DNA of 64,000 nt from Branchiostoma floridae (Eukaryota > Chordata > Leptocardii > Amphioxiformes > Branchiostomatidae). Below the pieces are notes generated by a model. The model was given only the letters and a program-made list of their open reading frames with translations, did no database searches and was not told where the DNA came from. The position numbers and the translations under genes were made by a program. This document shows, one piece after another, positions 1-64,000 of this stretch. Where the stretch lies: NCBI RefSeq assembly GCF_000003815.2, contig NC_049986.1:1393476-1457475 (forward strand), in the 5' to 3' direction. Numbering within the stretch: position 1 is the stretch's first letter; each line of letters begins with the position of its first letter.

Positions 1-1
1 A

Positions 2-224
2 GATAGAAGACATGTCCATCGTCTCTGCTTGTTCTTCAAGATTGTTAACGGTTTAACTCGTGATTATCTATTAGAATTTGTCCCCCCAGCTATTTCTTCT
101 GAATGTACACCTACGTAACAAGCTAAACCTAAGGTCTACTAATCTCTCGAAAAACCGCTCTCTAAAGTCCTTCTATCCATACTGTATCTCACACTGGAAC
201 AACCTCGACCCCTCAACCCGCTCC
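2..224 (+). mobile_element. Non-LTR retrotransposon reverse transcriptase, C-terminal fragment (5' part)
   Basis: Reads as the end of a CR1/Jockey-like reverse transcriptase: a stretch like KIVNGLTRDYLLEFVPP, a frame change near position 117, then SFYPYCISHWNNL, the familiar 'S-F-P-R-t-I-x-x-W-N-x-L' signature of the domain after the palm. The left edge is cut by the window. The reading is interrupted at 225 by two MITEs and resumes at 1807. It is a decayed copy. The exact LINE clade is not settled from the fragment. Confidence 0.7.
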
Positions 225-877
225 TTAACCCTATTCAGACCGGGCTTTTTTGGTCATCCCTGGACCGGGGAGGGGGGGCTTTTGAGGCCCTCCACTTCTA
301 AGTCCTCTAACTCTTGAACGACGTGCCGTAGGGCCAATAAATTTTCAGGACATGATATCGACATAATATTTGACGAGTAATTGACGTTTGATGTTACGTT
401 GACTTAAGATGACGTAATTATGACGTCATCAATTTGATTATATTGGCCGGACCCATGAAAAAGGGTATTCTCAGAAAACTTCAAGTTATACTACAAAAAT
501 GTAACAAGTGCAGATAACAGAATAATAATGTTTATTACGACTTGTATTGCCAATAGCAACATCGATGACGTCATTATGACATCATAAAATGACGTCATGC
601 ACATCTAAGTTACGAGTTAGGCCCGGAATATTATATCCACCACCTTGAATTTTTAAAACTCCTTTTTTTGCAACAAATAATCACAAAGGGCAATGGAAAT
701 AGACTAAATTCATTCATTTTGATGGTTTTTTATGAAAAAATACCAGGTAGTTACAAATTTTAAGGGATAATTAGCTTGTTATTCTTGATCTGGCCATACG
801 GTCCGCCATCTTGGATTTGGGGCTGATGACGTCATCAAATTAGCATAATGTATGCCCCCGAGTCTGAATAGGGTTAA
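225..877. mobile_element. piggyBac-type MITE, copy 1
   Basis: Bounded by TTAA at 225-228 and 874-877. The body begins CCCTATTCAGACCGGGCTTT and ends with the inverse GAGTCTGAATAGGG, so it has inverted ends and a TTAA target duplication with CCCTA termini, as in piggyBac elements. It has no coding capacity and many GACGTCA motifs inside. Compared with the related copy ending at 19716 it lacks the interior near its right end, so it is an internal-deletion derivative. Family assignment rests on TTAA plus CCCTA; no transposase is present to confirm it. Confidence 0.8.
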
Positions 878-1806
878 CCCTATCCAGACTGGACTTTTTG
901 GGCCTTCCCTGGCCTGGGGGGGGGGGGGGCTCATTCGATCCCCCCCCCTTCGTATTTTCAAAACGGCTTACTGTACGATCACCAAATTTGCAGGGAAGGT
1001 TGTGCTCATCGAGTTTTATAATTCCTACAATTTTATATCATTATGACGTAATATGACGTAATTATGACGTCATTAATTGATATTTTTGGCTAAAACTAGG
1101 AATTCCCATTATACCTAAATATCTCACTCAAAAAGTTACCAATAAAGGTTTCTTATTAATATTTAAGTGTTATAAGACTTCTGTTGTCAAAGGTCGACGC
1201 AACGACGTCAAAATGACGTCATAGAATGACGTCATCTGTAGTTCAGCTATCCGCCATCTTCGATTATGAACCTTAGATTTTTCAAGATACATTTTTTCAA
1301 CATATAACGCTAAAACCCCTCGGAAATGGATTAAAAACGTTCAAATGAATGTTTTCTGTCAGAAAATACCAAGTAGTGATGAAATTTGAGTGAAAATAAG
1401 CTTGTTATACTTTTCATCATGATATTGTCGGCCATCTTGGATTTTGACCGATTACGTCACCTGGTTAGCATAATTTATGAATGTTTTATTATAAATGTTC
1501 AACTAAGATGTGTTACATATCAAAGATATATGAAAAGTAGTTAAGTTTAGCAAGAAAATCTTAAACCCCATTGTTTAAACCAAAACTAGTGATTTTTGTA
1601 AAATTTGACTTTCAGAAACCCGTTGCCATGGCAACAAGAAAAATCATAAACTTACCCAAGTTTTTTTTTCAAATTGTTGGCAACAATATTTTAGGAAAAC
1701 TCACTAAGTTTGGTTGTTCTAGCACAAGCCGTTTGGGAGCTATGAGAGGTCAAAGTTGGCGCGGGCACTTTTAGCCCCCCCCCCCCCCCAGTCTGGATAG
1801 GGTTAA
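878..1806. mobile_element. piggyBac-type MITE, copy 2 (tandem)
   Basis: Shares the TTAA at 874-877 with copy 1 and ends at TTAA 1803-1806. The body starts CCCTATCCAGACTGG and ends CCAGTCTGGATAGGG. The interior carries poly-G/C tracts (919-930, 1776-1790) and GACGTCA motifs as in copy 1. It is about 925 bp, longer than copy 1, and diverged from it. Two elements head-to-tail with one shared TTAA imply insertion of one next to the other at the same target. Confidence 0.8.
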
Positions 1807-2489
1807 ACTTTTGTCAGTTTAAAACCTTTATCTTCAAACAATTCCGCCCCGCTAAATGTAAATACCTTAGTCATGGCCCCCGCTATCCCTGTCTTTTGCT
1901 GACTCGTCTTCGGATCGGCACCTGAAGCTTGAACTCCAGTCTCTTTTCCCAAGGGCTACGTAACAGCCCAGCATGTAGCTGCGGGTGCCGGTCCGAAACA
2001 GTCGCCCATTACCTACTTCACTGCCCAAATTACACCAACCAAAGGTTACTTCTCCTCGGCAAACTTTCTCGGCTTTTAGGACAGTCATTTAAGTTATTTA
2101 CACATTCCGAAAATATGCATATTTCTTTATTACTTAATGGAAGTCCTTCTTTCTCATATTCCTTAAATTCCAAAATTCTTATTTTAACCCAAAATTTTAT
2201 TACAATATCTAAACGTTTTATATCCTGATTTATACTTTTTAGTTCTCTGCAAATCTTATCTTTTGTTACTGGGGTAGGGGACCCGGCATGCGCTCATACC
2301 AACTTTTGTTACACATCATTTAATTTTTACTTGATGTTAGTATTATTTATATCTTTCTTAATTTTGTATTTCGCTTAGTTCAGTTATGTCTATATCTTTG
2401 TATATATGTATAGTGGTGGCGTGAATATAAGTTCCCAACTTGAGTGCACCACCACTATGTCTGTCTTATATGTCTGAATACAAAAAAAA
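1807..2489 (+). mobile_element. Non-LTR retrotransposon, C-terminal end and 3' UTR (continuation)
   Basis: Continues the frame left at 224 once the MITEs and one TTAA are removed. It encodes the C-terminal zinc-knuckle-like segment CSCGCRSETVAHYLLHCPNY, typical of LINE reverse transcriptases (C-x-C...H...C), and stops at 2228. One in-frame TGA near 1927 marks decay. About 260 bp of 3' UTR follow, ending in an A-run at about 2481-2489, the expected 3' tail. Confidence 0.7.
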
Positions 2490-3499
2490 ATGTTGGAGTT
2501 GTAACGTTACGTCGGACCCAAAGGCAGCAAAAAGTGCTACATTTTGAGGACTTAGCTATAGCCTGTATTATTTTCTCTCGCAGATTCTGAAGTCGACTGA
2601 CGGCATTTTTGAAATGTTATATATTGCCTGATCGCTTACACATCTATTAGTCTGAACAAGGTGCATCATTTCACTATCTAGTCCCTCTGACAATGTCCAA
2701 ATATGGCGATGTCGCACATACACTAAAAATAGGAAAACAAGTACGTGTTAGCTAGAGAATATATGTAAATACAGTTTCTGCTGAAATACACGTTATTTCT
2801 CATTGTCCACATCACAGCACCAAAAGAGACAAACTATTTATATAATAACCTAGTCAGCAAAGGTTTACCCAGCTTTGTACATCAAACCAACCTACAAAAA
2901 CAATATGTTTGTTAGTGCCACCCAATGCATATATCTCCAAAAAGCAAAATGTTGACCTATTTTAGTTCACCATGTTTTTTTAGTTATCTTAGACTACACT
3001 TTATCATTATTATCATTATTCTATTTCCATGTAAAATTGCATATAGCCTTCTGGCATAAATTTGGTATAACTTTTTTCATGTCACTGCCGTGGCAGTTCG
3101 GTTATAAAGCAATAGCCGTTCTTACATGGCTTGAAGTGAGCGTTCGCTGATAGGCCATGGCCGTTGGCTTCAACTCCACCAAATGGTATAACCCTAACAA
3201 CAAGCAAACAGTGCAGTAGCTATGCATTCTGGTACAAACGTTTCATGTCTCGTCAGCTCATTTTGTTCGGGTTATCTGCACAAATACACGAAACTACACG
3301 ACAAGGCAGTTTTATTTACTCTCCAAGCAGAGGTTGCTGGAGAAGATTGTGACATTATTCTCATGTGTCACATTCTGCCCGCTGTTTTGGGAGTGCTGAC
3401 AGAAATAAGACATATTAGAAAATAAGGGTCAGTCTCCCCCACCAACGTCTGTTTGGAGAGAAGGTTTCATGCAGTTTCCTGGTATCTTACGTTTACTGC
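2490..3499. other. Intergenic, nothing recognised
   Basis: AT-rich sequence. The open stretches at 3164-3425 are short and overlapping and resemble no family I know. No RNA gene was recognised. Confidence 0.5.
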
Positions 3500-4306
3500 C
3501 GCATTGTATGAATTTCATATGTTTTCAATAATAGAACTTATGCCATTATGGGTCCCCGTTTCATAGTGCACACTATCGTGTTAGCAACCTGATACTCATT
3601 TACAAACTAACAAAATCTCTAGAACAATTCCAGCTGTAAGAAGGTTAACATACTGATTCAAACAGTCTCAACAGCATAGTTCATGTACACGTCGTGTAAA
3701 CTACATATGGGAAGTGGCGCAATGTTATCTAACATTACAGTACCAACAAGCTTGTGATTCCATGGACAATATCTTACAAAGGTCTACAAGTCTATAAAAG
3801 ACAAGTGTACATGTTACATACTCTACAAAGGACCGAATTAAACAGTTCCAGTCCATACCATGTACATGTAGCTACTCAAATAGAAATGTTTTCAAAATCT
3901 ACAGATGTGCCTACATTATTCTACCCAACTAACTACAATGACCTGGCAATGTAGCATTCTAGTATTTAATTAAAAATAAAAAAAAATTTGTTAAAATTTC
4001 AACACAAAGAACACATTGAAGTTGTAGTCTCAATCAGATCAATAGTCTACATGGATGCCTCTATAAACAGTCCGGTCATCAAATTGTAGGACCAAGCATC
4101 GAAATTGCGTTGACTAAAGCATAAACACGAGTAAACAAGTGAACATTGGTTCGTGGTTTATCTGAGTCCTACTGGCCTCTTTTGATTTTCCCTTATACCG
4201 AACTTGTTCATAATCTTCGGTAGCTGTGAACTTCCATTGCTGTGGGTTCGCTTATAACTCCGGGGATGGTTTGACTGACGGAAGCTCCTACTTCATTCCT
4301 AACACC
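3500..4306 (-). repeat. Zinc-finger-gene 3' UTR family, copy 1
   Basis: Sequence here is recognisably related to that below the zinc-finger exon at 5655-6477. Shared landmarks in the same order include a block around 3730-3740 (ACATTACAGTACCAACAA), one around 3800-3865 (ACATGTTACATA...CCAGTCCATACC...GTACAT) and one around 3940 (CTAACTACAATGACCTG). It is read as the decayed 3' UTR of a second minus-strand zinc-finger gene, whose last finger survives at 4307-4370. Confidence 0.6.
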
Positions 4307-4370
4307 GGTATGGTTTCTTACCGGTGTGAGAATTCATATGCAATTTAAGATGACCCAACCTACTGTCCTT
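4307..4370 (-). pseudogene. C2H2 zinc-finger remnant
   Basis: On the minus strand this reads GHLKLHMNSHTGKKPY, the second half of a C2H2 finger plus the H-T-G-E-K-P linker (here H-T-G-K-K-P). The corresponding segment in the gene at 6478-7078 is [16 protein letters not shown]. No first cysteine pair is present: upstream on this strand the sequence runs straight into the 43/86-bp tandem array. It is a relic of a finger gene paralogous to its neighbour. Confidence 0.7.
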
Positions 4371-5165
4371 TGTACTGAACACAATACTCACACAGACCAA
4401 CCATCCTCAGAAACACATCTGTCCTTGGTACTGAACACATTCCGCATCCAGACAAACAGACCTGTCCTCAGTATTGAACAAGTTTCACACAAACAGCCCT
4501 GACCTTGGTACTGAACACATTCCGCATCCAGACAAACAGACCTGTCCTCAGTATTGAACAACTTTCACACACAGACAAACAGCCCTGACCTTGGTACTGA
4601 ACACATTCCGCATCCAGACAAACAAACCTGTCCTCAGTATTGAACAACTTTCACACACAGACAAACAGCCCTGACCTTGGTACTGAACGCATTCCGCATC
4701 CAGACAAGCAGACCTGTCCTCAGTATTGAACAAGTTTCACACACAAACAAACAGCCCTGTCCTTGGTACTGAACACATTCCGCATCCAGACAAACAGACC
4801 TGTCCTCAGTATTGAACAAGTTTCACACACAGACAAACAGCCCTGTCCTTGGTACTGAACACATTCCGCATCCAGACAAACAGACCTGTCCTCAGTATTG
4901 AACAAGTTTCACACACAGACAAACAGCCCTGTCCTTGGTACTGAACGCATTCCGCATCCAGACAAGCAGACCTGTCCTCAGTATTGAACAAGTTTCACAC
5001 ACAAACAAACAGCCCTGACCTTGGTACTGAACGCATTCCACATCCAGACAAGGAGACCTGTCCTCAATATTGAACAAGTTTCACACACAAACAAACAGCC
5101 CTGACCTTGGTACTGAACACATTCCGCATCCAGACAACAAACCTGTCCTTGATACTTAACACCTT
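4371..5165. repeat. Tandem array with 86-bp units made of two 43-bp halves
   Basis: About nine 86-bp units; for example the block starting GTACTGAACACATTCCGCAT recurs every 86 bp. Each unit splits into two similar 43-bp halves: on the minus strand one begins GTTCAATACTGAGGACAGG and the other GTTCAGTACCAAGGTCAGG, and both continue with CTGTTTGTCTG. This is a higher-order repeat. The units are open in one minus-strand frame over short stretches because the sequence is stop-poor. I see no protein family. Confidence 0.9.
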
Positions 5166-5654
5166 ACTCACACAGTCGTTCACTTGTTCGGTCCTGCATT
5201 GAGGGTGCAGAATTAACAGTGACGCAGAACATCAGGAAATTTGTAAACTTTTTGACCACCGATCCCTATATCCCAATCGCGCCTTACATTGCAAAAATAA
5301 CGTTGCAATAGGCTGTCTATCTTAATCATCTGCATGTGTCAATAAGAACCCCTGGCGATTCAAGTAATATTTACCGCTTTTATCGCTATTCGTCGCGGGT
5401 TTATTCATCAGTGGTTTGGCTGTTCAGTACTCATAGCCAGGGCTACTCAACAAGCCTGTGGGTATTACAGAAGACAAGCTCTTTTTCCTGCAGTAATATG
5501 TTTAACCGTCAGATGGGGCTTTTGATCCATGTGCAGTATGTACCCCATCTTCAATAGAAACCCTGAAGGTCATTGGTCCAAACAAATGGCATGTCCAAAT
5601 AAGAAAAGCGTTTGTCTGCTTCTATGTTTTTCTGTCAAATACTGTACATACACG
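5166..5654. other. Intergenic, nothing recognised
   Basis: No gene seen. A short stretch around 5430-5460 (CATAGCCAGGGCTACTCAAC) recalls the CAGCCAGGGCTACCC motif at about 58550, so it may be a scrap of a shared dispersed repeat. Confidence 0.4.
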
Positions 5655-6477
5655 AAACAATAATTTTTGAGACATGTTGTCTTTTATTGAAAAAAAAATG
5701 CCAGATATTCCGTTGATCATACGGGCAATATCTTGTCACATTTTCTATTACAGCTAAATTCTATAACATTGACAGTGATGAGATCAATTTGAAGATACTG
5801 CATTTACAAATTTTAAACCAAATATATCTCCAAGGAATTCAAGTTGTAAGTTGGTTTGGTCGGCCAAACAGAAGGTGTCGTATTTACATAATGGTTAATG
5901 GTCTTAACATCACCTTTTTACGTACACTTGTAAACTGCATATATACAGGGAAATGGGGTTCTAACATTACAGTATTAACAAACTTGCTATTTTCAGTCTA
6001 TGACAGACAAGAGTACATGTTACATATTCAAAAATGAAGCAATGAACGACTCCAGTCAATACCGCGTACATTCATGCAGCTCTGTTATCCGTACTCAAAT
6101 ATCTAAAACCTAGAGAGACGACTACATTTTTTCTAGCCACCTAACTACGATGACCTGAAGATCTATCATTGACTACAATGTAAACAAATCTGGTTCTATT
6201 GAGAGTAAAATAATCTGGTAAACCACCACGGTCCTAAACACAAACAGCAAATTGAATTTTCAGTCTCCAAATTGGTCAAGGGAATCTGAATGCAAGCAGA
6301 TCGCCAAAGCACGTAAATATCTTTCGAAAACAGCCTATTCATCAAATGCTACATCGAAACATTGAAGTTGTGTCGGTGACTGAATCATATAACGCTAGTT
6401 CACTGTTATCAACAGAGTAACCTATATCTGTATTATAACTACTGACTTAAGTACTACTGAACTGTCTGTTTCACTCC
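5655..6477 (-). other. 3' UTR of the zinc-finger gene (copy 2)
   Basis: Lies directly downstream of the finger exon on the minus strand. At 5664-5673 the plus strand reads TTTTATTGAA, i.e. a minus-strand TTCAATAAAA polyadenylation signal, so the transcript end is placed near 5655. The same landmarks recur at 3500-4306, 14270-14640 and, on the plus strand, 33560-34390, where TTCAATAAAAG also appears. Confidence 0.6.
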
Positions 6478-7078
6478 TCACATCTGCAGTTTTTTTTCTC
6501 CAGTATGAGTTCTCATATGCCTGTTCAGAGTGCCATGCTGACTAAACTGTTTGCTGCATTCATCACACCTATAGGGCTTCTCACCGGTGTGAGTCCGCAT
6601 GTGACTCTCCAGATGACCAAGCTGTCTGCCGCACTCCTCACATTTGTAAGGTTTCTCACCGGTATGAGTCCTCATATGGCTCTTTAGATTACTCAGCTGA
6701 CTGAACTGTTTGCCGCACTCCTCACAGCTGTAAGGTTTTTCACCAGTGTGAGTCCTCATGTGCCTCTTCAAATAACCCAGCTCACTAAACTGTTTGCTAC
6801 ACTTATCACACTTATACCGTCCTTCAACGGTATGAGTCCGCATATGCCTCTTTAGATGACCCAGCATACAAAACTTCTAATACAATAAATACAATACAAA
6901 ATTCTCGCACCTAAATGGTTTCTCACCGGTGTGAGTCCATATGTGCCTCTTAAAGTCATTCATCTCCTTGTCACCATACTTGTGTGTACGCGGAAGATCT
7001 TCTCCACGTCCATTACTTCCCTTCTCTTTTTGCAGATGAGATACAGTCGGAGTCGCCATGTGGAATAGCTCTCTGACA
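6478..7078 (-). pseudogene. C2H2 zinc-finger protein exon, interrupted by a stop
   Basis: A probable nuclear DNA-binding protein of the gastrula-zinc-finger type. A plausible splice acceptor (CTTTCCTGCAG) precedes 7078 and a start ATG lies at 7059-7057. The N-terminal part reads MATPTVSHLQKEKG, then one degenerate finger (FKRHIWTHTGEKPF). A TAG at 6879-6877 interrupts the next finger inside an AT-rich scrambled stretch that also removes its second cysteine. The frame is unchanged, and fingers continue from 6876: [37 protein letters not shown] (three residues short, lacking the usual F) and CDECSKQF, ending EKKLQM. A 37-nt GT-AG excision across the lesion would shift the frame, so it offers no rescue. 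Either a recent pseudogene or a shortened protein starting at the ATG at 6867. Confidence 0.75.
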
Positions 7079-7716
7079 CTGCAGGAAAGGAAAGCAATTG
7101 TACCATTTAGAAAACAAGCAGTTGCTTTCTTGAGACAGTCCACTCAAACGACCCAGCTGACAAGCACAAGCAACATTAAGTTGATTTAAGAAAAAAAATC
7201 AGGCGTCAAAAATACTAACTTCTCATAAATTGCCTGGAGATAATGTTTGTCGGGCCATTAGTTTGTTTGATAAAGGGTCATAAAGCCAAGGGAAGAGCCT
7301 CCTGCATATAAGTCCCCTCACAGAGATCCGAACACATGTGCGGCATGTCTGGGGTAAAGGCCTTGAAAAAGAATAGTCCTTGCCTCAATCATTGCTTCGA
7401 TTTGCATAACAATGTCCAGACGGGTTTTGTTTTCATGTTCGGGGCCTTTACCTTTGACATATTACGGACAATATGATCTCTGTGGGGGCTTGTTTCAGAC
7501 AATGGTATTTTGACGCTTGGCATGGTCTTTGTACAGATGACATCCAAGGAGGTAAGTCTCCGTGTTACCAGGCCAGGGCCTACACGGACCAGCGTCTCGG
7601 CTCACGGTTGTGCTAGTAGAGCCAATACGGTCAGGCATAAAAACCCTTCATAGCCCCACATTTCTGCAATTGTGAAATGTACGAGTATGCAATTAGACTA
7701 GAGGTATGAGTTCTAA
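7079..7716. other. Presumed first intron / upstream of the zinc-finger gene
   Basis: Follows the acceptor of the finger exon on the minus strand. No upstream coding exon could be identified. The rest is unrecognised. Confidence 0.35.
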
Positions 7717-8818
7717 CACAGGCAGTTTAAGGCCTGTGACAGTTTTGGTCGAACATGAAATACGAACGATTGCGTGACCGCATGTGACCTCGCCGGACCG
7801 TGACGTTCAGTTTAGAACGGTCCAATTGTACCCAATGTCACATTGCGAAAACAGGAACTTACGATGTATGGGTCACACTAACTAATTTTCTTGAGACTTA
7901 TTACTGTTGAATGTTAAAGGTATTGACCTAGTATTTATCAAATATTGACATAAACAGATGCGGTTAATAAAAAGGGACCCCCGCGAGAGCCGCTTATGGT
8001 ACCGTCCGAACATTCGAACACGCGTTCGGATTCCCCGGAGTATGGAGTGGCGGGAAACCAGCGGGGCGCTCATACTTCAAGGAAACAGCAAAATAATGCT
8101 AAAAATCGATATTTCTAGCCCAAAATGATTGTATGGCAGTTGACTGATGCCTTATAAGGCTAGCTGCTTGCGAATTTCGCATTGACACAACAGCTATTTG
8201 ACTGATACAGGCATAAAACATTCATTATTGTACCATCGGTTAACGTTACGTACAGTGATACATACTTTGGCGCAGTTCTTGTAGGGTAAGTAGTGTTTCG
8301 TCGGCTGCTGCCCACATCAGGATACCGGTTGTATGACGAGTTTTTATGAGATTTACGTTCATTAAGCCTTAGACCTTCGGTAATCAAGCGGGCCTTCTTG
8401 CAATATCTTTGATTTCGGTGGCTGTGTTGATATTTGTACAAAAAATACATAAAAATTGTCAAAAAATACTGTTTTTGCCCCAAAATGAAGCCTTACCTAG
8501 GTATAGCGGCAAGATCCCCAGGCATATTAGATATCACAGAGATATAATCTATTACTCCAGAAAATATGACTCAGTTAGACAATCATTTCATAGTGGGCAC
8601 AGACCCATTTTAATAGCATCCCTATTTTTTACCAAAAAATGGTTTTTTAAACCCAAAATATTGAGGATCCACAATTTTCTTGTCATCATATTTTGAATAT
8701 GGGTGAATTACGTTAACTGGCCAAAAATTGTTGAAAACAGATGGTTACATCAAAAGTTATGGCCATATAACTGCTCGACTGAGAATCTACAGGTGTCACA
8801 GGCCTTAAACTGCCTGTG
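7717..8818. mobile_element. Non-autonomous DNA transposon with 25-bp terminal inverted repeats
   Basis: The left end (7717-7741) begins CACAGGCAGTTTAAGGCCTG and the right end (8794-8818) is its exact inverse complement, ending CTTAAACTGCCTGTG. The 1,102-bp interior has no recognisable transposase; the short open frames at 7882-8073 and 8160-8696 look fortuitous. Flanks (CTAA on the left, AAGTT on the right) give no clean target duplication, so the superfamily is unknown. Confidence 0.8.
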
Positions 8819-8977
8819 AAGTTAAATATTATTAGCTTATCAGAAACTCGGAGTCAGTTCATCACTATCTGTGAAGCGTGTTTATTCAACCTATGCTAAA
8901 CTCAAGTATGTAATCCAAAGTACTGTAAAACAGTTTACACCAGGTTTACAATTAAAGATACAGGTCTGTGGGCACGC

Positions 8978-9986
8978 GCGGATCCAGGGGGAGGCGCGCC
9001 AGGCGCGCGCCTCCCCCTTCAGCTGACAAAAAAAAAAAAAAAAAAATTAGCAAGATAAACCCAGGCTACTAGGGGTCTTCGGAAGTTATGCCAGGAATAT
9101 TGACAACTTTATAAAACTAATTCGCTTATTTGAAAGGAGATTTTCTGGTAATTATTAAGAGAAACTTGCAGTTTGCAATTAATATTGGGTCTTTCGAGTC
9201 ACGTAAACTTACGGTAAAGGCCCGGGGCGCGGCCGCATTAATTTCTCCCCATGAAACTGGTGGGTCGCTGTAAGCCAAAATCGGCGCTCAAAGATATAGA
9301 AAGAGCGTGAAAATTTTGTAAGATTTCCAGAAAATCAGCGGAATTTAATTATTTTTGATAAACTGGTGATTTCTATCGTCCGTCATCAGAGAGACGCAAC
9401 CGGTCGACCCCGCCTTGGGAAAATCGGCGTCGTGCGCCGACATCCCCCTCCCCACTCCAGTTCTGATCAGTCGCCGCAATGACCGTGCTGAAGTTTTTGT
9501 TGTCAGATCCCACGAATTTCTATGCGATTTTATAGGAGTGCGAGCCGCTTCGCGGTGAAAGGCAAATCGGCAGCCAGGTACAAATAATTTTGCGATATTG
9601 TTTGTTTTGCGTGGCGTCATTTATGAATATTAACAAGGAGAAACTAGCCTTCGTTAGGTTTGTTAGGTTTGTCCTCAGTGGTAGTTGCTAAAAAAAGTAA
9701 AAAAATGTCCCTAACGTGAACTAGACAGCCACAGACATGACAAAAAGTTAGTGTTAGTTTGCTTCTCAAATTTGCTCAGAGATGGCTCTAAAATGCACCA
9801 GAGAGCCTCTATTTCTTAAAATTTTTCTGGGGGAGGCCCCCCATACCCCCCCAACGAGAGGGGGGGGGGAACCCCCCTCTCGTGCTCTCCCCCCGCGCAG
9901 CTTGCGCTGCGCGGCCGCGGCCTTCGGCCGCGTCATGGTGCGCGCCCCCCCCTTAGCAAATTTCTGGATCCGCCAGTGGTGGATAC
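8978..9986. mobile_element. hAT-like non-autonomous element (GCGGATCCAG termini)
   Basis: Left end GCGCGGATCCAGGGGGAGG at about 8980 and right end TTTCTGGATCCGCCAGTG at about 9961-9977 form inverted termini around GCGGATCCAG, seen in many animal hAT-derived MITEs. The right part holds the usual GGGGGAGGCCCCCCATACCC block and GC-rich palindromes (GCGCAGCTTGCGCTGCGC at 9895; GCGGCCGCGGCCTTCGGCCG at 9911). Whether both ends belong to one element or two is uncertain; no convincing 8-bp target duplication was found. Confidence 0.5.
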
Positions 9987-10027
9987 AATATGTCTGAGTT
10001 ATCAAGTTACAATACAGAGATAGTGAA

Positions 10028-11310
10028 AAGTATTACAACACTACAACCTTACATGTTACAGAGGGACTATCTAACACGTTCACATACCTGACTCCATAAT
10101 CAAAGTACTACACTACAAACTACACAACCTTACATGTTACAGAGGGACAATCTAACACGTTCACATACCTGACTCCATAATCAAAGTACTACACTACAAA
10201 CTACACAACCTTACATGTTACAGAGGGACAATCTAACACGTTCACATACCTGACTCCATAATCAAAGTATTACACTACAAACTACACAACCTTACATGCT
10301 ACAGAGGGACTATCTAACACGTTCACATACCTGACTCCATAATCAAAGTATTGCACTACAAACTACACAACCTTACATGCTACAGAGGGACTATCTAACA
10401 CGTTCACATACCTGACTCCATAATCAAAGTATTACACTACAAACTACACAACCTTACATGCTACAGAGGGACTATCTAACACGTTCACATACCTGACTCC
10501 ATAATCAAAGTATTACACTACAAACTACACAACCTTACATGCTACAGAGGGACTATCTAACACGTTCACATACCTGACTCCATAATCAAAGTATTACACT
10601 ACAAACTATACAACCTTACATGCTACAGAGGGACTATCTAACACGTTCACATACCTGACTCCATAATCAAAGTATTGCACTACAAACTACACAGCCTTAC
10701 ATGCTACAGAGGGACTATCTAACACGTTCACATACCTGACTCCATAATCAAAGTATTGCACTACAAACTACACAACCTTACATGCTACAGAGGGACTATC
10801 TAACACGTTCACATACCTGACTCCATAATCAAAGTATTACACTACAAACTACACAACCGTACATGCTACAGAGGGACTATCTAACACGTTCACATACCTG
10901 ACTCCATAATCAAAGTATTACACTACAAACTACACAACCTTACATGCTACAGAGGGACTATCTAACACGTTCACATACCTGACTCCATAATCAAAGTGTT
11001 ACACTACAAACTACACAACCATACATGCTACAGAGGGACTATCTAACACGTTCACATACCTGACTCCATAATCAAAGTACTACACTACAAACTACACAAC
11101 CTTACATGCTACAGAGGGACTATCTAACACGCTCACATACCTGACTCCATAATCAAAGTACTACACTACAAACTACACAACCTTACATGCTACAGAGGGA
11201 CTATCTAACACGTTCACATACCTGACTCCATAATCAAAGTATTACACTACAAACTACACAACCTTACATGCTACAGAGGGACTATCTAACACGTTCACAT
11301 ACCTGACTCC
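10028..11310. repeat. 81-bp satellite, about 16 copies
   Basis: The block ACATGYTACAGAGGGACTAT recurs at 10051, 10132, 10213 and onward to 11266, exactly 81 bp apart (15 whole periods). Copies differ by only a few bases, so the array is young or homogenised. No open frame spans it. Each unit on the minus strand contains GGAGTCAGGTATGT, a good splice-donor consensus (CAG|GTATGT). The last unit joins unique DNA at that point (11311). Confidence 0.95.
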
Positions 11311-11733
11311 AAGGTCTCGAACTGACTGAGCAGACAAGTGCATCTTCCAAGCTTAACTAACATAACAATGGAATATCTACTTAGCCAATGAGAGGACTGC
11401 TCTTATTCGTCTAAACCAATCAGGGCTAGACTAACGAGTTAACCATGCAAGTCCCACCGCCCGTAAGGTCTAACCTAACAATAACCCTAATTACATACAA
11501 CAGTCAAAGGACACGGACGTTACAGGTAGTTCAAAATCTCCGGGGTGAGTTAGATACTGTTTGGCTCTTTGGATACTTCCCTGCGCCCCGTATACGTAGA
11601 TAAACCTGCTTGGAGACGGATATCTAGGCTTTTTAAAATTCTGTCGGTCAGTGATTTTGAAAGCTCGACCCTAAACATGTTGCTGAGACAAACTGAATAC
11701 AATTTACAACTGCTTCGTTTTGTTTCCTTTTGT
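11311..11733. other. Unique sequence beside the satellite
   Basis: Nothing recognised beyond the donor-like junction at 11305-11311. Confidence 0.4.
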
Positions 11734-11909
11734 TAGCCTCTACCAGACTCAACATATCACTAGATAATGGTCAGATAGACAGACAACTTTCCAGATGAGT
11801 CAGCCGGCCCAAAACTACAGTTATCGACATGTCATACATGTACGTGACTGTTGTCTATTTAACTAGTTTGTACTATTTTTCAACAACATGTGAAGCCTGG
11901 TAGAGGCTA
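11734..11909. mobile_element. Short MITE with TAGCCTCTACCAG termini
   Basis: Left TAGCCTCTACCAG (11734-11746) and right CTGGTAGAGGCTA (11897-11909) are perfect inverted repeats. The interior (ATGGTCAGATAGACAGACAA...GTCAGCCGGCCCAAA) matches, in inverse orientation, the element at about 49440-49582 and more loosely the one at 25450-25570, giving three family members in this window. Confidence 0.75.
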
Positions 11910-12774
11910 TTCCACTATGCGTGCGTGTCTTCATCATTGTGCAAAACAAAAACGAGTAGCCACAGCTATTGTTTAAACAACAGTTGTATAGTATTTATAC
12001 CAGTTATCTTTGGCCTGGCAGTTTCTAGTAGTCTTAGTGGCATGCTTTTCTCAGGTGTGAAATAATTTCTTACGAACGCATTCCTTGCTGTAAGCAATGG
12101 AATGGAAAATAAATAAAGTTAAAAAAAAGAATTTAGTTGTCTTTTGTGTTTCTGTTTCTTCTTCACTTTCTAATTAACGCCGACTTGAAGACATTGGTGA
12201 CCAAATGAAGTTCATCTGACGGGGAGAGATATTTATTGAAATATTTGAAATAACATGTAATGTCAATTGTTAGTGCTTCAATTTGATAAGACTATATATT
12301 CACCGATAATAAACCTATGTAAGGAACGTTAGTGAAACTAAAAAAAGACAAGAAAGCTCCATAGTCAACCGTTTATTCTAGACTTTTAGCAAAAGAAATT
12401 TAGAAAGCAGGCAGCTGGGGCGCTTTATCCATAATTGATTCCTATTGAAAATGTATTTAGGTGGTTCGGTTAAGCCTTGAGGTCAAGAACAAGAGCCACG
12501 GACTCTTATTGATTATGTAAACAAGCATGCAAGTCAAAGATGCCATTCCAAATCGTTTGTGCCTTCAACGCAGATGTTAGGTGAAGAGTTGTAATTCTTC
12601 CTGAGTGACGGACAGACTTTTCTGGCAGTTCTATGTCTACGCTGAAGTTCACAACTGTTCGATTTAATCATATGAAAATAACAGCAATCAATTAAATGGG
12701 CTGTTGTAGAATTACGCAGTGAATTTTGGTGTCATTGAAGTGTGGGCTGGGATATTCTGTCTTACTGGAATCTT
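11910..12774. other. Intergenic, nothing recognised
   Basis: A polyadenylation-like stretch (AATAAATAAAG followed by an A-run) at about 12106-12128 suggests a retrocopy or transcript end, but no coding sequence precedes it. Confidence 0.4.
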
Positions 12775-12885
12775 TACATGGATCACAAGCGTCCCCTATT
12801 AATTAGGTGCAGTACTGCACCACACCATTACGAATAATTCTGCAGTACTTCAACTGATTACTAGGTGTCGCTTATGATCCATGTA
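12775..12885. mobile_element. Fold-back element (45-bp imperfect arms)
   Basis: Arm 1 at 12775-12819 (TACATGGATCACAAGCGTCC...) and arm 2 at 12841-12885 (...GCTTATGATCCATGTA) pair over 45 bp with a handful of mismatches, leaving a 21-nt loop. It is probably a short MITE. Transcribed, it would give a long hairpin. Confidence 0.75.
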
Positions 12886-13379
12886 CCGACTATAGTTAGG
12901 TCGAGTTGTTTTCCTTTGCTTCAGTCTTCACCGTCGCCAGTCTTTTGTTACACAAAGTAAAGAAAGAAAGTGTAAAGATGGCTTTATGGCAGTGAAAATA
13001 GGAGAACTCAACGACACGAATTACTATATGATCCTGTATATATTTGCTTTTGTGTTAAAAGAGACACTTGGAATAAAATGTGTAAAACACCTGATAACAC
13101 CTGTCCATCGTCTGTGGGGAACATTTACTTCTCTGAATGACTGAAAGTGAATTATAAAAAACTGTGTAAAAGAATTAAAGTTCACTTTTGGCATACTAAA
13201 CATGAATACAGAGAAAGGTAAATTGAAGAGTCAAATACAAGTTACATTTTATGCAAGCTTCGTATCTTACACAAACGCAGTGCGTTTGAAAAAAAACAAA
13301 TAATCTGTTGAATACTTTAAAAGTAACCAATAAAAAATTCTAGTCCACACCATGTACATGTAGCTATATATAGATCTAA
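12886..13379. other. Intergenic, nothing recognised
   Basis: AT-rich, with no frame of interest and no RNA gene recognised. Confidence 0.4.
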
Positions 13380-14210
13380 TGCGTTCATACGACGCAGTTG
13401 TGTCATCAGGCTATTTCCCGACCTGACCTGACCTATGCCCAGGCGTGTGCGCTCGCCCATTGGTCAGCCCATTTGATGAGATTAGGAAGGGAAGGGCCCG
13501 CGGCAGGTATGAAGGAAGGGGTGGTCTTGTTTCCGTACAAGCTGGCCTGATGACACACGTTATGGGAGCCAAACAACTTGCCTGATTATCTACATAGTAG
13601 CAGCGTATCAGGGATCGGTGCTTGCTTTCTGTAGGCTGCTTTCTCATTTTCTTTCCGCGATTTAAGTAGCTCGAACATTCCTCTACTTTTAGCGTGCATT
13701 TAGTTAGGAGATGCAACGTTCCGTAGGCTTTAAAAGCAAAGCATACTTTCTTGGTCGAGACAGGGGGAAAAGTAGGAGCAGCCCGTCTAGTGCGACTAAA
13801 TGGTGTTAAGGAACCATTTGCGTCCGCCCACCCGCGTCGTACGCGAACACCGCTGTTGGAGCAGTGTTTCACGACAGTACTTTTATTTGTTTTGATAACT
13901 ATATGATGTTGTTGTTTTTCTTTCTGCCCGCCTTGACGAAAGTTTGAGCGACTTAAGTAACGGAAAAGTAAGGGAGGAAGCATCGAAAAGAGGCACAGCT
14001 CCCGTGCACATGGTCACCGATCTCTGATGCGTTCATACGACATAGTTGTGTCATCAGGCTATTTCCCGACCTGACATGACCTGTACCCAGGCGTGGCGCT
14101 CGCCCATTGGTCAGCCCATTTGGTGAGATTAGGAAGGGAAGGTCCCGCGGCAGGTGTGCGCTCGCCCATTGGTCAGCCCGTTTGATGAGATTAGTACACT
14201 GTAGCCCCTT
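13380..14210 (-). repeat. Dispersed repeat E, copy 1
   Basis: Matches 34470-35066 in opposite orientation, with shared blocks such as CATTGGTCAGCCCATTTG, GATCGGTGACC, TTACTTAAGTCGCTC and CAACAGCGGTGTTCGCG. The block GCGCTCGCCCATTGGTCAGC occurs three times here (about 13450, 14098 and 14160), so the copy is internally rearranged. The 190-codon open frame inside is not conserved in copy 2 and is not considered a gene. Confidence 0.7.
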
Positions 14211-14269
14211 CAAATATATACATCTGTTTGCTGAGATATTATTTCTGTCAACAAGGGAACACTGAGATC

Positions 14270-14640
14270 GAGAAACATGCCAAACCAACCATACTTCTGA
14301 GGCATGTTGCATTTTATTAAAGACATGTCAGACATTCAGTTCATCAATATCATGTTAGATTTTCTATAACAGCTAATTTCTAAAATCGACAGAGATTAGT
14401 TCAATTTGAAGGTACCACATATTTACTAAGCCTCAAAAAATCCCTTGAGGAATTCCAGTTGTTAGAAGGTCGAAAAACGTGTCGTGTTTACATACTAATT
14501 AACGGTCTCAACAGCATAGTTCATGTGCACGAGAAAACTACAGAAGTATATATATATAGAAGGGGGTCAGTTCAATCTCACATTACAGTACTAACAAACT
14601 TGCGACTTCTTATTAAGAATATATTATAATAATATCTTAA
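14270..14640 (-). repeat. Zinc-finger-gene 3' UTR family, copy 3
   Basis: Shows the landmarks of 5655-6477: an inverse AATAAA-like start near 14315, GAGATTAGTTCAATTTGAAGG, AATTCCAGTTGTTAGAAGG and CACATTACAGTACTAACAAAC. No finger exon remains beside it. It sits next to repeat E exactly as the copy at 33560-34390 does, so the pair was duplicated as one unit. Confidence 0.65.
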
Positions 14641-15060
14641 CTAGAGTTCGGCGACCTCATACCTCTGTGAAATGTTTAGAGCTTTTGTAGATGTTATGCA
14701 AACTACATACAGATTTAAGTGATATATGCGTGGTGATGTTTATCATTGATCCGCTTACACATGTTCGAAGTAAACAAGTCCCATCATCTATAGTTAAGGT
14801 ATTTCACCAGGCTAAATTGGCATTTTGACTTTCCATTATTTTCTCATTATTGAATTAAGAAAGAATGGAGCCGTCATCAGTATTGATAGATGGGCATAAA
14901 ATAATTCTAAATCTAATTTATTTATGACGTCATCAGGTTTGATTGCCCTTCATACTTTTCTATGAAATAATACAGCACTTTGGTACATACCACTGCAATG
15001 AAAACATGTTTTTCATGTGTATAATGATGAAAGCTACAACCTCGCGGTTGCGAGAATTGA
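14641..15060. other. Intergenic, nothing recognised
   Basis: Contains one GATGACGTCATCAGGTTTGA motif (about 14923), reminiscent of the interior of the TTAA MITEs, but no ends were found. Confidence 0.35.
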
Positions 15061-15712
15061 TATCTTCTAATGCAGGTATGGTTTTCACGGGCGTGGGAAC
15101 TTTTGGAAGCTGGGGATTTAGGGCGCTGTATCTCGAGAACGGATGGTGCGAGTACGACGATTTTTGGTACGTGGGTTGGGGGTGGTGGCTTGACACTCAG
15201 GTTTGATTTTGGGCCTCCTGGCGCTTGAACTTGACATTGCAGGTGACATTTTTGGTGTTTTGGGGGCACTTTTGGCGCTGTGTGTCCGGAACGATGCGCA
15301 CCATTGCAACGATTTTTGGTGCATGGGTGGGAAGTTGTTGCCTGTTGCCTAGGATTGACTTTGGGCCTTGTCGCGTTTGAACTTGACGCGGCAGGTCGAA
15401 TTTTGTGTCCGGGAGGGGTATTTCCGGAGTTATATCTTCTGAACGGTTGGTGCGGGCGCGATGATATTTGGCACATGTGTTGGCGGTGGCTGAATAATTC
15501 TCAATTTTGATTTTGGCACCCTTGGTGCTTGAACTTGACATTCCAGGTTACCTTTTGTGCGGGCACTGCGCGTGCGCTGTATCTCCGGAACGCAAGGTGC
15601 CATCGTGTTGCTATTTTTTTACGTGGGTTGTTGCTGGTGTCTTGGTGGTCAGGTTTGATTTTGGGCCTCCTAGTGCTTGAACTTGATACTGTAGGTTGAC
15701 CCTGTTTTTGTG
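15061..15712. repeat. Degenerate tandem repeat, about 150-bp period
   Basis: Four to five units share the order CTGTATCTCSRGAACG, GATTTTTGGTACGTGGG, GGTTTGATTTTGGGCCTCCT, GCTTGAACTTGACATTGCAG. The last of these starts at 15223, 15374, 15527 and 15674 (spacing 147-153). Long proline/serine-rich frames on the minus strand are a by-product of the repeat. The motif order resembles the repeat at 51370-51640. Confidence 0.8.
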
Positions 15713-17619
15713 TGGTTGGGGCATCCCCCTAATATCTGCTTGGTTTGGTTGGGTTTGGGTTGATTGATAGGTCTTTAAGCTTAGGTGTAGAATCGTCATC
15801 TGTTTTTGCACTGGCTTCTGCCACCTTCAATGTATCAAGTTACTTTGTATCAACAGTGTCTGACCTGCCAGATGATGTATTAGTATCTGTTGTGTATTGG
15901 TTAGGTACAATTTGAGTTTGCTACTTAGTCCGACTTTGTGGTGTTTTGAGAGCTGTGTAGTACTGAGTTTAAAGTTCTGGTACAAGTTCCTTTACCCTGT
16001 GTGGCAATCAGCAGAAGATACAACTTTCTAAAGTGGAGAAAAAAATGTATAGAGCTTGAGTGTTAGAGAAAGGTATGTGTATGATTTTTCCTTCTTGCTG
16101 TTTCTTTGGGTTTGCCATTTCCGTATTGTATGCAGGTAATTTGTAGTTTGGGGGCTAGTCATATTCGCTTGACTTTTGGGCCTGCTTAATCTACAGTACG
16201 GGCAGGGTTAAGTGGCAGAGGCTTTGTTCTGTTTTAAATTTAGTATCGTTTGTTGCATTTTGTCACTGCAAAAATATGATGAAATTGTTTTCCCCCTCTA
16301 AGCAACTGCTCATTGATTTTGTGGGATGTTTGCTGGGTGTTCACTCTGACTACAACAGCTTTCTGAACTTTTTAAAGCAGCAGCAGCTTGTCATCTATGA
16401 ATGGGATTGAAAAGGACATTTTGAATAGTAAATTCTGCTGTTAAATTTGGCTTAGGTACTTCAAGAGATTTAGGTTTTAGTTGGACGGATTGAATAAAAA
16501 TATCATACCACCCTGGGGACTAACTGTTGCTGCTGGATGGGGGCTACCACTATTCATATTGTCTATGGAACTACTGTAAAAATATAATTGGTCAAATTAT
16601 GCAAATAACCTTCCAGTGCCAAGTCATGTAAACGATTTGCCCCTTAAATGCCAAGACGATATCATGTCCAGTACGAGAAAAACATTAAAAAAACTGCAGT
16701 GATTAAATATTCTCATTAATTACGGAAATGGCCTCATTTGCATACGTTCTATTTAATTCTGTACATCTTTGTAAAAGCTAGCCAAACACCAAAAATCATG
16801 AAAATCCGGTATTCCTATCTATAATTATCCTCTTCGATTCTTTTAAATACCCTGCAATTCCAACACTAGTCGCTAGGCAGCCCAAGCTCACGTCTCTTCT
16901 TTCCGAGCGCAAGTCCTATGAATTACCCCCCAAATCGTGACCCTACTTGTTCTGAGCGCGAGATATACAACCTGGAAGTTCCGCTGCAGTACCAAGGGAA
17001 GTTGCTATCGGGCCTAAAATCGAAACACTTCCAGTGTTTGTCACACCCTACCAACACACTAAGTATGAAAACAATCCATCAAGCCGTTCTTGAGTTTTCT
17101 TGTTGACAGACACACAGACGCACAAACGCTAGTGAAAATATAACCTCCATGACATTTCATGGAGGCAATAACTGTTTACATCGACGCTTAAGTTAAAACG
17201 TACGTTAGACTCACAATGCGTCAGTGTAAATTGTTGTCGGATTTTTCAGACGTTAAGTCCACTGCTTTGAATTTAGAAGTCAAGGAGTACAAACACTTAT
17301 AGTACTGCGGAGGATGGTACTCAGGCTATTCAAGTCCATTGTATCCATACACAACTTTATTCTGTTGAACGAAAGCTCATTCATGATGAAGTTTTGATAA
17401 TAAAATTGAAAAGTGTAACAGAATACCCTTAATGTGGTTCTACTACTTTTCGAAAAACAACTGATACAAGTAATCATTTCCCTTCTCCCTAGATAAAGGA
17501 GATCTGTAAAGATGACAAGAAACTGTGTTGTTTTTTCTGACTACTTGTTTTGCCAGGTCACACAGAAACACACCTTTCTAGCTGCAGTCGGGTACATGTA
17601 TGTGAGACTAGGTAGTTTA
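15713..17619. other. Intergenic with dispersed-repeat scraps
   Basis: No gene recognised. At 17100-17170 the run GACAGACACACAGACGCACAAACGCTAG followed by an AACCTCCATGA/TCATGGAGG hairpin resembles the 3' end of a widespread invertebrate dispersed repeat. Octamer-like ATGCAAAT and ATTTGCAT occur at about 16595 and 16735, as in the array at 51.7 kb. Confidence 0.35.
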
Positions 17620-18015
17620 TCCATTCACTGTTGTATTACGCAAAAATCATTACATAAAAACATCCTCACTTGTATTACAAAAAACACAATCACCTATATT
17701 ACACAAAAACCAGAAATCACTTGTGTTTCACACATAAAATACAATCACCTGCATTACACAAAAACTGAAATAACTAGTATTTCACAAAAAAACACAATCA
17801 CCTATATTACACAAAAACACAAATCACTTGTGTTACACAAAAAAACACAAATCACTTGTATTACACGAAAAACACACACAGCTCTTTTGTATTACACAAA
17901 AAAATCACTTGTAGTACACAGACACAAAACAATAGCTTGTATTACACACAAAACACAGTGACTTTCATCATACAAGAGATACCATCACTTGTTGCACAGA
18001 CAAAAACTGACACAC
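17620..18015. repeat. Degenerate tandem repeat (CACTTGTATTACACAAAAA)
   Basis: A unit of roughly 27-35 bp around ATCACTTGTATTACACAAAAA is repeated about ten times with variable A-runs. The inverse complement of one or two units follows the stop codon of C4-like copies B and C (about 29800-29850 and 33373-33423), so the array grew within the 3' flank of copy A after duplication. Confidence 0.75.
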
Positions 18016-18082
18016 ACACTTGTAAGGCCTGACAGTGAAGGGAAATATGCGGACGTTTTCGCCCAGTTGAATAACTGGTTGT

Positions 18083-18578
18083 TCACATGGTGCAGACCAC
18101 ACACGTCAGCTCATAGCCACTGATGTAGGGCCCACAGGGAAGAGAGCCACACTGCGCCTCCACCAGGTACAGCAGGGCTCCGTTGAGATTGGCATTTGAC
18201 CCCGTCCTTAGGTTGGGAGCTCCGTCCACACAGATGAAGTTCTTGTTGCCGTTGTGGTCGTGCTTTTCTGACATCAGGTACCCGCTGTACTCCTTAATCC
18301 AGTCCGTGGGACAGGACAGACGGGCGGGGATCATGACGTGTGCGGACCGAGGCACATGACACACCGAGCAGGGGACGTCATAGTCCTGAGGGTTGGTGAT
18401 GGACCCCATGTTGTCTGTAGTGAAATAGCCATTACTATAACCTCGTACTCTGTCCCGTACATGTAGCTTCGGTGCTGAAAACCATCCACTGGGTTGTTCC
18501 ACTCCACACCTTCCATGGGCAGGCACTGGTAGTCACTTCCTCCTCCATGGTGGGCCCACAAACCACTCCCCACAACAC
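18083..18578 (-). pseudogene. Short-chain collagen C4-like gene, copy A, last exon (frameshifted)
   Basis: Terminal domain of the secreted or membrane-anchored short-chain-collagen-C4-like family: GGGSDYQCLP, YGTEYE, DYDVPCSVC, MIPARLSCPTDWIKEYSGYL, VEAQCGSLPCGPYISGYELT and VVCTM before the TGA at 18085-18083. A splice acceptor TTTCACAG precedes 18578, in the same place as in copies B and C. The exon is 496 nt against 497 in B and C. One base is missing near 18441 (after TACGAGGTT), so the upstream part (to YGTEYEV) and the downstream part (from GYFTTDN) lie in different frames. Unless this is an assembly error the copy is broken. The family's molecular role is not established; conserved cysteines suggest an extracellular disulphide-bonded module. 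Confidence 0.85.
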
Positions 18579-18703
18579 CTGTGAAAGGACAGGAAGGTTC
18601 TGAATATCCACTGCTTCCAGAAAAGAAGTCGAACCCTAAAAGCTTGGGTTGTAGTTCCCAGCAGTCAATTTCAGAATAGTCACTTATTCCCGCTTGCACC
18701 ATT

Positions 18704-18803
18704 NNNNNNNNNNNNNNNNNNNNNNNNNNNNNNNNNNNNNNNNNNNNNNNNNNNNNNNNNNNNNNNNNNNNNNNNNNNNNNNNNNNNNNNNNNNNNNNNN
18801 NNN
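18704..18803. other. Assembly gap (100 N)
   Basis: Exactly 100 N, the convention for a gap of unknown size. It lies in intron 3 of copy A next to a G-run at the end of a MITE, so the homopolymer probably broke the assembly. Confidence 0.95.
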
Positions 18804-19716
18804 GGGGGGGCTTTTTAGGCCCGCGCCAACTTCCATGTCCTTTAACCCCCGAACGGCTTAGGCCAGAGCCCCCAAATTTGGGGGGGTTTCCCAAAAAATT
18901 GGTGGCAACAAATTTGCGAAGGTGGACAAATTTTCCTTTTTTCGGGGTGCCCAGGCAACCGTTTGTTGACCGGCAGTTTTGCCCAAAAACCGTATTTTTG
19001 GTTCTAACAATGTATTTTTCACATTTATTTGCTATATTACTGCTATTTTGTTACATAAATAAAATCTTATATTATTTAGCATATCTTTCATAATTATATA
19101 TGCATAAATTATGCTAATTTGATGACGTCATCAGCCCAAAATCCAAGATGGCGGACCGTATGGCGAGATCAAGAATAGCAAGCTAATTATCCCTTAAAAT
19201 TTGTAACTACCTGGTATTTTTTCTTAAAAAAACATCTAAATGAATAAATTTAGTCTATTTTCATTGCCCTTTGTGATTATTTGTTGCAATAAAAGTATTT
19301 TTAAAATTCAAGGTGGTCGATATAATATGGCGGAGCCCAACTCGTATATTAGATGATTTTGACATCATTGATGTTGCTATTGGCAAAGCAAGTCGTAATA
19401 AACATTAGTATTCTGTTATCTGCACTTGTTGTTACATTTTTGTAGCATAACTTGAAGTTTTCTGAGAATACCCTTTTTCCATGGATCCGGCCAATATAAT
19501 CAAATTGATGACGTCATAATTACGTCATCTTACGTCAACGTAACGTCAAACGTCAAATACGTGTCAGATATTATGTCGACATCATGTCCTGAAAATTTTG
19601 TAGCCCTACGGTAGGTCGTTTAAGAGTTATCGGACTTAGAAGTGGAGGGCCTCAAAAGCCCCCAGTCACCCCCCGGTCCAGGGATGACCAAAAAAGCCCG
19701 GTCTGAATAGGGTTAA
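18804..19716. mobile_element. piggyBac-type MITE, copy 3 (in intron of copy A)
   Basis: The right end reads GTCTGAATAGGG then TTAA (19713-19716). In inverse complement it follows MITE copy 1 (229-873) block by block (ATTATGACGTCATCAATTTG, TTGACGTTTGA and others). It extends past copy 1's deletion point and resembles the last 350 bp of MITE copy 2 (AGTTGGCGCGGGC). Its left terminus is lost in the gap. The opposing duplication arm at 28.5-29.1 kb lacks it, so it inserted after the inverted duplication. Confidence 0.8.
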
Positions 19717-19946
19717 GTCACTTTCTTTCCATATACTGTAATGTTTCGTGTTGCAGTTAGCCCTCAAACAAGAACTTAAGTTAAAAATAAACACTCTCTA
19801 TTGTATTCATGATATCTGCATGTAAGAAGTTGTATGTTTCCAATGTCAGGGTGAGTTAATTGATTGATGGGTGACAGATTGTTGAAAGGACATAAGCTGA
19901 AACGATCTTTTTTACTGTAAGTCGTTCGTGCCTTCTATCTGCCTAC

Positions 19947-20097
19947 CGGAATAGATAGTCTCGGCGTTTTCACCACAGTTCTCCCTCCCCCACCGCACGT
20001 ACACGTGCCCGATGGACTTGTCGGGCGCTCTCCGCTCCCTGTGCGCCCCGCCCGCAGCAGTGCCGTTCTCTCGGTCCTCTGTACCAGGTGAGTCGGT
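19947..20097 (-). CDS. Short-chain collagen C4-like gene, copy A, exon 3
   Basis: 151 nt between an acceptor (CCTGCACAG before 20097) and a donor (CCG|GTAGGC after 19947). It encodes SPGTEDRENGTAAGGAHRE and then KSIGHVYVRWGRENCG...ETIYS, the YVRWGR-x-x-C segment that precedes the terminal domain in this family. It begins in phase 0 and ends with one base of a glycine codon completed by the last exon (Y-S-G-V-V-G-S-G). The length and both phases equal those of copies B and C. No collagen Gly-X-Y repeat is visible here or in nearby introns; exon 2 ends in phase 0, so a direct join to this exon keeps the frame. Confidence 0.75.
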
Positions 20098-20518
20098 CTG
20101 TGCAGGACGGGTAATCTATTTGTAACAGATGGAAAGAAATTGATGTTAACGACTGAAGCAGGTAGACAATACCCCATCTCCTGAACCCAATGATCCGTAA
20201 CAGTACGGGGCGTGCATTTGTTACCATTTTCCCACGGTTGCTTGGTTTTGGTGTTGTGTTGTTGAGAGCTTTGTCAGGTTTCCTTGAGGATAATGATGTT
20301 ACCTTCGGGGTTATTGTTGATTTGATTAACTTGACAAAATTGCCTCACTCGAGGCAGGAACAAACGGCTACGGACGTCCTCTAAAATGGGATGTAAAGCG
20401 CGGAGGTCCCTGAAATTACACCTTGAGCACGTTACAGATCCCGCCACACGAACCGATAAGTCCTTCCCGGTTTGAGTTTCGTGATCAAACTTTCTTACTT
20501 AGCTTGTACTTCACTTTA

Positions 20519-20690
20519 AAAAAAAGTCCCTTTTCTACCGTAGCCGACAGCAACAATGTGCAACGCATCTATCTTTCTGGTCAACACACCTAGTTTTTGC
20601 GCAACACACTTACTTCTTTGTGCTGCACACTTACTTTTTCTGCAGTGCGTTCTAGAGTTCCACACCTCCTTTTCTCAATAGACGGTCCTT
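20519..20690. repeat. Short tandem repeat around CGCAACACACTTACTTTTT, copy 1
   Basis: Several 20-24-bp degenerate units of the type (T/G)GCGCAACACACTTACTT end near CTCAATAGACGGTCCTTAAT. The same module occurs at 27715-27900 (its partner in arm B) and, expanded and in opposite orientation to this copy, at 25740-26035, ending CCATTGAGAAAGGGAGG. Confidence 0.65.
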
Positions 20691-21199
20691 AATCATGCCA
20701 AACAAAGAGCGCATTGAAACCCTTCCGAAGCAGTCGCCTGTCGCGTTTTGAGTACTTTTCTCAATATTATAGTTCTGTAGATTGTGTTTATATATCTTTA
20801 GGGTAGTACTTTGACCGTGAATATTGATATCGATAAAGTTCATAGTTTTTTGTCCTGGTTAGATCATTTTAACATTGCGTTCTGCTGCAATCATAACGCA
20901 TTCCTTCACCTTCGTCACATGCACAGCGACAACAGGGATAATGCAGTCAGTTTACAAATTGCGCCTAAAAGCATTTATTCAAGTGTCTATGATTTGGGAA
21001 ACGGCCAGACGAATCAGACAACATCCGTTGTCTTTTGTCAGTTTATAAGTTGCATCGTTCATTGTACTTTTGGAAACGGCTCCGATACCGTGCAAGCAAT
21101 GTCCTCGGTGCAAGTATGAGGCTTCCTCGGTACATTTCTCCACACACAAGCTACACAAAAACGCAACAAGCCATTCCTACCTAGCCTGACGAACTGTAG

Positions 21200-21638
21200 A
21201 CTCTCACCTCACCTCACCTAGTCCCATCCTCATCAGGAGGGTCGGGGACTATGGTTGTCTCCAGCACAAGTCTTCGCCATTCCTCCCTGTTTTTAGCCGT
21301 CTGGGTGCATTCCGCCAGGGAGCTGCCTGTCCAGTCCCTAATGTCATCACTCCATCTCCTTCGTGGTCTCCCCCTGCTTCTGGTACCGTTGATCTTTCCC
21401 TGCAGTATGTGGGTCGTGATGTTCTGTGCCCTAGTAACATGGCCAAAGTACTGTAACTTCCTCCTTTTCACCAGGTTTAGGAGTGTTCGTGTTATTGCAA
21501 GTTCAGCTAGTACTGAGTCGTTGGTGCGGTGTTCAGTCCAGCTGACCCTGAGCAGTTTCCTGTAGCACTTCATTTCAAAGGCTTGTATCTTCTGAGTGTC
21601 TTTGGCGTGGAGTGTCCAAGCTTCGCAGCCATAGGTCG
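21200..21638 (-). CDS. LINE reverse transcriptase, C-terminal part beyond the insertion
   Basis: Continues the protein of 22991-25231 after the insertion: YGCEAWTLHAKDTQKIQAFE, then RKLLRVSWTEHRTNDSVL, LQYFGHVTRAQNIT, GRPRRRWSDDIRDWTG and the end PDPPDEDGTR with stop at 21214. This is the standard C-terminal region of such elements (W-T-L...M-L-R-I-x-W...G-H-x-x-R...R-G-R-P-R-x-x-W-x-D-D). It is followed by the (GGTGA)n tail. Confidence 0.85.
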
Positions 21639-21645
21639 CTACAGG

Positions 21646-22960
21646 GCAATGACCCCTAATTGACGGCTGCGCAGAAGGTCCCCGGTGAGTCCCCACAGGA
21701 TTGATTTTTAAAAGTATCAGAAGATGTGTTTTTCTTTGGAAATGTTGGCATCTTGGAGCTGTATTCTACAGGTAAGGGTTGTAGGTTTTTTATTATGTCG
21801 AAAAAAACAGACTTTTAAGCCTGTTTTGGGTGCCTGGAACACTAGAAAGAAGTTTGTTATGTAGCTGTCATTGTAGTGCCAGATGGGGTCACCGAGTTGC
21901 GTTTGGATGCAAATCACCAGTCAGAAAGTTCCGAAAAGTTGAGAATGGACATTTTAGAAGCCGGGCTACCCTCTCAATGTTAGTTTTTCGAGAACGAAAC
22001 GTCAGGTAGGTGACTTTTGACAGCTTCTATTTGCCATTAAATGCATTATAAGGATAGGGAAGACATGATTGGTGGTCACTGCTCTGCCATGTTCGGCAGG
22101 GTAGTCAAGTTCAAAATTAGCAGGTGTCAAGACACTTCAAGTGATGCGGGAAGGGTTGTCAAGCATTGTCACAAGTTTTAAAGACTTCACGGAGACCCTA
22201 CTCCAAGGATTGGTCCCCAGGGAGCACAGGTGTCAGGAGGGATGTGGTAAGGTTTGTGGCTTTGGTTAGACTTCATATTGTTTAGCAAAAAGTGGCACAA
22301 ACAGGGGAAAATGGTAAAATCTGCTCACCCTGTCATAAGGGGACTACTCTCCATCAGTTTAGACACCAAAATTTGTATCTAAATGCTGTTAGACCACACT
22401 TTGGAGCAGATGATGAGAGTGCATAGAATGAGGGGGGGGGGGGGGTAGGTGTGTCCTTTGGGGCTTATATATCATTGGGGGCCAATATGTTCCCAAAAAT
22501 TGGTTATATGGGCAAAAGAAAGGCTTTACCTGACTCAACTGACTGAAATTTCTTGAGAAATTCTGCCATATTAGTGGTTTTGGGCCTGATTTCTTACTTT
22601 CTGTACCTTTTATTGATAATGTAATATGCACTCTCATAAAATGCTTCAAAGTCTAACCTGGCAGCTTTTCAATACAACTTTAGGTGTGTAAATGGTGGGA
22701 GAATACTTTCCTTATGCTAGAAAGAGCAGCTTTTAACTTTTTCTTCAGTTTGTGTCACTTTTTGGTTAATGCTATGGAGCCTATCAAATGCCTCAAACCA
22801 CTGCCAAAGCCTTGAGGAAAGTCCTCTGACACCTGCCATGAGATCCATTCCCCTGGGAGCATTCTTGGTCAGAAAGCTTTGAAACTTGGGATAATGTTTG
22901 AAAACTCTTACTCGCATCATGCGAAATGATTGAAACTTGTCAATTCTCAAGTTCGGGCCC
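21646..22960. mobile_element. Unidentified 1.3-kb insertion within the LINE
   Basis: Flanked by CTACAGG at 21639-21645 and 22961-22967. Joining the sides with one CTACAGG restores the reverse-transcriptase C-terminus (LAWPV then ATYGCEAWTLHAKDTQ). The ends (GCAATGACCCCTAATTGAC and, inverse, GGGCCCGAACTTGAG) are not clear inverted repeats. A G-run lies at 22432-22446 and a minus-strand AATAAA near 22615. No transposase or known coding domain was recognised. Confidence 0.7.
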
Positions 22961-22990
22961 CTACAGGCCAGGCCAGTGCCTTCAGTACCC

Positions 22991-25231
22991 TCAGCTTGGT
23001 GGGCTCTTCCTTCCAGATGGACTCCAGAGAACCAAGGCCTTCCGCGCTGCTCCCAAGCGTGCCTGGATCTCTCGGCTACTTCCCGCTGATCCATCAATAA
23101 TGGCACCCAGGTACTTGAAGGTTGGTACTTGCTCTAGCTGGACCCCCTGGCAGAAGATCTTCAGTTCTGTGGGCTGTTTGGTTGCTGCCATGACCTTGGT
23201 CTTCTTGGTGCTAATCTCCAGGCTATACTCCATGGACACTGTGTGTACTAGGTCCAACAGCTCCTGCAGTCGCTCTGGTGATGTTGCTATCAGGCCAATG
23301 TCATCTGCGAACCTCAGGTTGTTAATGAGCCTTCCACTGATGTTGACGCCAATCCAGGAGAGTTCGTTGGCCGACTCCCTCATCACTGCTTCAGAGTAGA
23401 AGTTAAAACAGGCTGGGGAGACCAGGCATCCCTGCCGCACGCCTTTGGTGACTTCAAACCAGTCGGACAGCTCCTCCTCTACTCTCACTGCAGCCTGCTG
23501 ACGTCTGTACAGCTGTCGTAGTGAGTTGGTGATGTACTTGGGGACTCCCATTCTTTCCATCACTCTCCAGAGAATATTGAGTTTTACTGAGTCAAAGACT
23601 TTTTTATAGTCAATAAATGCCATATAAAGACTTACATTGCTCTCACGTGCTTTCTCCATGAGGATCCTGATGTTGAAAATCTGGCCCCTGGTTCCCACTT
23701 TCTTCCTGAACCCCATCTGTTCCTCAGCAAATTCCCTGTCTGCCATCCCCTCCATACGCTTCAGCAGGATGCGCAGTAGAATCTTGCTGACGTGGGATAT
23801 CAGGGCGATGGTGCGATGCTCTGAACAGTCCGAGGTTCCCGGCTTCTTGGGGATGGTGATGAAGACTGACCGTACCCAGTCTGTGGGCCATTCTCCAGTC
23901 CTCAGGACCTTGTTGCAGAGGTTGCACAGGGCTTTTGTCACAGTTGGGTTGTCAGTTTTCAGAAGTTCACCTGGAAGGTCATCTACGCCCGCTGCTTTGT
24001 TCTTTGGTAGCCGCTTGATGGCAAACTCTACTTCAGATTCTAGAATTTCCGGGAAGTGTTCGTCTACTGTCTCCTCACTGTCCTGTTCGTCATCAGTAAC
24101 AGAGTGCAGTGTATTGTCTTGGTACAGTTGTTCGCAGTACTGTTTCCATCGCTGTAAAATGCTCTGGAGATCAGTGAGCACCCGGTTATCCTCGCTCCTG
24201 ATGTTCCTTTGCTTAGGTTGGAAACCTCTCCGCAGCGACTTTATGATGCTGAAGGACTTCCTGGGTGAGCTGTTACTTCCAATGCCCTTCTCCATCACAG
24301 CACACTGCTCTTCCAGCCACCTTTCCTTGTCTGCTCTTGCCTGTCTTTGGACTTGTTTGTCCACCTCCCTGTAGAGCAAGTCTCCACTTTCTGTGTTGCG
24401 CTGCGTCTTCAGCTTCCGCCTTCTGTCTATCAGGTCAAGAGTGTCCTGTGATATCCATGGGTGGTTTGCTTTCCTAGGGGCCTTCCCCAACACTTTCTCT
24501 GCTGCAGCTTTGATAGCTTCTGTGAAGGAGGTTGAGAACTCATCCGGTGTTCTTTCCTCTTCAAGTAGGTTGAGAGCCTCAAATCTGTTTTGGACTTCAA
24601 CGTTGAAGGTTTCCCGTACTGCTGATGACTCCAGTGCCTCTAGGTTAAGGAGAGTTCTTCGTTTACTCCTGCCACACTTCTTTATCTTGAGCTTGAGGCT
24701 TGCTCCCACCATGTTGTGGTCTGATCCACAGTCAGGTCCAGGGTAGGCACGGGAGTTTGTGACGCACTTCCTCCATCTCTTACCGATGAGGATGAAGTCG
24801 ATCTGGTTCCTGTACCTGCATCCTGGGGACAGCCATGTGTAGCGCCTCCTCTCGTGATGCTTGAAGGCTGTGTTGGTTATGAAGAGACCATTCTCTTGGC
24901 AAAATTCCACAAGCCGTTCCCCTCTGTCGTTGGGAGTTCCTAGGCCGTAGGGTCCGCAGACATCATTTTCAAGCCTGTCTGCCCCTACTTTAGCATTGAA
25001 GTCCCCCAACACCAAGGCCATGTCCTGGCTTGGGCACTCAAGTAGTAGTTGTTGGACTTCTTCGTAGAACCTCTCCACTTCCTCGTCTGGGGCATCTGTG
25101 GTTGGGGCATACACCTGTACCATGTAGATGTTGAATGGGGATGCCTTAATGCGCACTAGAAGGATACGCTCATTCACAGCTTTGTAGGAGATCATGCTTT
25201 TTGCCAATGCTTTGAATAGCAAGACCGCCAC
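22991..25231 (-). CDS. LINE endonuclease/reverse transcriptase, main reading frame
   Basis: 746 codons without a stop, but no true 5' end: the first residues (GVAVLLFKALAKSMIS) are already inside the endonuclease. Visible motifs are VYAPTTDAP, LGDFNAKVG (catalytic D and N), IDFILI, SDHNMVG (catalytic S-D-H), then the reverse transcriptase: NKAAGVDDLPGELLK, EEQMGFRKKVGTRGQI, AFIDYKKVFDSV (first catalytic Asp region), VTKGVRQGCLVSP and LRFADDIGLIA (the F-A-D-D box). A one-base deletion near 23030 shifts the frame just after AARKAL; the other frame continues GSLESIWKEEPTKLRVL up to the inserted segment. Shows the order of an RTE/Jockey-like ORF2. The long intact frame implies recent activity. 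Confidence 0.9.
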   Translation of the reverse strand: MAVLLFKALAKSMISYKAVNERILLVRIKASPFNIYMVQVYAPTTDAPDEEVERFYEEVQQLLLECPSQDMALVLGDFNAKVGADRLENDVCGPYGLGTPNDRGERLVEFCQENGLFITNTAFKHHERRRYTWLSPGCRYRNQIDFILIGKRWRKCVTNSRAYPGPDCGSDHNMVGASLKLKIKKCGRSKRRTLLNLEALESSAVRETFNVEVQNRFEALNLLEEERTPDEFSTSFTEAIKAAAEKVLGKAPRKANHPWISQDTLDLIDRRRKLKTQRNTESGDLLYREVDKQVQRQARADKERWLEEQCAVMEKGIGSNSSPRKSFSIIKSLRRGFQPKQRNIRSEDNRVLTDLQSILQRWKQYCEQLYQDNTLHSVTDDEQDSEETVDEHFPEILESEVEFAIKRLPKNKAAGVDDLPGELLKTDNPTVTKALCNLCNKVLRTGEWPTDWVRSVFITIPKKPGTSDCSEHRTIALISHVSKILLRILLKRMEGMADREFAEEQMGFRKKVGTRGQIFNIRILMEKARESNVSLYMAFIDYKKVFDSVKLNILWRVMERMGVPKYITNSLRQLYRRQQAAVRVEEELSDWFEVTKGVRQGCLVSPACFNFYSEAVMRESANELSWIGVNISGRLINNLRFADDIGLIATSPERLQELLDLVHTVSMEYSLEISTKKTKVMAATKQPTELKIFCQGVQLEQVPTFKYLGAIIDGSAGSSREIQARLGAARKALVLWSPSGRKSPPS

Positions 25232-25739
25232 TCCTGCTCTATGTATTTCTCCCCTGAGTAGATAACCATCTCTCCATCTGTGGTAGACTCTACTCAGATT
25301 ATATTTCCAATAAGTAATATTTCACTCTAGTTACCCTTTATCTGCACCACGTGTTTACACACCATAAATGAGGACACAGCTGGGCCCTTCCAATAAAACA
25401 TATAAAAAACAGTAAAAATGGAAAATAGTAGAAATTCCCAAATAGACCTAGGTCACAAACTGTACTCCTCGGCCGACTAACTCCGCTGGCGTGTTATCCG
25501 CCTTTTTTAAAAATTCTACCAATTTCTACTTTTATTTTCAGTGATATGTGGAGCCTGGCATAGGCTAAAAAATCTGCCTTTTACTTCAAACATTCTTGAT
25601 AAGTTGGCTCCAAACATCCTGTCAATATTAATATCATAAATGGATTAGACTCTGTACTACAGAGTAAAGGGGGTCTACACCAGACTGGCTGGATGGATAA
25701 TGGTCTGGTGTCACAGCAGACGACGCGGGATTAGGGGAC

Positions 25740-26035
25740 CATCCATTGAGAAAGGGAGGGGTGCGAACTCCAGACAAATTAAGCATGTAGCGCAAAAAGG
25801 AAGTGTGCTGCGCAAAAAAAGAAAGTGTGCAGCGGAAAAAAAATCAATGTGTCGCGCGCAGACAAAAGAAGGATGTCGCGCAGAAAAAATGTAAATGTGT
25901 TGCACGGAGAAAAGTAAATGCAGCGCGAAAAATATAAGTGTGTTGCGCAGAAAATCCATATTTTGTTGACCAGAAAATATAGGTGTGTTGACTCGGAAAA
26001 TAGGTGTGTAGCACATTGTTGATGTCGGCCACGGT
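25740..26035. repeat. Short tandem repeat around GTGTTGCGCAGAAAA, copy 2 (expanded)
   Basis: About ten degenerate units of about 22-30 bp of the form (A)AGTGTGTTGCGCAGAAAA. Module-matched to 20519-20690 and 27715-27900. It sits in intron 2 of C4-like copy A, just downstream of exon 2. Confidence 0.65.
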
Positions 26036-26083
26036 ACTTTTCATTTATTTTCCCAGTCTTAAAATATGGAAGTCGGAACTTAC

Positions 26084-26468
26084 CACGAGATTCCTGAGCT
26101 CTGTCAGCTCCTGCTGCAGGTCTGACATGGTCTGACGTACGTCTGACGTAGCTTCTGCTGCAGGTCTGACGTAGACCAGCGGCATGAGGACGGCGCACAC
26201 CAGCACCCCGCCAATACAGCCTCCCGCCAGGAGCACCAGGCCCGTCCGCCGCCGCCCGCCCTGCCTCTTGTACGGCCGAGTCATGCCCAGATCCGCCAGG
26301 GAAGGGGCGAAGCCTACATAGAATGAAACACAATGTAACAAATGTCAAAATTCAAAGGAAGAGAAAAAGCGGCTATTTTTTTCCGGTAAGGAAAAGAGTG
26401 AAAATTTTGTCACAGAAAACTTTTCATGATAGCCTACCTTGGTCCATGGCAACTTTTTCCACTGACAT
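26084..26468 (-). CDS. Short-chain collagen C4-like gene, copy A, exons 1-2 (membrane anchor and coiled coil)
   Basis: Exon 1: ATG at 26468-26466 to 26438, MSVEKVAMDQ plus one base, donor AAG|GTAGGC. Exon 2: 26313-26084 between TCTATGTAG and GTG|GTAAGT. Joined they give about 87 residues: a short cytoplasmic N-terminus with basic residues (MTRPYKRQGGRRR), one hydrophobic segment (GLVLLAGGCIGGVLVCAVLM), then a heptad-like stretch (SDVRQTMSDLQQELTELRNL). This is the layout of a type II membrane protein with a trimerising stalk, as seen at the N-terminus of C4-like and collectin-like proteins. It lies upstream, on the same strand, of exons 3 and 4 (19947-20097, 18083-18578), and the phases fit (exon 2 ends and exon 3 starts in phase 0). 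Linking the exons is inference, as the intron is about 6 kb and holds a LINE. Confidence 0.65.
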
Positions 26469-27104
26469 TTTCACGGCACAAATGTTGTCTTCAAGAAGGG
26501 AACGAAAAGCGGCACAATCCAACAGTTGGTCGACTTTATCTGACGCGTTGTAACGAAGCGACGTAACTACTTTTAAAAGAACACTAGGGGGTCTACAAAA
26601 ATTTAAGAAAAATGTTGGACGTCTAGTTAAATAGCCTATGCGGAAATGTTTTATGGTATCTGGTTGTGTGGCTGTGTACTTCATACTTGTAAGTAGCATA
26701 TATGCAATCAACTCATCATTCTCATTAAAAGATATTAAGTAAATTCTGGTTGAAAGCCTGACACCCCTCCGATCCTATATAGTCCACTCCTCACGTTATG
26801 GTCGTTCTTGGTCTTTGAATTGGCATTCATGCTTTGTTTTGCACCTAATAAGACTTTTTGTTCAAGACGAACTTGAAACTCCTCCTTCCCCCCTGCCACG
26901 AAATCAATCCCGAGCGAGTTCTAATTAAGGCCACAGCAAGTACGTTTTTTGGATGAAATCAGCGCGCTCATTAGTTTTCGCCTGATTTCAGAAAAAAAAT
27001 CCTTCTTTGGAAATTGTCAACATGACGAGAAAGCACCAAATTGGGAAAATATGTTACGTTATAGCCTCATTACTTTACTTGTAGAAATAAGATTTGTCTT
27101 TGAT
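26469..27104. other. Spacer between inverted arms; 5' flank of copy A
   Basis: Contains the presumed 5' UTR and promoter of copy A (reading leftwards from about 26600). No TATA box is convincing. The short frames at 26424-26711 and 26949-27179 are not recognised. Confidence 0.4.
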
Positions 27105-27714
27105 ATGTTTTATTGGAAGGGTCTAGCTGTGTCCTCATTTATGGTGTGTAAAGACGTGGTGCAGATAAAAGGTAACTAGAGTGAAATATAAGCTATTTCA
27201 AATATAATCTGAGTAGAGAGTACTGTTCGTCAGGCTAGGTAGGAATGGCTTGTTGCGTTTCTGTGTAACTTGTTTGTGGAGAAATGTACCGAGGAAGCCT
27301 CATACTTGCACCGAGGACATTGCTTGCACGGTATCGGAGCCGTTTCCAAAAGTACAATGTACAATGTAACTTAAAAACTGACGAAAGACAACGGATGTTG
27401 TCTGATTTGTCTGACCGTGTCCAAAATCATAGACACTTGAATAAATGCTTTTAGGCGCAATTTGTAAACTGACTGCATTATCCCTGTTGTCGCTGTGCAT
27501 GTGACGAAGGTGAAAGAATGCGTTATGATTGCAGCAGAACGCAATGTTAAAATGATCTAACCAGGACAAAAAACTATAACCTTAATCGATATCAATCTAA
27601 ACAGTCAAAGTACTAGCCTAAAGACATATAAACACAATCTATGGCGCCATAATATCAAGAAAAGTACTCAAAACGCGACAGGCGACTGCTTCGGAAAGGT
27701 TTCAATGCGATCTT

Positions 27715-27900
27715 CGTTTGACATGATTAAGGACCGTCTATTGAGAAAAGGAGGCGTGGAACTCTAGAACGCACTGCATAAAAAGTAAGTGTGCAGCACA
27801 AAGAAGTAGGTGTGTTGCGCAGAAACTAAGTGCGTTGACCGGTACCAAAAAAAACTAGGTGTGTTGCACATTTTTGCTGTCGTCTACAGTAGAAAAGGGT
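27715..27900. repeat. Short tandem repeat around GTGTTGCGCAGAAA, copy 3
   Basis: Arm-B partner of 20519-20690, with few units: AAGTAAGTGTGCAGCACAAA, GTAGGTGTGTTGCGCAGAAA, AGTGCGTTGACCGG. Confidence 0.6.
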
Positions 27901-28304
27901 ATTTCTTAAATGTGAAGTACAATCTAAGAAAGAAGGGTTGATCGCGAAACTCAAACCGGGAAAGACTTATCGGGTCGTGTGGCGGGATCTGTAACTTGCT
28001 CAAGTTGTGAATTCAGGGACCTCCGCTTTACATCCCTTTTAGAGGACGTCCCTAGCCGTTTGTTCCTGAGTCGAGTGAGGCAATTGTGTCAAGTTAATTT
28101 CATCGACAGCCCCGAAAGCAACATCATTATCCCCAAGGAAACCTGACAAAGCTCTCAACAACACAACACCAAAACAAAACAATCGTTGGAAAATGGTAAC
28201 AAATTCACGCCCCGTACTGTTAAGGATCATTGGGGTAAGGAGATGGGGTATTGTCTACCTGATTTCTTTCCATCTGTTACAAATAGATTACCCTTCCGGC
28301 ACAG

Positions 28305-28455
28305 GCCGTCTCACCTGGTACAGAGGACCGAGAGAACGGCACTGCTGCGGGCGGGGCGCACAGGGAGTGGAGAGCGCCCGACAAGTCCATCGGGCACGTG
28401 TACGTGCGGTGGGGGAGGGAGAACTGTGGTGAAAACGCCGAGACTATCTATTCCG
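28305..28455 (+). CDS. Short-chain collagen C4-like gene, copy B, penultimate exon
   Basis: 151 nt between the acceptor CCGGCACAG and the donor CCG|GTAAGC. It encodes AVSPGTEDRENGTAAGG, then APDKSIGHVYVRWGRENCG and ETIYS. It differs from copy A exon 3 at only a few bases. No upstream exon with a start codon is found on this strand, because arm B stops short of exons 1-2, so an intact transcript would need an unseen upstream exon or promoter. Confidence 0.75.
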
Positions 28456-28784
28456 GTAAGCAAATAGAAGACACGAACGACTTACAGTAAAAGAATATCG
28501 TTTCAGTTAATGTCGTGTCAACAATTTGTCATCCTTCAATCAATTTACTCACACTTACATTGGAAACATATAACCTTTTACATGCAGATATCATAAATAC
28601 AATAGTGAGTGTTTTTTTTCCGTATACCTTTATTCCCAGTTCAAGTACATATTTCAATCAATGGATATATACATATTTCAATGGATAGATACATATCGGT
28701 TCAGACATAGTGGGTATATACATATTTCAGGTCAAGTACAATGTGTACGTTCATATTTCGGTTCGAGTACAATGGGTGCGTTTA

Positions 28785-28900
28785 TATCTCGGTTCAAGTA
28801 CACTGGGTACCTATTTCAGTTCAAGTACACTGGGTACCTATTTCAGTTCAAGTACAGTGGGTACCTATTTCAGTTCAAGTACACTGGGTACATAATTTAG
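28785..28900 (+). repeat. 27-bp tandem repeat in copy B intron
   Basis: Four units of TTCAAGTACACTGGGTACCT plus ATTTCAG, and more diverged ones upstream back to about 28650. An identical array is at 32358-32473 in copy C. Confidence 0.85.
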
Positions 28901-29156
28901 TTCAAATACAATGGCTACATATACAATCACAATAGTGAGTGTTTACTTATATTATAAGTTCTTGTTTAAGGGCTAATTGCAACAAGAAGCATTACAGTAT
29001 GTGGAAAAGAAATGACTTAAGTATAGATAACAATCGTGCCAAGTTTTATTGGCTATTATTCTGATCTGGACTGCTGGGAACAACAACCCAAGCTTTTTGG
29101 GTTCGACTTCTTTTCTGGAAGCAGTGGATATTCAGAACCATCCTGTCCTTTCACAG

Positions 29157-29653
29157 GTGTTGTGGGGAGTGGTTATTACCACCACCACGGAGGAGGAAGT
29201 GACCACCAGTGCCTGCCCATGGAAGGTGTGGAGTGGAACAACACAGTGGCTGGCTATCAGCACCGTAGCTACATGTACGGGACAGAGTACGAGGTTGAAA
29301 GTGATGGGTATTTCTCTACAGACAACATGGGGTCCATCACCATCCCTGAGGACTATGACGTCCCCTGCTCGGTGTGTCATGTGCTTCGGTCCGCACACGT
29401 CATGATCCCCGCTCGCCTGTCCTGTCCCACGGACTGGATTAAGGAGTACAGCGGGTACCTGATGTCAGAAAAGCACGACCACAACGGCAACAAGAACTTC
29501 ATCTGTGTGGACGGAGCTCCTAATATAAGGGCGGAAACCTCTACCAGTAACAGCGCAGCCCATCTATACCTGGTGGAGGCGTCATGTGGCTCTCTTCCAT
29601 GTGGGCCCTACATCAGTGGCTATGAGCTGACCTGTGTGGTCTGCACCATGTGA
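29157..29653 (+). CDS. Short-chain collagen C4-like gene, copy B, last exon
   Basis: The acceptor TTTCACAG precedes 29157; the exon completes the split Gly codon and encodes 164 residues to TGA (29651-29653). Features are VVGSGYYHHHGGGSDHQCLP, YMYGTEYEVESDGYFSTDN, PEDYDVPCSVCHV, MIPARLSCPTDWIKEYSGYL, NFICVDGAPN and YLVEASCGSLPCGPYISGYE ending VVCTM. The frame is intact, unlike copy A. Conserved cysteines fit an extracellular C4-like terminal module. An open frame continues upstream through the intron end to about 29036, but it has no ATG and begins before the polypyrimidine tract; the spliced exon is preferred. Confidence 0.85.
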
Positions 29654-29857
29654 ACAACCAGTTATTCAACTGGGCGATAACGTCCGCATATTTCCCTTCA
29701 CTATCCGGCCTTACAAGTGTGTTTTTGTTTTTGTCTGATAAAATTCACACTGCTTTTGTGTGTTTACAAGCCATTGTTTTGTGATTGCGATTTTTTTGTG
29801 TCATACGAAGGAGTTGTGTATTTTGTGTAATACAAGTGATCTGTGTCCGTTTTTAGG

Positions 29858-31862
29858 CCTTGAAGGCCATCTATGGGCCTCCTCGTTCTGGAACTTCACC
29901 ACTGCTAGCCGCAGATGGTGCCACCCTACTGACCGACAAGGATAAAATCCTGGCAAGGTGGGCTGAGCACTTCAGAAAGGTCCTAAATCAACCCTCCTCC
30001 ATTAATGATGACATCATCAATGACATGCCTCAAGTACCTGTCAATAGGTCTCTGGATGAACCTCCAACTGAACTGGAGGTCCATCATGCAATTCATCTTC
30101 TCTCAAATGGCAAAGCACCAGGCTCTGACTCCATCCCAGCCGAAGTATACAAGGCAGGGGGACCGGTCTTGGTGGAGAAACTTACAGAGCTATTTCAGTC
30201 CCTGTGGCAGAAAAATGACATCCCGCAGGAATTTAAAGATGCCTCAATTGTACACCTTTACAAAAGGAAAGGTAACAGACAGTCCTGTGATAACCACAGA
30301 GGAATTTCCTTACTCGTCATAGCAGGGAAAATTCTTGCTAGAGTACTCCTGGACCGACTCATCCAGCACATGGATGCACACCTGCCTGAGAGTCAGTGTG
30401 GTTTCCGCAAAGGACGAGGAACAACCGACATGATATTTGCTGCGAGGCAGCTTCAAGAAAAGTGTCAAGAGCAGAACAGGGATCTTTACACAACATTTGT
30501 CGATCTGACAAAAGCTTTCGACAATGTCAATCGAGAGGGACTGTGGAAGATTATGGGAAAGTATGGCTGCCCTAGCAAATTCATCAGCATGGTGCGTCAA
30601 TTCCATGACGGAATGCAGGCCAGAGTGCTGGATGCTGGCGACTCATCCGACGCGTTTGCAGTGACGAATGGAGTCAAGCAGGGCTGCGTTCTCGCCCCCA
30701 CGCTCTTCAGCATGATGTTTACAGCCATGTTGTCAAATGCCTACGCTGACGATGACGACACAAACATCCCAATTCGCTTCCGGACTGATGGCAGGCTCTT
30801 TAACCTGCAGAGGCTCAAGGCAAGGACGAAGGTCCAGGAGACGTCAGTGCGGGACTTCCTTTTCGCGGATGACAGCGCACTGAATGCTGCTTCAGAGGTG
30901 AAGATGCAGCAGAGCATGGACCGTTTCTCCATTGCCTCAGACAACTTTGGTCTGACAATAAGCACAAAGAAGACGGAGGTTCTGTACCAACCTGCACCAC
31001 AAAAGCCCTACTTAGAACCAGTAATCACTGTCAACGGAGAAACTCTGAAAGCAGTTGAAAAGTTCAGGTACCTTGGTAGCACGCTGTCCAGATCTGCCAA
31101 CATAGACAGTGAGGTAGATGCAAGAATTGCCCTGGCAAGCTCCTCCTTCGGCCGGCTACGTGCCTCAGTGTGGGAGAGGAGAGGCATCAGACTGTCCACG
31201 AAGCTGAAAGTGTACAAAGCAGTTGTACTACCGACCTTACTTTACGCCTGCGAGACATGGACTGTCTATGCACGCCATGCCAGAAAACTTCATCGCTTCC
31301 ACATAAACTGTCTGAAAAAGTTGATGAAGATCACATGGCAAGACAAGATACCTGACACAGAAGTTCTCTCCCGGGCCAACATGTGGAGCATCCACACCTT
31401 GCTAAGGAGAGCCCAACTGAGATGGGCGGGCCACATGGTAAGAATGCCAGACACACGCCTACCCAAGAGACTCCTCTATGGTGAGCTTGCAGAAGGCAAG
31501 CGTGCGCAGGGGGGACAGAAAAAGCGATTCAAGGACACGCTAAAAGCCGCTCTAAAGGGCTTCAACATAGACACTCAGTCTTGGGAAGCATCAGCCCTTG
31601 ACCGCTCTGCCTGGCGAAGCCACATCAACAGTGGCGCAACACTTCACGAACAGAACAGAATCGATGATGCTGTTAGAAAGCGAGCGTCCAGAGCCGTTCC
31701 CGCACCATCTACTACTACTTCAGCAACCCACCTGTGTCCTGTCTGTGGCAGAACCTTCAGAGCTCGTATTGGACTCATCAGCCACAGCAGGACTCACAAA
31801 TCCTGACGAGACACGTGATGCCTTGGTCATCGTCGACGCCGACGGACGAACAAGGAAGGAAA
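29858..31862 (+). mobile_element. 5'-truncated non-LTR retrotransposon between 1.57-kb direct repeats
   Basis: Starts abruptly in mid-protein at 29858 and ends in a short 3' UTR with a (GGAA)-like tail (GACGAACAAGGAAGGAAA) at 31862. There is no ordinary short target duplication. Instead the 1,568-bp segment on its left is repeated directly on its right. Confidence 0.9.
29860..31806 (+). CDS. LINE reverse transcriptase (C-terminal two thirds of ORF2)
   Basis: 648 codons, open throughout, stop at 31804-31806. It begins inside the linker after the endonuclease (KAIYGPPRSGTSPLLAADG). Reverse-transcriptase boxes are NGKAPGSDSIPAEVYKAGG, LYKRKGNRQSCDNHRGISLL, SQCGFRKGRGTTDMIF, TFVDLTKAFDNVNREGLW, VTNGVKQGCVLAPTLFSMMF and RDFLFADDSALNAAS (F-A-D-D). 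The C-terminus carries a C2H2-type finger (CPVCGRTFRARIGLISHSRT). The endonuclease and any ORF1 are missing through 5' truncation. The uninterrupted frame says the insertion is recent. Confidence 0.92.
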   Translation: MKAIYGPPRSGTSPLLAADGATLLTDKDKILARWAEHFRKVLNQPSSINDDIINDMPQVPVNRSLDEPPTELEVHHAIHLLSNGKAPGSDSIPAEVYKAGGPVLVEKLTELFQSLWQKNDIPQEFKDASIVHLYKRKGNRQSCDNHRGISLLVIAGKILARVLLDRLIQHMDAHLPESQCGFRKGRGTTDMIFAARQLQEKCQEQNRDLYTTFVDLTKAFDNVNREGLWKIMGKYGCPSKFISMVRQFHDGMQARVLDAGDSSDAFAVTNGVKQGCVLAPTLFSMMFTAMLSNAYADDDDTNIPIRFRTDGRLFNLQRLKARTKVQETSVRDFLFADDSALNAASEVKMQQSMDRFSIASDNFGLTISTKKTEVLYQPAPQKPYLEPVITVNGETLKAVEKFRYLGSTLSRSANIDSEVDARIALASSSFGRLRASVWERRGIRLSTKLKVYKAVVLPTLLYACETWTVYARHARKLHRFHINCLKKLMKITWQDKIPDTEVLSRANMWSIHTLLRRAQLRWAGHMVRMPDTRLPKRLLYGELAEGKRAQGGQKKRFKDTLKAALKGFNIDTQSWEASALDRSAWRSHINSGATLHEQNRIDDAVRKRASRAVPAPSTTTSATHLCPVCGRTFRARIGLISHSRTHKS

Positions 31863-31877
31863 ACCCTTCCGGCACAG

Positions 31878-32028
31878 GCCGTCTCACCTGGTACAGAGGA
31901 CCGAGAGAACGGCACTGCTGCGGGCGGGGCGCACAGGGAGTGGAGAGCGCCCGACAAGTCCATCGGGCACGTGTACGTGCGGTGGGGGAGGGAGAACTGT
32001 GGTGAAAACGCCGAGACTATCTATTCCG
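31878..32028 (+). CDS. Short-chain collagen C4-like gene, copy C, penultimate exon
   Basis: Same 151-nt exon as 28305-28455. Only 15 bp of the original upstream intron survive (ACCCTTCCGGCACAG); the bases before it are the purine-rich retrotransposon tail, so the acceptor lacks its normal polypyrimidine tract and branch region and may splice poorly. A frame open from the retrotransposon side runs into this exon without a stop but has no supporting start. Confidence 0.65.
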
Positions 32029-32357
32029 GTAAGCAAATAGAAGACACGAACGACTTACAGTAAAAGAATATCGTTTCAGTTAATGTCGTGTCAACAATTT
32101 GTCATCCTTCAATCAATTTACTCACACTTACATTGGAAACATATAACCTTTTACATGCAGATATCATAAATACAATAGTGAGTGTTTTTTTTCCGTATAC
32201 CTTTATTCCCAGTTCAAGTACATATTTCAATCAATGGATATATACATATTTCAATGGATAGATACATATCGGTTCAGACATAGTGGGTATATACATATTT
32301 CAGGTCAAGTACAATGTGTACGTTCATATTTCGGTTCGAGTACAATGGGTGCGTTTA

Positions 32358-32473
32358 TATCTCGGTTCAAGTACACTGGGTACCTATTTCAGTTCAAGTA
32401 CACTGGGTACCTATTTCAGTTCAAGTACAGTGGGTACCTATTTCAGTTCAAGTACACTGGGTACATAATTTAG
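32358..32473 (+). repeat. 27-bp tandem repeat in copy C intron
   Basis: Same units as 28785-28900, with the same unit number, consistent with a very recent block duplication. Confidence 0.85.
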
Positions 32474-32729
32474 TTCAAATACAATGGCTACATATACAAT
32501 CACAATAGTGAGTGTTTACTTATATTATAAGTTCTTGTTTAAGGGCTAATTGCAACAAGAAGCATTACAGTATGTGGAAAAGAAATGACTTAAGTATAGA
32601 TAACAATCGTGCCAAGTTTTATTGGCTATTATTCTGATCTGGACTGCTGGGAACAACAACCCAAGCTTTTTGGGTTCGACTTCTTTTCTGGAAGCAGTGG
32701 ATATTCAGAACCATCCTGTCCTTTCACAG

Positions 32730-33226
32730 GTGTTGTGGGGAGTGGTTATTACCACCACCACGGAGGAGGAAGTGACCACCAGTGCCTGCCCATGGAAGGT
32801 GTGGAGTGGAACAACACAGTGGCTGGCTATCAGCACCGTAGCTACATGTACGGGACAGAGTACGAGGTTGAAAGTGATGGGTATTTCTCTACAGACAACA
32901 TGGGGTCCATCACCATCCCTGAGGACTATGACGTCCCCTGCTCGGTGTGTCATGTGCTTCGGTCCGCACACGTCATGATCCCCGCTCGCCTGTCCTGTCC
33001 CACGGACTGGATTAAGGAGTACAGCGGGTACCTGATGTCAGAAAAGCACGACCACAACGGCAACAAGAACTTCATCTGTGTGGACGGAGCTCCTAATATA
33101 AGGGCGGAAACCTCTACCAGTAACAGCGCAGCCCATCTATACCTGGTGGAGGCGTCATGTGGCTCTCTTCCATGTGGGCCCTACATCAGTGGCTATGAGC
33201 TGACCTGTGTGGTCTGCACCATGTGA
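32730..33226 (+). CDS. Short-chain collagen C4-like gene, copy C, last exon
   Basis: Encodes the same protein as 29157-29653, with the same splice acceptor and TGA at 33224-33226. Identity over the whole exon, against clear divergence from copy A, dates this duplication well after the inverted one. Whether it is expressed is unknown: like copy B it has no membrane-anchor exons upstream. Confidence 0.8.
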
Positions 33227-33559
33227 ACAACCAGTTATTCAACTGGGCGATAACGTCCGCATATTTCCCTTCACTATCCGGCCTTACAAGTGTGTTTTTG
33301 TTTTTGTCTGATAAAATTCACACTGCTTTTGTGTGTTTACAAGCCATTGTTTTGTGATTGCGATTTTTTTGTGTCATACGAAGGAGTTGTGTATTTTGTG
33401 TAATACAAGTGATCTGTGTCCGTTTTTAGGACAAGTAACTTGCGAACCCACAGCGATGGTAGTTCATAGTTACCGGTGTAAAGTTACATGCAAATTCTAC
33501 ATCAGGGGTAATAGGACGACACAAATAGCGAACAGAAGCCACGAACCAACGTTTGTACG

Positions 33560-34390
33560 TGTATTTTTTTCAGTCACTGATACAAAGTTGATGCTTCGTT
33601 GTAGAATTTGATGACTGGACTGACATCTAGTATACTGGTGATCGGACTTTTGAAAAAGGCATTTACATATATTCGTAATCTCTTTGCGTGTAGATTCCCT
33701 TAATCACTGTAGAGACTGGAAAGTTCAATTTGCTGTTTAGTAAGTTGTGTTAGGGACTAGTGGTAGTTTTGACACGTGGAAGCTTTCTGCCAAATCTACC
33801 ATTGAAAAACCAGCGAAAATGTTGTGTACTTTAATATTTTTACATTTTCTTCATTGATAGAATAGTAGATCACAATGTTATTATAGTTGGTTGGTTAGAA
33901 TAATGTGTGCACCTCTCTAGAGTTAAGATATTTTAGTAGCTACATGTACACGATATGGACTGGAACTGTTACGGTTCCGGTTTTTTATTAGATAAGTATG
34001 TAACATGAACGCTTGTCTGTCATAGATTGGTACAATTGACCTCCCTCGTAAGATATTGACGTTGAAACCGCAGGTTTGTTGGTACTGTGATGTTAGATTC
34101 CATTGACCTCCATTCTATCCCTCTCTGTATTATATATATTTACAGGTGGACATGAAAAAGGCTGTTGAGACCGTTAATTTGTATGTAAATACGACACCTT
34201 CCGTCTAATCGACCTTCTAGCAACTGGCCATGGAATTTTTTCTAGAGATTTATTATTTTGTATACATGCCGTACTTTCAAATTCAACCCATCTCTGTCGA
34301 TGTTAAAATTTAGCTGTAATAGAAAATGTGACATGATATTACCTGTATGATCAACGGAATATCTGACATATCTTCAATAAAAGTATTATG
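33560..34390 (+). repeat. Zinc-finger-gene 3' UTR family, copy 4 (plus strand)
   Basis: Follows the minus strand of 5655-6477 landmark by landmark: GTAGAATTTGATGACTGG, TAGATTCCCTTAATCACTG, GTTCAATTTGCTGTTTAG, GGACTGGAACTGTTACGG and a final TTCAATAAAAGTATTATGCC poly(A) signal at about 34373. No finger exon precedes it; the C4-like direct repeat abuts at 33430. Confidence 0.65.
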
Positions 34391-34469
34391 CCTCAATGGT
34401 ATGATTGGAAGTGTCGCACATGTTTGTACGCTAGTTAACATTAAAGAAAGAAGCTGCTTACAGACGTTT

Positions 34470-35066
34470 TCCTTGAATTGGGATGCGGTGTGCGGAAACA
34501 AGGCAACTCTTGCCTGCACACCTGCCGCGGGAACCTTCCCTTCCTAATCTCATCAAATGGGCTGACCAATGGGCGAGCGCCACGCCTGGGCACAGGTCAG
34601 GTCAGGAAATAGCCATGCAACATTGGACTGTTCCAAATCACCCCTGCGCAAAAATGGAACATCCTCTTAACAGTACATTATCCCCCAAGGGGACTGGTAT
34701 TGTGAATTGATTCCAGGTAAAACAGAGCTTGCTTCTATTTTTCAGAAAATGACAATAATCACACCTTCCATTCAGAAAATTCGTTTTTATCAGGAAATAG
34801 CCGGATGACCCGAGGGCCAACTACGCCGTATGAACGCATCAGAGATCGGTGACCGCGTGCACGGGAGCCGGGCTCCATTCCGATGCTTCCTCCTTTTCTA
34901 TTTCGTTACTTAAGTCGCTCGAATTGCGGACGGAGAGAATACAGAAAACAACAACATTAGAATGTTGATACCAAAACAAAACAAAAGTACTAACCGGAGC
35001 AAGGCGCCAACAGCGGTGTTCGCGAGCGAGGCGGGTGGATGGACGCAAATGGTTCATAAACACCAT
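34470..35066 (+). repeat. Dispersed repeat E, copy 2 (interrupted by a SINE-like insertion)
   Basis: Inverse counterpart of 13380-14210: ACACCTGCCGCGGGAACCTT, CAAATGGGCTGACCAATGGG, then, after the insertion, GTATGAACGCATCAGAGATC, TTACTTAAGTCGCTC and CAACAGCGGTGTTCGCG. With the preceding 3' UTR-like block it forms a two-part unit also present at 13.4-14.6 kb. Confidence 0.75.
34615..34789 (+). mobile_element. SINE-like insertion, copy 1, with 13-bp target duplication
   Basis: A 175-bp segment (ATGCAACATTGGACTGTTCC...CCATTCAGAAAAT...) bounded by TCAGGAAATAGCC at 34602-34614 and 34790-34802. Removing it restores repeat E. No inverted ends, so a 13-bp duplication fits LINE-driven retroposition. 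A nearly identical copy is at 37191. A tRNA-like promoter is not convincing. Confidence 0.8.
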
Positions 35067-35460
35067 TCAGCCACACAATGATAACGATAACTTTATGTTA
35101 TATGACAGAAACTAACTGATGCTTAATACATGTGAGCACGCTGTTATTATCATACTTTTTCGATATAAATGTGGTCATCTTCTTCTTACAGACGTCGCTG
35201 TTGTAATTTACCACATAACGTCAGATATATTTAATGCGAGACACATTTATATTGTTACGTTATGATACACGTGTGTGATTTGGTGCAAATATTTGGCTAC
35301 GGCCTTTGCAATGTCGAAATCCGTTGTTAAAGTTGTGTAATCTTGTGGCTTACATCTTGTGGTTTACAAGTAAAAACTTCTCAGTTTCGCACCATTGTCT
35401 TATGATGATTTTTTTATAGCACATTCGTTCTTTAGCATGAAAGTTCATCTGTGTTGTAAA
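35067..35460. other. Intergenic, nothing recognised
   Basis: AT-rich, no gene recognised. Confidence 0.4.
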
Positions 35461-36350
35461 TGCCATTGTGGAAAAACTACACTTTACTTAACCAACACTA
35501 AGATAATTGGACTTACCCCAANNNNNNNNNNNNNNNNNNNNNNNNNNNNNNNNNNNNNNNNNNNNNNNNNNNNNNNNNNNNNNNNNNNNNNNNNNNNNNN
35601 NNNNNNNNNNNNNNNNNNNNNNNNNNNNNNNNNNNNNNNNNNNNNNNNNNNNNNNNNNNNNNNNNNNNNNNNNNNNNNNNNNNNNNNNNNNNNNNNNNNN
35701 NNNNNNNNNNNNNNNNNNNNNNNNNNNNNNNNNNNNNNNNNNNNNNNNNNNNNNNNNNNNNNNNNNNNNNNNNNNNNNNNNNNNNNNNNNNNNNNNNNNN
35801 NNNNNNNNNNNNNNNNNNNNNNNNNNNNNNNNNNNNNNNNNNNNNNNNNNNNNNNNNNNNNNNNNNNNNNNNNNNNNNNNNNNNNNNNNNNNNNNNNNNN
35901 NNNNNNNNNNNNNNNNNNNNNNNNNNNNNNNNNNNNNNNNNNNNNNNNNNNNNNNNNNNNNNNNNNNNNNNNNNNNNNNNNNNNNNNNNNNNNNNNNNNN
36001 NNNNNNNNNNNNNNNNNNNNNNNNNNNNNNNNNNNNNNNNNNNNNNNNNNNNNNNNNNNNNNNNNNNNNNNNNNNNNNNNNNNNNNNNNNNNNNNNNNNN
36101 NNNNNNNNNNNNNNNNNNNNNNNNNNNNNNNNNNNNNNNNNNNNNNNNNNNNNNNNNNNNNNNNNNNNNNNNNNNNNNNCGTTTTAGGGAGCTGGGACCC
36201 GGAGGTCCTTCTCCTAGCTCTAAGTCGTGGGGATCAGTGATAATGGTCTCCGCGCGATGGAACAGGGTACGAATGACGCTTAGTTTGTGCTCTAGCGAAT
36301 GGTTGGAAGACAAGTTCACGTCCTGATCAGTGTGGGTTTTCTTTCTGTAA
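35461..36350 (-). mobile_element. Penelope-like element 3' part, left copy (minus strand)
   Basis: On the minus strand 36350-36180 encodes LYRKKTHTDQDVNLSSNHSL followed by EHKLSVIRTLFHRAETI, which fits the end of a Penelope-type reverse transcriptase (typically Y-R-K-x-T-h-T-D-x-Y-L-N...S-H-H-P...H-K-x-S-V-I-R-T-L). The downstream GIY-YIG part would fall in the 658-N gap. The 3' end (35521-35461) matches the right copy's 3' end inverted (GGTAAGTCC...TTAGTGTTGGTTAAGTAAAG). Confidence 0.65.
35522..36179. other. Assembly gap (658 N)
   Basis: Sized gap lying between the arms of an inverted repeat. Open frames that cross it are meaningless. Confidence 0.95.
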
Positions 36351-36365
36351 AGTGTGATCTGCAGC

Positions 36366-36829
36366 GAGCCGTGCTCTTTTATAACTGTAAGAGAACTGAG
36401 AGCTATCGGTGAAATATCGGAGAAACAGAGCGCGCATTAAAAACGAGATTCCTGGAACACCAGCGACCAAGTTCTGTGGGCTCGGAGGTATCCAAACATA
36501 TACACATTGAGTCGCCAGGACACTCAGTGTCTCTTGAAAAAGTCAAAATCCTTGACTCAGAGCCGGAGTTCTTTGCAAGAGGAGTAAAGGAGGCTGTGTA
36601 CATTCGTGCCCACCGTCCATCACTAAACAGAGACGGGGGGCGACACAGGTTATCTGGCATCTACGACCCTCTGCTGCAGTCGTGTGTCCATGACGTCACG
36701 TCCGGAAGTTACAGCAGACGGGTCCATTCCGTGAACAAGGCTGACGGAGTCGGCTGAAAATTTGGGGTAAGTCCCAATTAATCTTAGTGTTGGTTAAGTA
36801 AAGTTTAGTTTTTCCACAATCACATTCGT
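36366..36829 (+). mobile_element. Penelope-like element 3' part with GIY-YIG endonuclease, right copy (plus strand)
   Basis: From about 36400 the plus strand reads IGETERALKTRFLEHQRPSS, SVSLEKVKILDSEP, then KEAVYIRAHRPSLNRDGG and LSGIYDPLL, ending at 36757. This fits the C-terminal GIY-YIG endonuclease of Penelope-like elements (I-G-E-T-x-R-x-L-x-x-R...H...E-x-x-x-I-R...N-R-D-x-G). The start of the domain is cut by a stop (TGA near 36411). The 3' UTR to 36829 is the inverse of 35461-35521. Confidence 0.7.
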
Positions 36830-37190
36830 TTTTATTTCAGTATGTCTTTGACATATTACTAGCCTGTTGGATAACAAATTCCCCATTACATGTTTTGGGG
36901 AACATTTTTTATCTTATATTCCTGAAGCTAAAATAATTGAAAGAAAACTAAATGTTGTTGTATTTCGAAGAAACAGCCTGTCAAGCACATGTACATGTAT
37001 GCTGTGACTCATTTAGTGCAATAGATGACAGGTTCCATAAATAAAAAATAAAAAATAACTTTAAAAATAGTATGAGAGAAACTAAGTGTGTTTCCTTTTT
37101 TTCTACGCTTTCCATGAAGACTTTAAAAAACTAGAAAGGCCGACATTTGCTTAAGAGCAAATACAGCATATTTCAGCCATACCTCTTCCC
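36830..37190. other. Intergenic, nothing recognised
   Basis: AT-rich, with no coding frame. Confidence 0.4.
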
Positions 37191-37357
37191 ATGCAACATT
37201 GGACTGTTCCAAATCACCCCTGCGCAAAAATGGAACATCCTCTTAACAGTACATTATCCCCCAAGGGGACTGGTATTGTGAATTGATTCCAGGTAAAACA
37301 GAGCTGGCTTCTATTTTTCAGAAAATGACAATAATCACACCTTCCATTCAGAAAATT
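37191..37357 (+). mobile_element. SINE-like element, copy 2
   Basis: Nearly identical to 34615-34789 from ATGCAACATTGGACTG to CCATTCAGAAAAT; I noticed one substitution (GAGCTGG against GAGCTTG). No clear target duplication here. Confidence 0.75.
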
Positions 37358-38370
37358 TTCATCATGACTGAAAATTGTTGAATGACTTCATGTAATGTCA
37401 TTAACATTTTTCAGTACGATAACTAGGTGTAAGTTTAAAAAAGTATAAGCTCCTTGTGATGTGGGTACATTTATTATTGCAGTGAACTTTTTTTATTCAA
37501 GTAGGGCATACGATTTAATAATTATCAAGCAGGTGCAGGTACTGTAGGAGCGTTTGTTTTCTTCAAGCTGTAAAACTGTTAAACTGTTTTACTTTGTATG
37601 CAATCAGCTATCGAGCCTATTCTTATTTTAGTTTAACAACTTCCTGCCAGACCCGGAAGATACGATTGAACCTTGTTCGAGAATTTATTTTCGTCTGTCT
37701 GGTCAGTCTATTCATACCCTGGCGCTGAGAGTGTTTTATTGGGCTGAAACTCTGGCAGTTTAAAGTTACTTACAATTTAAATGTTCAAAGTTTATGTCAA
37801 ACAACAACAGCACTAGGAAATGTGGCCACTATAGACAGGTGGTCACTATAGAGAAAATGCTGATCTATTGACTAGGAGCCATACGTTACACATGATTTCA
37901 GTACACTGATCATTAATCATATAAACATTGCACAGGTAAGCCAATTGTTTAGATGTACAATTAAGTTCAAATAATTCTGAAGAGAAATATTGATGAGAAA
38001 ATAATCATTCTCGCCACTGTCTAACTTATAATTACGTATCAAAACTAAACAGATTTTCTAACTAACGCACCTTTCGCCGACTTCATCAAAGGACCGCCGG
38101 CTATCAATCAAACACGGCTGTTGATTAGACTTAGAGTTTCAAACAGTCATGTGCTGTGTGCCAGTTGACAGCGAACTTCATGCTAGGTGATGTTTTACAT
38201 TGCTTGGACCTTCTTTCCTACAGCGGTGCTTCTACAAAATATTTAGACTGTAACACTGAGTCCCACATGTTTTATAGAATAGAATTTGACGCAGAACAGC
38301 GTTTTTTGCTGGGTATTTTTCTTGAAACATGTCCGTGGGAATATCAGCGAGGCGGCGACGTTGGGATATC
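37358..38370. other. Intergenic, nothing recognised
   Basis: A short inverted or tandem-looking stretch GTGGCCACTATAGACAGGTGGTCACTATAGAG is at about 37820. The frame at 38156-38401 matches no family I know. Confidence 0.4.
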
Positions 38371-39690
38371 AGACCGTCAACAAAAGTCGCACGGCGGCTA
38401 ACGGCGCAGCGAAGATACTAGCGCTATAAATAAGCGCTTCAACTAAGGATGGCAACCCGTACAATATTTTTGTATACTGTTGAGCTAAGTAAAGTTTGTT
38501 GTTTATGAGGTTTTAGTTGTCTTTGAAGCTTTGACCCGAAATATTTTAAAGTCAAACTGCTGAAGAGAAGTAAGTGACTGCTACGATTATCGTAGATATG
38601 GCCCTAAAAAAACTGATAAAAGAAGCCTTCTCAATAGTCTAAAATGCAAGAGTTTCCGGGGGGGCTTCGCCCACCTGGGTCCCCCCCACAGTGGCCCTGC
38701 CCCTGGACCCCGCCAGGGAGATTCGGCGGCCCCCTGACCCCTGTCCGACGCTTTGAAAAAATCCTGGCGAGAAGTCTGTACGGCCTGAGTCTTCAAGTTA
38801 ACGTATTGTGTGGTCCCGCTTATGAATATTAACTAGCCTTCGCTTTCCTCTTCCCTGATTGGCTGAACCATTAATTGAATTAACTCTTCCTGCCGGCTAG
38901 ATGCAGGTGCAGATGTCGGCTCTGTGGGGTGAACGTCCGAAAGGTCATGGCATGGAGAACGAAAGAAAACCAATTTCCCCTAAAAAGTGCTGTAATTAAG
39001 CCTTTTACAGTACTTTATGCCAAAAATTTTACTTGGATCATTTTACCAACTATCTTATGCCTATCTATACCAAATGTTACTCATACCAGGGTACAGGGGT
39101 GCAAAATATACCGTTATAAGACCGTCAACAAAAGTCGCACGGAGCTAACAGCGCAGCGAAAATACCATCGCTAGCGTTTCAACTTCGGATAACAAGTTAT
39201 AAGTACTGTTGAACTCAGTAACGTTAAAGTTTGTTTTTAGTTGCCTTTGACGGTTTGACCTGAAATAGTGTTACGCTAAACTCCTGAAGAGAAGTTAAGT
39301 AACTGCTGCGATTATCATAGATATGCCCCTCAGAACTGATACAATATAAAGCCTTCTGAATAGTCTAAAATGCGAGAGCCTTAGGCGGGCTTCGCTCCCC
39401 CTGGCGGGAACACTGCTATATACGGGATCCTGAGGCCCCGCTTATGAATATTAATTAGCCTTTGGCCTCCTCTTCGCTGATTGGCTAGGTCTTTGATTCA
39501 ATTAACTCTCCGGCTGACGCGCACAGGTGTGGCTCTGTGCGGGGTCACGGAAGGTCACGTCAGGAGGCCAAAAGAAAACAAATTTCCCCTCAGAAAAGTG
39601 CCAAAATTAATCATTTTAAAGTTGTTTATGTCAAAAATTTTACTTGAATCTTGTTACCAAGTATCTAATGCCTATCTACACCAAATTTCA
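38371..39690. repeat. Tandem duplication, two diverged units offset by about 748 bp
   Basis: ACCGTCAACAAAAGTCGCAC starts at 38373 and again at 39121. The two units then share, in order, CTGAAGAGAAG...GACTGCTACGATTATC, CCTTCTNAATAGTCTAAAAT, a GGGCTTCGC...CCC block, CCCGCTTATGAATATTAA, CTGATTGGCT, CAATTAACTCT, GAAAACAAATTTCCCCT and AAAGTGC. Possibly a solo dispersed element duplicated in tandem. No coding potential. Confidence 0.8.
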
Positions 39691-40440
39691 GGTCATTTAA
39701 TTCTAATACCAGGGTACAGGAGCCAAAAGTGTCCTTTTTTGGTCAAAAATTGGCCAAAAATCGCAAAAATAGGCATTTTGTTGCACTGTACACCAAAAGT
39801 GTTATTGAATTTATATGAAGGGATTATCAAGGCACATCTGTGTCAAATTTCAGCTCATTCGGTTGCAATACCAAGGTACAGGAGCCAAAAGTGTCCTTTT
39901 TTGGTCAAAAATTGGTAAAAAAAATCGCAAAAATAAGCATTTTGTTGTACTGTACACCAAAAGTGTTATTGAATTTATATGGGGGCATTCTTAAGGCATA
40001 TCTCTGTCAAATTTCAGCTCATTTGGTTGTAATACCAGGGTACAGGGGCCAAAAGTGTCCTTTTTTGGTCAAAAATTGGTCAAAAAATCGCAAAAATAAG
40101 CATTTTGTTGTACTGTACACCAAAAGTGTTATCGAATTTATATGGGGTATTATCAAGTCACATCTCTGTCAAATTTCAGCTCATTTGGTTGTAATACCAG
40201 GGTACAGGGGCCAAAATACACAGTTTTGGTCTAAAATTGACCAAAAAATCTCAATAAAATCATTTTAGAGGCAGATATGAAAAAACTGAGAAAATAGCAT
40301 CAAGGTATTGGCCCATTCTACCTCTGTGTCAAATTTCAGGTCATTCGGTCCAGGAACGGCGGAGATGAATCACTTTGAAGATTTGACAGGAGAAAGAAAG
40401 AAGAAGAAAGAAGAAACATTACGAATACAATATATTTCAC
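39691..40440 (+). repeat. 163-bp tandem repeat with purine-rich end
   Basis: CCAAAAGTGTCCTTTTTTGG occurs at about 39723, 39885 and 40049, with a decayed start at 40211 (spacing 162-164). Units include GTACACCAAAAGTGTTATTG and CAAATTTCAGCTCATT. The array ends in a purine-rich run (GAAAGAAAGAAGAAGAAAG at 40392) followed by CATACTATGTATGG, a combination that looks like the terminus of a dispersed element joined to 38371-39690. Confidence 0.8.
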
Positions 40441-40493
40441 CATACTATGTATGGCTGAAATATAAATATCTTTATATTTTACAGTTCTGCTTA

Positions 40494-41009
40494 TTAAAGG
40501 GACATAATGTAAAAAATGAAGTTACTGTTTTCGGTCATTTTTCTGCATTATGAGTTGAGTCTACCTTATTACACTGCACAGCAATATTTACGCATTGATA
40601 CGGCTTTGTAGTGCCGTGAGGACGTCTTGAAATATGCGCACTTCCCATCGCCGCTTGAGTTGTCCGCCATTTCATCCAACTCTCCGACGAACCAAGGCGC
40701 GCTCTAGAACGTGTTCGGTGGTTCGCTCGAATCGTTACTGAAGTTTATTGAAAGTCCCCGCTAAGCTCCAAAGATCTGCGACCGCAACGGTCGATTCGGA
40801 AGTCTAAGACTGACTTACTTCCGGGTAGGCTACCCGGAAGTAAGTGAATTTGTTCGGGGCTTACTTTGGCGTTGTTAATTAGCGCTAGAAATGTGATAAA
40901 ATGACGTAGATAAGTTGGAAATAAGTTCCAAATGTCAATCTGACTTGAAATTTTTAAGTTCAGAACATTTGAAATTTTGGTGCCATATTTCTACATTATG
41001 TCCCTTTAA
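40494..41009. mobile_element. TTAA-flanked MITE, second family
   Basis: TTAA at 40494-40497 and 41006-41009 bound a 508-bp body that begins AGGGACATAATGTA and ends TACATTATGTCCCT, perfect inverted ends. The TTAA duplication suggests piggyBac mobilisation, but the ends differ from the CCCTA family above. Non-coding. Confidence 0.8.
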
Positions 41010-41379
41010 ATTCACCCACAGATGATGGACAGGTTTGATCAGATGTTCTACACATTCCATTCCATGTGTCTTGTTTAACGCAAAAAAATATATAAAATAG
41101 TTCGTGTCTTTGAGTTCCCTTTTTTCTTAACTGCTATAAAGCCATGTTTACACATTCTTTTTTTACTTTGTGTATCATAAGACTGAAGACGGTGACACCT
41201 TTGACAGATTGCAAACAATTCATGTCGCAGCACATGCGTAATCGGAATTGTGAAGAAGCTAATCGTATACAAGCCAAGGGATCTTCAATTTCTGAAGTTT
41301 GACCTAAAACACAATTGTGGACACTGTTATTGTAGTTGCTGTAAGCTTTGTTGATTCGTATGAGAAAACTCTGTGACAG

Positions 41380-42250
41380 GTCCAAGCTGAGCTGGACAAT
41401 ATCCTGGGAACAGACCATGACGTGCCCACCCTGGCCCACAGGTCCCAGCTCCCGTACATCGAGGCTACTATCATGGAGATCCAGCGCATCAGGGCCATCG
41501 CTTCCCTCAGTGGTCCTCACACTGTAACAGAGGACACAACTTTCCGAGGCTATGATATCCCGCAGGAAGGCAGGTAAGTTATTTATAAATCGTTGCTATC
41601 TTCGTTATGGCTCGCTGAACATTGACCTACACCGCAATGCAACACTTGCACATGCGCACTCGGAACTGTGGGGGTCATTCCTGGGTCGTAGATAAGAGAG
41701 GTAGATGTGAGGATTTCTTCATGTTTATATTGAGTAATCATAAACAAATCAGCTCTTTATGTGTTTCAATCGCAAAATGATGTTTTCACAGTCATACCAT
41801 TACGGCTCAGACACCGAAAGTTATAACGAAATTTGTTTACTGTAACAAGTTACATTCTCTTCAAAGATTCTTCCTAACCTGTGGTCAGCTCATATGGACC
41901 CGGAGTTCTGGCCGGACCCAGATAAGTTTGACCTCCGTAGGTCCCTTGACTCTGACGGCGAGGTGGTCTGTAGACCGGAATCCTTCATGTCATTTCTACT
42001 GGTAAGCGGCTTCAACCCAAAGTCCAACAAAACCACAAGGAATGTTTTGAACCTTAAAATATCAAGATATTCAAACAAGTTATTGATGTCATCAAAAATG
42101 TCTTGTCTGTAATTTTGTTTCATTCTTTCTTATTACCTATTCTACAGGCCACCGTGTCTGCCTCGGTGAGCAGCTGCTTCGTTTCTTGCCTCCTAAAACA
42201 CTTCACCTTCAAGTTGCCAGAGGGCGCCTTACGTCCAGTGTTGCAAGAAA
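41380..42250 (+). pseudogene. CYP2-like cytochrome P450 pseudogene (last three exons)
   Basis: Three exon-like blocks match exons 5-7 of the P450 gene at 56-61 kb. Block 1 (41380-41573): VQAELDNILGTDHDVPTLAH, with the K-helix E-x-x-R kept as MEIQR and one base missing near its end. Block 2 (41867-42001): PNLWSAHMDPEFWPDPDKFD; one base is lost in the codons for F-S-T-G, so the haem-binding loop is out of frame. Block 3 (42148 to about 42250): RVCLGEQL is kept, then about 27 bp are missing (the AKMELFLLF part) and the frame is lost. Splice sites still look normal. No exons 1-4 are found upstream. Clearly non-functional. Confidence 0.9.
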
Positions 42251-43824
42251 TTTTGGTCCCAATAGATTTTTGCGCTGTTGGGTATTGTGCTGTTGGGTAT
42301 ATAAATTATATATGTGTATTTTTCTGTGACACAGTCTGCATATGTGTGTGTTTGTGTATATCGCCCATTCCTCGTTAAAGGGGCAAATTGCTGTCGCACA
42401 TAAGCAGCGGGCCACAGTTTTCTTTAAAGACACAATGACTACGTATTTTGCCCTTTTCCGTTACAAGTACATGATAGTAATATGCTAAGCAATGTTTTCC
42501 CACCATTGTTAGTTGCCTTTTGGTCGTCCGGGGTAAGGTTTTGCTTAGAAACACGCTAAAAACACGTGTCGGAAATGCTATAAAGGTGAATATCGTAACA
42601 TTCTGATAATGAAAAGACGTTAGTTGTTTAAATTTTCAGTCATAATTTACATCAACCACTTAGGCCGGCTTGTCACGTGTTGATGAACTTGTCCAGCAGA
42701 CGACCTTTTTACGTCAGATGCCGTTTTATTCTTGTCGCCAACTTTTGTATAATTTACGTTACCGAACTTCTGTTGGGTGTAATTCGCTTACGAAAAGATA
42801 TTTTCCGATAATTTTTTCACTGTTTTATCTGCTAAACAGTGGTGTTGCGTAACAAACAAATAACAGAACACATAAAACACGAATGTCGGAAACACGACTA
42901 TAACCGCCAATCTCAGGCCGTTTGTCACTTTTTTGATATAATTTACGTTACCATAATAAGTCCCTTAGAATTATAGAAAGATCATTACTTTTGTATTCAT
43001 AGGAACAAATGCTCCCAGATAAGTAATTGCCTGCAGAGTTAATCTTTCCAGAGCTGTTTGTTAAAATTTTATTTATCATTAAAAGCATAAATGTAATTTA
43101 CGCTACCATATAATTTACGTTACCATTTTTTTTCTTCAACATGTCATCGGATGTTCAGCAAGAGCACATCAACCAAAGACGTATTATCTGCTGTAATGTT
43201 ACTGTAGGTGGGCTTGGCTTGCCATAGAGTCACAATGCAGTCTGTCTATATGTTCCTGTTTCAGTGAATTTTACGACTTTTCATTTCTCATAGGAACGAT
43301 GTTCAAATGATAAACCTGACATGCACCAACTTGGAAAGATGCTTCAATAATCAACATTACACAGAATGTATAGTACCAAGTTGAATAAATGTATATTGGG
43401 TTGGACTGAACAAAAATAACCCCCTGTTGTCAAAGTAGACTCGTCCAAGTTTGTCGTCATTTTCGCGCGCTTTTTGAAGATCACACGACTGGAATGACAG
43501 AAATTCATGCTGAACACTGACTGATGAAGTAAGGTACGTTTCAAGCATGTTTGTCTTAAATAGCAACAGAGATTATGATCAGCTAATTATGAAGGTCAAT
43601 GTAGTCAAGATTCGTGTCACAGAAATATTTCTCGTTTTACACAGTGAACCCCTTTACGTACAGACGACGGTAAATCAGCGACACTATTTACGCTAGCGCC
43701 ACGTTATCTACATTGAGGACTTGTCATTGAGCTATTATTTTCAGGTGGCACAATGATTACAGATCTACCTACAATTGATTTTGTAATAAAGGACCAAAAT
43801 GTGTTAATGTTCTTTCTGTAGAAT
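42251..43824. other. 5' flank of transposase-like gene, with repeated AATTTACGTTACC motif
   Basis: AATTTACGTTACC, or the same with one change, occurs at 42751, 42940, 43095 and 43112, all in plus orientation; another copy lies beyond the gene at 47232. At 42355-42378 the sequence TATATCGCCCATTCCTCG then TTAA is the inverse of 47764-47787. A splice-acceptor-like TTCTTTCTGTAG immediately precedes the gene's ATG. No gene here. Confidence 0.5.
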
Positions 43825-44589
43825 ATGGGGAAGACAAGAGCCGAAATCCAGAAAGCCTACAGGGAGCGTAAGAAAGCAAGGGAGGGGGATGCGTACAGGG
43901 AGAAAGAGGCTCGGCGGGTCATGAAGTATTATATACCGAGCGCTAGGCTGAGCAAGGAGGCTCTAGAGGCCAGGAGGGCAAGGGGAAGAGAAGCTGCAAA
44001 GAGACATAGGGAGAAACATCCAGCGCCTAGCAAACATAAGATCAAGATAGATTTCAAGAAAAGCATCAGAGAGAGAAAGCAAAGGAAGAAAATGAGGGAG
44101 ATGAAGGTCAAGTTAGAGAAAGCGCAGAAAGCTAAGAAAAGGCTGGAAAAGAAGATAGAGAGGTTACAGAAGAGCTATCAGCGCAAGGCAGAAGCATCAA
44201 CACCACGTAGTAAGACAACATCTGACTTTAGACATGCCGGCCTTTCACCTACAAAAGTGCCAAAGTTGCTGAAGAGAAAGCTGTTGTTCTCTAATGTAGT
44301 ACTTAAGGGGTTAAAAGAAGCATACCACAAGAAGAAAACAGATGGCAAACGAGTTTTAAGAAATGTTGTATCTGGGAAGATTGTAAAGAAGTACAGAATG
44401 ATGAGTACACTGACAAAGGCAATGGGAATGACTAAGAAGGGCAGTAGAAAAATAAAGACAAGTCTTCCCCATGTGCGAGAAGCCCTAAAGAAGCGAGTGG
44501 AAAACTTCCTAAACAGAGATGATAATTCAAGAATGATGCCGGGAAAAAAGGATTGTAAGAAAGTAGGCAAAGACAAAAGTACAGGTTAG
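43825..44589 (+). CDS. Transposase-like protein, N-terminal basic frame
   Basis: 254 codons from ATG 43825 to TAG 44587-44589. Very lysine/arginine-rich: MGKTRAEIQKAYRERKKARE, RKQRKKMREMKVKLEKAQKA and KKRLEKKIERLQKSYQRKAE (likely coiled coil), then VENFLNRDDNSRMMPGKKDC. The last motif and the frame that follows (44594-45832) belong together in a protein type I recognise from many marine invertebrate genomes, so the stop at 44587 probably reflects one extra base in the A-run at about 44573-44580. It likely binds nucleic acid through the basic N-terminus. A splice-acceptor-like TTCTTTCTGTAG lies just 5'. Confidence 0.7.
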   Translation: MGKTRAEIQKAYRERKKAREGDAYREKEARRVMKYYIPSARLSKEALEARRARGREAAKRHREKHPAPSKHKIKIDFKKSIRERKQRKKMREMKVKLEKAQKAKKRLEKKIERLQKSYQRKAEASTPRSKTTSDFRHAGLSPTKVPKLLKRKLLFSNVVLKGLKEAYHKKKTDGKRVLRNVVSGKIVKKYRMMSTLTKAMGMTKKGSRKIKTSLPHVREALKKRVENFLNRDDNSRMMPGKKDCKKVGKDKSTG

Positions 44590-44593
44590 GATT

Positions 44594-45832
44594 TTGTCCA
44601 ACTATCTCTCCAACTTGAGAGAAAAATTCATGAGCGAGAATAGCGATGTTAAGATTTCTCTCAGCCACTTTGCCTCGTTCAGGCCAGCCAATGTCAAGTT
44701 GGCGTCATTTCTCTCGCGAAACACCTGTCTGTGCACGAAACATCAGAATTTTGCACTAAAACTCAAATCCCTGAAAGACAAAGGGTGTATCCAGTCGACC
44801 AACCCTGACAATTTTCTGCATGCCTTTCCCGATGAAGAGAAGGTAGACTTATTGTTGGCGAATCTGCCGAAGGATGGGAAAGTGAAATTTGAGCAGTGGA
44901 AACGAATGGAGGTCGACGGAAAAAACAAAATGAAGATTGTAACACTCGAAGTGGAAACACAGGTGTTCTGCGAAACCTTCCGAAAGGAAGTTGCAGATTT
45001 CCGTCAGCATTGTTTCAGGGCTGACGAACAGTACAATCAGTTGAAATCTCTTAAACAGAACCTTCCTCCCAATCATGTAATCGTTCAGATGGATTTTGCT
45101 GAGAACTATAAGGTCAAGTATAGAGGGGAAGTCCAGTCCGCCTACTGGAACTGCGACTTGGTAACATTACACCCAGTTGTTGTATACCACAGAGATGAAA
45201 ACGGTGAGCTTCGACACGAGTCGAGATGCATCGTATCTGATGAACTGGGTCATAACCCGTTCACGGTGTTTTCCATCCTGAAGAAAGTTGTGTCTCATCT
45301 TAAGGACAAACATCCCAATCTACAGTACGTCCATTACTGGACAGATTCCCCCAGCTCACAGTACAGAAATAAGACTCTGTTTAGTGTCGTCTCCGATCAT
45401 GAGACATTGTTTGGCATGAAAGCATCATGGAACTACTTTGAAGCCGGCCATGGTAAGGGGCCGTGTGATGGGGTGGGAGGTACGGTGAAGCGAATGGCTG
45501 ATGATGCCGTAAAACAAGGGGATGCTCAGATTCAAGATGCACATGACTTTTTCAAATGGGCATCTGTACAGGACAAAAGTGTCATTAAGTATGATTTCGT
45601 GTCAAAGCTTGAGTGTAAAGACAGCGAGGACTTCCTTCGTAAGAAGTATGCCAAGGTCAAAACAATAAAAGGTACGATGGCCTTCCATTCTGTTGTAGGG
45701 TTGCCAGGTGGTAAGATAATGTCAGCCAAAACATCTTGTTACTGCACAAACTGTTTTGGGGAGGGGGGTTTTCAGCCAGAGACATGTTGCAAAGGGAAGT
45801 GGGAAACACACGGCATCAGTCATTCTAGATAG
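44594..45832 (+). CDS. Transposase-like protein, catalytic-type frame
   Basis: Continues the protein above in the +1 frame; there is no ATG at the start, so 44594 only marks the open frame. Motifs: CLCTKHQNF (zinc-knuckle-like); VQMDFAENYKVKYRGEVQSA with a conserved Asp; YVHYWTDSPSSQYRNKTLF with a second Asp; AGHGKGPCDGVGGTVKR; and a cysteine cluster CYCTNCFGEGG. Two spaced aspartates and a later acidic/His-G-K-G box suggest an RNase H-like, DDE-type nuclease core. That is an inference from motif spacing. The predicted superfamily is not assigned. The protein ends at TAG 45830-45832, and a further open stretch in another frame (45880-46089) may be its decayed tail. Confidence 0.7.
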   Translation: MSNYLSNLREKFMSENSDVKISLSHFASFRPANVKLASFLSRNTCLCTKHQNFALKLKSLKDKGCIQSTNPDNFLHAFPDEEKVDLLLANLPKDGKVKFEQWKRMEVDGKNKMKIVTLEVETQVFCETFRKEVADFRQHCFRADEQYNQLKSLKQNLPPNHVIVQMDFAENYKVKYRGEVQSAYWNCDLVTLHPVVVYHRDENGELRHESRCIVSDELGHNPFTVFSILKKVVSHLKDKHPNLQYVHYWTDSPSSQYRNKTLFSVVSDHETLFGMKASWNYFEAGHGKGPCDGVGGTVKRMADDAVKQGDAQIQDAHDFFKWASVQDKSVIKYDFVSKLECKDSEDFLRKKYAKVKTIKGTMAFHSVVGLPGGKIMSAKTSCYCTNCFGEGGFQPETCCKGKWETHGISHSR

Positions 45833-47700
45833 GCGTAGAAGCTTCACCTCGTATTGCAAAGGCAAACAGATATCTTTCCTTGGTGCGCTTGTTCAAAATT
45901 CAGACTCCTGTCGGCAATCAGTTCTGTCAAAATCTTGCCGAAAATAATACACCAAAGAAATGGAATGATGACTATGACTGCCTGAACAGTGGGGAATGTG
46001 AATGCCTCACTTGCTGTCAAAAGAAAGCAGGGAGAACAACTCTGCTTACTAACTCTGTGTTTTACAATCACAGAAAACAGCTGGTGTAATAGCTACTGTC
46101 TGCACCGCATATGCTGTACTGGGGCTTGTGTTTCATGAACATTTCTAGTTACTTGGAGGGATTCTCAGCAACTATTTCAACAAAATTCTAAGCCAGAAAA
46201 TTTTCGAATTTGTATAAGCTCTATGATCAAAAGCATATGGGCTGCAGAAGTTAATAGCTAACTTCTAGTCACTTAGAGTTAAGACTTCACTATCATACTA
46301 TTAGATGTTCCGAAGTTTTCACCTTTGCTTGTTTAGGTTGAAAATCTTGTTAATTAGAAGCAAACTACTCTTTCAACCAGTCCTGACTGCACAGAATTGT
46401 TTTACATGGACAGACACATGGTTCAAGGCAGAAAGCTATTTGTGAAACCAATCCCACTCTATAAAGTCAAGATCTATATAACGTCAGGCTTGTCATGTAA
46501 CCGTGGCATTAGTATAAAGGGACAGGCTGCCAGGATAACTGTAGAACAGACCAGTGCCTTTACACATGCAGCTCTCTTTTGGAAAATTCACTGTTGTTTA
46601 TAGCCTTGCTCATCAACAAAAGCCTTGTTATACACATATTTCACAGTTCTTTCTGCCGGTCTTATTGAACCACACGATCTAAGGTGTATGGATGGACATT
46701 TTGTTAGGTAGCACATTCATTCTATATTGATGTGACATTGTGTTTGTTCCACGAACAAAGATTGTCCTGACATTAAAAAATGTTTTATAAGAAGTGCGAT
46801 AACTGGTGTTTAGTTTGTTGTCTTTCCAATATCGAAAGCTTGTGCTAGAAAGGCCCAGTCCATCTGGTGCATGTTGCCATCGCATCATGTCCTGCTATTC
46901 CCAAAGACTTGATTGAAGGACGCGAGGTCGAAGCGGTTCTGACCTAGAGCGTGTGTTTGCGTGAATCCTTTGTTACTTAGCATGTATTTAAATAGACCCC
47001 GCCAAGATAGAGACCTTGCATATCTTGGGTGTCTTTCCGCAGAGTCCGGGTGGGTACAGGACGAACAAGATTATACGGGTATTCCGGATAACAAAGATAC
47101 ACTTTTTTGCTACTCTGAGTTAGCAACATGAAGATAAGAGGTCCAGCATTATAGACGAACATGACCTGATCAGTTCAAATAGAGCCAGTATGTACACTAT
47201 TCTGCTTTCCTCGAAATGTTAGAGATTCTGTAATTTACGTTACCACAGTTCATTGGCATTTACCGGTAGAATAGATATCGCCTGCTTCCAACCATTTTCA
47301 TAAATACATTCTATCGCTCTTATCCCATCCTACAGGGTGAAAATTAAGGAGTATTAAACGGTTTGTCTTCATATCAGAAAAAAAACATATCATTTATTTA
47401 CTTTTATACAAATGTAGCAAACTTAATAGCCAGTAATTTTGATGATTATTCCGAAACAAATGACACGGCGGTTAAATATTTCTCATTGGCGTGTAATTTG
47501 AAGGTTTTGGGTTGGAAAATGCGCTAATTTGGCTGTTGTTAATCCACTATTACTTGCTGGAACATTTCTCTGTGCTCTTTATTACGAAATTATAGGAAAG
47601 ATGACATGGCCTACTAAAAATCAAATATCTCCAAAATTAAGCGTGTTAGCACCAGACAAAAATAGCAAAAGATAGTCGATATAAGTGGTAACAAGTTCAT
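45833..47700. other. 3' flank of transposase-like gene
   Basis: The open frame at 45880-46089 ends HRKQLV and contains CECLTCCQKK; it may be the C-terminus after a frameshift or chance. Otherwise nothing recognised apart from the AATTTACGTTACC motif at 47232. Confidence 0.4.
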
Positions 47701-47789
47701 ACCAGCAGGTAAGCGTTTTGGACAACTTTATTTTTTACAATTTTCTACCTCCAATTTTCCCAGTTAACGAGGAATGGGCGATATACATA

Positions 47790-47837
<48 letters not shown>

Positions 47838-48000
47838 TGTATATATGTGTATGTGTGTCTGTTTGTGACGCACAGAGGCAATGTCAAGGACGGTTGGCCC
47901 AAAACACTGTAAGATATTTCGCCGTAGGCTATAGTTTGGCGTAGCGTGACTGCGCAAGTTGGGTTACACCCTGTCTATACCCTGTCTACAGCACAGATAT
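47701..48000. repeat. TTAACGAGGAATGGGCGATA repeat end with (GT)n microsatellite
   Basis: TTAACGAGGAATGGGCGATA at 47764 is followed by a (GT)n run of about 20 units (47793-47835). The inverse of the same head, also with GT-rich sequence on its far side, is at about 42300-42378. Confidence 0.75.
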
Positions 48001-49160
48001 CTGTACGTTAAATTATTTACTCCTGCAGACCAGTTTTGACTCAAGCAGCCAACAAACGTGTTACAATTCACTACGGGCAATCAAACAAGGTAAGCTAGAC
48101 GTTATGTTGGTCTCTACCAGTCTAAGAACGCTGACTATAAAATAAGTTTGCAATTGTCAGGGGAGTCTGGCGACCGAAGGGTTTGATCGGCCAGGAGGGT
48201 GAATGTTTCCCTTCCCGCGGACTGACTCGCCTGGCCTAATATGCCTTTTTTTGCCAAATTCTAAGATCCATGCATATCCCCTTAGGAAGGCCTAGTGAAG
48301 ACTAACGGTCTGTTCTTTGCTTGCCTGTTGGCCAAACACTCTAGAGGAGGAAACGTTGTATAATTGTGAAAGGGGGAGGGAACTGGCGCCTTGGGGAGTT
48401 ACACAGTGTGTATTGAAGCTCATTGGAATGTAAAAAATATTTAAAAATAGCGATCATTCGGTTAAAAAAATTGATCAGATCATCAGGCTACTTATTAACG
48501 ATCACAAAGTGGTAAAAACACTACAGAGCCAAATCAAGCCAAAGCCGATTATAAGCTACATGGACTCAGTGACCTGTCAGTCCAGGTCTAAATAACTTAT
48601 GATTTATGGCCATTGAGGCTTTTCAGGCTCTTTTGCGGGTGTAAACCCTGCAGAAAACTCTTAAAGTTTGTCCTTGGGACGGTTTTGTAATCAAGTCAAA
48701 GCTCACGGACATGACGATTGAAGTAGATTTGAATTTGTGATGTTTTTCTTTACTAATTATATCGGGGATGTGTGAAGCGGCTTGGTCTGACATGACCTTC
48801 CTGATCCTTGCGACGATCTGTTTAAGGTACCGCCCAGGAGTCTTCTGTTCCGATAACAATCAGTCATGCCTTTGATACTTTTTCTGTACCCTCTACACTG
48901 TCTGACCGTCTGGAAAAAAATGTTCATTTTGCGTTGAGATCATTTTCAAGAATCTTGAGACTTATTAAAATGATCTCAAGATTCTCACGAAAAATCTCAA
49001 GATTGACTCAATACATCTCAAGATTTACCACAAAATATCAACTGTTATATTGACGTATAACTATTATAAATGCTGCACATTTAATGTCAGTACTTGTAAT
49101 TTTAGGTAAAACTATTATACAATTTAAATAATATTTGAAATATCTGTAATAAGTTTTAAA
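48001..49160. other. Intergenic; local CTCAAGATT repeats
   Basis: CTCAAGATT occurs at 48978, 48997 and 49017 and its inverse AATCTTGAG at 48951, with inverted GAGATCATTTT/AAAATGATCTC at about 48937-48977, so this 90-bp stretch can fold. No gene recognised. Confidence 0.45.
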
Positions 49161-49342
49161 CGCTATGCGTATCAAGTATCTTCCCAACTGTTTTCAAAAC
49201 ATTCTCAGGCCTTTGTATTTTGGTCACTGTCACGTACAACGCGATGACTTGACACCTTTGTGAACCGGCGTCAGCCAAGCAGTAAGAAAGACGCAGACTC
49301 ATTTCGCGAAGCTACTTGAGTGTTTATTCAAGATAACTGAAG
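49161..49342. repeat. 180-bp direct duplication, copy 1
   Basis: CGCTATGCGTATCAAGTATC...CTACTTGAGTGTTT matches 49843-50022 with few substitutions. Confidence 0.85.
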
Positions 49343-49439
49343 ACTTCATAAAACGGCTTTTGACAATAGATCACCCTTTGACACAAGTTGCAGGTCATCA
49401 ACAGAAGGGTGAAAATAGTAGCATTTGGCCACCTAGACA

Positions 49440-49582
49440 GATAACATGCACTCTAGGTGGAGTTTTTTCCCTGTCGAAAACTGTAGTTTGGGCCGGCTAA
49501 CTCCTTTATTGTGTTGTCCGTCTAACTGACCATTTTCTGTCGTCCCGGACAACATGTGGAGTAATCGGTAGAGTCTACAAGG
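49440..49582 (-). mobile_element. MITE related to 11734-11909
   Basis: On the minus strand: AGACTCTACCGATTACTCCA...ATGGTCAGTTAGACGGACAA...GTTAGCCGGCCCAAACTACA, matching the interior of the 11.7-kb element. Ends are more decayed. Confidence 0.6.
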
Positions 49583-49842
49583 TTCGGACAATTTGACCAT
49601 ATCAGAGTGGCTCTAGATTTGTTGTTCATTAAGGGACGCGACATTTACCTGAACCTCTGTTCTATTTGAAACCCCATCTTTAACAAAGACTTTGCTCACT
49701 GACATCACTAAATGTTACATTTACCATGAAGGGTAAGGCAGGGGAAACTTTATTCAGCCCAATGGCTACCTACATTCTGCTCGACTGCACAAGACGGGTG
49801 TCCTTGACCTTCTTCCAACACGCCAGTATGACAAAGAATCAA

Positions 49843-50022
49843 GGCGCTATGCGTATCAAGTATCTTCCCAACTGTTTTCAAAACATTCTCTGGCCTTTGT
49901 ATTTTGGTCACCGTCACGTACAACGCGATGACTTGACACCTTTGTGAACCGGTGTCAGCCAAGCAGTAAGAAAGACGTAGGATCCTTTCGCGAAGCTACT
50001 TGAGTGTTTCTTTAAGATTACA
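49843..50022. repeat. 180-bp direct duplication, copy 2
   Basis: Second copy of 49161-49342. A plus-strand frame runs into it (NCFQNILWPLYFGHRHVQRD) from 49726, but it is cut by a stop in the shared sequence, and the paired copy offers no support for coding. Possibly a fragment of an unrecognised gene or element. Confidence 0.85.
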
Positions 50023-51081
50023 CATCTTCCTGTACGTGTATCCCGGCTACACATGTCCTTATAGAAAGGTGAGATAGAGTTTTATTTAGAGGGTAGTTTT
50101 AGGTCGGACAGTCACTCATGGAGTAAGCAAAATCTTACGGTGCAGAGTCTTTGCTAGACCCTTTGCTAGGCCTTACTAGCCATTGTCAAGGTATATGTTA
50201 CAGATCTAGAGAGAACCTTACCAAGTCTGGCTTTCTAGCGCAAAGCTTACCGCCATATCGTTGTCCTTACCGTTGTGACGTTTCTAACATAAGACATAAA
50301 TGCTACATGTAGATGTGACATGCGCACTACCGAACATTCTCTATTGCTTTTTTGTATGATAGTACATGTATATCTTTTGTATATTTAATGTTACGTTAAC
50401 ATTCATAACTAAAATACTGCAACGTGTTCTGAATTTTTTCAAGTGATACTAATTTAGCAAATGATCAACATATCATTTTATATCCCAATTACATAACGAT
50501 GTGTTAAAAGTAACTAATTGTAATTGCTAGCAGGTTCTAACAGGCTTAAAACTTGACATACAGGATACAAAACTACCCATCTCTTTTTTACAAAGTTGTA
50601 AACATTAAACTACAAAGCTTACAACTTACAAATTTCCACATGTGCATGTGCCTAGGCCTAGGATGGCCTCCAATACCTATAGGAAAGGAATTTTCTTTGT
50701 CATAGAGCCTATAATGGCATATGAAAATGTTCTGATATGCGTTTTAGTTGCGTTTTATTACAGGCCTTTGGTTTTTGCCAGTTCACACAACTTGAAGTCT
50801 TCAAACATGACAGGATGACTGTAGTCATTATACTAGTATACACCGTCCTTTGCCGCGCCTGTCACTCGCCTTCCTCCTCTATCACCTCAATGCATGGACA
50901 TACGTCCTTGGTCGGAAGCAACTGATGTTTTGAGTTGCGAGTGGAAGTCACAAGTAGTGACTTCCTTTGGTTCAACGTTGGGCATGTCTGACATACTGGT
51001 CAGAGGGAATGTTCATAAAGACATGCATGTTCATAAAGATATTTTATACAATATAAGAAGATGGGCATGTTTCTTCTGTCA
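50023..51081. other. Intergenic, nothing recognised
   Basis: AT-rich sequence without a supported gene. Confidence 0.4.
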
Positions 51082-51181
51082 NNNNNNNNNNNNNNNNNNN
51101 NNNNNNNNNNNNNNNNNNNNNNNNNNNNNNNNNNNNNNNNNNNNNNNNNNNNNNNNNNNNNNNNNNNNNNNNNNNNNNNNN
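51082..51181. other. Assembly gap (100 N)
   Basis: Exactly 100 N, gap of unknown size. Confidence 0.95.
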
Positions 51182-51359
51182 CTTTTCGTTAAAAAAGAAG
51201 ATGGCTAAATTTTCAAAATAGGCACCATGAAAATTGTAACAAGAATTGAGGCAATTGGTATCACAGACAAATTCGTTTATGCATAAGCTTTGTTTTGCAT
51301 ATATTTACCTTTGCCAGAATGGCTAAGGTTATGTTTTGGGCTTGTGAGTCTGTGTGTGT

Positions 51360-51640
51360 GTCTGTGTGTCTGTTAACAGCATAACTCGAGAAGCCTTGGA
51401 TGTATCCCGATAATATTTGGTAGGTGGGTAGGGGTCGGGAAAACGAAGGTCAAGTTCGATAATGGGCCCCCTAGCGGCTTGCTAAGGTACTGCAGCAGAG
51501 CATCAATTTTTGATATCTCGTGTTCTGGACATGCTGTGATCAGGATTTTTGAGTGGTAGATAGCCCTCGAGGCAGAGAGTAAGTGCTGTGAGTTTGGGCC
51601 CCCTAGCGGCTTTTTTGGAACTGCAGGCACCGGTTTCCTT
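51360..51640. repeat. Degenerate tandem repeat (CTCGAGAAG...CCCCCTAGCGGC)
   Basis: Two units contain GGGCCCCCTAGCGGCTT (51464 and 51597), with ATAACTCGAGAAGCCTTGG, GATAATATTTGGTAGGTGGG and AGGATTTTTGAGTGGTAG between. Similar in motif order to 15061-15712. Confidence 0.65.
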
Positions 51641-51669
51641 TCAAACTTTGAATGAGAATAACTCTACAA

Positions 51670-52510
51670 CGTGTTGACGGATGGTCATGATTTTTGGTAT
51701 GTAGATAGAATGAGTGATGACTTACATAATGGTATACTAATTATGCAAATCAGCAGCTAATTTGCATAATTAATGAGGAAAAATTATAAATCCACTACAT
51801 TCCATGATAGGACTTTCAAACTTGTCACATATGTAGCTGGGAAGGAGAGAAATGTCGACAGATATCAATTATGCAAATGATGGCCTCATTTGCATAATTA
51901 ATGAGAAAATATGAACATGTTGACGGATCATCATGTTTTTTTGTATGTAGGTAGCGTAAGTGAAGACCTACATAATGAGATAACAATTATGCAAATCAAC
52001 AGCTAATTTGCATAATTAATGAGGATATCTTATAAATTCACTACATCCCATGATAGGGCTTTAAAACTTGTCACATATGTAGCTGAGAAAGAGAGAAATG
52101 TCAATACATATTTATCATGCAAATGATGATCTCATTTGCATAATTAATGAGAAAATATTAACATGTTGACGGATCGTCATGATTTTCGGCATGTAGATAG
52201 CCTAAATGAAGACTTATATAATGTGATACTTATTATGCAAGTTAACAGCTAATTTGCATAATTGATTAGGAAAAGTTCATAAATCCACTGCATTCCATTA
52301 TAGTACTTTCATCAAAGTTGTCACATATGTAACTGAGAAAGAGGGAAGAGAGTAAGAGGTGTATTTAAAGACTTTGAAAGAGAAAAGTCAAGACTGGATC
52401 AAAGGATCATCATGATTTTTGGTATGCTGATAGCTTAAGTAATGCTTGATACAATTTGATATCAATTAATTGTAAATTGGGATCTAATTTGCATAATAAA
52501 TGCCGAAATT
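51670..52510. repeat. 246-bp tandem repeat with paired octamer-like motifs, about 3.5 copies
   Basis: TGACGGATSRTCATG recurs at about 51675, 51921, 52167 and (decayed) 52403. Each unit has two inverted pairs of the type ATTATGCAAAT...ATTTGCATAATTAATGAG. ATGCAAAT/ATTTGCAT is the POU octamer sequence. No coding potential. The motif may simply be the element's own palindrome. Confidence 0.85.
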
Positions 52511-53564
52511 TTATAAACCAACTCCAAGCATTTAATTATAAAGAAAATGAAATGAGTAACGCATTTGTCTACAGACATCATTCTACATAACAAACCTGGT
52601 TTATGTGGCAAAGGTATGTGTTCGTGGAACTCTAGTTCTTGATAAGATAAATATAAGTAGTGACTGGAAGAAAAGATAATGGATAAGTAGCTGATTTGAA
52701 GAAAGTGATAATTTCTAGCACGGCTTTTGTTAGTGAAGGATTGTCGGGCTTGATGGTCTAAAGCACAATTTGAAGAATGGCACAGATAGCTGACCAATCC
52801 TGATGGCGTTTGTTGTAAATGTGGACAAAACATCGAACATCATACGTGGCATCGCCCCCTTTGTGTAATTACTGCAGCCTCGTGTCAGCTCAAAAAAGTC
52901 TGCCATCTGCTGTCTGTACATTAATGAGAAGAATTCCATGCCCCGTCCATAACTACGAAAGCCAATTGCTTATCTAGCCTCCGCAAAGAAGACTGTTTGG
53001 CAAAATCTTGGCTTGCTACTCATAGCAAATGGGGCTTCGAGCTGTAAAGGGCTTAAGACGAGTAATCAAAACTAAAACATAGTCGACGCTTGAGTTCCTC
53101 TGTGAGAAGGCCCTCCTTCTCAAACAGCTTTTGTACTTAGATAATACAGATCTTTTGTACTGAAAACTTTTCACAGCCCTTGCTTTATTTCCACTGACGT
53201 ATTTGCATCTGTAAGTAACGACACCTATAGCTGCAGTACAATGTGCACCAGCCAGAATTGCCCTGAGGATGGTGACAGACGATCACTGAAACGTGGTGAA
53301 AATAAAACAAGGGTTGTGAAAAAAGGATCTTTATTCAGTAACGTACACGTACCATCATGATGAAACTATTCACGAATATTTTGGACTTCGGAAATACTAT
53401 TGTCTACCTCAGTCCACAGACAATGGCTATCGTTGTTAGTAAGTCATCCGCGAATCACTCATCGGTGGCGCCCATCATCATTCCTAATCCCTTAGGCCAC
53501 ACAATCATGCAAATTATTTCAGTGGGGGCTAGTCTGATGTCAGTAGCGTGTTTGTTTATGTATC
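52511..53564. other. Intergenic with possible retroelement 3' scrap
   Basis: At 53255-53300 CCTGAGGATGGTGACAGACG followed by CACTGAAACGTGGTG resembles a sequence type often found in Penelope-like or LINE 3' regions. Nothing else recognised. Confidence 0.35.
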
Positions 53565-53802
53565 AACCCTATCCAGACTGGGGGGGGGGCTTAAAGTGCC
53601 CTTTGACGTCATATAGCCATGACAACGGGTTCCTGACTATTAATGACGTCATAACAACGTCATATTACGTCATAATGATATAAAAAATTAGGAATTATAA
53701 AACTCAACAAGCCCATCACCCCCTGCAAATTTGGTGATCGTACAGTAAAAAATATTAAGGGGGGGTTGAATGTAAAAAAAAGCCTAGTCTGGATATGTTT
53801 AA
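53565..53802. mobile_element. Decayed piggyBac-type MITE remnant
   Basis: Begins AACCCTATCCAGACTGGGGG (53566) and ends CTAGTCTGGATATG then TTTAA (about 53801), with GACGTCATA motifs and a TTTGGTGATCGTACAGTA block that is the inverse of one in MITE copy 2 (about 974). The left TTAA has mutated to TCAA. Confidence 0.7.
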
Positions 53803-56157
53803 ATTGACATATTGCTTCCTGAATGCTGAGTGTTGAGCAGAGAAAGCAGCGGGTCCAATTTTTACAATGTCTTTGGTATAACACGGTCAGAGATTAAACT
53901 CACATCCTAACGAGCTCGAGTGCAAGGCGAACACAAAATAGACCGTCACACTGGCAGTATATTCTAATTGATCAGGATGTGTGCTCAAACTTTCTTTTTT
54001 AGTAAGTTAAGAATTTCCTTTCGTTACTCACCTCAAGTTTCTAATTGGTCTTTCTAAATGGATTATCAATATGAAGTAGCTCTATGTGATCTGTATTTTG
54101 AATGTCCATACAGAGCCCTTCTCTTTATTGAACAGATTAAGTTTCATAATGGTTTAGTAAGTAACAAACCCCTCCACGTAAAAAACAACGATAACATGTG
54201 CGAAACCAACTTAGTTCATTTTCAAATGTCCGTATATACCCCTTGTACAACCCAAATCAATGCATCTAATTTATTGTAGTTTTATGATAGTTATGTGTGG
54301 TTTTCACACAGGCTCACAGCTACACAAAAAGGCTCCATAACTTACCTCCATAGTGAAACATCACTACCTGATTTATCATGATCCCGAACCCCCCAAATCC
54401 ATTAAATACCCTGATATGGTTCGTCTTATACTGTAAATTCATTTATTTTCACATGCATAAAATTTCACGGTAGGAGCGGAAAGAATATTGTTTTGCGGTG
54501 TTTTAAGTATATATGCAAAAAGAGGGCCTCTAGCTAGCCATAGGGTATCGAGTTTTGATACACGATTGCAACACATTTCCATTAGATCTCCCTCTGATTC
54601 AATTCCAACACTATCATACTTAGTTACGCTTATGATGTTGATTATGAAGTAGCAGTTGTTTAAAAGTGTAAGATCGTCTTTATTTCTTCTAAATGATTCA
54701 AACAGTTTCTTCATCATACTTGGTTACATTTATGATATTGATAATGGATTAGAAGCTATGTCAAGGGGGGAATATCGTCTTTATTTGTTATAAATGAGAA
54801 ACTATGCGTAGCAATGAATGAACTTGCATGATAATTGACTCCTAGCCTTGTTTTGAATGTCAAGATCCAACAGATATGCCTGTAGGTGTGCCCCTTTCAA
54901 CTTCTTTGTATCATTTTTGATGATACGATCTGTGGAGTACGATCTGAAACCTCCATAGCAACATCCTTAGCGACCAACTTAGCAACAATATGTCATTACA
55001 AGCTGGCAGATGTGTCATTGTTCACACACTCATATCTCCGGATGTAATTGACGGATTTCGATCATTAAAAGTTTAATATGCAAGGCATGATACGGACGGT
55101 AAGTCTATCTCATCAGGCAAGGCCACATAAGTAATGTGAATGAATGCACGATATTGGAAAGTAAAGTATATATTTCTGACGAGAAAATCACAAAAAATCC
55201 GATTTTATTAGGTGGTCTTGATTTTGAGTTGAATGATATCGAAAATCAATTGATATTTTAGTCATACTCTTATCGGGTTCTACTAGCCTGTAAATTTCAT
55301 GGAAAATATTGATGTTTAATTTTTTGCCCATCCCCCACTATTTAAGACATGAAATTTCCTGTTCATTTGGCGATAGGTCTGAAGGCTGATTGCTACACTT
55401 ACCTTACGTGTATCTTTTTTGGTATCTCTTGCCCTGCTAAAAACTAAAAAAAAAATCGAAATCGTAACACACTGCGGAAGTGCAGGGAAAATGAGCGTGT
55501 GCTGAGGAGGTTCCATAATACCACCAGGAAGAAAATCGGCACAATCGACTGCCGTTATTTACCTTTTAACAGCCACTGTTGTTGTTTTTTCCTGTTAAAA
55601 AGTGTGCGAAATTCAAGGCTGCCTGGGGATTCAAACTCGACCATATCAGAGTAGCAATGTTGTTCATTGAAGTGTGGGATGTGACATTTACCTGAACTTG
55701 GGGGTGGAGGGTGGTTTTGTTTCATTCAATTATCTTTCTCTATTACCCAGAATACTATGCCTAGTGCAATGTATGAAATTTTCATGCATTCCGTTAGATT
55801 AAAGGACGCAACTACAATTGGTGTGACCATTTCTAGGGATATGAACGAATAGACAGCCCAGTTAGTCAGCCCAGCTTTTTTTGTAAACCCTACATTAAGG
55901 GATGTGCAAGGCGAATGAAAAAGGATACAAAACTGATGCATCGAAACAGTATTTCTGACGTTACACAAATTGTGGACAAGTCGGAAGGGGAGGGATGTTG
56001 AATTAGCCCATGCACGGGCATAAGTCAAAAGTATTATTCACATCCGTCCATTTCTACATGGGCAAAGGGATGGAAATATATGCTGTATTTGTTCATTTCT
56101 TGTAGATGTTGTATTTCTTGTAAGTACAAACCCTCTCTTTTTTTCGAACACAGAACA
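53803..56157. other. Intergenic upstream of the P450 gene
   Basis: A two-unit tandem repeat of about 105-115 bp lies at 54610-54790 (CATACTTRGTTACRYTTATG). At 55641-55692 a block (GACCATATCAGAGT...TGTTGTTCATT...ACATTTACCTGAAC) also occurs at about 49596-49652. No gene recognised. Confidence 0.45.
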
Positions 56158-59100
56158 ATGTTTTCTACGTTGTTGTCAGAAGTCTCCATCCGCACAATCG
56201 CGGTGTTTTTGGTCGTCTTCCTCACCCTTCTCTTCTTCTTCAAACGACGTAAGAACCTCCCACCGTCACCGAGTGGGAGCTGGCCTGTTGTCGGCCACCT
56301 GTTGTCCCTCGGCCGAGCGCCCCACCTGAAGCTTACGGAGTGGAGGAAACGGTATGGCGACGTGTACACTGTTCGAATGGGGATGGAAGACGTGGTGGTT
56401 CTGAACGGCTACCGGGCCATCAAAGAGGCGCTTGTGGACTACAAGGACGCTTTCTCTAGCAGGCCAAGCGTGTATGTGCTGAATCTGATTTCTGGGTTTG
56501 GAAAAAGTGCGTACGTTCTTCTCTTCAAATTTAAAACATGTATGGTTCTGAAATGAATGATATCCTGTTAGTGAACGATTTTACATCGTTATATGGAATA
56601 TTTGGTGTAACAGTTGCATTATTTTCAACATGACGATTGTAAAGGCACCGTCAAACTGTCCGGATTTCTTAGTCACCTTCGGTGCGCTAGTAGTCTTTTT
56701 AAGAACCCTATTGTTTTGGTCCCAATTCAACATGTATTGCCTGCGGCGCTATGCACTAGTACAAGATGACCCAATTCTAGCAAAATTGCAAACAAGGCTA
56801 AATAAAAAAATGGTACAGGCACCATGCCCCTTTTTCTTCCCTTCAATGTAGGGCGTATGTATATAAATATATATGAATATGATATCATATATTTCACAGA
56901 CATCGGCGTCTCAAAATTCAACCAAGCCTACAAAGAAAAACGCAAGTTTGCCTACAGTGCGCTGAGAAACCTGGGAATAAAAATGGGACCGGGCAGTATG
57001 GAAGAGAGCATCAGAGAAGAGGGTCGTCAGCTCTGTCTAAAGGTATTTTTGCGCACATTCTCACTTTAAGCCCTTGAAAGGCACAAACTAAGTTTTTGAT
57101 AACGTCACAACACAGCACACAAGTAATCCCCATTAGCTGATAGCTGTTTGAGTTGTGAGTACATCTTAGTCTTTATTTCCAAATGAACATGGCCTTTGTT
57201 GTTCTTGCTAAGTAGTAGATACAACCATGACATGAGAAGATGGACAATCTGACCCATGTGGTGTGTATTTTTTAATAGTTGTCCGAACAAGGGGACGTAC
57301 ATCCACGTGACATCACCGACAACCTGACTGTGTCAGTCGCCAACATCACCTGCTCCATGGTGTTCGGGAAACGTTACGACTATGATGACGTCACGTTTGT
57401 AGAACTGACCAAAAGCATAAACAAACTGGTCGCCCAACTTGGATCGAGTCAGCTGATGACCGTATTTCCATTTCTGCGATTCATACCGGGAGGTAGGATA
57501 TACTAATAGCCTGGGTACCATCCGATTACTACCGGGGCACCTTTGATACCGATACCCTAGCATGCCCCGTAGTAGTCGGATGGTACCCAGGCTAGGATAT
57601 TAGATATGTAAAGACGGTTTGTTGATAAATTACTTTTAAGTTTAAGCACTTTATCATTATCTTGAGTTAGTGTTTATAACAGGCGTTCACTGACCGTAAC
57701 AATATGGTATGTTCGGTTCCTACCTTCATGGATTAGTAATGTTAGCATCAAAAACATCTACTTCATTATGGCTGACGCACAAAAAACTTTATTAATTCCA
57801 GGAAGGAGGTTCCGATGCGACGGGGTACCGTTTTTTGCTTTTGTTTGTACCTAACTTAAGTTCCTGTTGATAAATTTGTATAATTTTAATATGTAGGTTT
57901 TGATAAAACATGACACCCTAGCAGCTTTTACACCGCCTTACCGATAGTAGAACGGTAAAGTACATTGTCTATAAAACACGTATGTCTAAGATCGATGACC
58001 TCAATTTGAGACAAACGGCTTGTGTTGTTGCGTGTTTGTTTGACAATGACGCTGCAATGTTGTTGTTCACATTAAGCAATTGTTTTCTGCACGATATCAT
58101 ATTGAATCTTCTTTTCTTCACACTGTCAGTTAATTCATCAAACAGGATTCTTGTCGAATGCCTAAACGAGGTCCAGGCATACCTTCGACATGAAATTACA
58201 AAGCATCGCGAGAACCTGGACAACGAGAATCCACGAGACTTCATCGACCTCCTCCTCACCGAACTACAGACCCAAGAGAAGACCGACTGCTTAACAGAGG
58301 AGAACATTGTGTTTATAATCCAAGACCTGTTTACTGCTGGAGTCGAGACCACAGTCACCACCTTGCGATGGGGTCTTCTGTACATGGTTCTGTGTCCAGA
58401 GGAGCAGCAGAAGGTACATCACAGTGCGCATGTGCTAGTAATGGATTATGTTGTAGGTCCACGTTCATGATCTTTCACCTCAACTAGGAAACACTTGTTT
58501 TGATTTGATTGATTTGATTTATTCGGCTGTATAATCATGATGAATACAGCCAGGGCTACCCAACTAGCCGAAGGCTATTATCAAGGGCTACCACTTGTCT
58601 AGCCACTTGTCTAGACGTTTATTAAAAGTGCTGCTGCCTTACAGCGGGTTACAGTTGATTTCAGTGACTTTGTTCATAGTTTAGAACCATTTAGTGTTGA
58701 AAAAAAAGCAAGTGTGAATTAGCTCGTTCACCATTTTGTGTATGCATGCATAACAAGATTTACAATGGAAAAAACATATATTGCCTGGCGATGGTAAGTG
58801 TTGCAGGGTTTTTTGACCAGTGCAAATGTGGAAATAGCAGTGGAACGGGTTTGGCAGTTAGGTGCGCATAGACTGGAAACTCCCTGTCCCACTTACCCTG
58901 GCACCTAGCCCACCTGTAACATATACTACAGCCAGCAGAAATGTACTATCCCTGGTACAACACAATGGTCTGCCTGTAGCCTAAACCAAGGCCTAAACCT
59001 AAGGCCAGCACTACAGTGTATAGTGGAGAATAAAAAAAAAGTAAGAACCAACTGTTTCCAGCACTTCAGTCCTTGAATAACTTTCTTGCATCTAATCCAC

Positions 59101-60710
59101 ATGGCTGTCCTACTTCACAATACTGTAAATGCATTTAAGTTCGCGGGGATTTAATTTCGCGGTAGCGAGAAAAGGGACTTTTCGCGGTGGATTTAAGTTC
59201 GCGGTAACACTATAGACTACAGTCTAATACCATAATAGAAAAATGTTCGCGGTGGTTTTAAGTTCGCGAAGTGGTCACCGCGAAAACCGCGAACATTAAT
59301 CCACCGCGAACATTTCTGCATTTACAGTATTCCAGTCCATGGGATAACTTGACGGTTGAACTTTCCACACAATGGACGTCCTAACCACCCAAAGTAATAA
59401 CAGTCAATGCATGAACCTCCCTCTGGCTTATAATATGGCAATTTATAAAGTTTGACCTATAACACAATTCATAACTCACATATGCGCACTTGAAAGTCAA
59501 GATAGCTCATTTAAAGTAAAATTAAACTAATGGACACATGATTTATATAAGAAAACTCTGTAACAGGTCCAAGCTGAGCTGGACAGTATCCTGGGAACAG
59601 ACCATGACGTGCCCACCCTGGCCCACAGGTCCCAGCTCCCGTATACTGAGGCTACTATCATGGAGATCATGCGAATCAGGGCCATCGCTCCCATTGCTGG
59701 TCCTCACGCTCCAAACGAGGACACGACTTTCCGAGGCTATTAAATTTATATAAACGGCAAAGCTATCAAACAAGTAAGTCATACCCGCTTCTTAGGTATA
59801 ATAATTGACGAGAAACTTTCATGGAAGATCCAAATTAATAGTGTTTGCAATAAAATTTCGAAAAACATTGGCATTATAAGAAAAGTAAAAACTTTGATTT
59901 CACGAAATATACTCATGACTCTTTATTACAGTTTGATTTACCCTTACTTAACTTACTGCAATATTATATGGGCTAGCACGTACACTACATCTATCAAACC
60001 TCTGTACCTCCTTCAAAAGCGCTTTGTACGAATTGCGGGCAATACCACCTTCACAGCACACACAACATCTCTCTTTAATGACTTAAATGTTATGACGGTA
60101 TTTGATATCAACAAATTTCAAGTTGCCATATTTGTACATAAAATTGTTCACAATAGTTCTTTCCTACCACAGCAATTTAGATGTCTTTTTAATTTCAATT
60201 CAAATTCAGGTTTTCACCACCACTACACAAGACAGCAGAATCTTTTAAGACCAGTTAAAGCAAAATCTTGTCTAAAACAACACACAATAAAATTTAGAGG
60301 CCCCACCATCTGGAATAATTTAAGTCAAGTCCAACAATGCTGCTATCATATCATNNNNNNNNNNNNNNNNNNNNNNNNNNNNNNNNNNNNNNNNNNNNNN
60401 NNNNNNNNNNNNNNNNNNNNNNNNNNNNNNNNNNNNNNNNNNNNNNNNNNNNNNATGTTTTGTCTATTTTGTTTTGTATTTATTATTTCATTTGATCATT
60501 TGTATACAACTTCTAGTCCATTAGTGTATTTCACATGAGTGATTTCAACTTATGTTATGTGCATTTGTTATGTGCATGTATAATTATTATTTCTGCAACT
60601 TATTTCTGGGGGAGGCCAAAGAAAAGCCACATAGGCTTCTGCTAACCCCCCGCATGTTCTTCATCTTTGTATACACATTTGTTTTTAAGCCATGCTATTA
60701 TGTGCGAATA

Positions 60711-60741
<31 letters not shown>

Positions 60742-61565
60742 GCTATGGCATCCCATCGGGAACGCAGGTGAAATACTTATCAACAGCGTTGTTATCTTTT
60801 TTACGTCTTGCTGAACGTTGACCTCGACCACAATGCATTACTCACACATGCGCACTCGGATCTTTAGGAATCGTGCATGGGACGTACTAAACGCGAGGCA
60901 AATATAGAGATTTCTTTTTCACGTTTCAATTGAGTGATTATATGTCAAATAAACTCTTGAATGATGTTTCTATAAATATAGCCCCACGCTACATGGCATG
61001 TCACTACGGTATTGATACTGACAGTTAAAAATGTTTTTACTATCTATTCGTTTTGAAGGTTCTTCTCAACCTGTTGTCAGCTCATATGGACCCAAAGTTC
61101 TGGCCGGATCCAGAGAAGTTTGACCCCCGGAGGTTCCTTGGCTCTGACGACAATGTGGTCCGTAGGCAGGAATCCTTCATGCCTTTTTCTACTGGTGAGT
61201 TTTCAAACCCAAATTCCACCGAAATCTCAATAAGTATTTTTTCTTCGTACGAGGTAGCTGAAAAATATAAACGCCTTCTGTGCTTTGTTGTCAAATTTTG
61301 TCCCTTTTCAACATTGCACTTTAAAATTATAAGGTCGTTGGAGTCGTTTTTTTTTCTTACATTTTCGCTTCATCCTATTTAAACAGGACGTCGTGCCTGC
61401 CTCGGTGAGCAGCTGGCTAAGATGGAGCTGTTTCTTCTATTTTCTTCCCTCCTGAAACACTTCACCTTCAAGTTGCCAGAGGGCGCCGCTGCACCTTCGA
61501 CAGATGGCTGCCTGGGTTTAACTTTGGCCCCACCAACAGTGAATATGTGTATAATTCAGCGCTAG
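56158..61565 (+). CDS. CYP2-family cytochrome P450, seven exons, exon 5 split by a LINE
   Basis: Microsomal haem monooxygenase of the CYP2 clan. Exons: 56158-56506, 56900-57042, 57279-57492, 58130-58413, 59567-59740 plus 60747-60767, 61059-61194, 61387-61565. All junctions are GT-AG and phases close (about 499 residues without the insertion, normal for the family). Exon 1 has the membrane anchor (TIAVFLVVFLTLLFFF), then basic and proline-rich LPPSPSGSWPVVGH. Exon 4 has the I-helix AGVETT; exon 5 the K-helix E-x-x-R (MEIMR); exon 6 FDPRRF; exon 6/7 the haem loop F-S-T-G-R-R-A-C-L-G with its cysteine; TAG at 61563-61565. An in-frame ATG at 56080 would add 26 residues; 56158 fits the usual anchor better. 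The LINE at 59741 puts a stop straight after F-R-G-Y, so this allele should be null unless the LINE is polymorphic. The substrate cannot be inferred. Confidence 0.92.
57507..57594. mobile_element. Fold-back MITE in P450 intron 3
   Basis: Arms of about 33 bp, TAGCCTGGGTACCATCCGAT... and inverse ...GGATGGTACCCAGGCTA, two mismatches, loop of about 22 nt. It begins 15 bp after the exon 3 donor. GGATAT flanks both sides at slightly different distance (57496 and 57595). Confidence 0.8.
59119..59331. mobile_element. MITE with AATACTGTAAATGCA termini and TTCGCGG motifs
   Basis: Left AATACTGTAAATGCA (59119-59133) and right TGCATTTACAGTATT (59317-59331) are perfect inverted repeats. The interior holds repeated TTAAGTTCGCGG and TTCGCGGTGG, and their inverses. 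It lies in P450 intron 4, about 240 bp before exon 5. Confidence 0.85.
59741..60740 (+). mobile_element. 5'-truncated CR1-like LINE inserted in P450 exon 5
   Basis: Encodes the reverse-transcriptase C-terminus: TRFLGIIIDEKLSWKIQI, LYYSLIYPYLTYCNIIWAST, LYLLQKRFVRIAGNT, TIKFRGPTIWNNLS (then a 100-N gap). Ends in AATAAAGAAAGAAAGAAAG, a (GAAA)n tail. It is bounded by (A)GGCTAT at 59734-59740 and 60740-60746. Truncated at its 5' end and in the same orientation as the gene. Part of it is hidden in the gap at 60355-60454. Confidence 0.9.
60355..60454. other. Assembly gap (100 N)
   Basis: Exactly 100 N inside the LINE 3' region. Confidence 0.95.
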
Positions 61566-62766
61566 GATACTCGTTTCAAAACAAATTGCGACAATGATTG
61601 ATAATACACAAGTTAACATGTACCCAACAAGTATATATATATATATAGCCATAACCTCTGAAGCTTTGACATATGCGCACTATTCAGCGGAATCTATCAT
61701 ACTTTGTTTCTGATTGATCGTGTAGCGCCTAATATGTTATCACTCATTTTACGACATCGCAGATATTGCTGGTCAAATTGACGTTTACATTTAAAGTAGA
61801 TGAACTAATATGAGATGATAAATGACTGAAATTTATTGCTCGACAATTGTACAAGGTAAAACGTATGGCAACAACTACTAATTTTATACAGATATCTAGA
61901 TACAGAACAACAGAATAATAGCATCAATAGCATTGTAAGGTTTATAGTACAGTCACGTGTGAATGATCTGGTCTCACATTTAGAATAATATACAGACACA
62001 TTAACCTTGTTATGCGGATGGGAGCGCAACAATTCTATAGGTGACAATGTATGGTAACGTACAGGTAACAAAAGTGACAGGTACTATATAACAACAATAC
62101 TAATTACTACATTCATAATGGACTACATCAAGTGGGGTGTGCATTAATTAGTTTTACTTTCAAGATAGTTCACTTAAAAGTGAACTATCTTGAACATGAT
62201 ATTGTGTATGTCTATGCTACTTTGCGGCATTTATCTAATATTATTCAGGAATGTATTAACGTAGTAGGTGAATATCTGTAGATGATATAAGAGTAAATTG
62301 AATATATCGCTACTTGTGTGAGGCAATGTTGTATTGGGTTTACATGTGATCAATTGTGTTAACTTTTGCTTGAAGTAATAAAGCTTTAAAAATTGTATAA
62401 GCAAGTAGTATGGATATTGAAGGTAATACAAACCTTACAATATTAGGACGGGGTAAAATCCTGGTGTCATTATTATCTGACTGAAGCTTGTTGAAGCACC
62501 GAAGTTGACCTCCCACTTTTGAACCAAAACGATAAAGCGTTAACGTTCTGCTAGGGATGACATACTACAGACTAATGTGTATTTTTAAAATCTGGCAAAA
62601 AATTGTGACCTTTGTCAAGCTTTGATCTGCAGTTGACCTCCGAAAGGCTAATGGTGGACTGGACTGACCCATTATTAATTATTCTCATATAGTCAGGCGC
62701 CGCAGACCAATCAGAAGGCCCCGTTTCATATTTGTTATGACGCATTAACGCATAGATTCCGGCCAG
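61566..62766. other. 3' flank of the P450 gene
   Basis: Contains a (TA)n run (61631-61648), a perfect 15-bp hairpin at 62161-62192 and a minus-strand-open AT-rich stretch. AATAAAGC at 62377 could serve as a poly(A) signal, though it is far from the stop. Confidence 0.4.
62161..62192. repeat. Perfect short inverted repeat
   Basis: CAAGATAGTTCACTT (62161-62175), two bases, then AAGTGAACTATCTTG (62178-62192). 15-bp perfect arms in AT-rich unique sequence. Confidence 0.85.
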
Positions 62767-62771
62767 CCCGG

Positions 62772-62887
62772 TGTGTAATGCTCCTTCTGATTGGTCAGAA
62801 TGAATCGACACTGACACCATTATCGATGCAAATTGACACTTATGTCGTTGTCTATTCATTCTGACCAATCAGAAGGAGCGATACACA
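62772..62887. repeat. Fold-back repeat containing CCAAT-type motifs
   Basis: 39-bp arms (62772-62810 and 62849-62887) with three mismatches around a 38-nt loop; the core TTCTGATTGGTCAGAATGAA is mirrored. Diverged pieces of the same core are at about 62706 (ACCAATCAGAAGGCCCC) and 62913 (GGCCAATCTAAAGGAGCG), so the structure may be two nested copies. Likely a MITE. Confidence 0.8.
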
Positions 62888-63600
62888 GGAAAGTAAGGGA
62901 TATGCAGGCATTGGCCAATCTAAAGGAGCGAAACATATGCCAGAGCAGAGGGAATAAGTACTTGCTCCCTCGGTGGTTTTATTCGGTGGTTATAGCAAAG
63001 GACCAGGCGTTATGACACCAAATACACCTCGGGGCGGGTCATTAATCCTTAATCGATAGGAAAGGGGGTGATAAACAATTGAGATAACGTCACACTTTTC
63101 GAACCAAACCAAAGATTAAAACATGTAGTTAAATCAACCATTACGACATTTGGGCAATGGGTATCGAGTGGGGTTGGAGGTAAAATACCATATTTACTAT
63201 GTATTTCATTTACATGTTATCATAATTTTTTGTTATAAAAAATCAGTTTCCCTATGTTAGCATATAATCTTGTGTTACAGTTTTGATTTTATATAATTCT
63301 GATCAGGATTATTTCTGTATTTCTGCTTGTTTATTTGTATTTACTACGCCTATTGATTTGTATTCATAAGTATTACTCCATTCACTTTTTTTTACTTGCT
63401 TAATCAGTATCATAGGATCCGTGGTATTTCCTTTGTCTTTGTTTGTTTTGTTGGAAAATGATAAAATAAATTAAAAAAACATATTCATGCCCTAATATCT
63501 CAAGTTTACAATAGTGTTTTTATGAATTTATGGAATATAGCAAAATATCAAATTGACATTGTGTGTGAATGTTGACGCCTTGTCTATCTATTTTATTTAT
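62888..63600. other. Intergenic, nothing recognised
   Basis: AT-rich, no gene seen. Confidence 0.4.
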
Positions 63601-63619
63601 TTAAAGAGATTTTCACATG

Positions 63620-64000
63620 TAGCTGACTGAGACAACCTTTGAGGAGAAATTTCAAAGCAAAAAGTACAAAATTATCACTTTGTCACATGCTCGTGTCAAC
63701 CTCAGAGTTTATCAGAAATTCTTCATTCTAGTTCCAGATTTACAGGTAGGTACTAAGTTAATGACAGAGATGGGCACTAGTACCAATTCTGAGAAAGATA
63801 TGGAATGTAGGATTGCTCAAGCCTGGAGTTCTCTCCATTCCTTACAAAAGATATGGAAAGCACCCATCAGTAAGCACACAAAAACCAAAGTGTTTAAAGC
63901 ATGTACTGAGTCCATTCTACTGTATAGTTGTGAGTCATGGACTATGACAGCAGCCCAGAGCAAAAAATTGGATGGTACTTATACGAAAATGTTAAGAAAG
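63620..64000 (+). mobile_element. Non-LTR retrotransposon reverse-transcriptase fragment, open at window end
   Basis: An uninterrupted plus-strand frame reads LGTKLMTEMGTSTNSEKDME, RIAQAWSSLHSLQKIWKAPI, ESILLYSCESWTMTAA and LDGTYTKMLRK at the last base. This is the region after the palm in RTE-like elements (R-x-x-x-A-W-x-x-x-x-x-L-x-x-I-W...L-L-Y-x-x-E-x-W-T...D-x-x-Y-T-x-M-L-R). The 5' part is degraded or truncated near 63620; the element continues past the window. Confidence 0.8.

Follow-up and report, generated by a model that had tools for sequence, protein, structure and literature searches.

The stretch of DNA analysed here (the window, 64,000 nucleotides of the lancelet Branchiostoma floridae) contains the two final exons of a gene, a LINE copy, the same two exons again, and the tail of a member of a C2H2 zinc-finger gene or pseudogene family (Table 1). 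Both exon pairs lie in a 1,568-bp block, designated X, so that the order at the locus is left - X - LINE - X - right. The two X copies are identical, with 0 mismatches, and constitute the longest exact run at the offset of 3,573. Matches of 100% to X in its own assembly were found in these two places only, among the 40 of 240 candidates that were scored. The N-gaps in the window (18704-18803, 35522-36179, 51082-51181 and 60355-60454) all fall outside the X copies and the LINE.

These results confirm the observation made in the preliminary description of the locus. It had reported direct repeats of this length and offset with every compared block identical, and the doubling of the two final exons of a gene that it named C4-like; both exons are present in each X copy, as judged by tblastn and reading frames. 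It had also claimed that a short target duplication is absent: we found no shorter duplication around the LINE, the 1,568-bp block serving as the target-site duplication (TSD) instead. The bounds of the LINE had to be revised in part. Its 5' truncation stands, given full-length relatives of ~4.1 kb in the same genome; the 3' end, however, had been placed at 31862 with a tail of the LINE's own, whereas the LINE proper stops at 31854 and is followed by eight purines that are absent at this position in its closest relatives (one sibling copy, L049, likewise has 8 extra purines there). Similarly, the repeat does abut the LINE, but the claim that it ends exactly at the first LINE base is subject to a one-base ambiguity, since base 29857 (G) occurs alike in the repeat end, in the LINE and in the right flank, and could count as LINE.

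Table 1. Coordinates of features at the locus (positions in the window)
Feature	Position	Strand	Basis or remark
Inverted arm of the same locus	17845..21211	-	One X copy, in pieces; no LINE of this family
Inferred first-strand nick between 28289 and 28290, minus strand ...GGAAGGGT/AATCTATT...	28276..28303	-	T/A step as in 4 of 5 siblings with readable target repeats
X copy 1, in-place copy joined to the ancestral left flank, 2 final exons of gene	28290..29857	+	Exact run; inverted arm; exon-like frames
Penultimate exon (approximate), copy 1	28296..28457	+	tblastn
Last exon (approximate) with stop, copy 1	29072..29653	+	tblastn; open frames
Open frame, 649 aa, ends at stop	29857..31806	+	RVT_1, E 3.9e-31
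5'-truncated LINE, ~2.0 kb of 4.1-kb element	29858..31854	+	99.5% over 2000 bp vs C15 copy L045
Eight extra purines GAAGGAAA between the common 3' terminus of the LINE and X copy 2	31855..31862	+	
X copy 2, identical to copy 1	31863..33430	+	Exact run
Penultimate exon (approximate), copy 2	31869..32030	+	tblastn
Last exon (approximate) with stop, copy 2	32645..33226	+	tblastn; open frames
C2H2 zinc-finger gene or pseudogene family tail: end of last finger and 3' region, right edge approximate	33434..34500	+	

Upstream of the exons of X copy 2, LINE sequence replaces the original splice-acceptor region, which may affect their splicing; this copy is probably an orphan exon pair behind an intact gene end. 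The window also contains a 169-bp repeat pair at 34613/37189. We weighed and rejected the idea that this was another giant target duplication, because the partner-side alignment skips 34614 to 34790, so that the pair looks like a small inserted repeat.

The LINE family and its target repeats

The window LINE is truncated inside its reading frame and keeps the reverse transcriptase (RT) part; the 649-aa frame has a terminal C2H2-like motif (CPVCGRTF...H...H), recognised by pattern only. The full-length copy L045 (3264-7364 in its locus) has an open frame of 1098 aa with matches to RVT_1 (1.1e-30), Exo_endo_phos (3.7e-11) and Exo_endo_phos_2 (4.4e-07). The family is thus an APE-type non-LTR retrotransposon, with RT and an apurinic-like endonuclease in one ORF. 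The element may belong to the RTE-like clade, which is characterised by a single ORF, a very short 3' UTR, a short-repeat tail and no poly(A); on the plus strand only one open frame reaches 150 aa or more, the stop-to-terminus distance is 48 bp, and poly(A) is absent. A megablast search of the LINE against plasmids gave no match and is uninformative.

The last 300 bp of the LINE had 16 matches in the same genome, i.e., the window copy and 15 siblings, 14 of which were examined together for termini and target repeats. The 3' terminus, ...ACAA(G), is common to within 1-2 bases to 13 of these 14, L056 aligning to an earlier point only; L052, outside the 14, ends in ...GAACA. With sibling lengths from 86 bp to 4.1 kb, the family shows a fixed 3' terminus and variable 5' truncation.

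Target repeats were sought within 80 bp of each end and, for long repeats, by self-comparison of six 10-kb loci. They were readable in five of the 14 siblings: ~10-12 bp in L045, 42-44 bp in L046, 11 bp in L048, 13 bp with one gap in L050, and 10 bp in L049, the last known only modulo the period of the ~105-bp tandem array in which that copy sits. The family range of 10-44 bp thus comes from few copies. No target repeat was found within 80 bp of L047, which has an assembly gap ~400 bases away (L047:2327-4033), and the other eight siblings, all short (<=216 bp), showed no convincing one. A T/A step at the first nick is shared by the window copy and four of the five siblings with readable target repeats, L050 being different. 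These five ordinary copies therefore resemble the window LINE in the 3' terminus and, in four of five, in the nick step, and some are 5'-truncated, as it is, or inverted; the difference lies in the target repeat, ~10-44 bp versus 1,568 bp.

Junctions of the repeat and the inverted arm

On the nicked strand, the 3' junction of the LINE falls at a T/AA step; TT|A accounts for 1.4% of positions across 28-34 kb. Judged by its sequence, this is a normal insertion junction for the family. A direct repeat on both sides of the LINE, with one copy in the inverted arm, is the arrangement expected of target-primed insertion with a TSD, the arm corresponding to the empty site. Alignment of the left flank with the inverted arm continues without a break into the initial part of X (27210-28619 versus 21211-19784, 89.9%); the remaining X is present there in separate pieces, interrupted by foreign sequence and a gap of 100 N, and the match stops at 29846, 11 bases before the X end. 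Because the arm runs unbroken across the left junction, the continuity between flank and repeat is ancestral, as the preliminary description had held. Taken together with the T/A-type 3' junction, this suggests that target-primed insertion started at 28289/28290, with the 1,568-bp block replacing the usual TSD.

At the other end of the locus, the multi-copy zinc-finger tail is severed from its coding part within ~0-4 bp of the X end. The right junction is therefore itself a breakpoint; nothing at the end of the inverted arm matches the sequence from 33431 on, and the arm thus gives neither polarity nor date for this junction. On the partner side there are a multi-copy element of 1.56 kb and, at 14604-13790, a stretch resembling the zinc-finger tail; these were considered as part of the same duplication and rejected, since their identity is 72-78%, versus 85.5-89.9% for the arm.

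Origin of the duplication

We consider it probable that a single LINE retrotransposition event created the 1,568-bp target duplication. The sequence support consists of the LINE 3' end at a family-like site, the truncation inside the frame, and the identical 1,568 bp on both flanks. The geometry proposed in the preliminary description, with nicks 1.57 kb apart or an insertion coupled to a tandem duplication, is supported by the junctions, the family-like 3' junction and the left polarity. The LINE endonuclease would have nicked the minus strand at 28289/28290, the LINE RNA would have been copied from the nicked 3' end, and the unfinished cDNA would have been joined, through an overlap of ~1 bp, to the other strand at a break 1,568 bp downstream. 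That break may have arisen as a second, remote nick in the same chromatid, or it may have been the end of a broken sister chromatid; either route would yield the same product, the observed order of repeats, and would place two copied exons behind the intact gene end. It should be noted that the X block is ~36 times the longest readable target repeat of the siblings, which counts against this explanation, as does the coincidence of the X end (to ~0-4 bp) with the edge of the zinc-finger tail, which a simple second nick does not explain. Given 0 differences in 1,568 bp, the duplication is younger than ~160,000 generations at B. floridae rates, compared to a mean allele coalescence of ~3.4 million; the insertion is thus young and should still be polymorphic.

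A false join in the assembly, the alternative raised in the preliminary description, is a real possibility, though it appears rather unlikely. If one haplotype read left-X-right and the other left-LINE-X-right, a contig ending at X could have been set before a contig starting in the LINE, producing a false X-LINE join. X is longer than a Sanger read, and contig ends at repeat edges would account both for X stopping at the multi-copy zinc-finger tail and for the mid-frame start of the LINE. Moreover, the probable source assembly, B. floridae v2, is described as built from ~tenfold Sanger reads, with haplotypes assembled apart and then merged by HaploMerger2 (PMC7269912). However, X copies from two haplotypes would be expected to differ at ~62 of 1,568 sites, if the lancelet pi of 0.0397, a synonymous-site estimate (PMC12862219), is applied; none of the sites differ, and this zero divergence makes a mis-join less likely. 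The X-LINE join also contains no N and has an overlap of 1 bp only, and a third X copy at or near 100% was not found among the same 40 of 240 candidates. As a yardstick of allelic divergence we also considered C213 versus C16 and discarded it; at 86.8%, with many gaps, they are probably paralogues.

Breakage-replication/fusion with LINE capture would be a special case of the single retrotransposition event, one in which the right junction stems from the same event; we regard it as unlikely. A broken X end would have been replicated, one sister end joining the LINE cDNA primed at 28289/28290 and the other the zinc-finger tail, so that X-LINE and X-right would be two breakpoints from one ancestral DNA end. 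Both junctions do involve one and the same X end, identically oriented, and a truncated gene tail forms the right flank. Such a process, with its "adjacent parallel breakpoints", has been described on the basis of L1 events as experimental evidence (PMC12807874), and there, too, a single DNA end gives rise to two junctions on the same side; the breakpoint pairs of the L1 example, however, are 429 and 2,059 bp apart, versus ~0 bp here, and the X-right junction may be far older. That one germline step of this kind made both junctions, the LINE duplicating exons and at the same time rewiring the neighbourhood via the zinc-finger tail, is unlikely. An ordinary insertion with a later duplication, in which LINE-bearing and LINE-free homologues exchange unequally or by template switching from the X end into the LINE, would give the same order and is consistent with the 1-bp junction overlap; we hold it to be improbable, since a second event precisely at the X end is required, and X copies from different homologues should differ unless homogenised afterwards. 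Insertion of the LINE into the exact junction of a pre-existing X tandem duplication would produce an identical final order, yet one exact base would have to be struck; it is very improbable indeed, and we rejected it because of the nick context. The T/AA context includes bases of the left flank, which places the nick in an empty site, whereas at an X-X junction the nick would read T/CC and not the family-like T/A.

Relation to known systems and implications

Human L1 has previously been reported to make target duplications of kilobase size, so that the kind of event proposed here as a single retrotransposition is known. In human cells deficient in NER, the reported L1 TSDs measure between 5 bp and 5.3 kb (median, 1,495 bp), and in complemented cells they still reach 1.6 kb (PMC5223499). 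The window copy, with a TSD of 1,568 bp and T/AA at the first nick, has a TSD of >100 bp at an endonuclease-type site, as in those cells, i.e., a kilobase direct repeat around a LINE. The differences are that the reported system comprises cultured human cells and an engineered L1 with mostly poly(A) tails, whereas the window has a non-poly(A) lancelet LINE, apparently inserted in the germline, with no repair defect known. L1 is also reported to bridge sister chromatids into tandem duplications in cancer (PMC7058536). The likeness lies in the priming of cDNA upstream of the sister break to which it is joined, in the position of the LINE at the junction of the duplication, and in an endonuclease motif at the LINE 3' end; those duplications, however, are somatic and of megabase scale, compared to 1.57 kb here.

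The published examples of kilobase target duplications, and of tandem duplications made by LINEs, that we found in the literature come from cultured human cells and tumours, and giant duplications are seldom seen in nature. We regard the insertion in the window as a probable natural germline example from outside the vertebrates. The authors of the NER study note that exons may be duplicated by large TSDs, and that recombination should cut the life span of such insertions (PMC5223499). If true, a natural, young case in which exons were copied would show that LINEs are capable of directly duplicating coding segments in the germline, with no need for old copies to recombine. If the insertion is still segregating, carriers and non-carriers could be compared directly, and the case bears on whether insertions with long repeats are short-lived through recombination of these repeats.

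Repeat, exons and insert

Comparison of the window with itself revealed 1,568 consecutive identical bases at an offset of 3,573, as the preliminary description had claimed for the two sides of the LINE, and a gap scan of the window found no gap inside it. Chance is not an issue as the source of this identity. We searched the species' own assembly (513,431,437 bases, 431 contigs; the window lies at C8:1393476-1457475) with the block; among the 40 of 240 candidates that were scored, it occurred at 100% only in the two places in the window, followed by the inverted partner copy in the same window (main pieces 86% and 92%) and by relatives on C16 and C213 (up to 86%), with dispersed repeat matches of up to 93% for one internal stretch.

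Each copy of the repeat includes the last two exons of a gene, and in both copies the last exon has an open frame up to its stop. Copy 1 retains the sequence upstream of it; in copy 2, the LINE end takes the place of the splice-acceptor region, and this exon pair is therefore probably an orphan. The last exon showed no Pfam family at E <= 0.001. The gene name "C4-like" is the label of the preliminary description; some genes of lancelets carry the annotation short-chain collagen C4-like.

The copies are separated by 2,005 bases, the LINE, with an open frame of 649 aa in which Pfam found RVT_1 and which matches in sequence solved chains of L1 ORF2p and R2, among others. A search of the assembly with its last 300 bases gave 16 hits (E <= 1e-20), one of them the window copy; the other 15, taken with their flanks, served as the sibling set. 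The sibling L045 (C15) is 99.5% identical to the window LINE across 2,000 bases and reaches 5' to a 4.1-kb element, which has a full-length match in L049 (C6) and a large-part match in L048 (C12); L046 (C7) is complete, with an inversion of the 5' part, the twin priming pattern. The full-length open frame includes both endonuclease and RT domains, and because these 4.1-kb relatives have the longer frame, the window copy is 5'-truncated within the ORF. The family 3' terminus, ...ACAA(G), is common to 13 of the 14 siblings compared, and the fifteenth, L052, ends in ...GAACA. In the window this terminus, at 31854, is followed by GAAGGAAA and then by the second repeat copy; L049 likewise has eight extra purines there. 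The single ORF, the 3' UTR of 48 bases and the absence of poly(A) lead us to guess at an RTE-like clade.

Coordinates of the features in the window and in two sibling loci
Feature	Coordinates	Strand	Remarks
Repeat, copy 1	28290-29857		
5'-truncated LINE	29858-31854		
Extra purines	31855-31862		
Extra purines into copy 2	31854-31870		GGAAGGAAAACCCTTCC, perfect 6-bp inverted repeat spanning the joint of LINE and target; may be chance
Repeat, copy 2	31863-33430		
Right flank	33431-34600		zinc-finger gene or pseudogene tail without its fingers; cut coincides with the repeat end
Inverted arm (partner copy)	17845-21211	-	stands in for the empty site
C2H2 zinc-finger coding repeats	6505-6865	-	84-bp units; tail homologous to the right flank
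Tandem array	10043-11311		81-bp unit, 15.7 copies; probably recently expanded, because units match at 98%
1.56-kb element, partner-arm side	15070-16627		at least 36 genomic matches >1.1 kb at 90-98% among 40 of 4146 candidates scored; a recently active family
169-bp repeat pair	34613-34781, 37189-37357		99% identical; compared with the partner side, the first resembles a small insertion
L046 element	3098-7204 of L046		longest target repeat among readable siblings
L049 sibling LINE	937-7515 of L049		within tandem array, units ~105 bp

Target site and junctions

Target repeats were readable in 5 of the 14 siblings compared: 10-12 bp (L045), 42-44 bp (L046), 11 bp (L048), 13 bp including one gap, aligned by eye about an exact 8-bp core (L050), and 10 bp or 10 bp plus a multiple of the ~105-bp period for L049, since this element lies inside the array. 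On the nicked strand, the first-strand nick is T/A in four of these five, L050 being different; the context in the window is GGGT/AATC, to which left-flank bases contribute. The inverted arm aligns without a break across the left flank into the repeat (27210-28619 versus 21211-19784, 89.9%), in agreement with the earlier proposal that the left junction is ancestral. The remaining arm repeat aligns in pieces, its intron being interrupted by a 100-N gap and by foreign sequence of ~0.9 kb, and the alignment stops at 29846, in a minisatellite that continues in the arm. The unbroken arm and the nick context together indicate that priming of the LINE took place at 28289/28290, where the target resembled the empty site. 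The repeat takes the role of the target duplication, at ~36 times the longest readable sibling value.

From ~33434 onward, the right flank consists of a zinc-finger tail, from a family of C2H2 genes or pseudogenes, with 18 matches outside the window (17 in C8:0.15-3.38 Mb, one on C18). Of these 18, five were compared, and all five have finger-like remains just upstream of the equivalent base, with a complete C2H2 pattern in only two (L060, L062) and several that look broken. The window has the repeat at that place, which makes the repeat-right junction a breakpoint too, within ~0-4 bp of the transition from copy 1 to the LINE. The preliminary description missed that the right flank is not neutral.

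Origin of the arrangement and age

If the repeat-right junction is older, the second break of the LINE fell on the same place by chance, which we put, after the fact, at roughly 9 positions in 1,568; at the end of the arm, alignment found no counterpart of the right flank. If it is not older, both junctions derive from a single broken end, like those of breakage-replication/fusion as outlined in PMC12807874. An assembly mis-join is another possible source of the repeat-LINE-repeat order, because the B. floridae v2 assembly, as described in PMC7269912, was made with ARACHNE from Sanger reads of one diploid animal, its haplotypes being assembled apart and then merged with HaploMerger2. However, given a pi of 0.0397 at synonymous sites and a heterozygosity of 3.2-4.2% (values from PMC12862219), ~62 differences between haplotypes are expected over the repeat and 0 were seen, nor does the join contain any N or overlap by more than 1 bp; conversely, an overlap assembler may blur small differences between repeat copies that exceed the read length.

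If the insertion is real, its 95% upper age is ~162,000 generations by the B. floridae rate, against 3.4 million generations for the mean coalescence time (a share of ~5%), and the insertion allele should therefore be polymorphic. The same rate places the common ancestor of the window LINE and L045 ~424,000 generations back.

Mechanism and precedent

In the model outlined in PMC2666801, a target duplication forms if the second-strand break lies downstream of where the first strand was nicked; such a break 1,568 bp away would yield a duplication of the observed size. PMC5223499 reports target duplications of 5 bp to 5.3 kb (median 1,495 bp) in NER-deficient human cells, where 47 of 58 inserts had a duplication >100 bp, which in 18 of the 47 exceeded 1 kb, of 2 bp to 1.6 kb (median 14 bp) in complemented cells, and, for HeLa cells, a share of duplications >100 bp never above 10%; the use of a distant, unrelated nick is proposed there, and such insertions are mentioned as able to duplicate exons and as short-lived. 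In a human long-read survey (PMC12350158), the target duplications of canonical mobile-element insertions measure 21 bp at the median, and joining of L1 cDNA to a sister-chromatid break is described as a source of tandem duplications in tumours (PMC7058536). Our search of open-licence papers, in which lancelets and target duplication were little queried together, found no lancelet case. The event in the window is a member of this already known kind, i.e., large LINE target duplications or tandem duplications.
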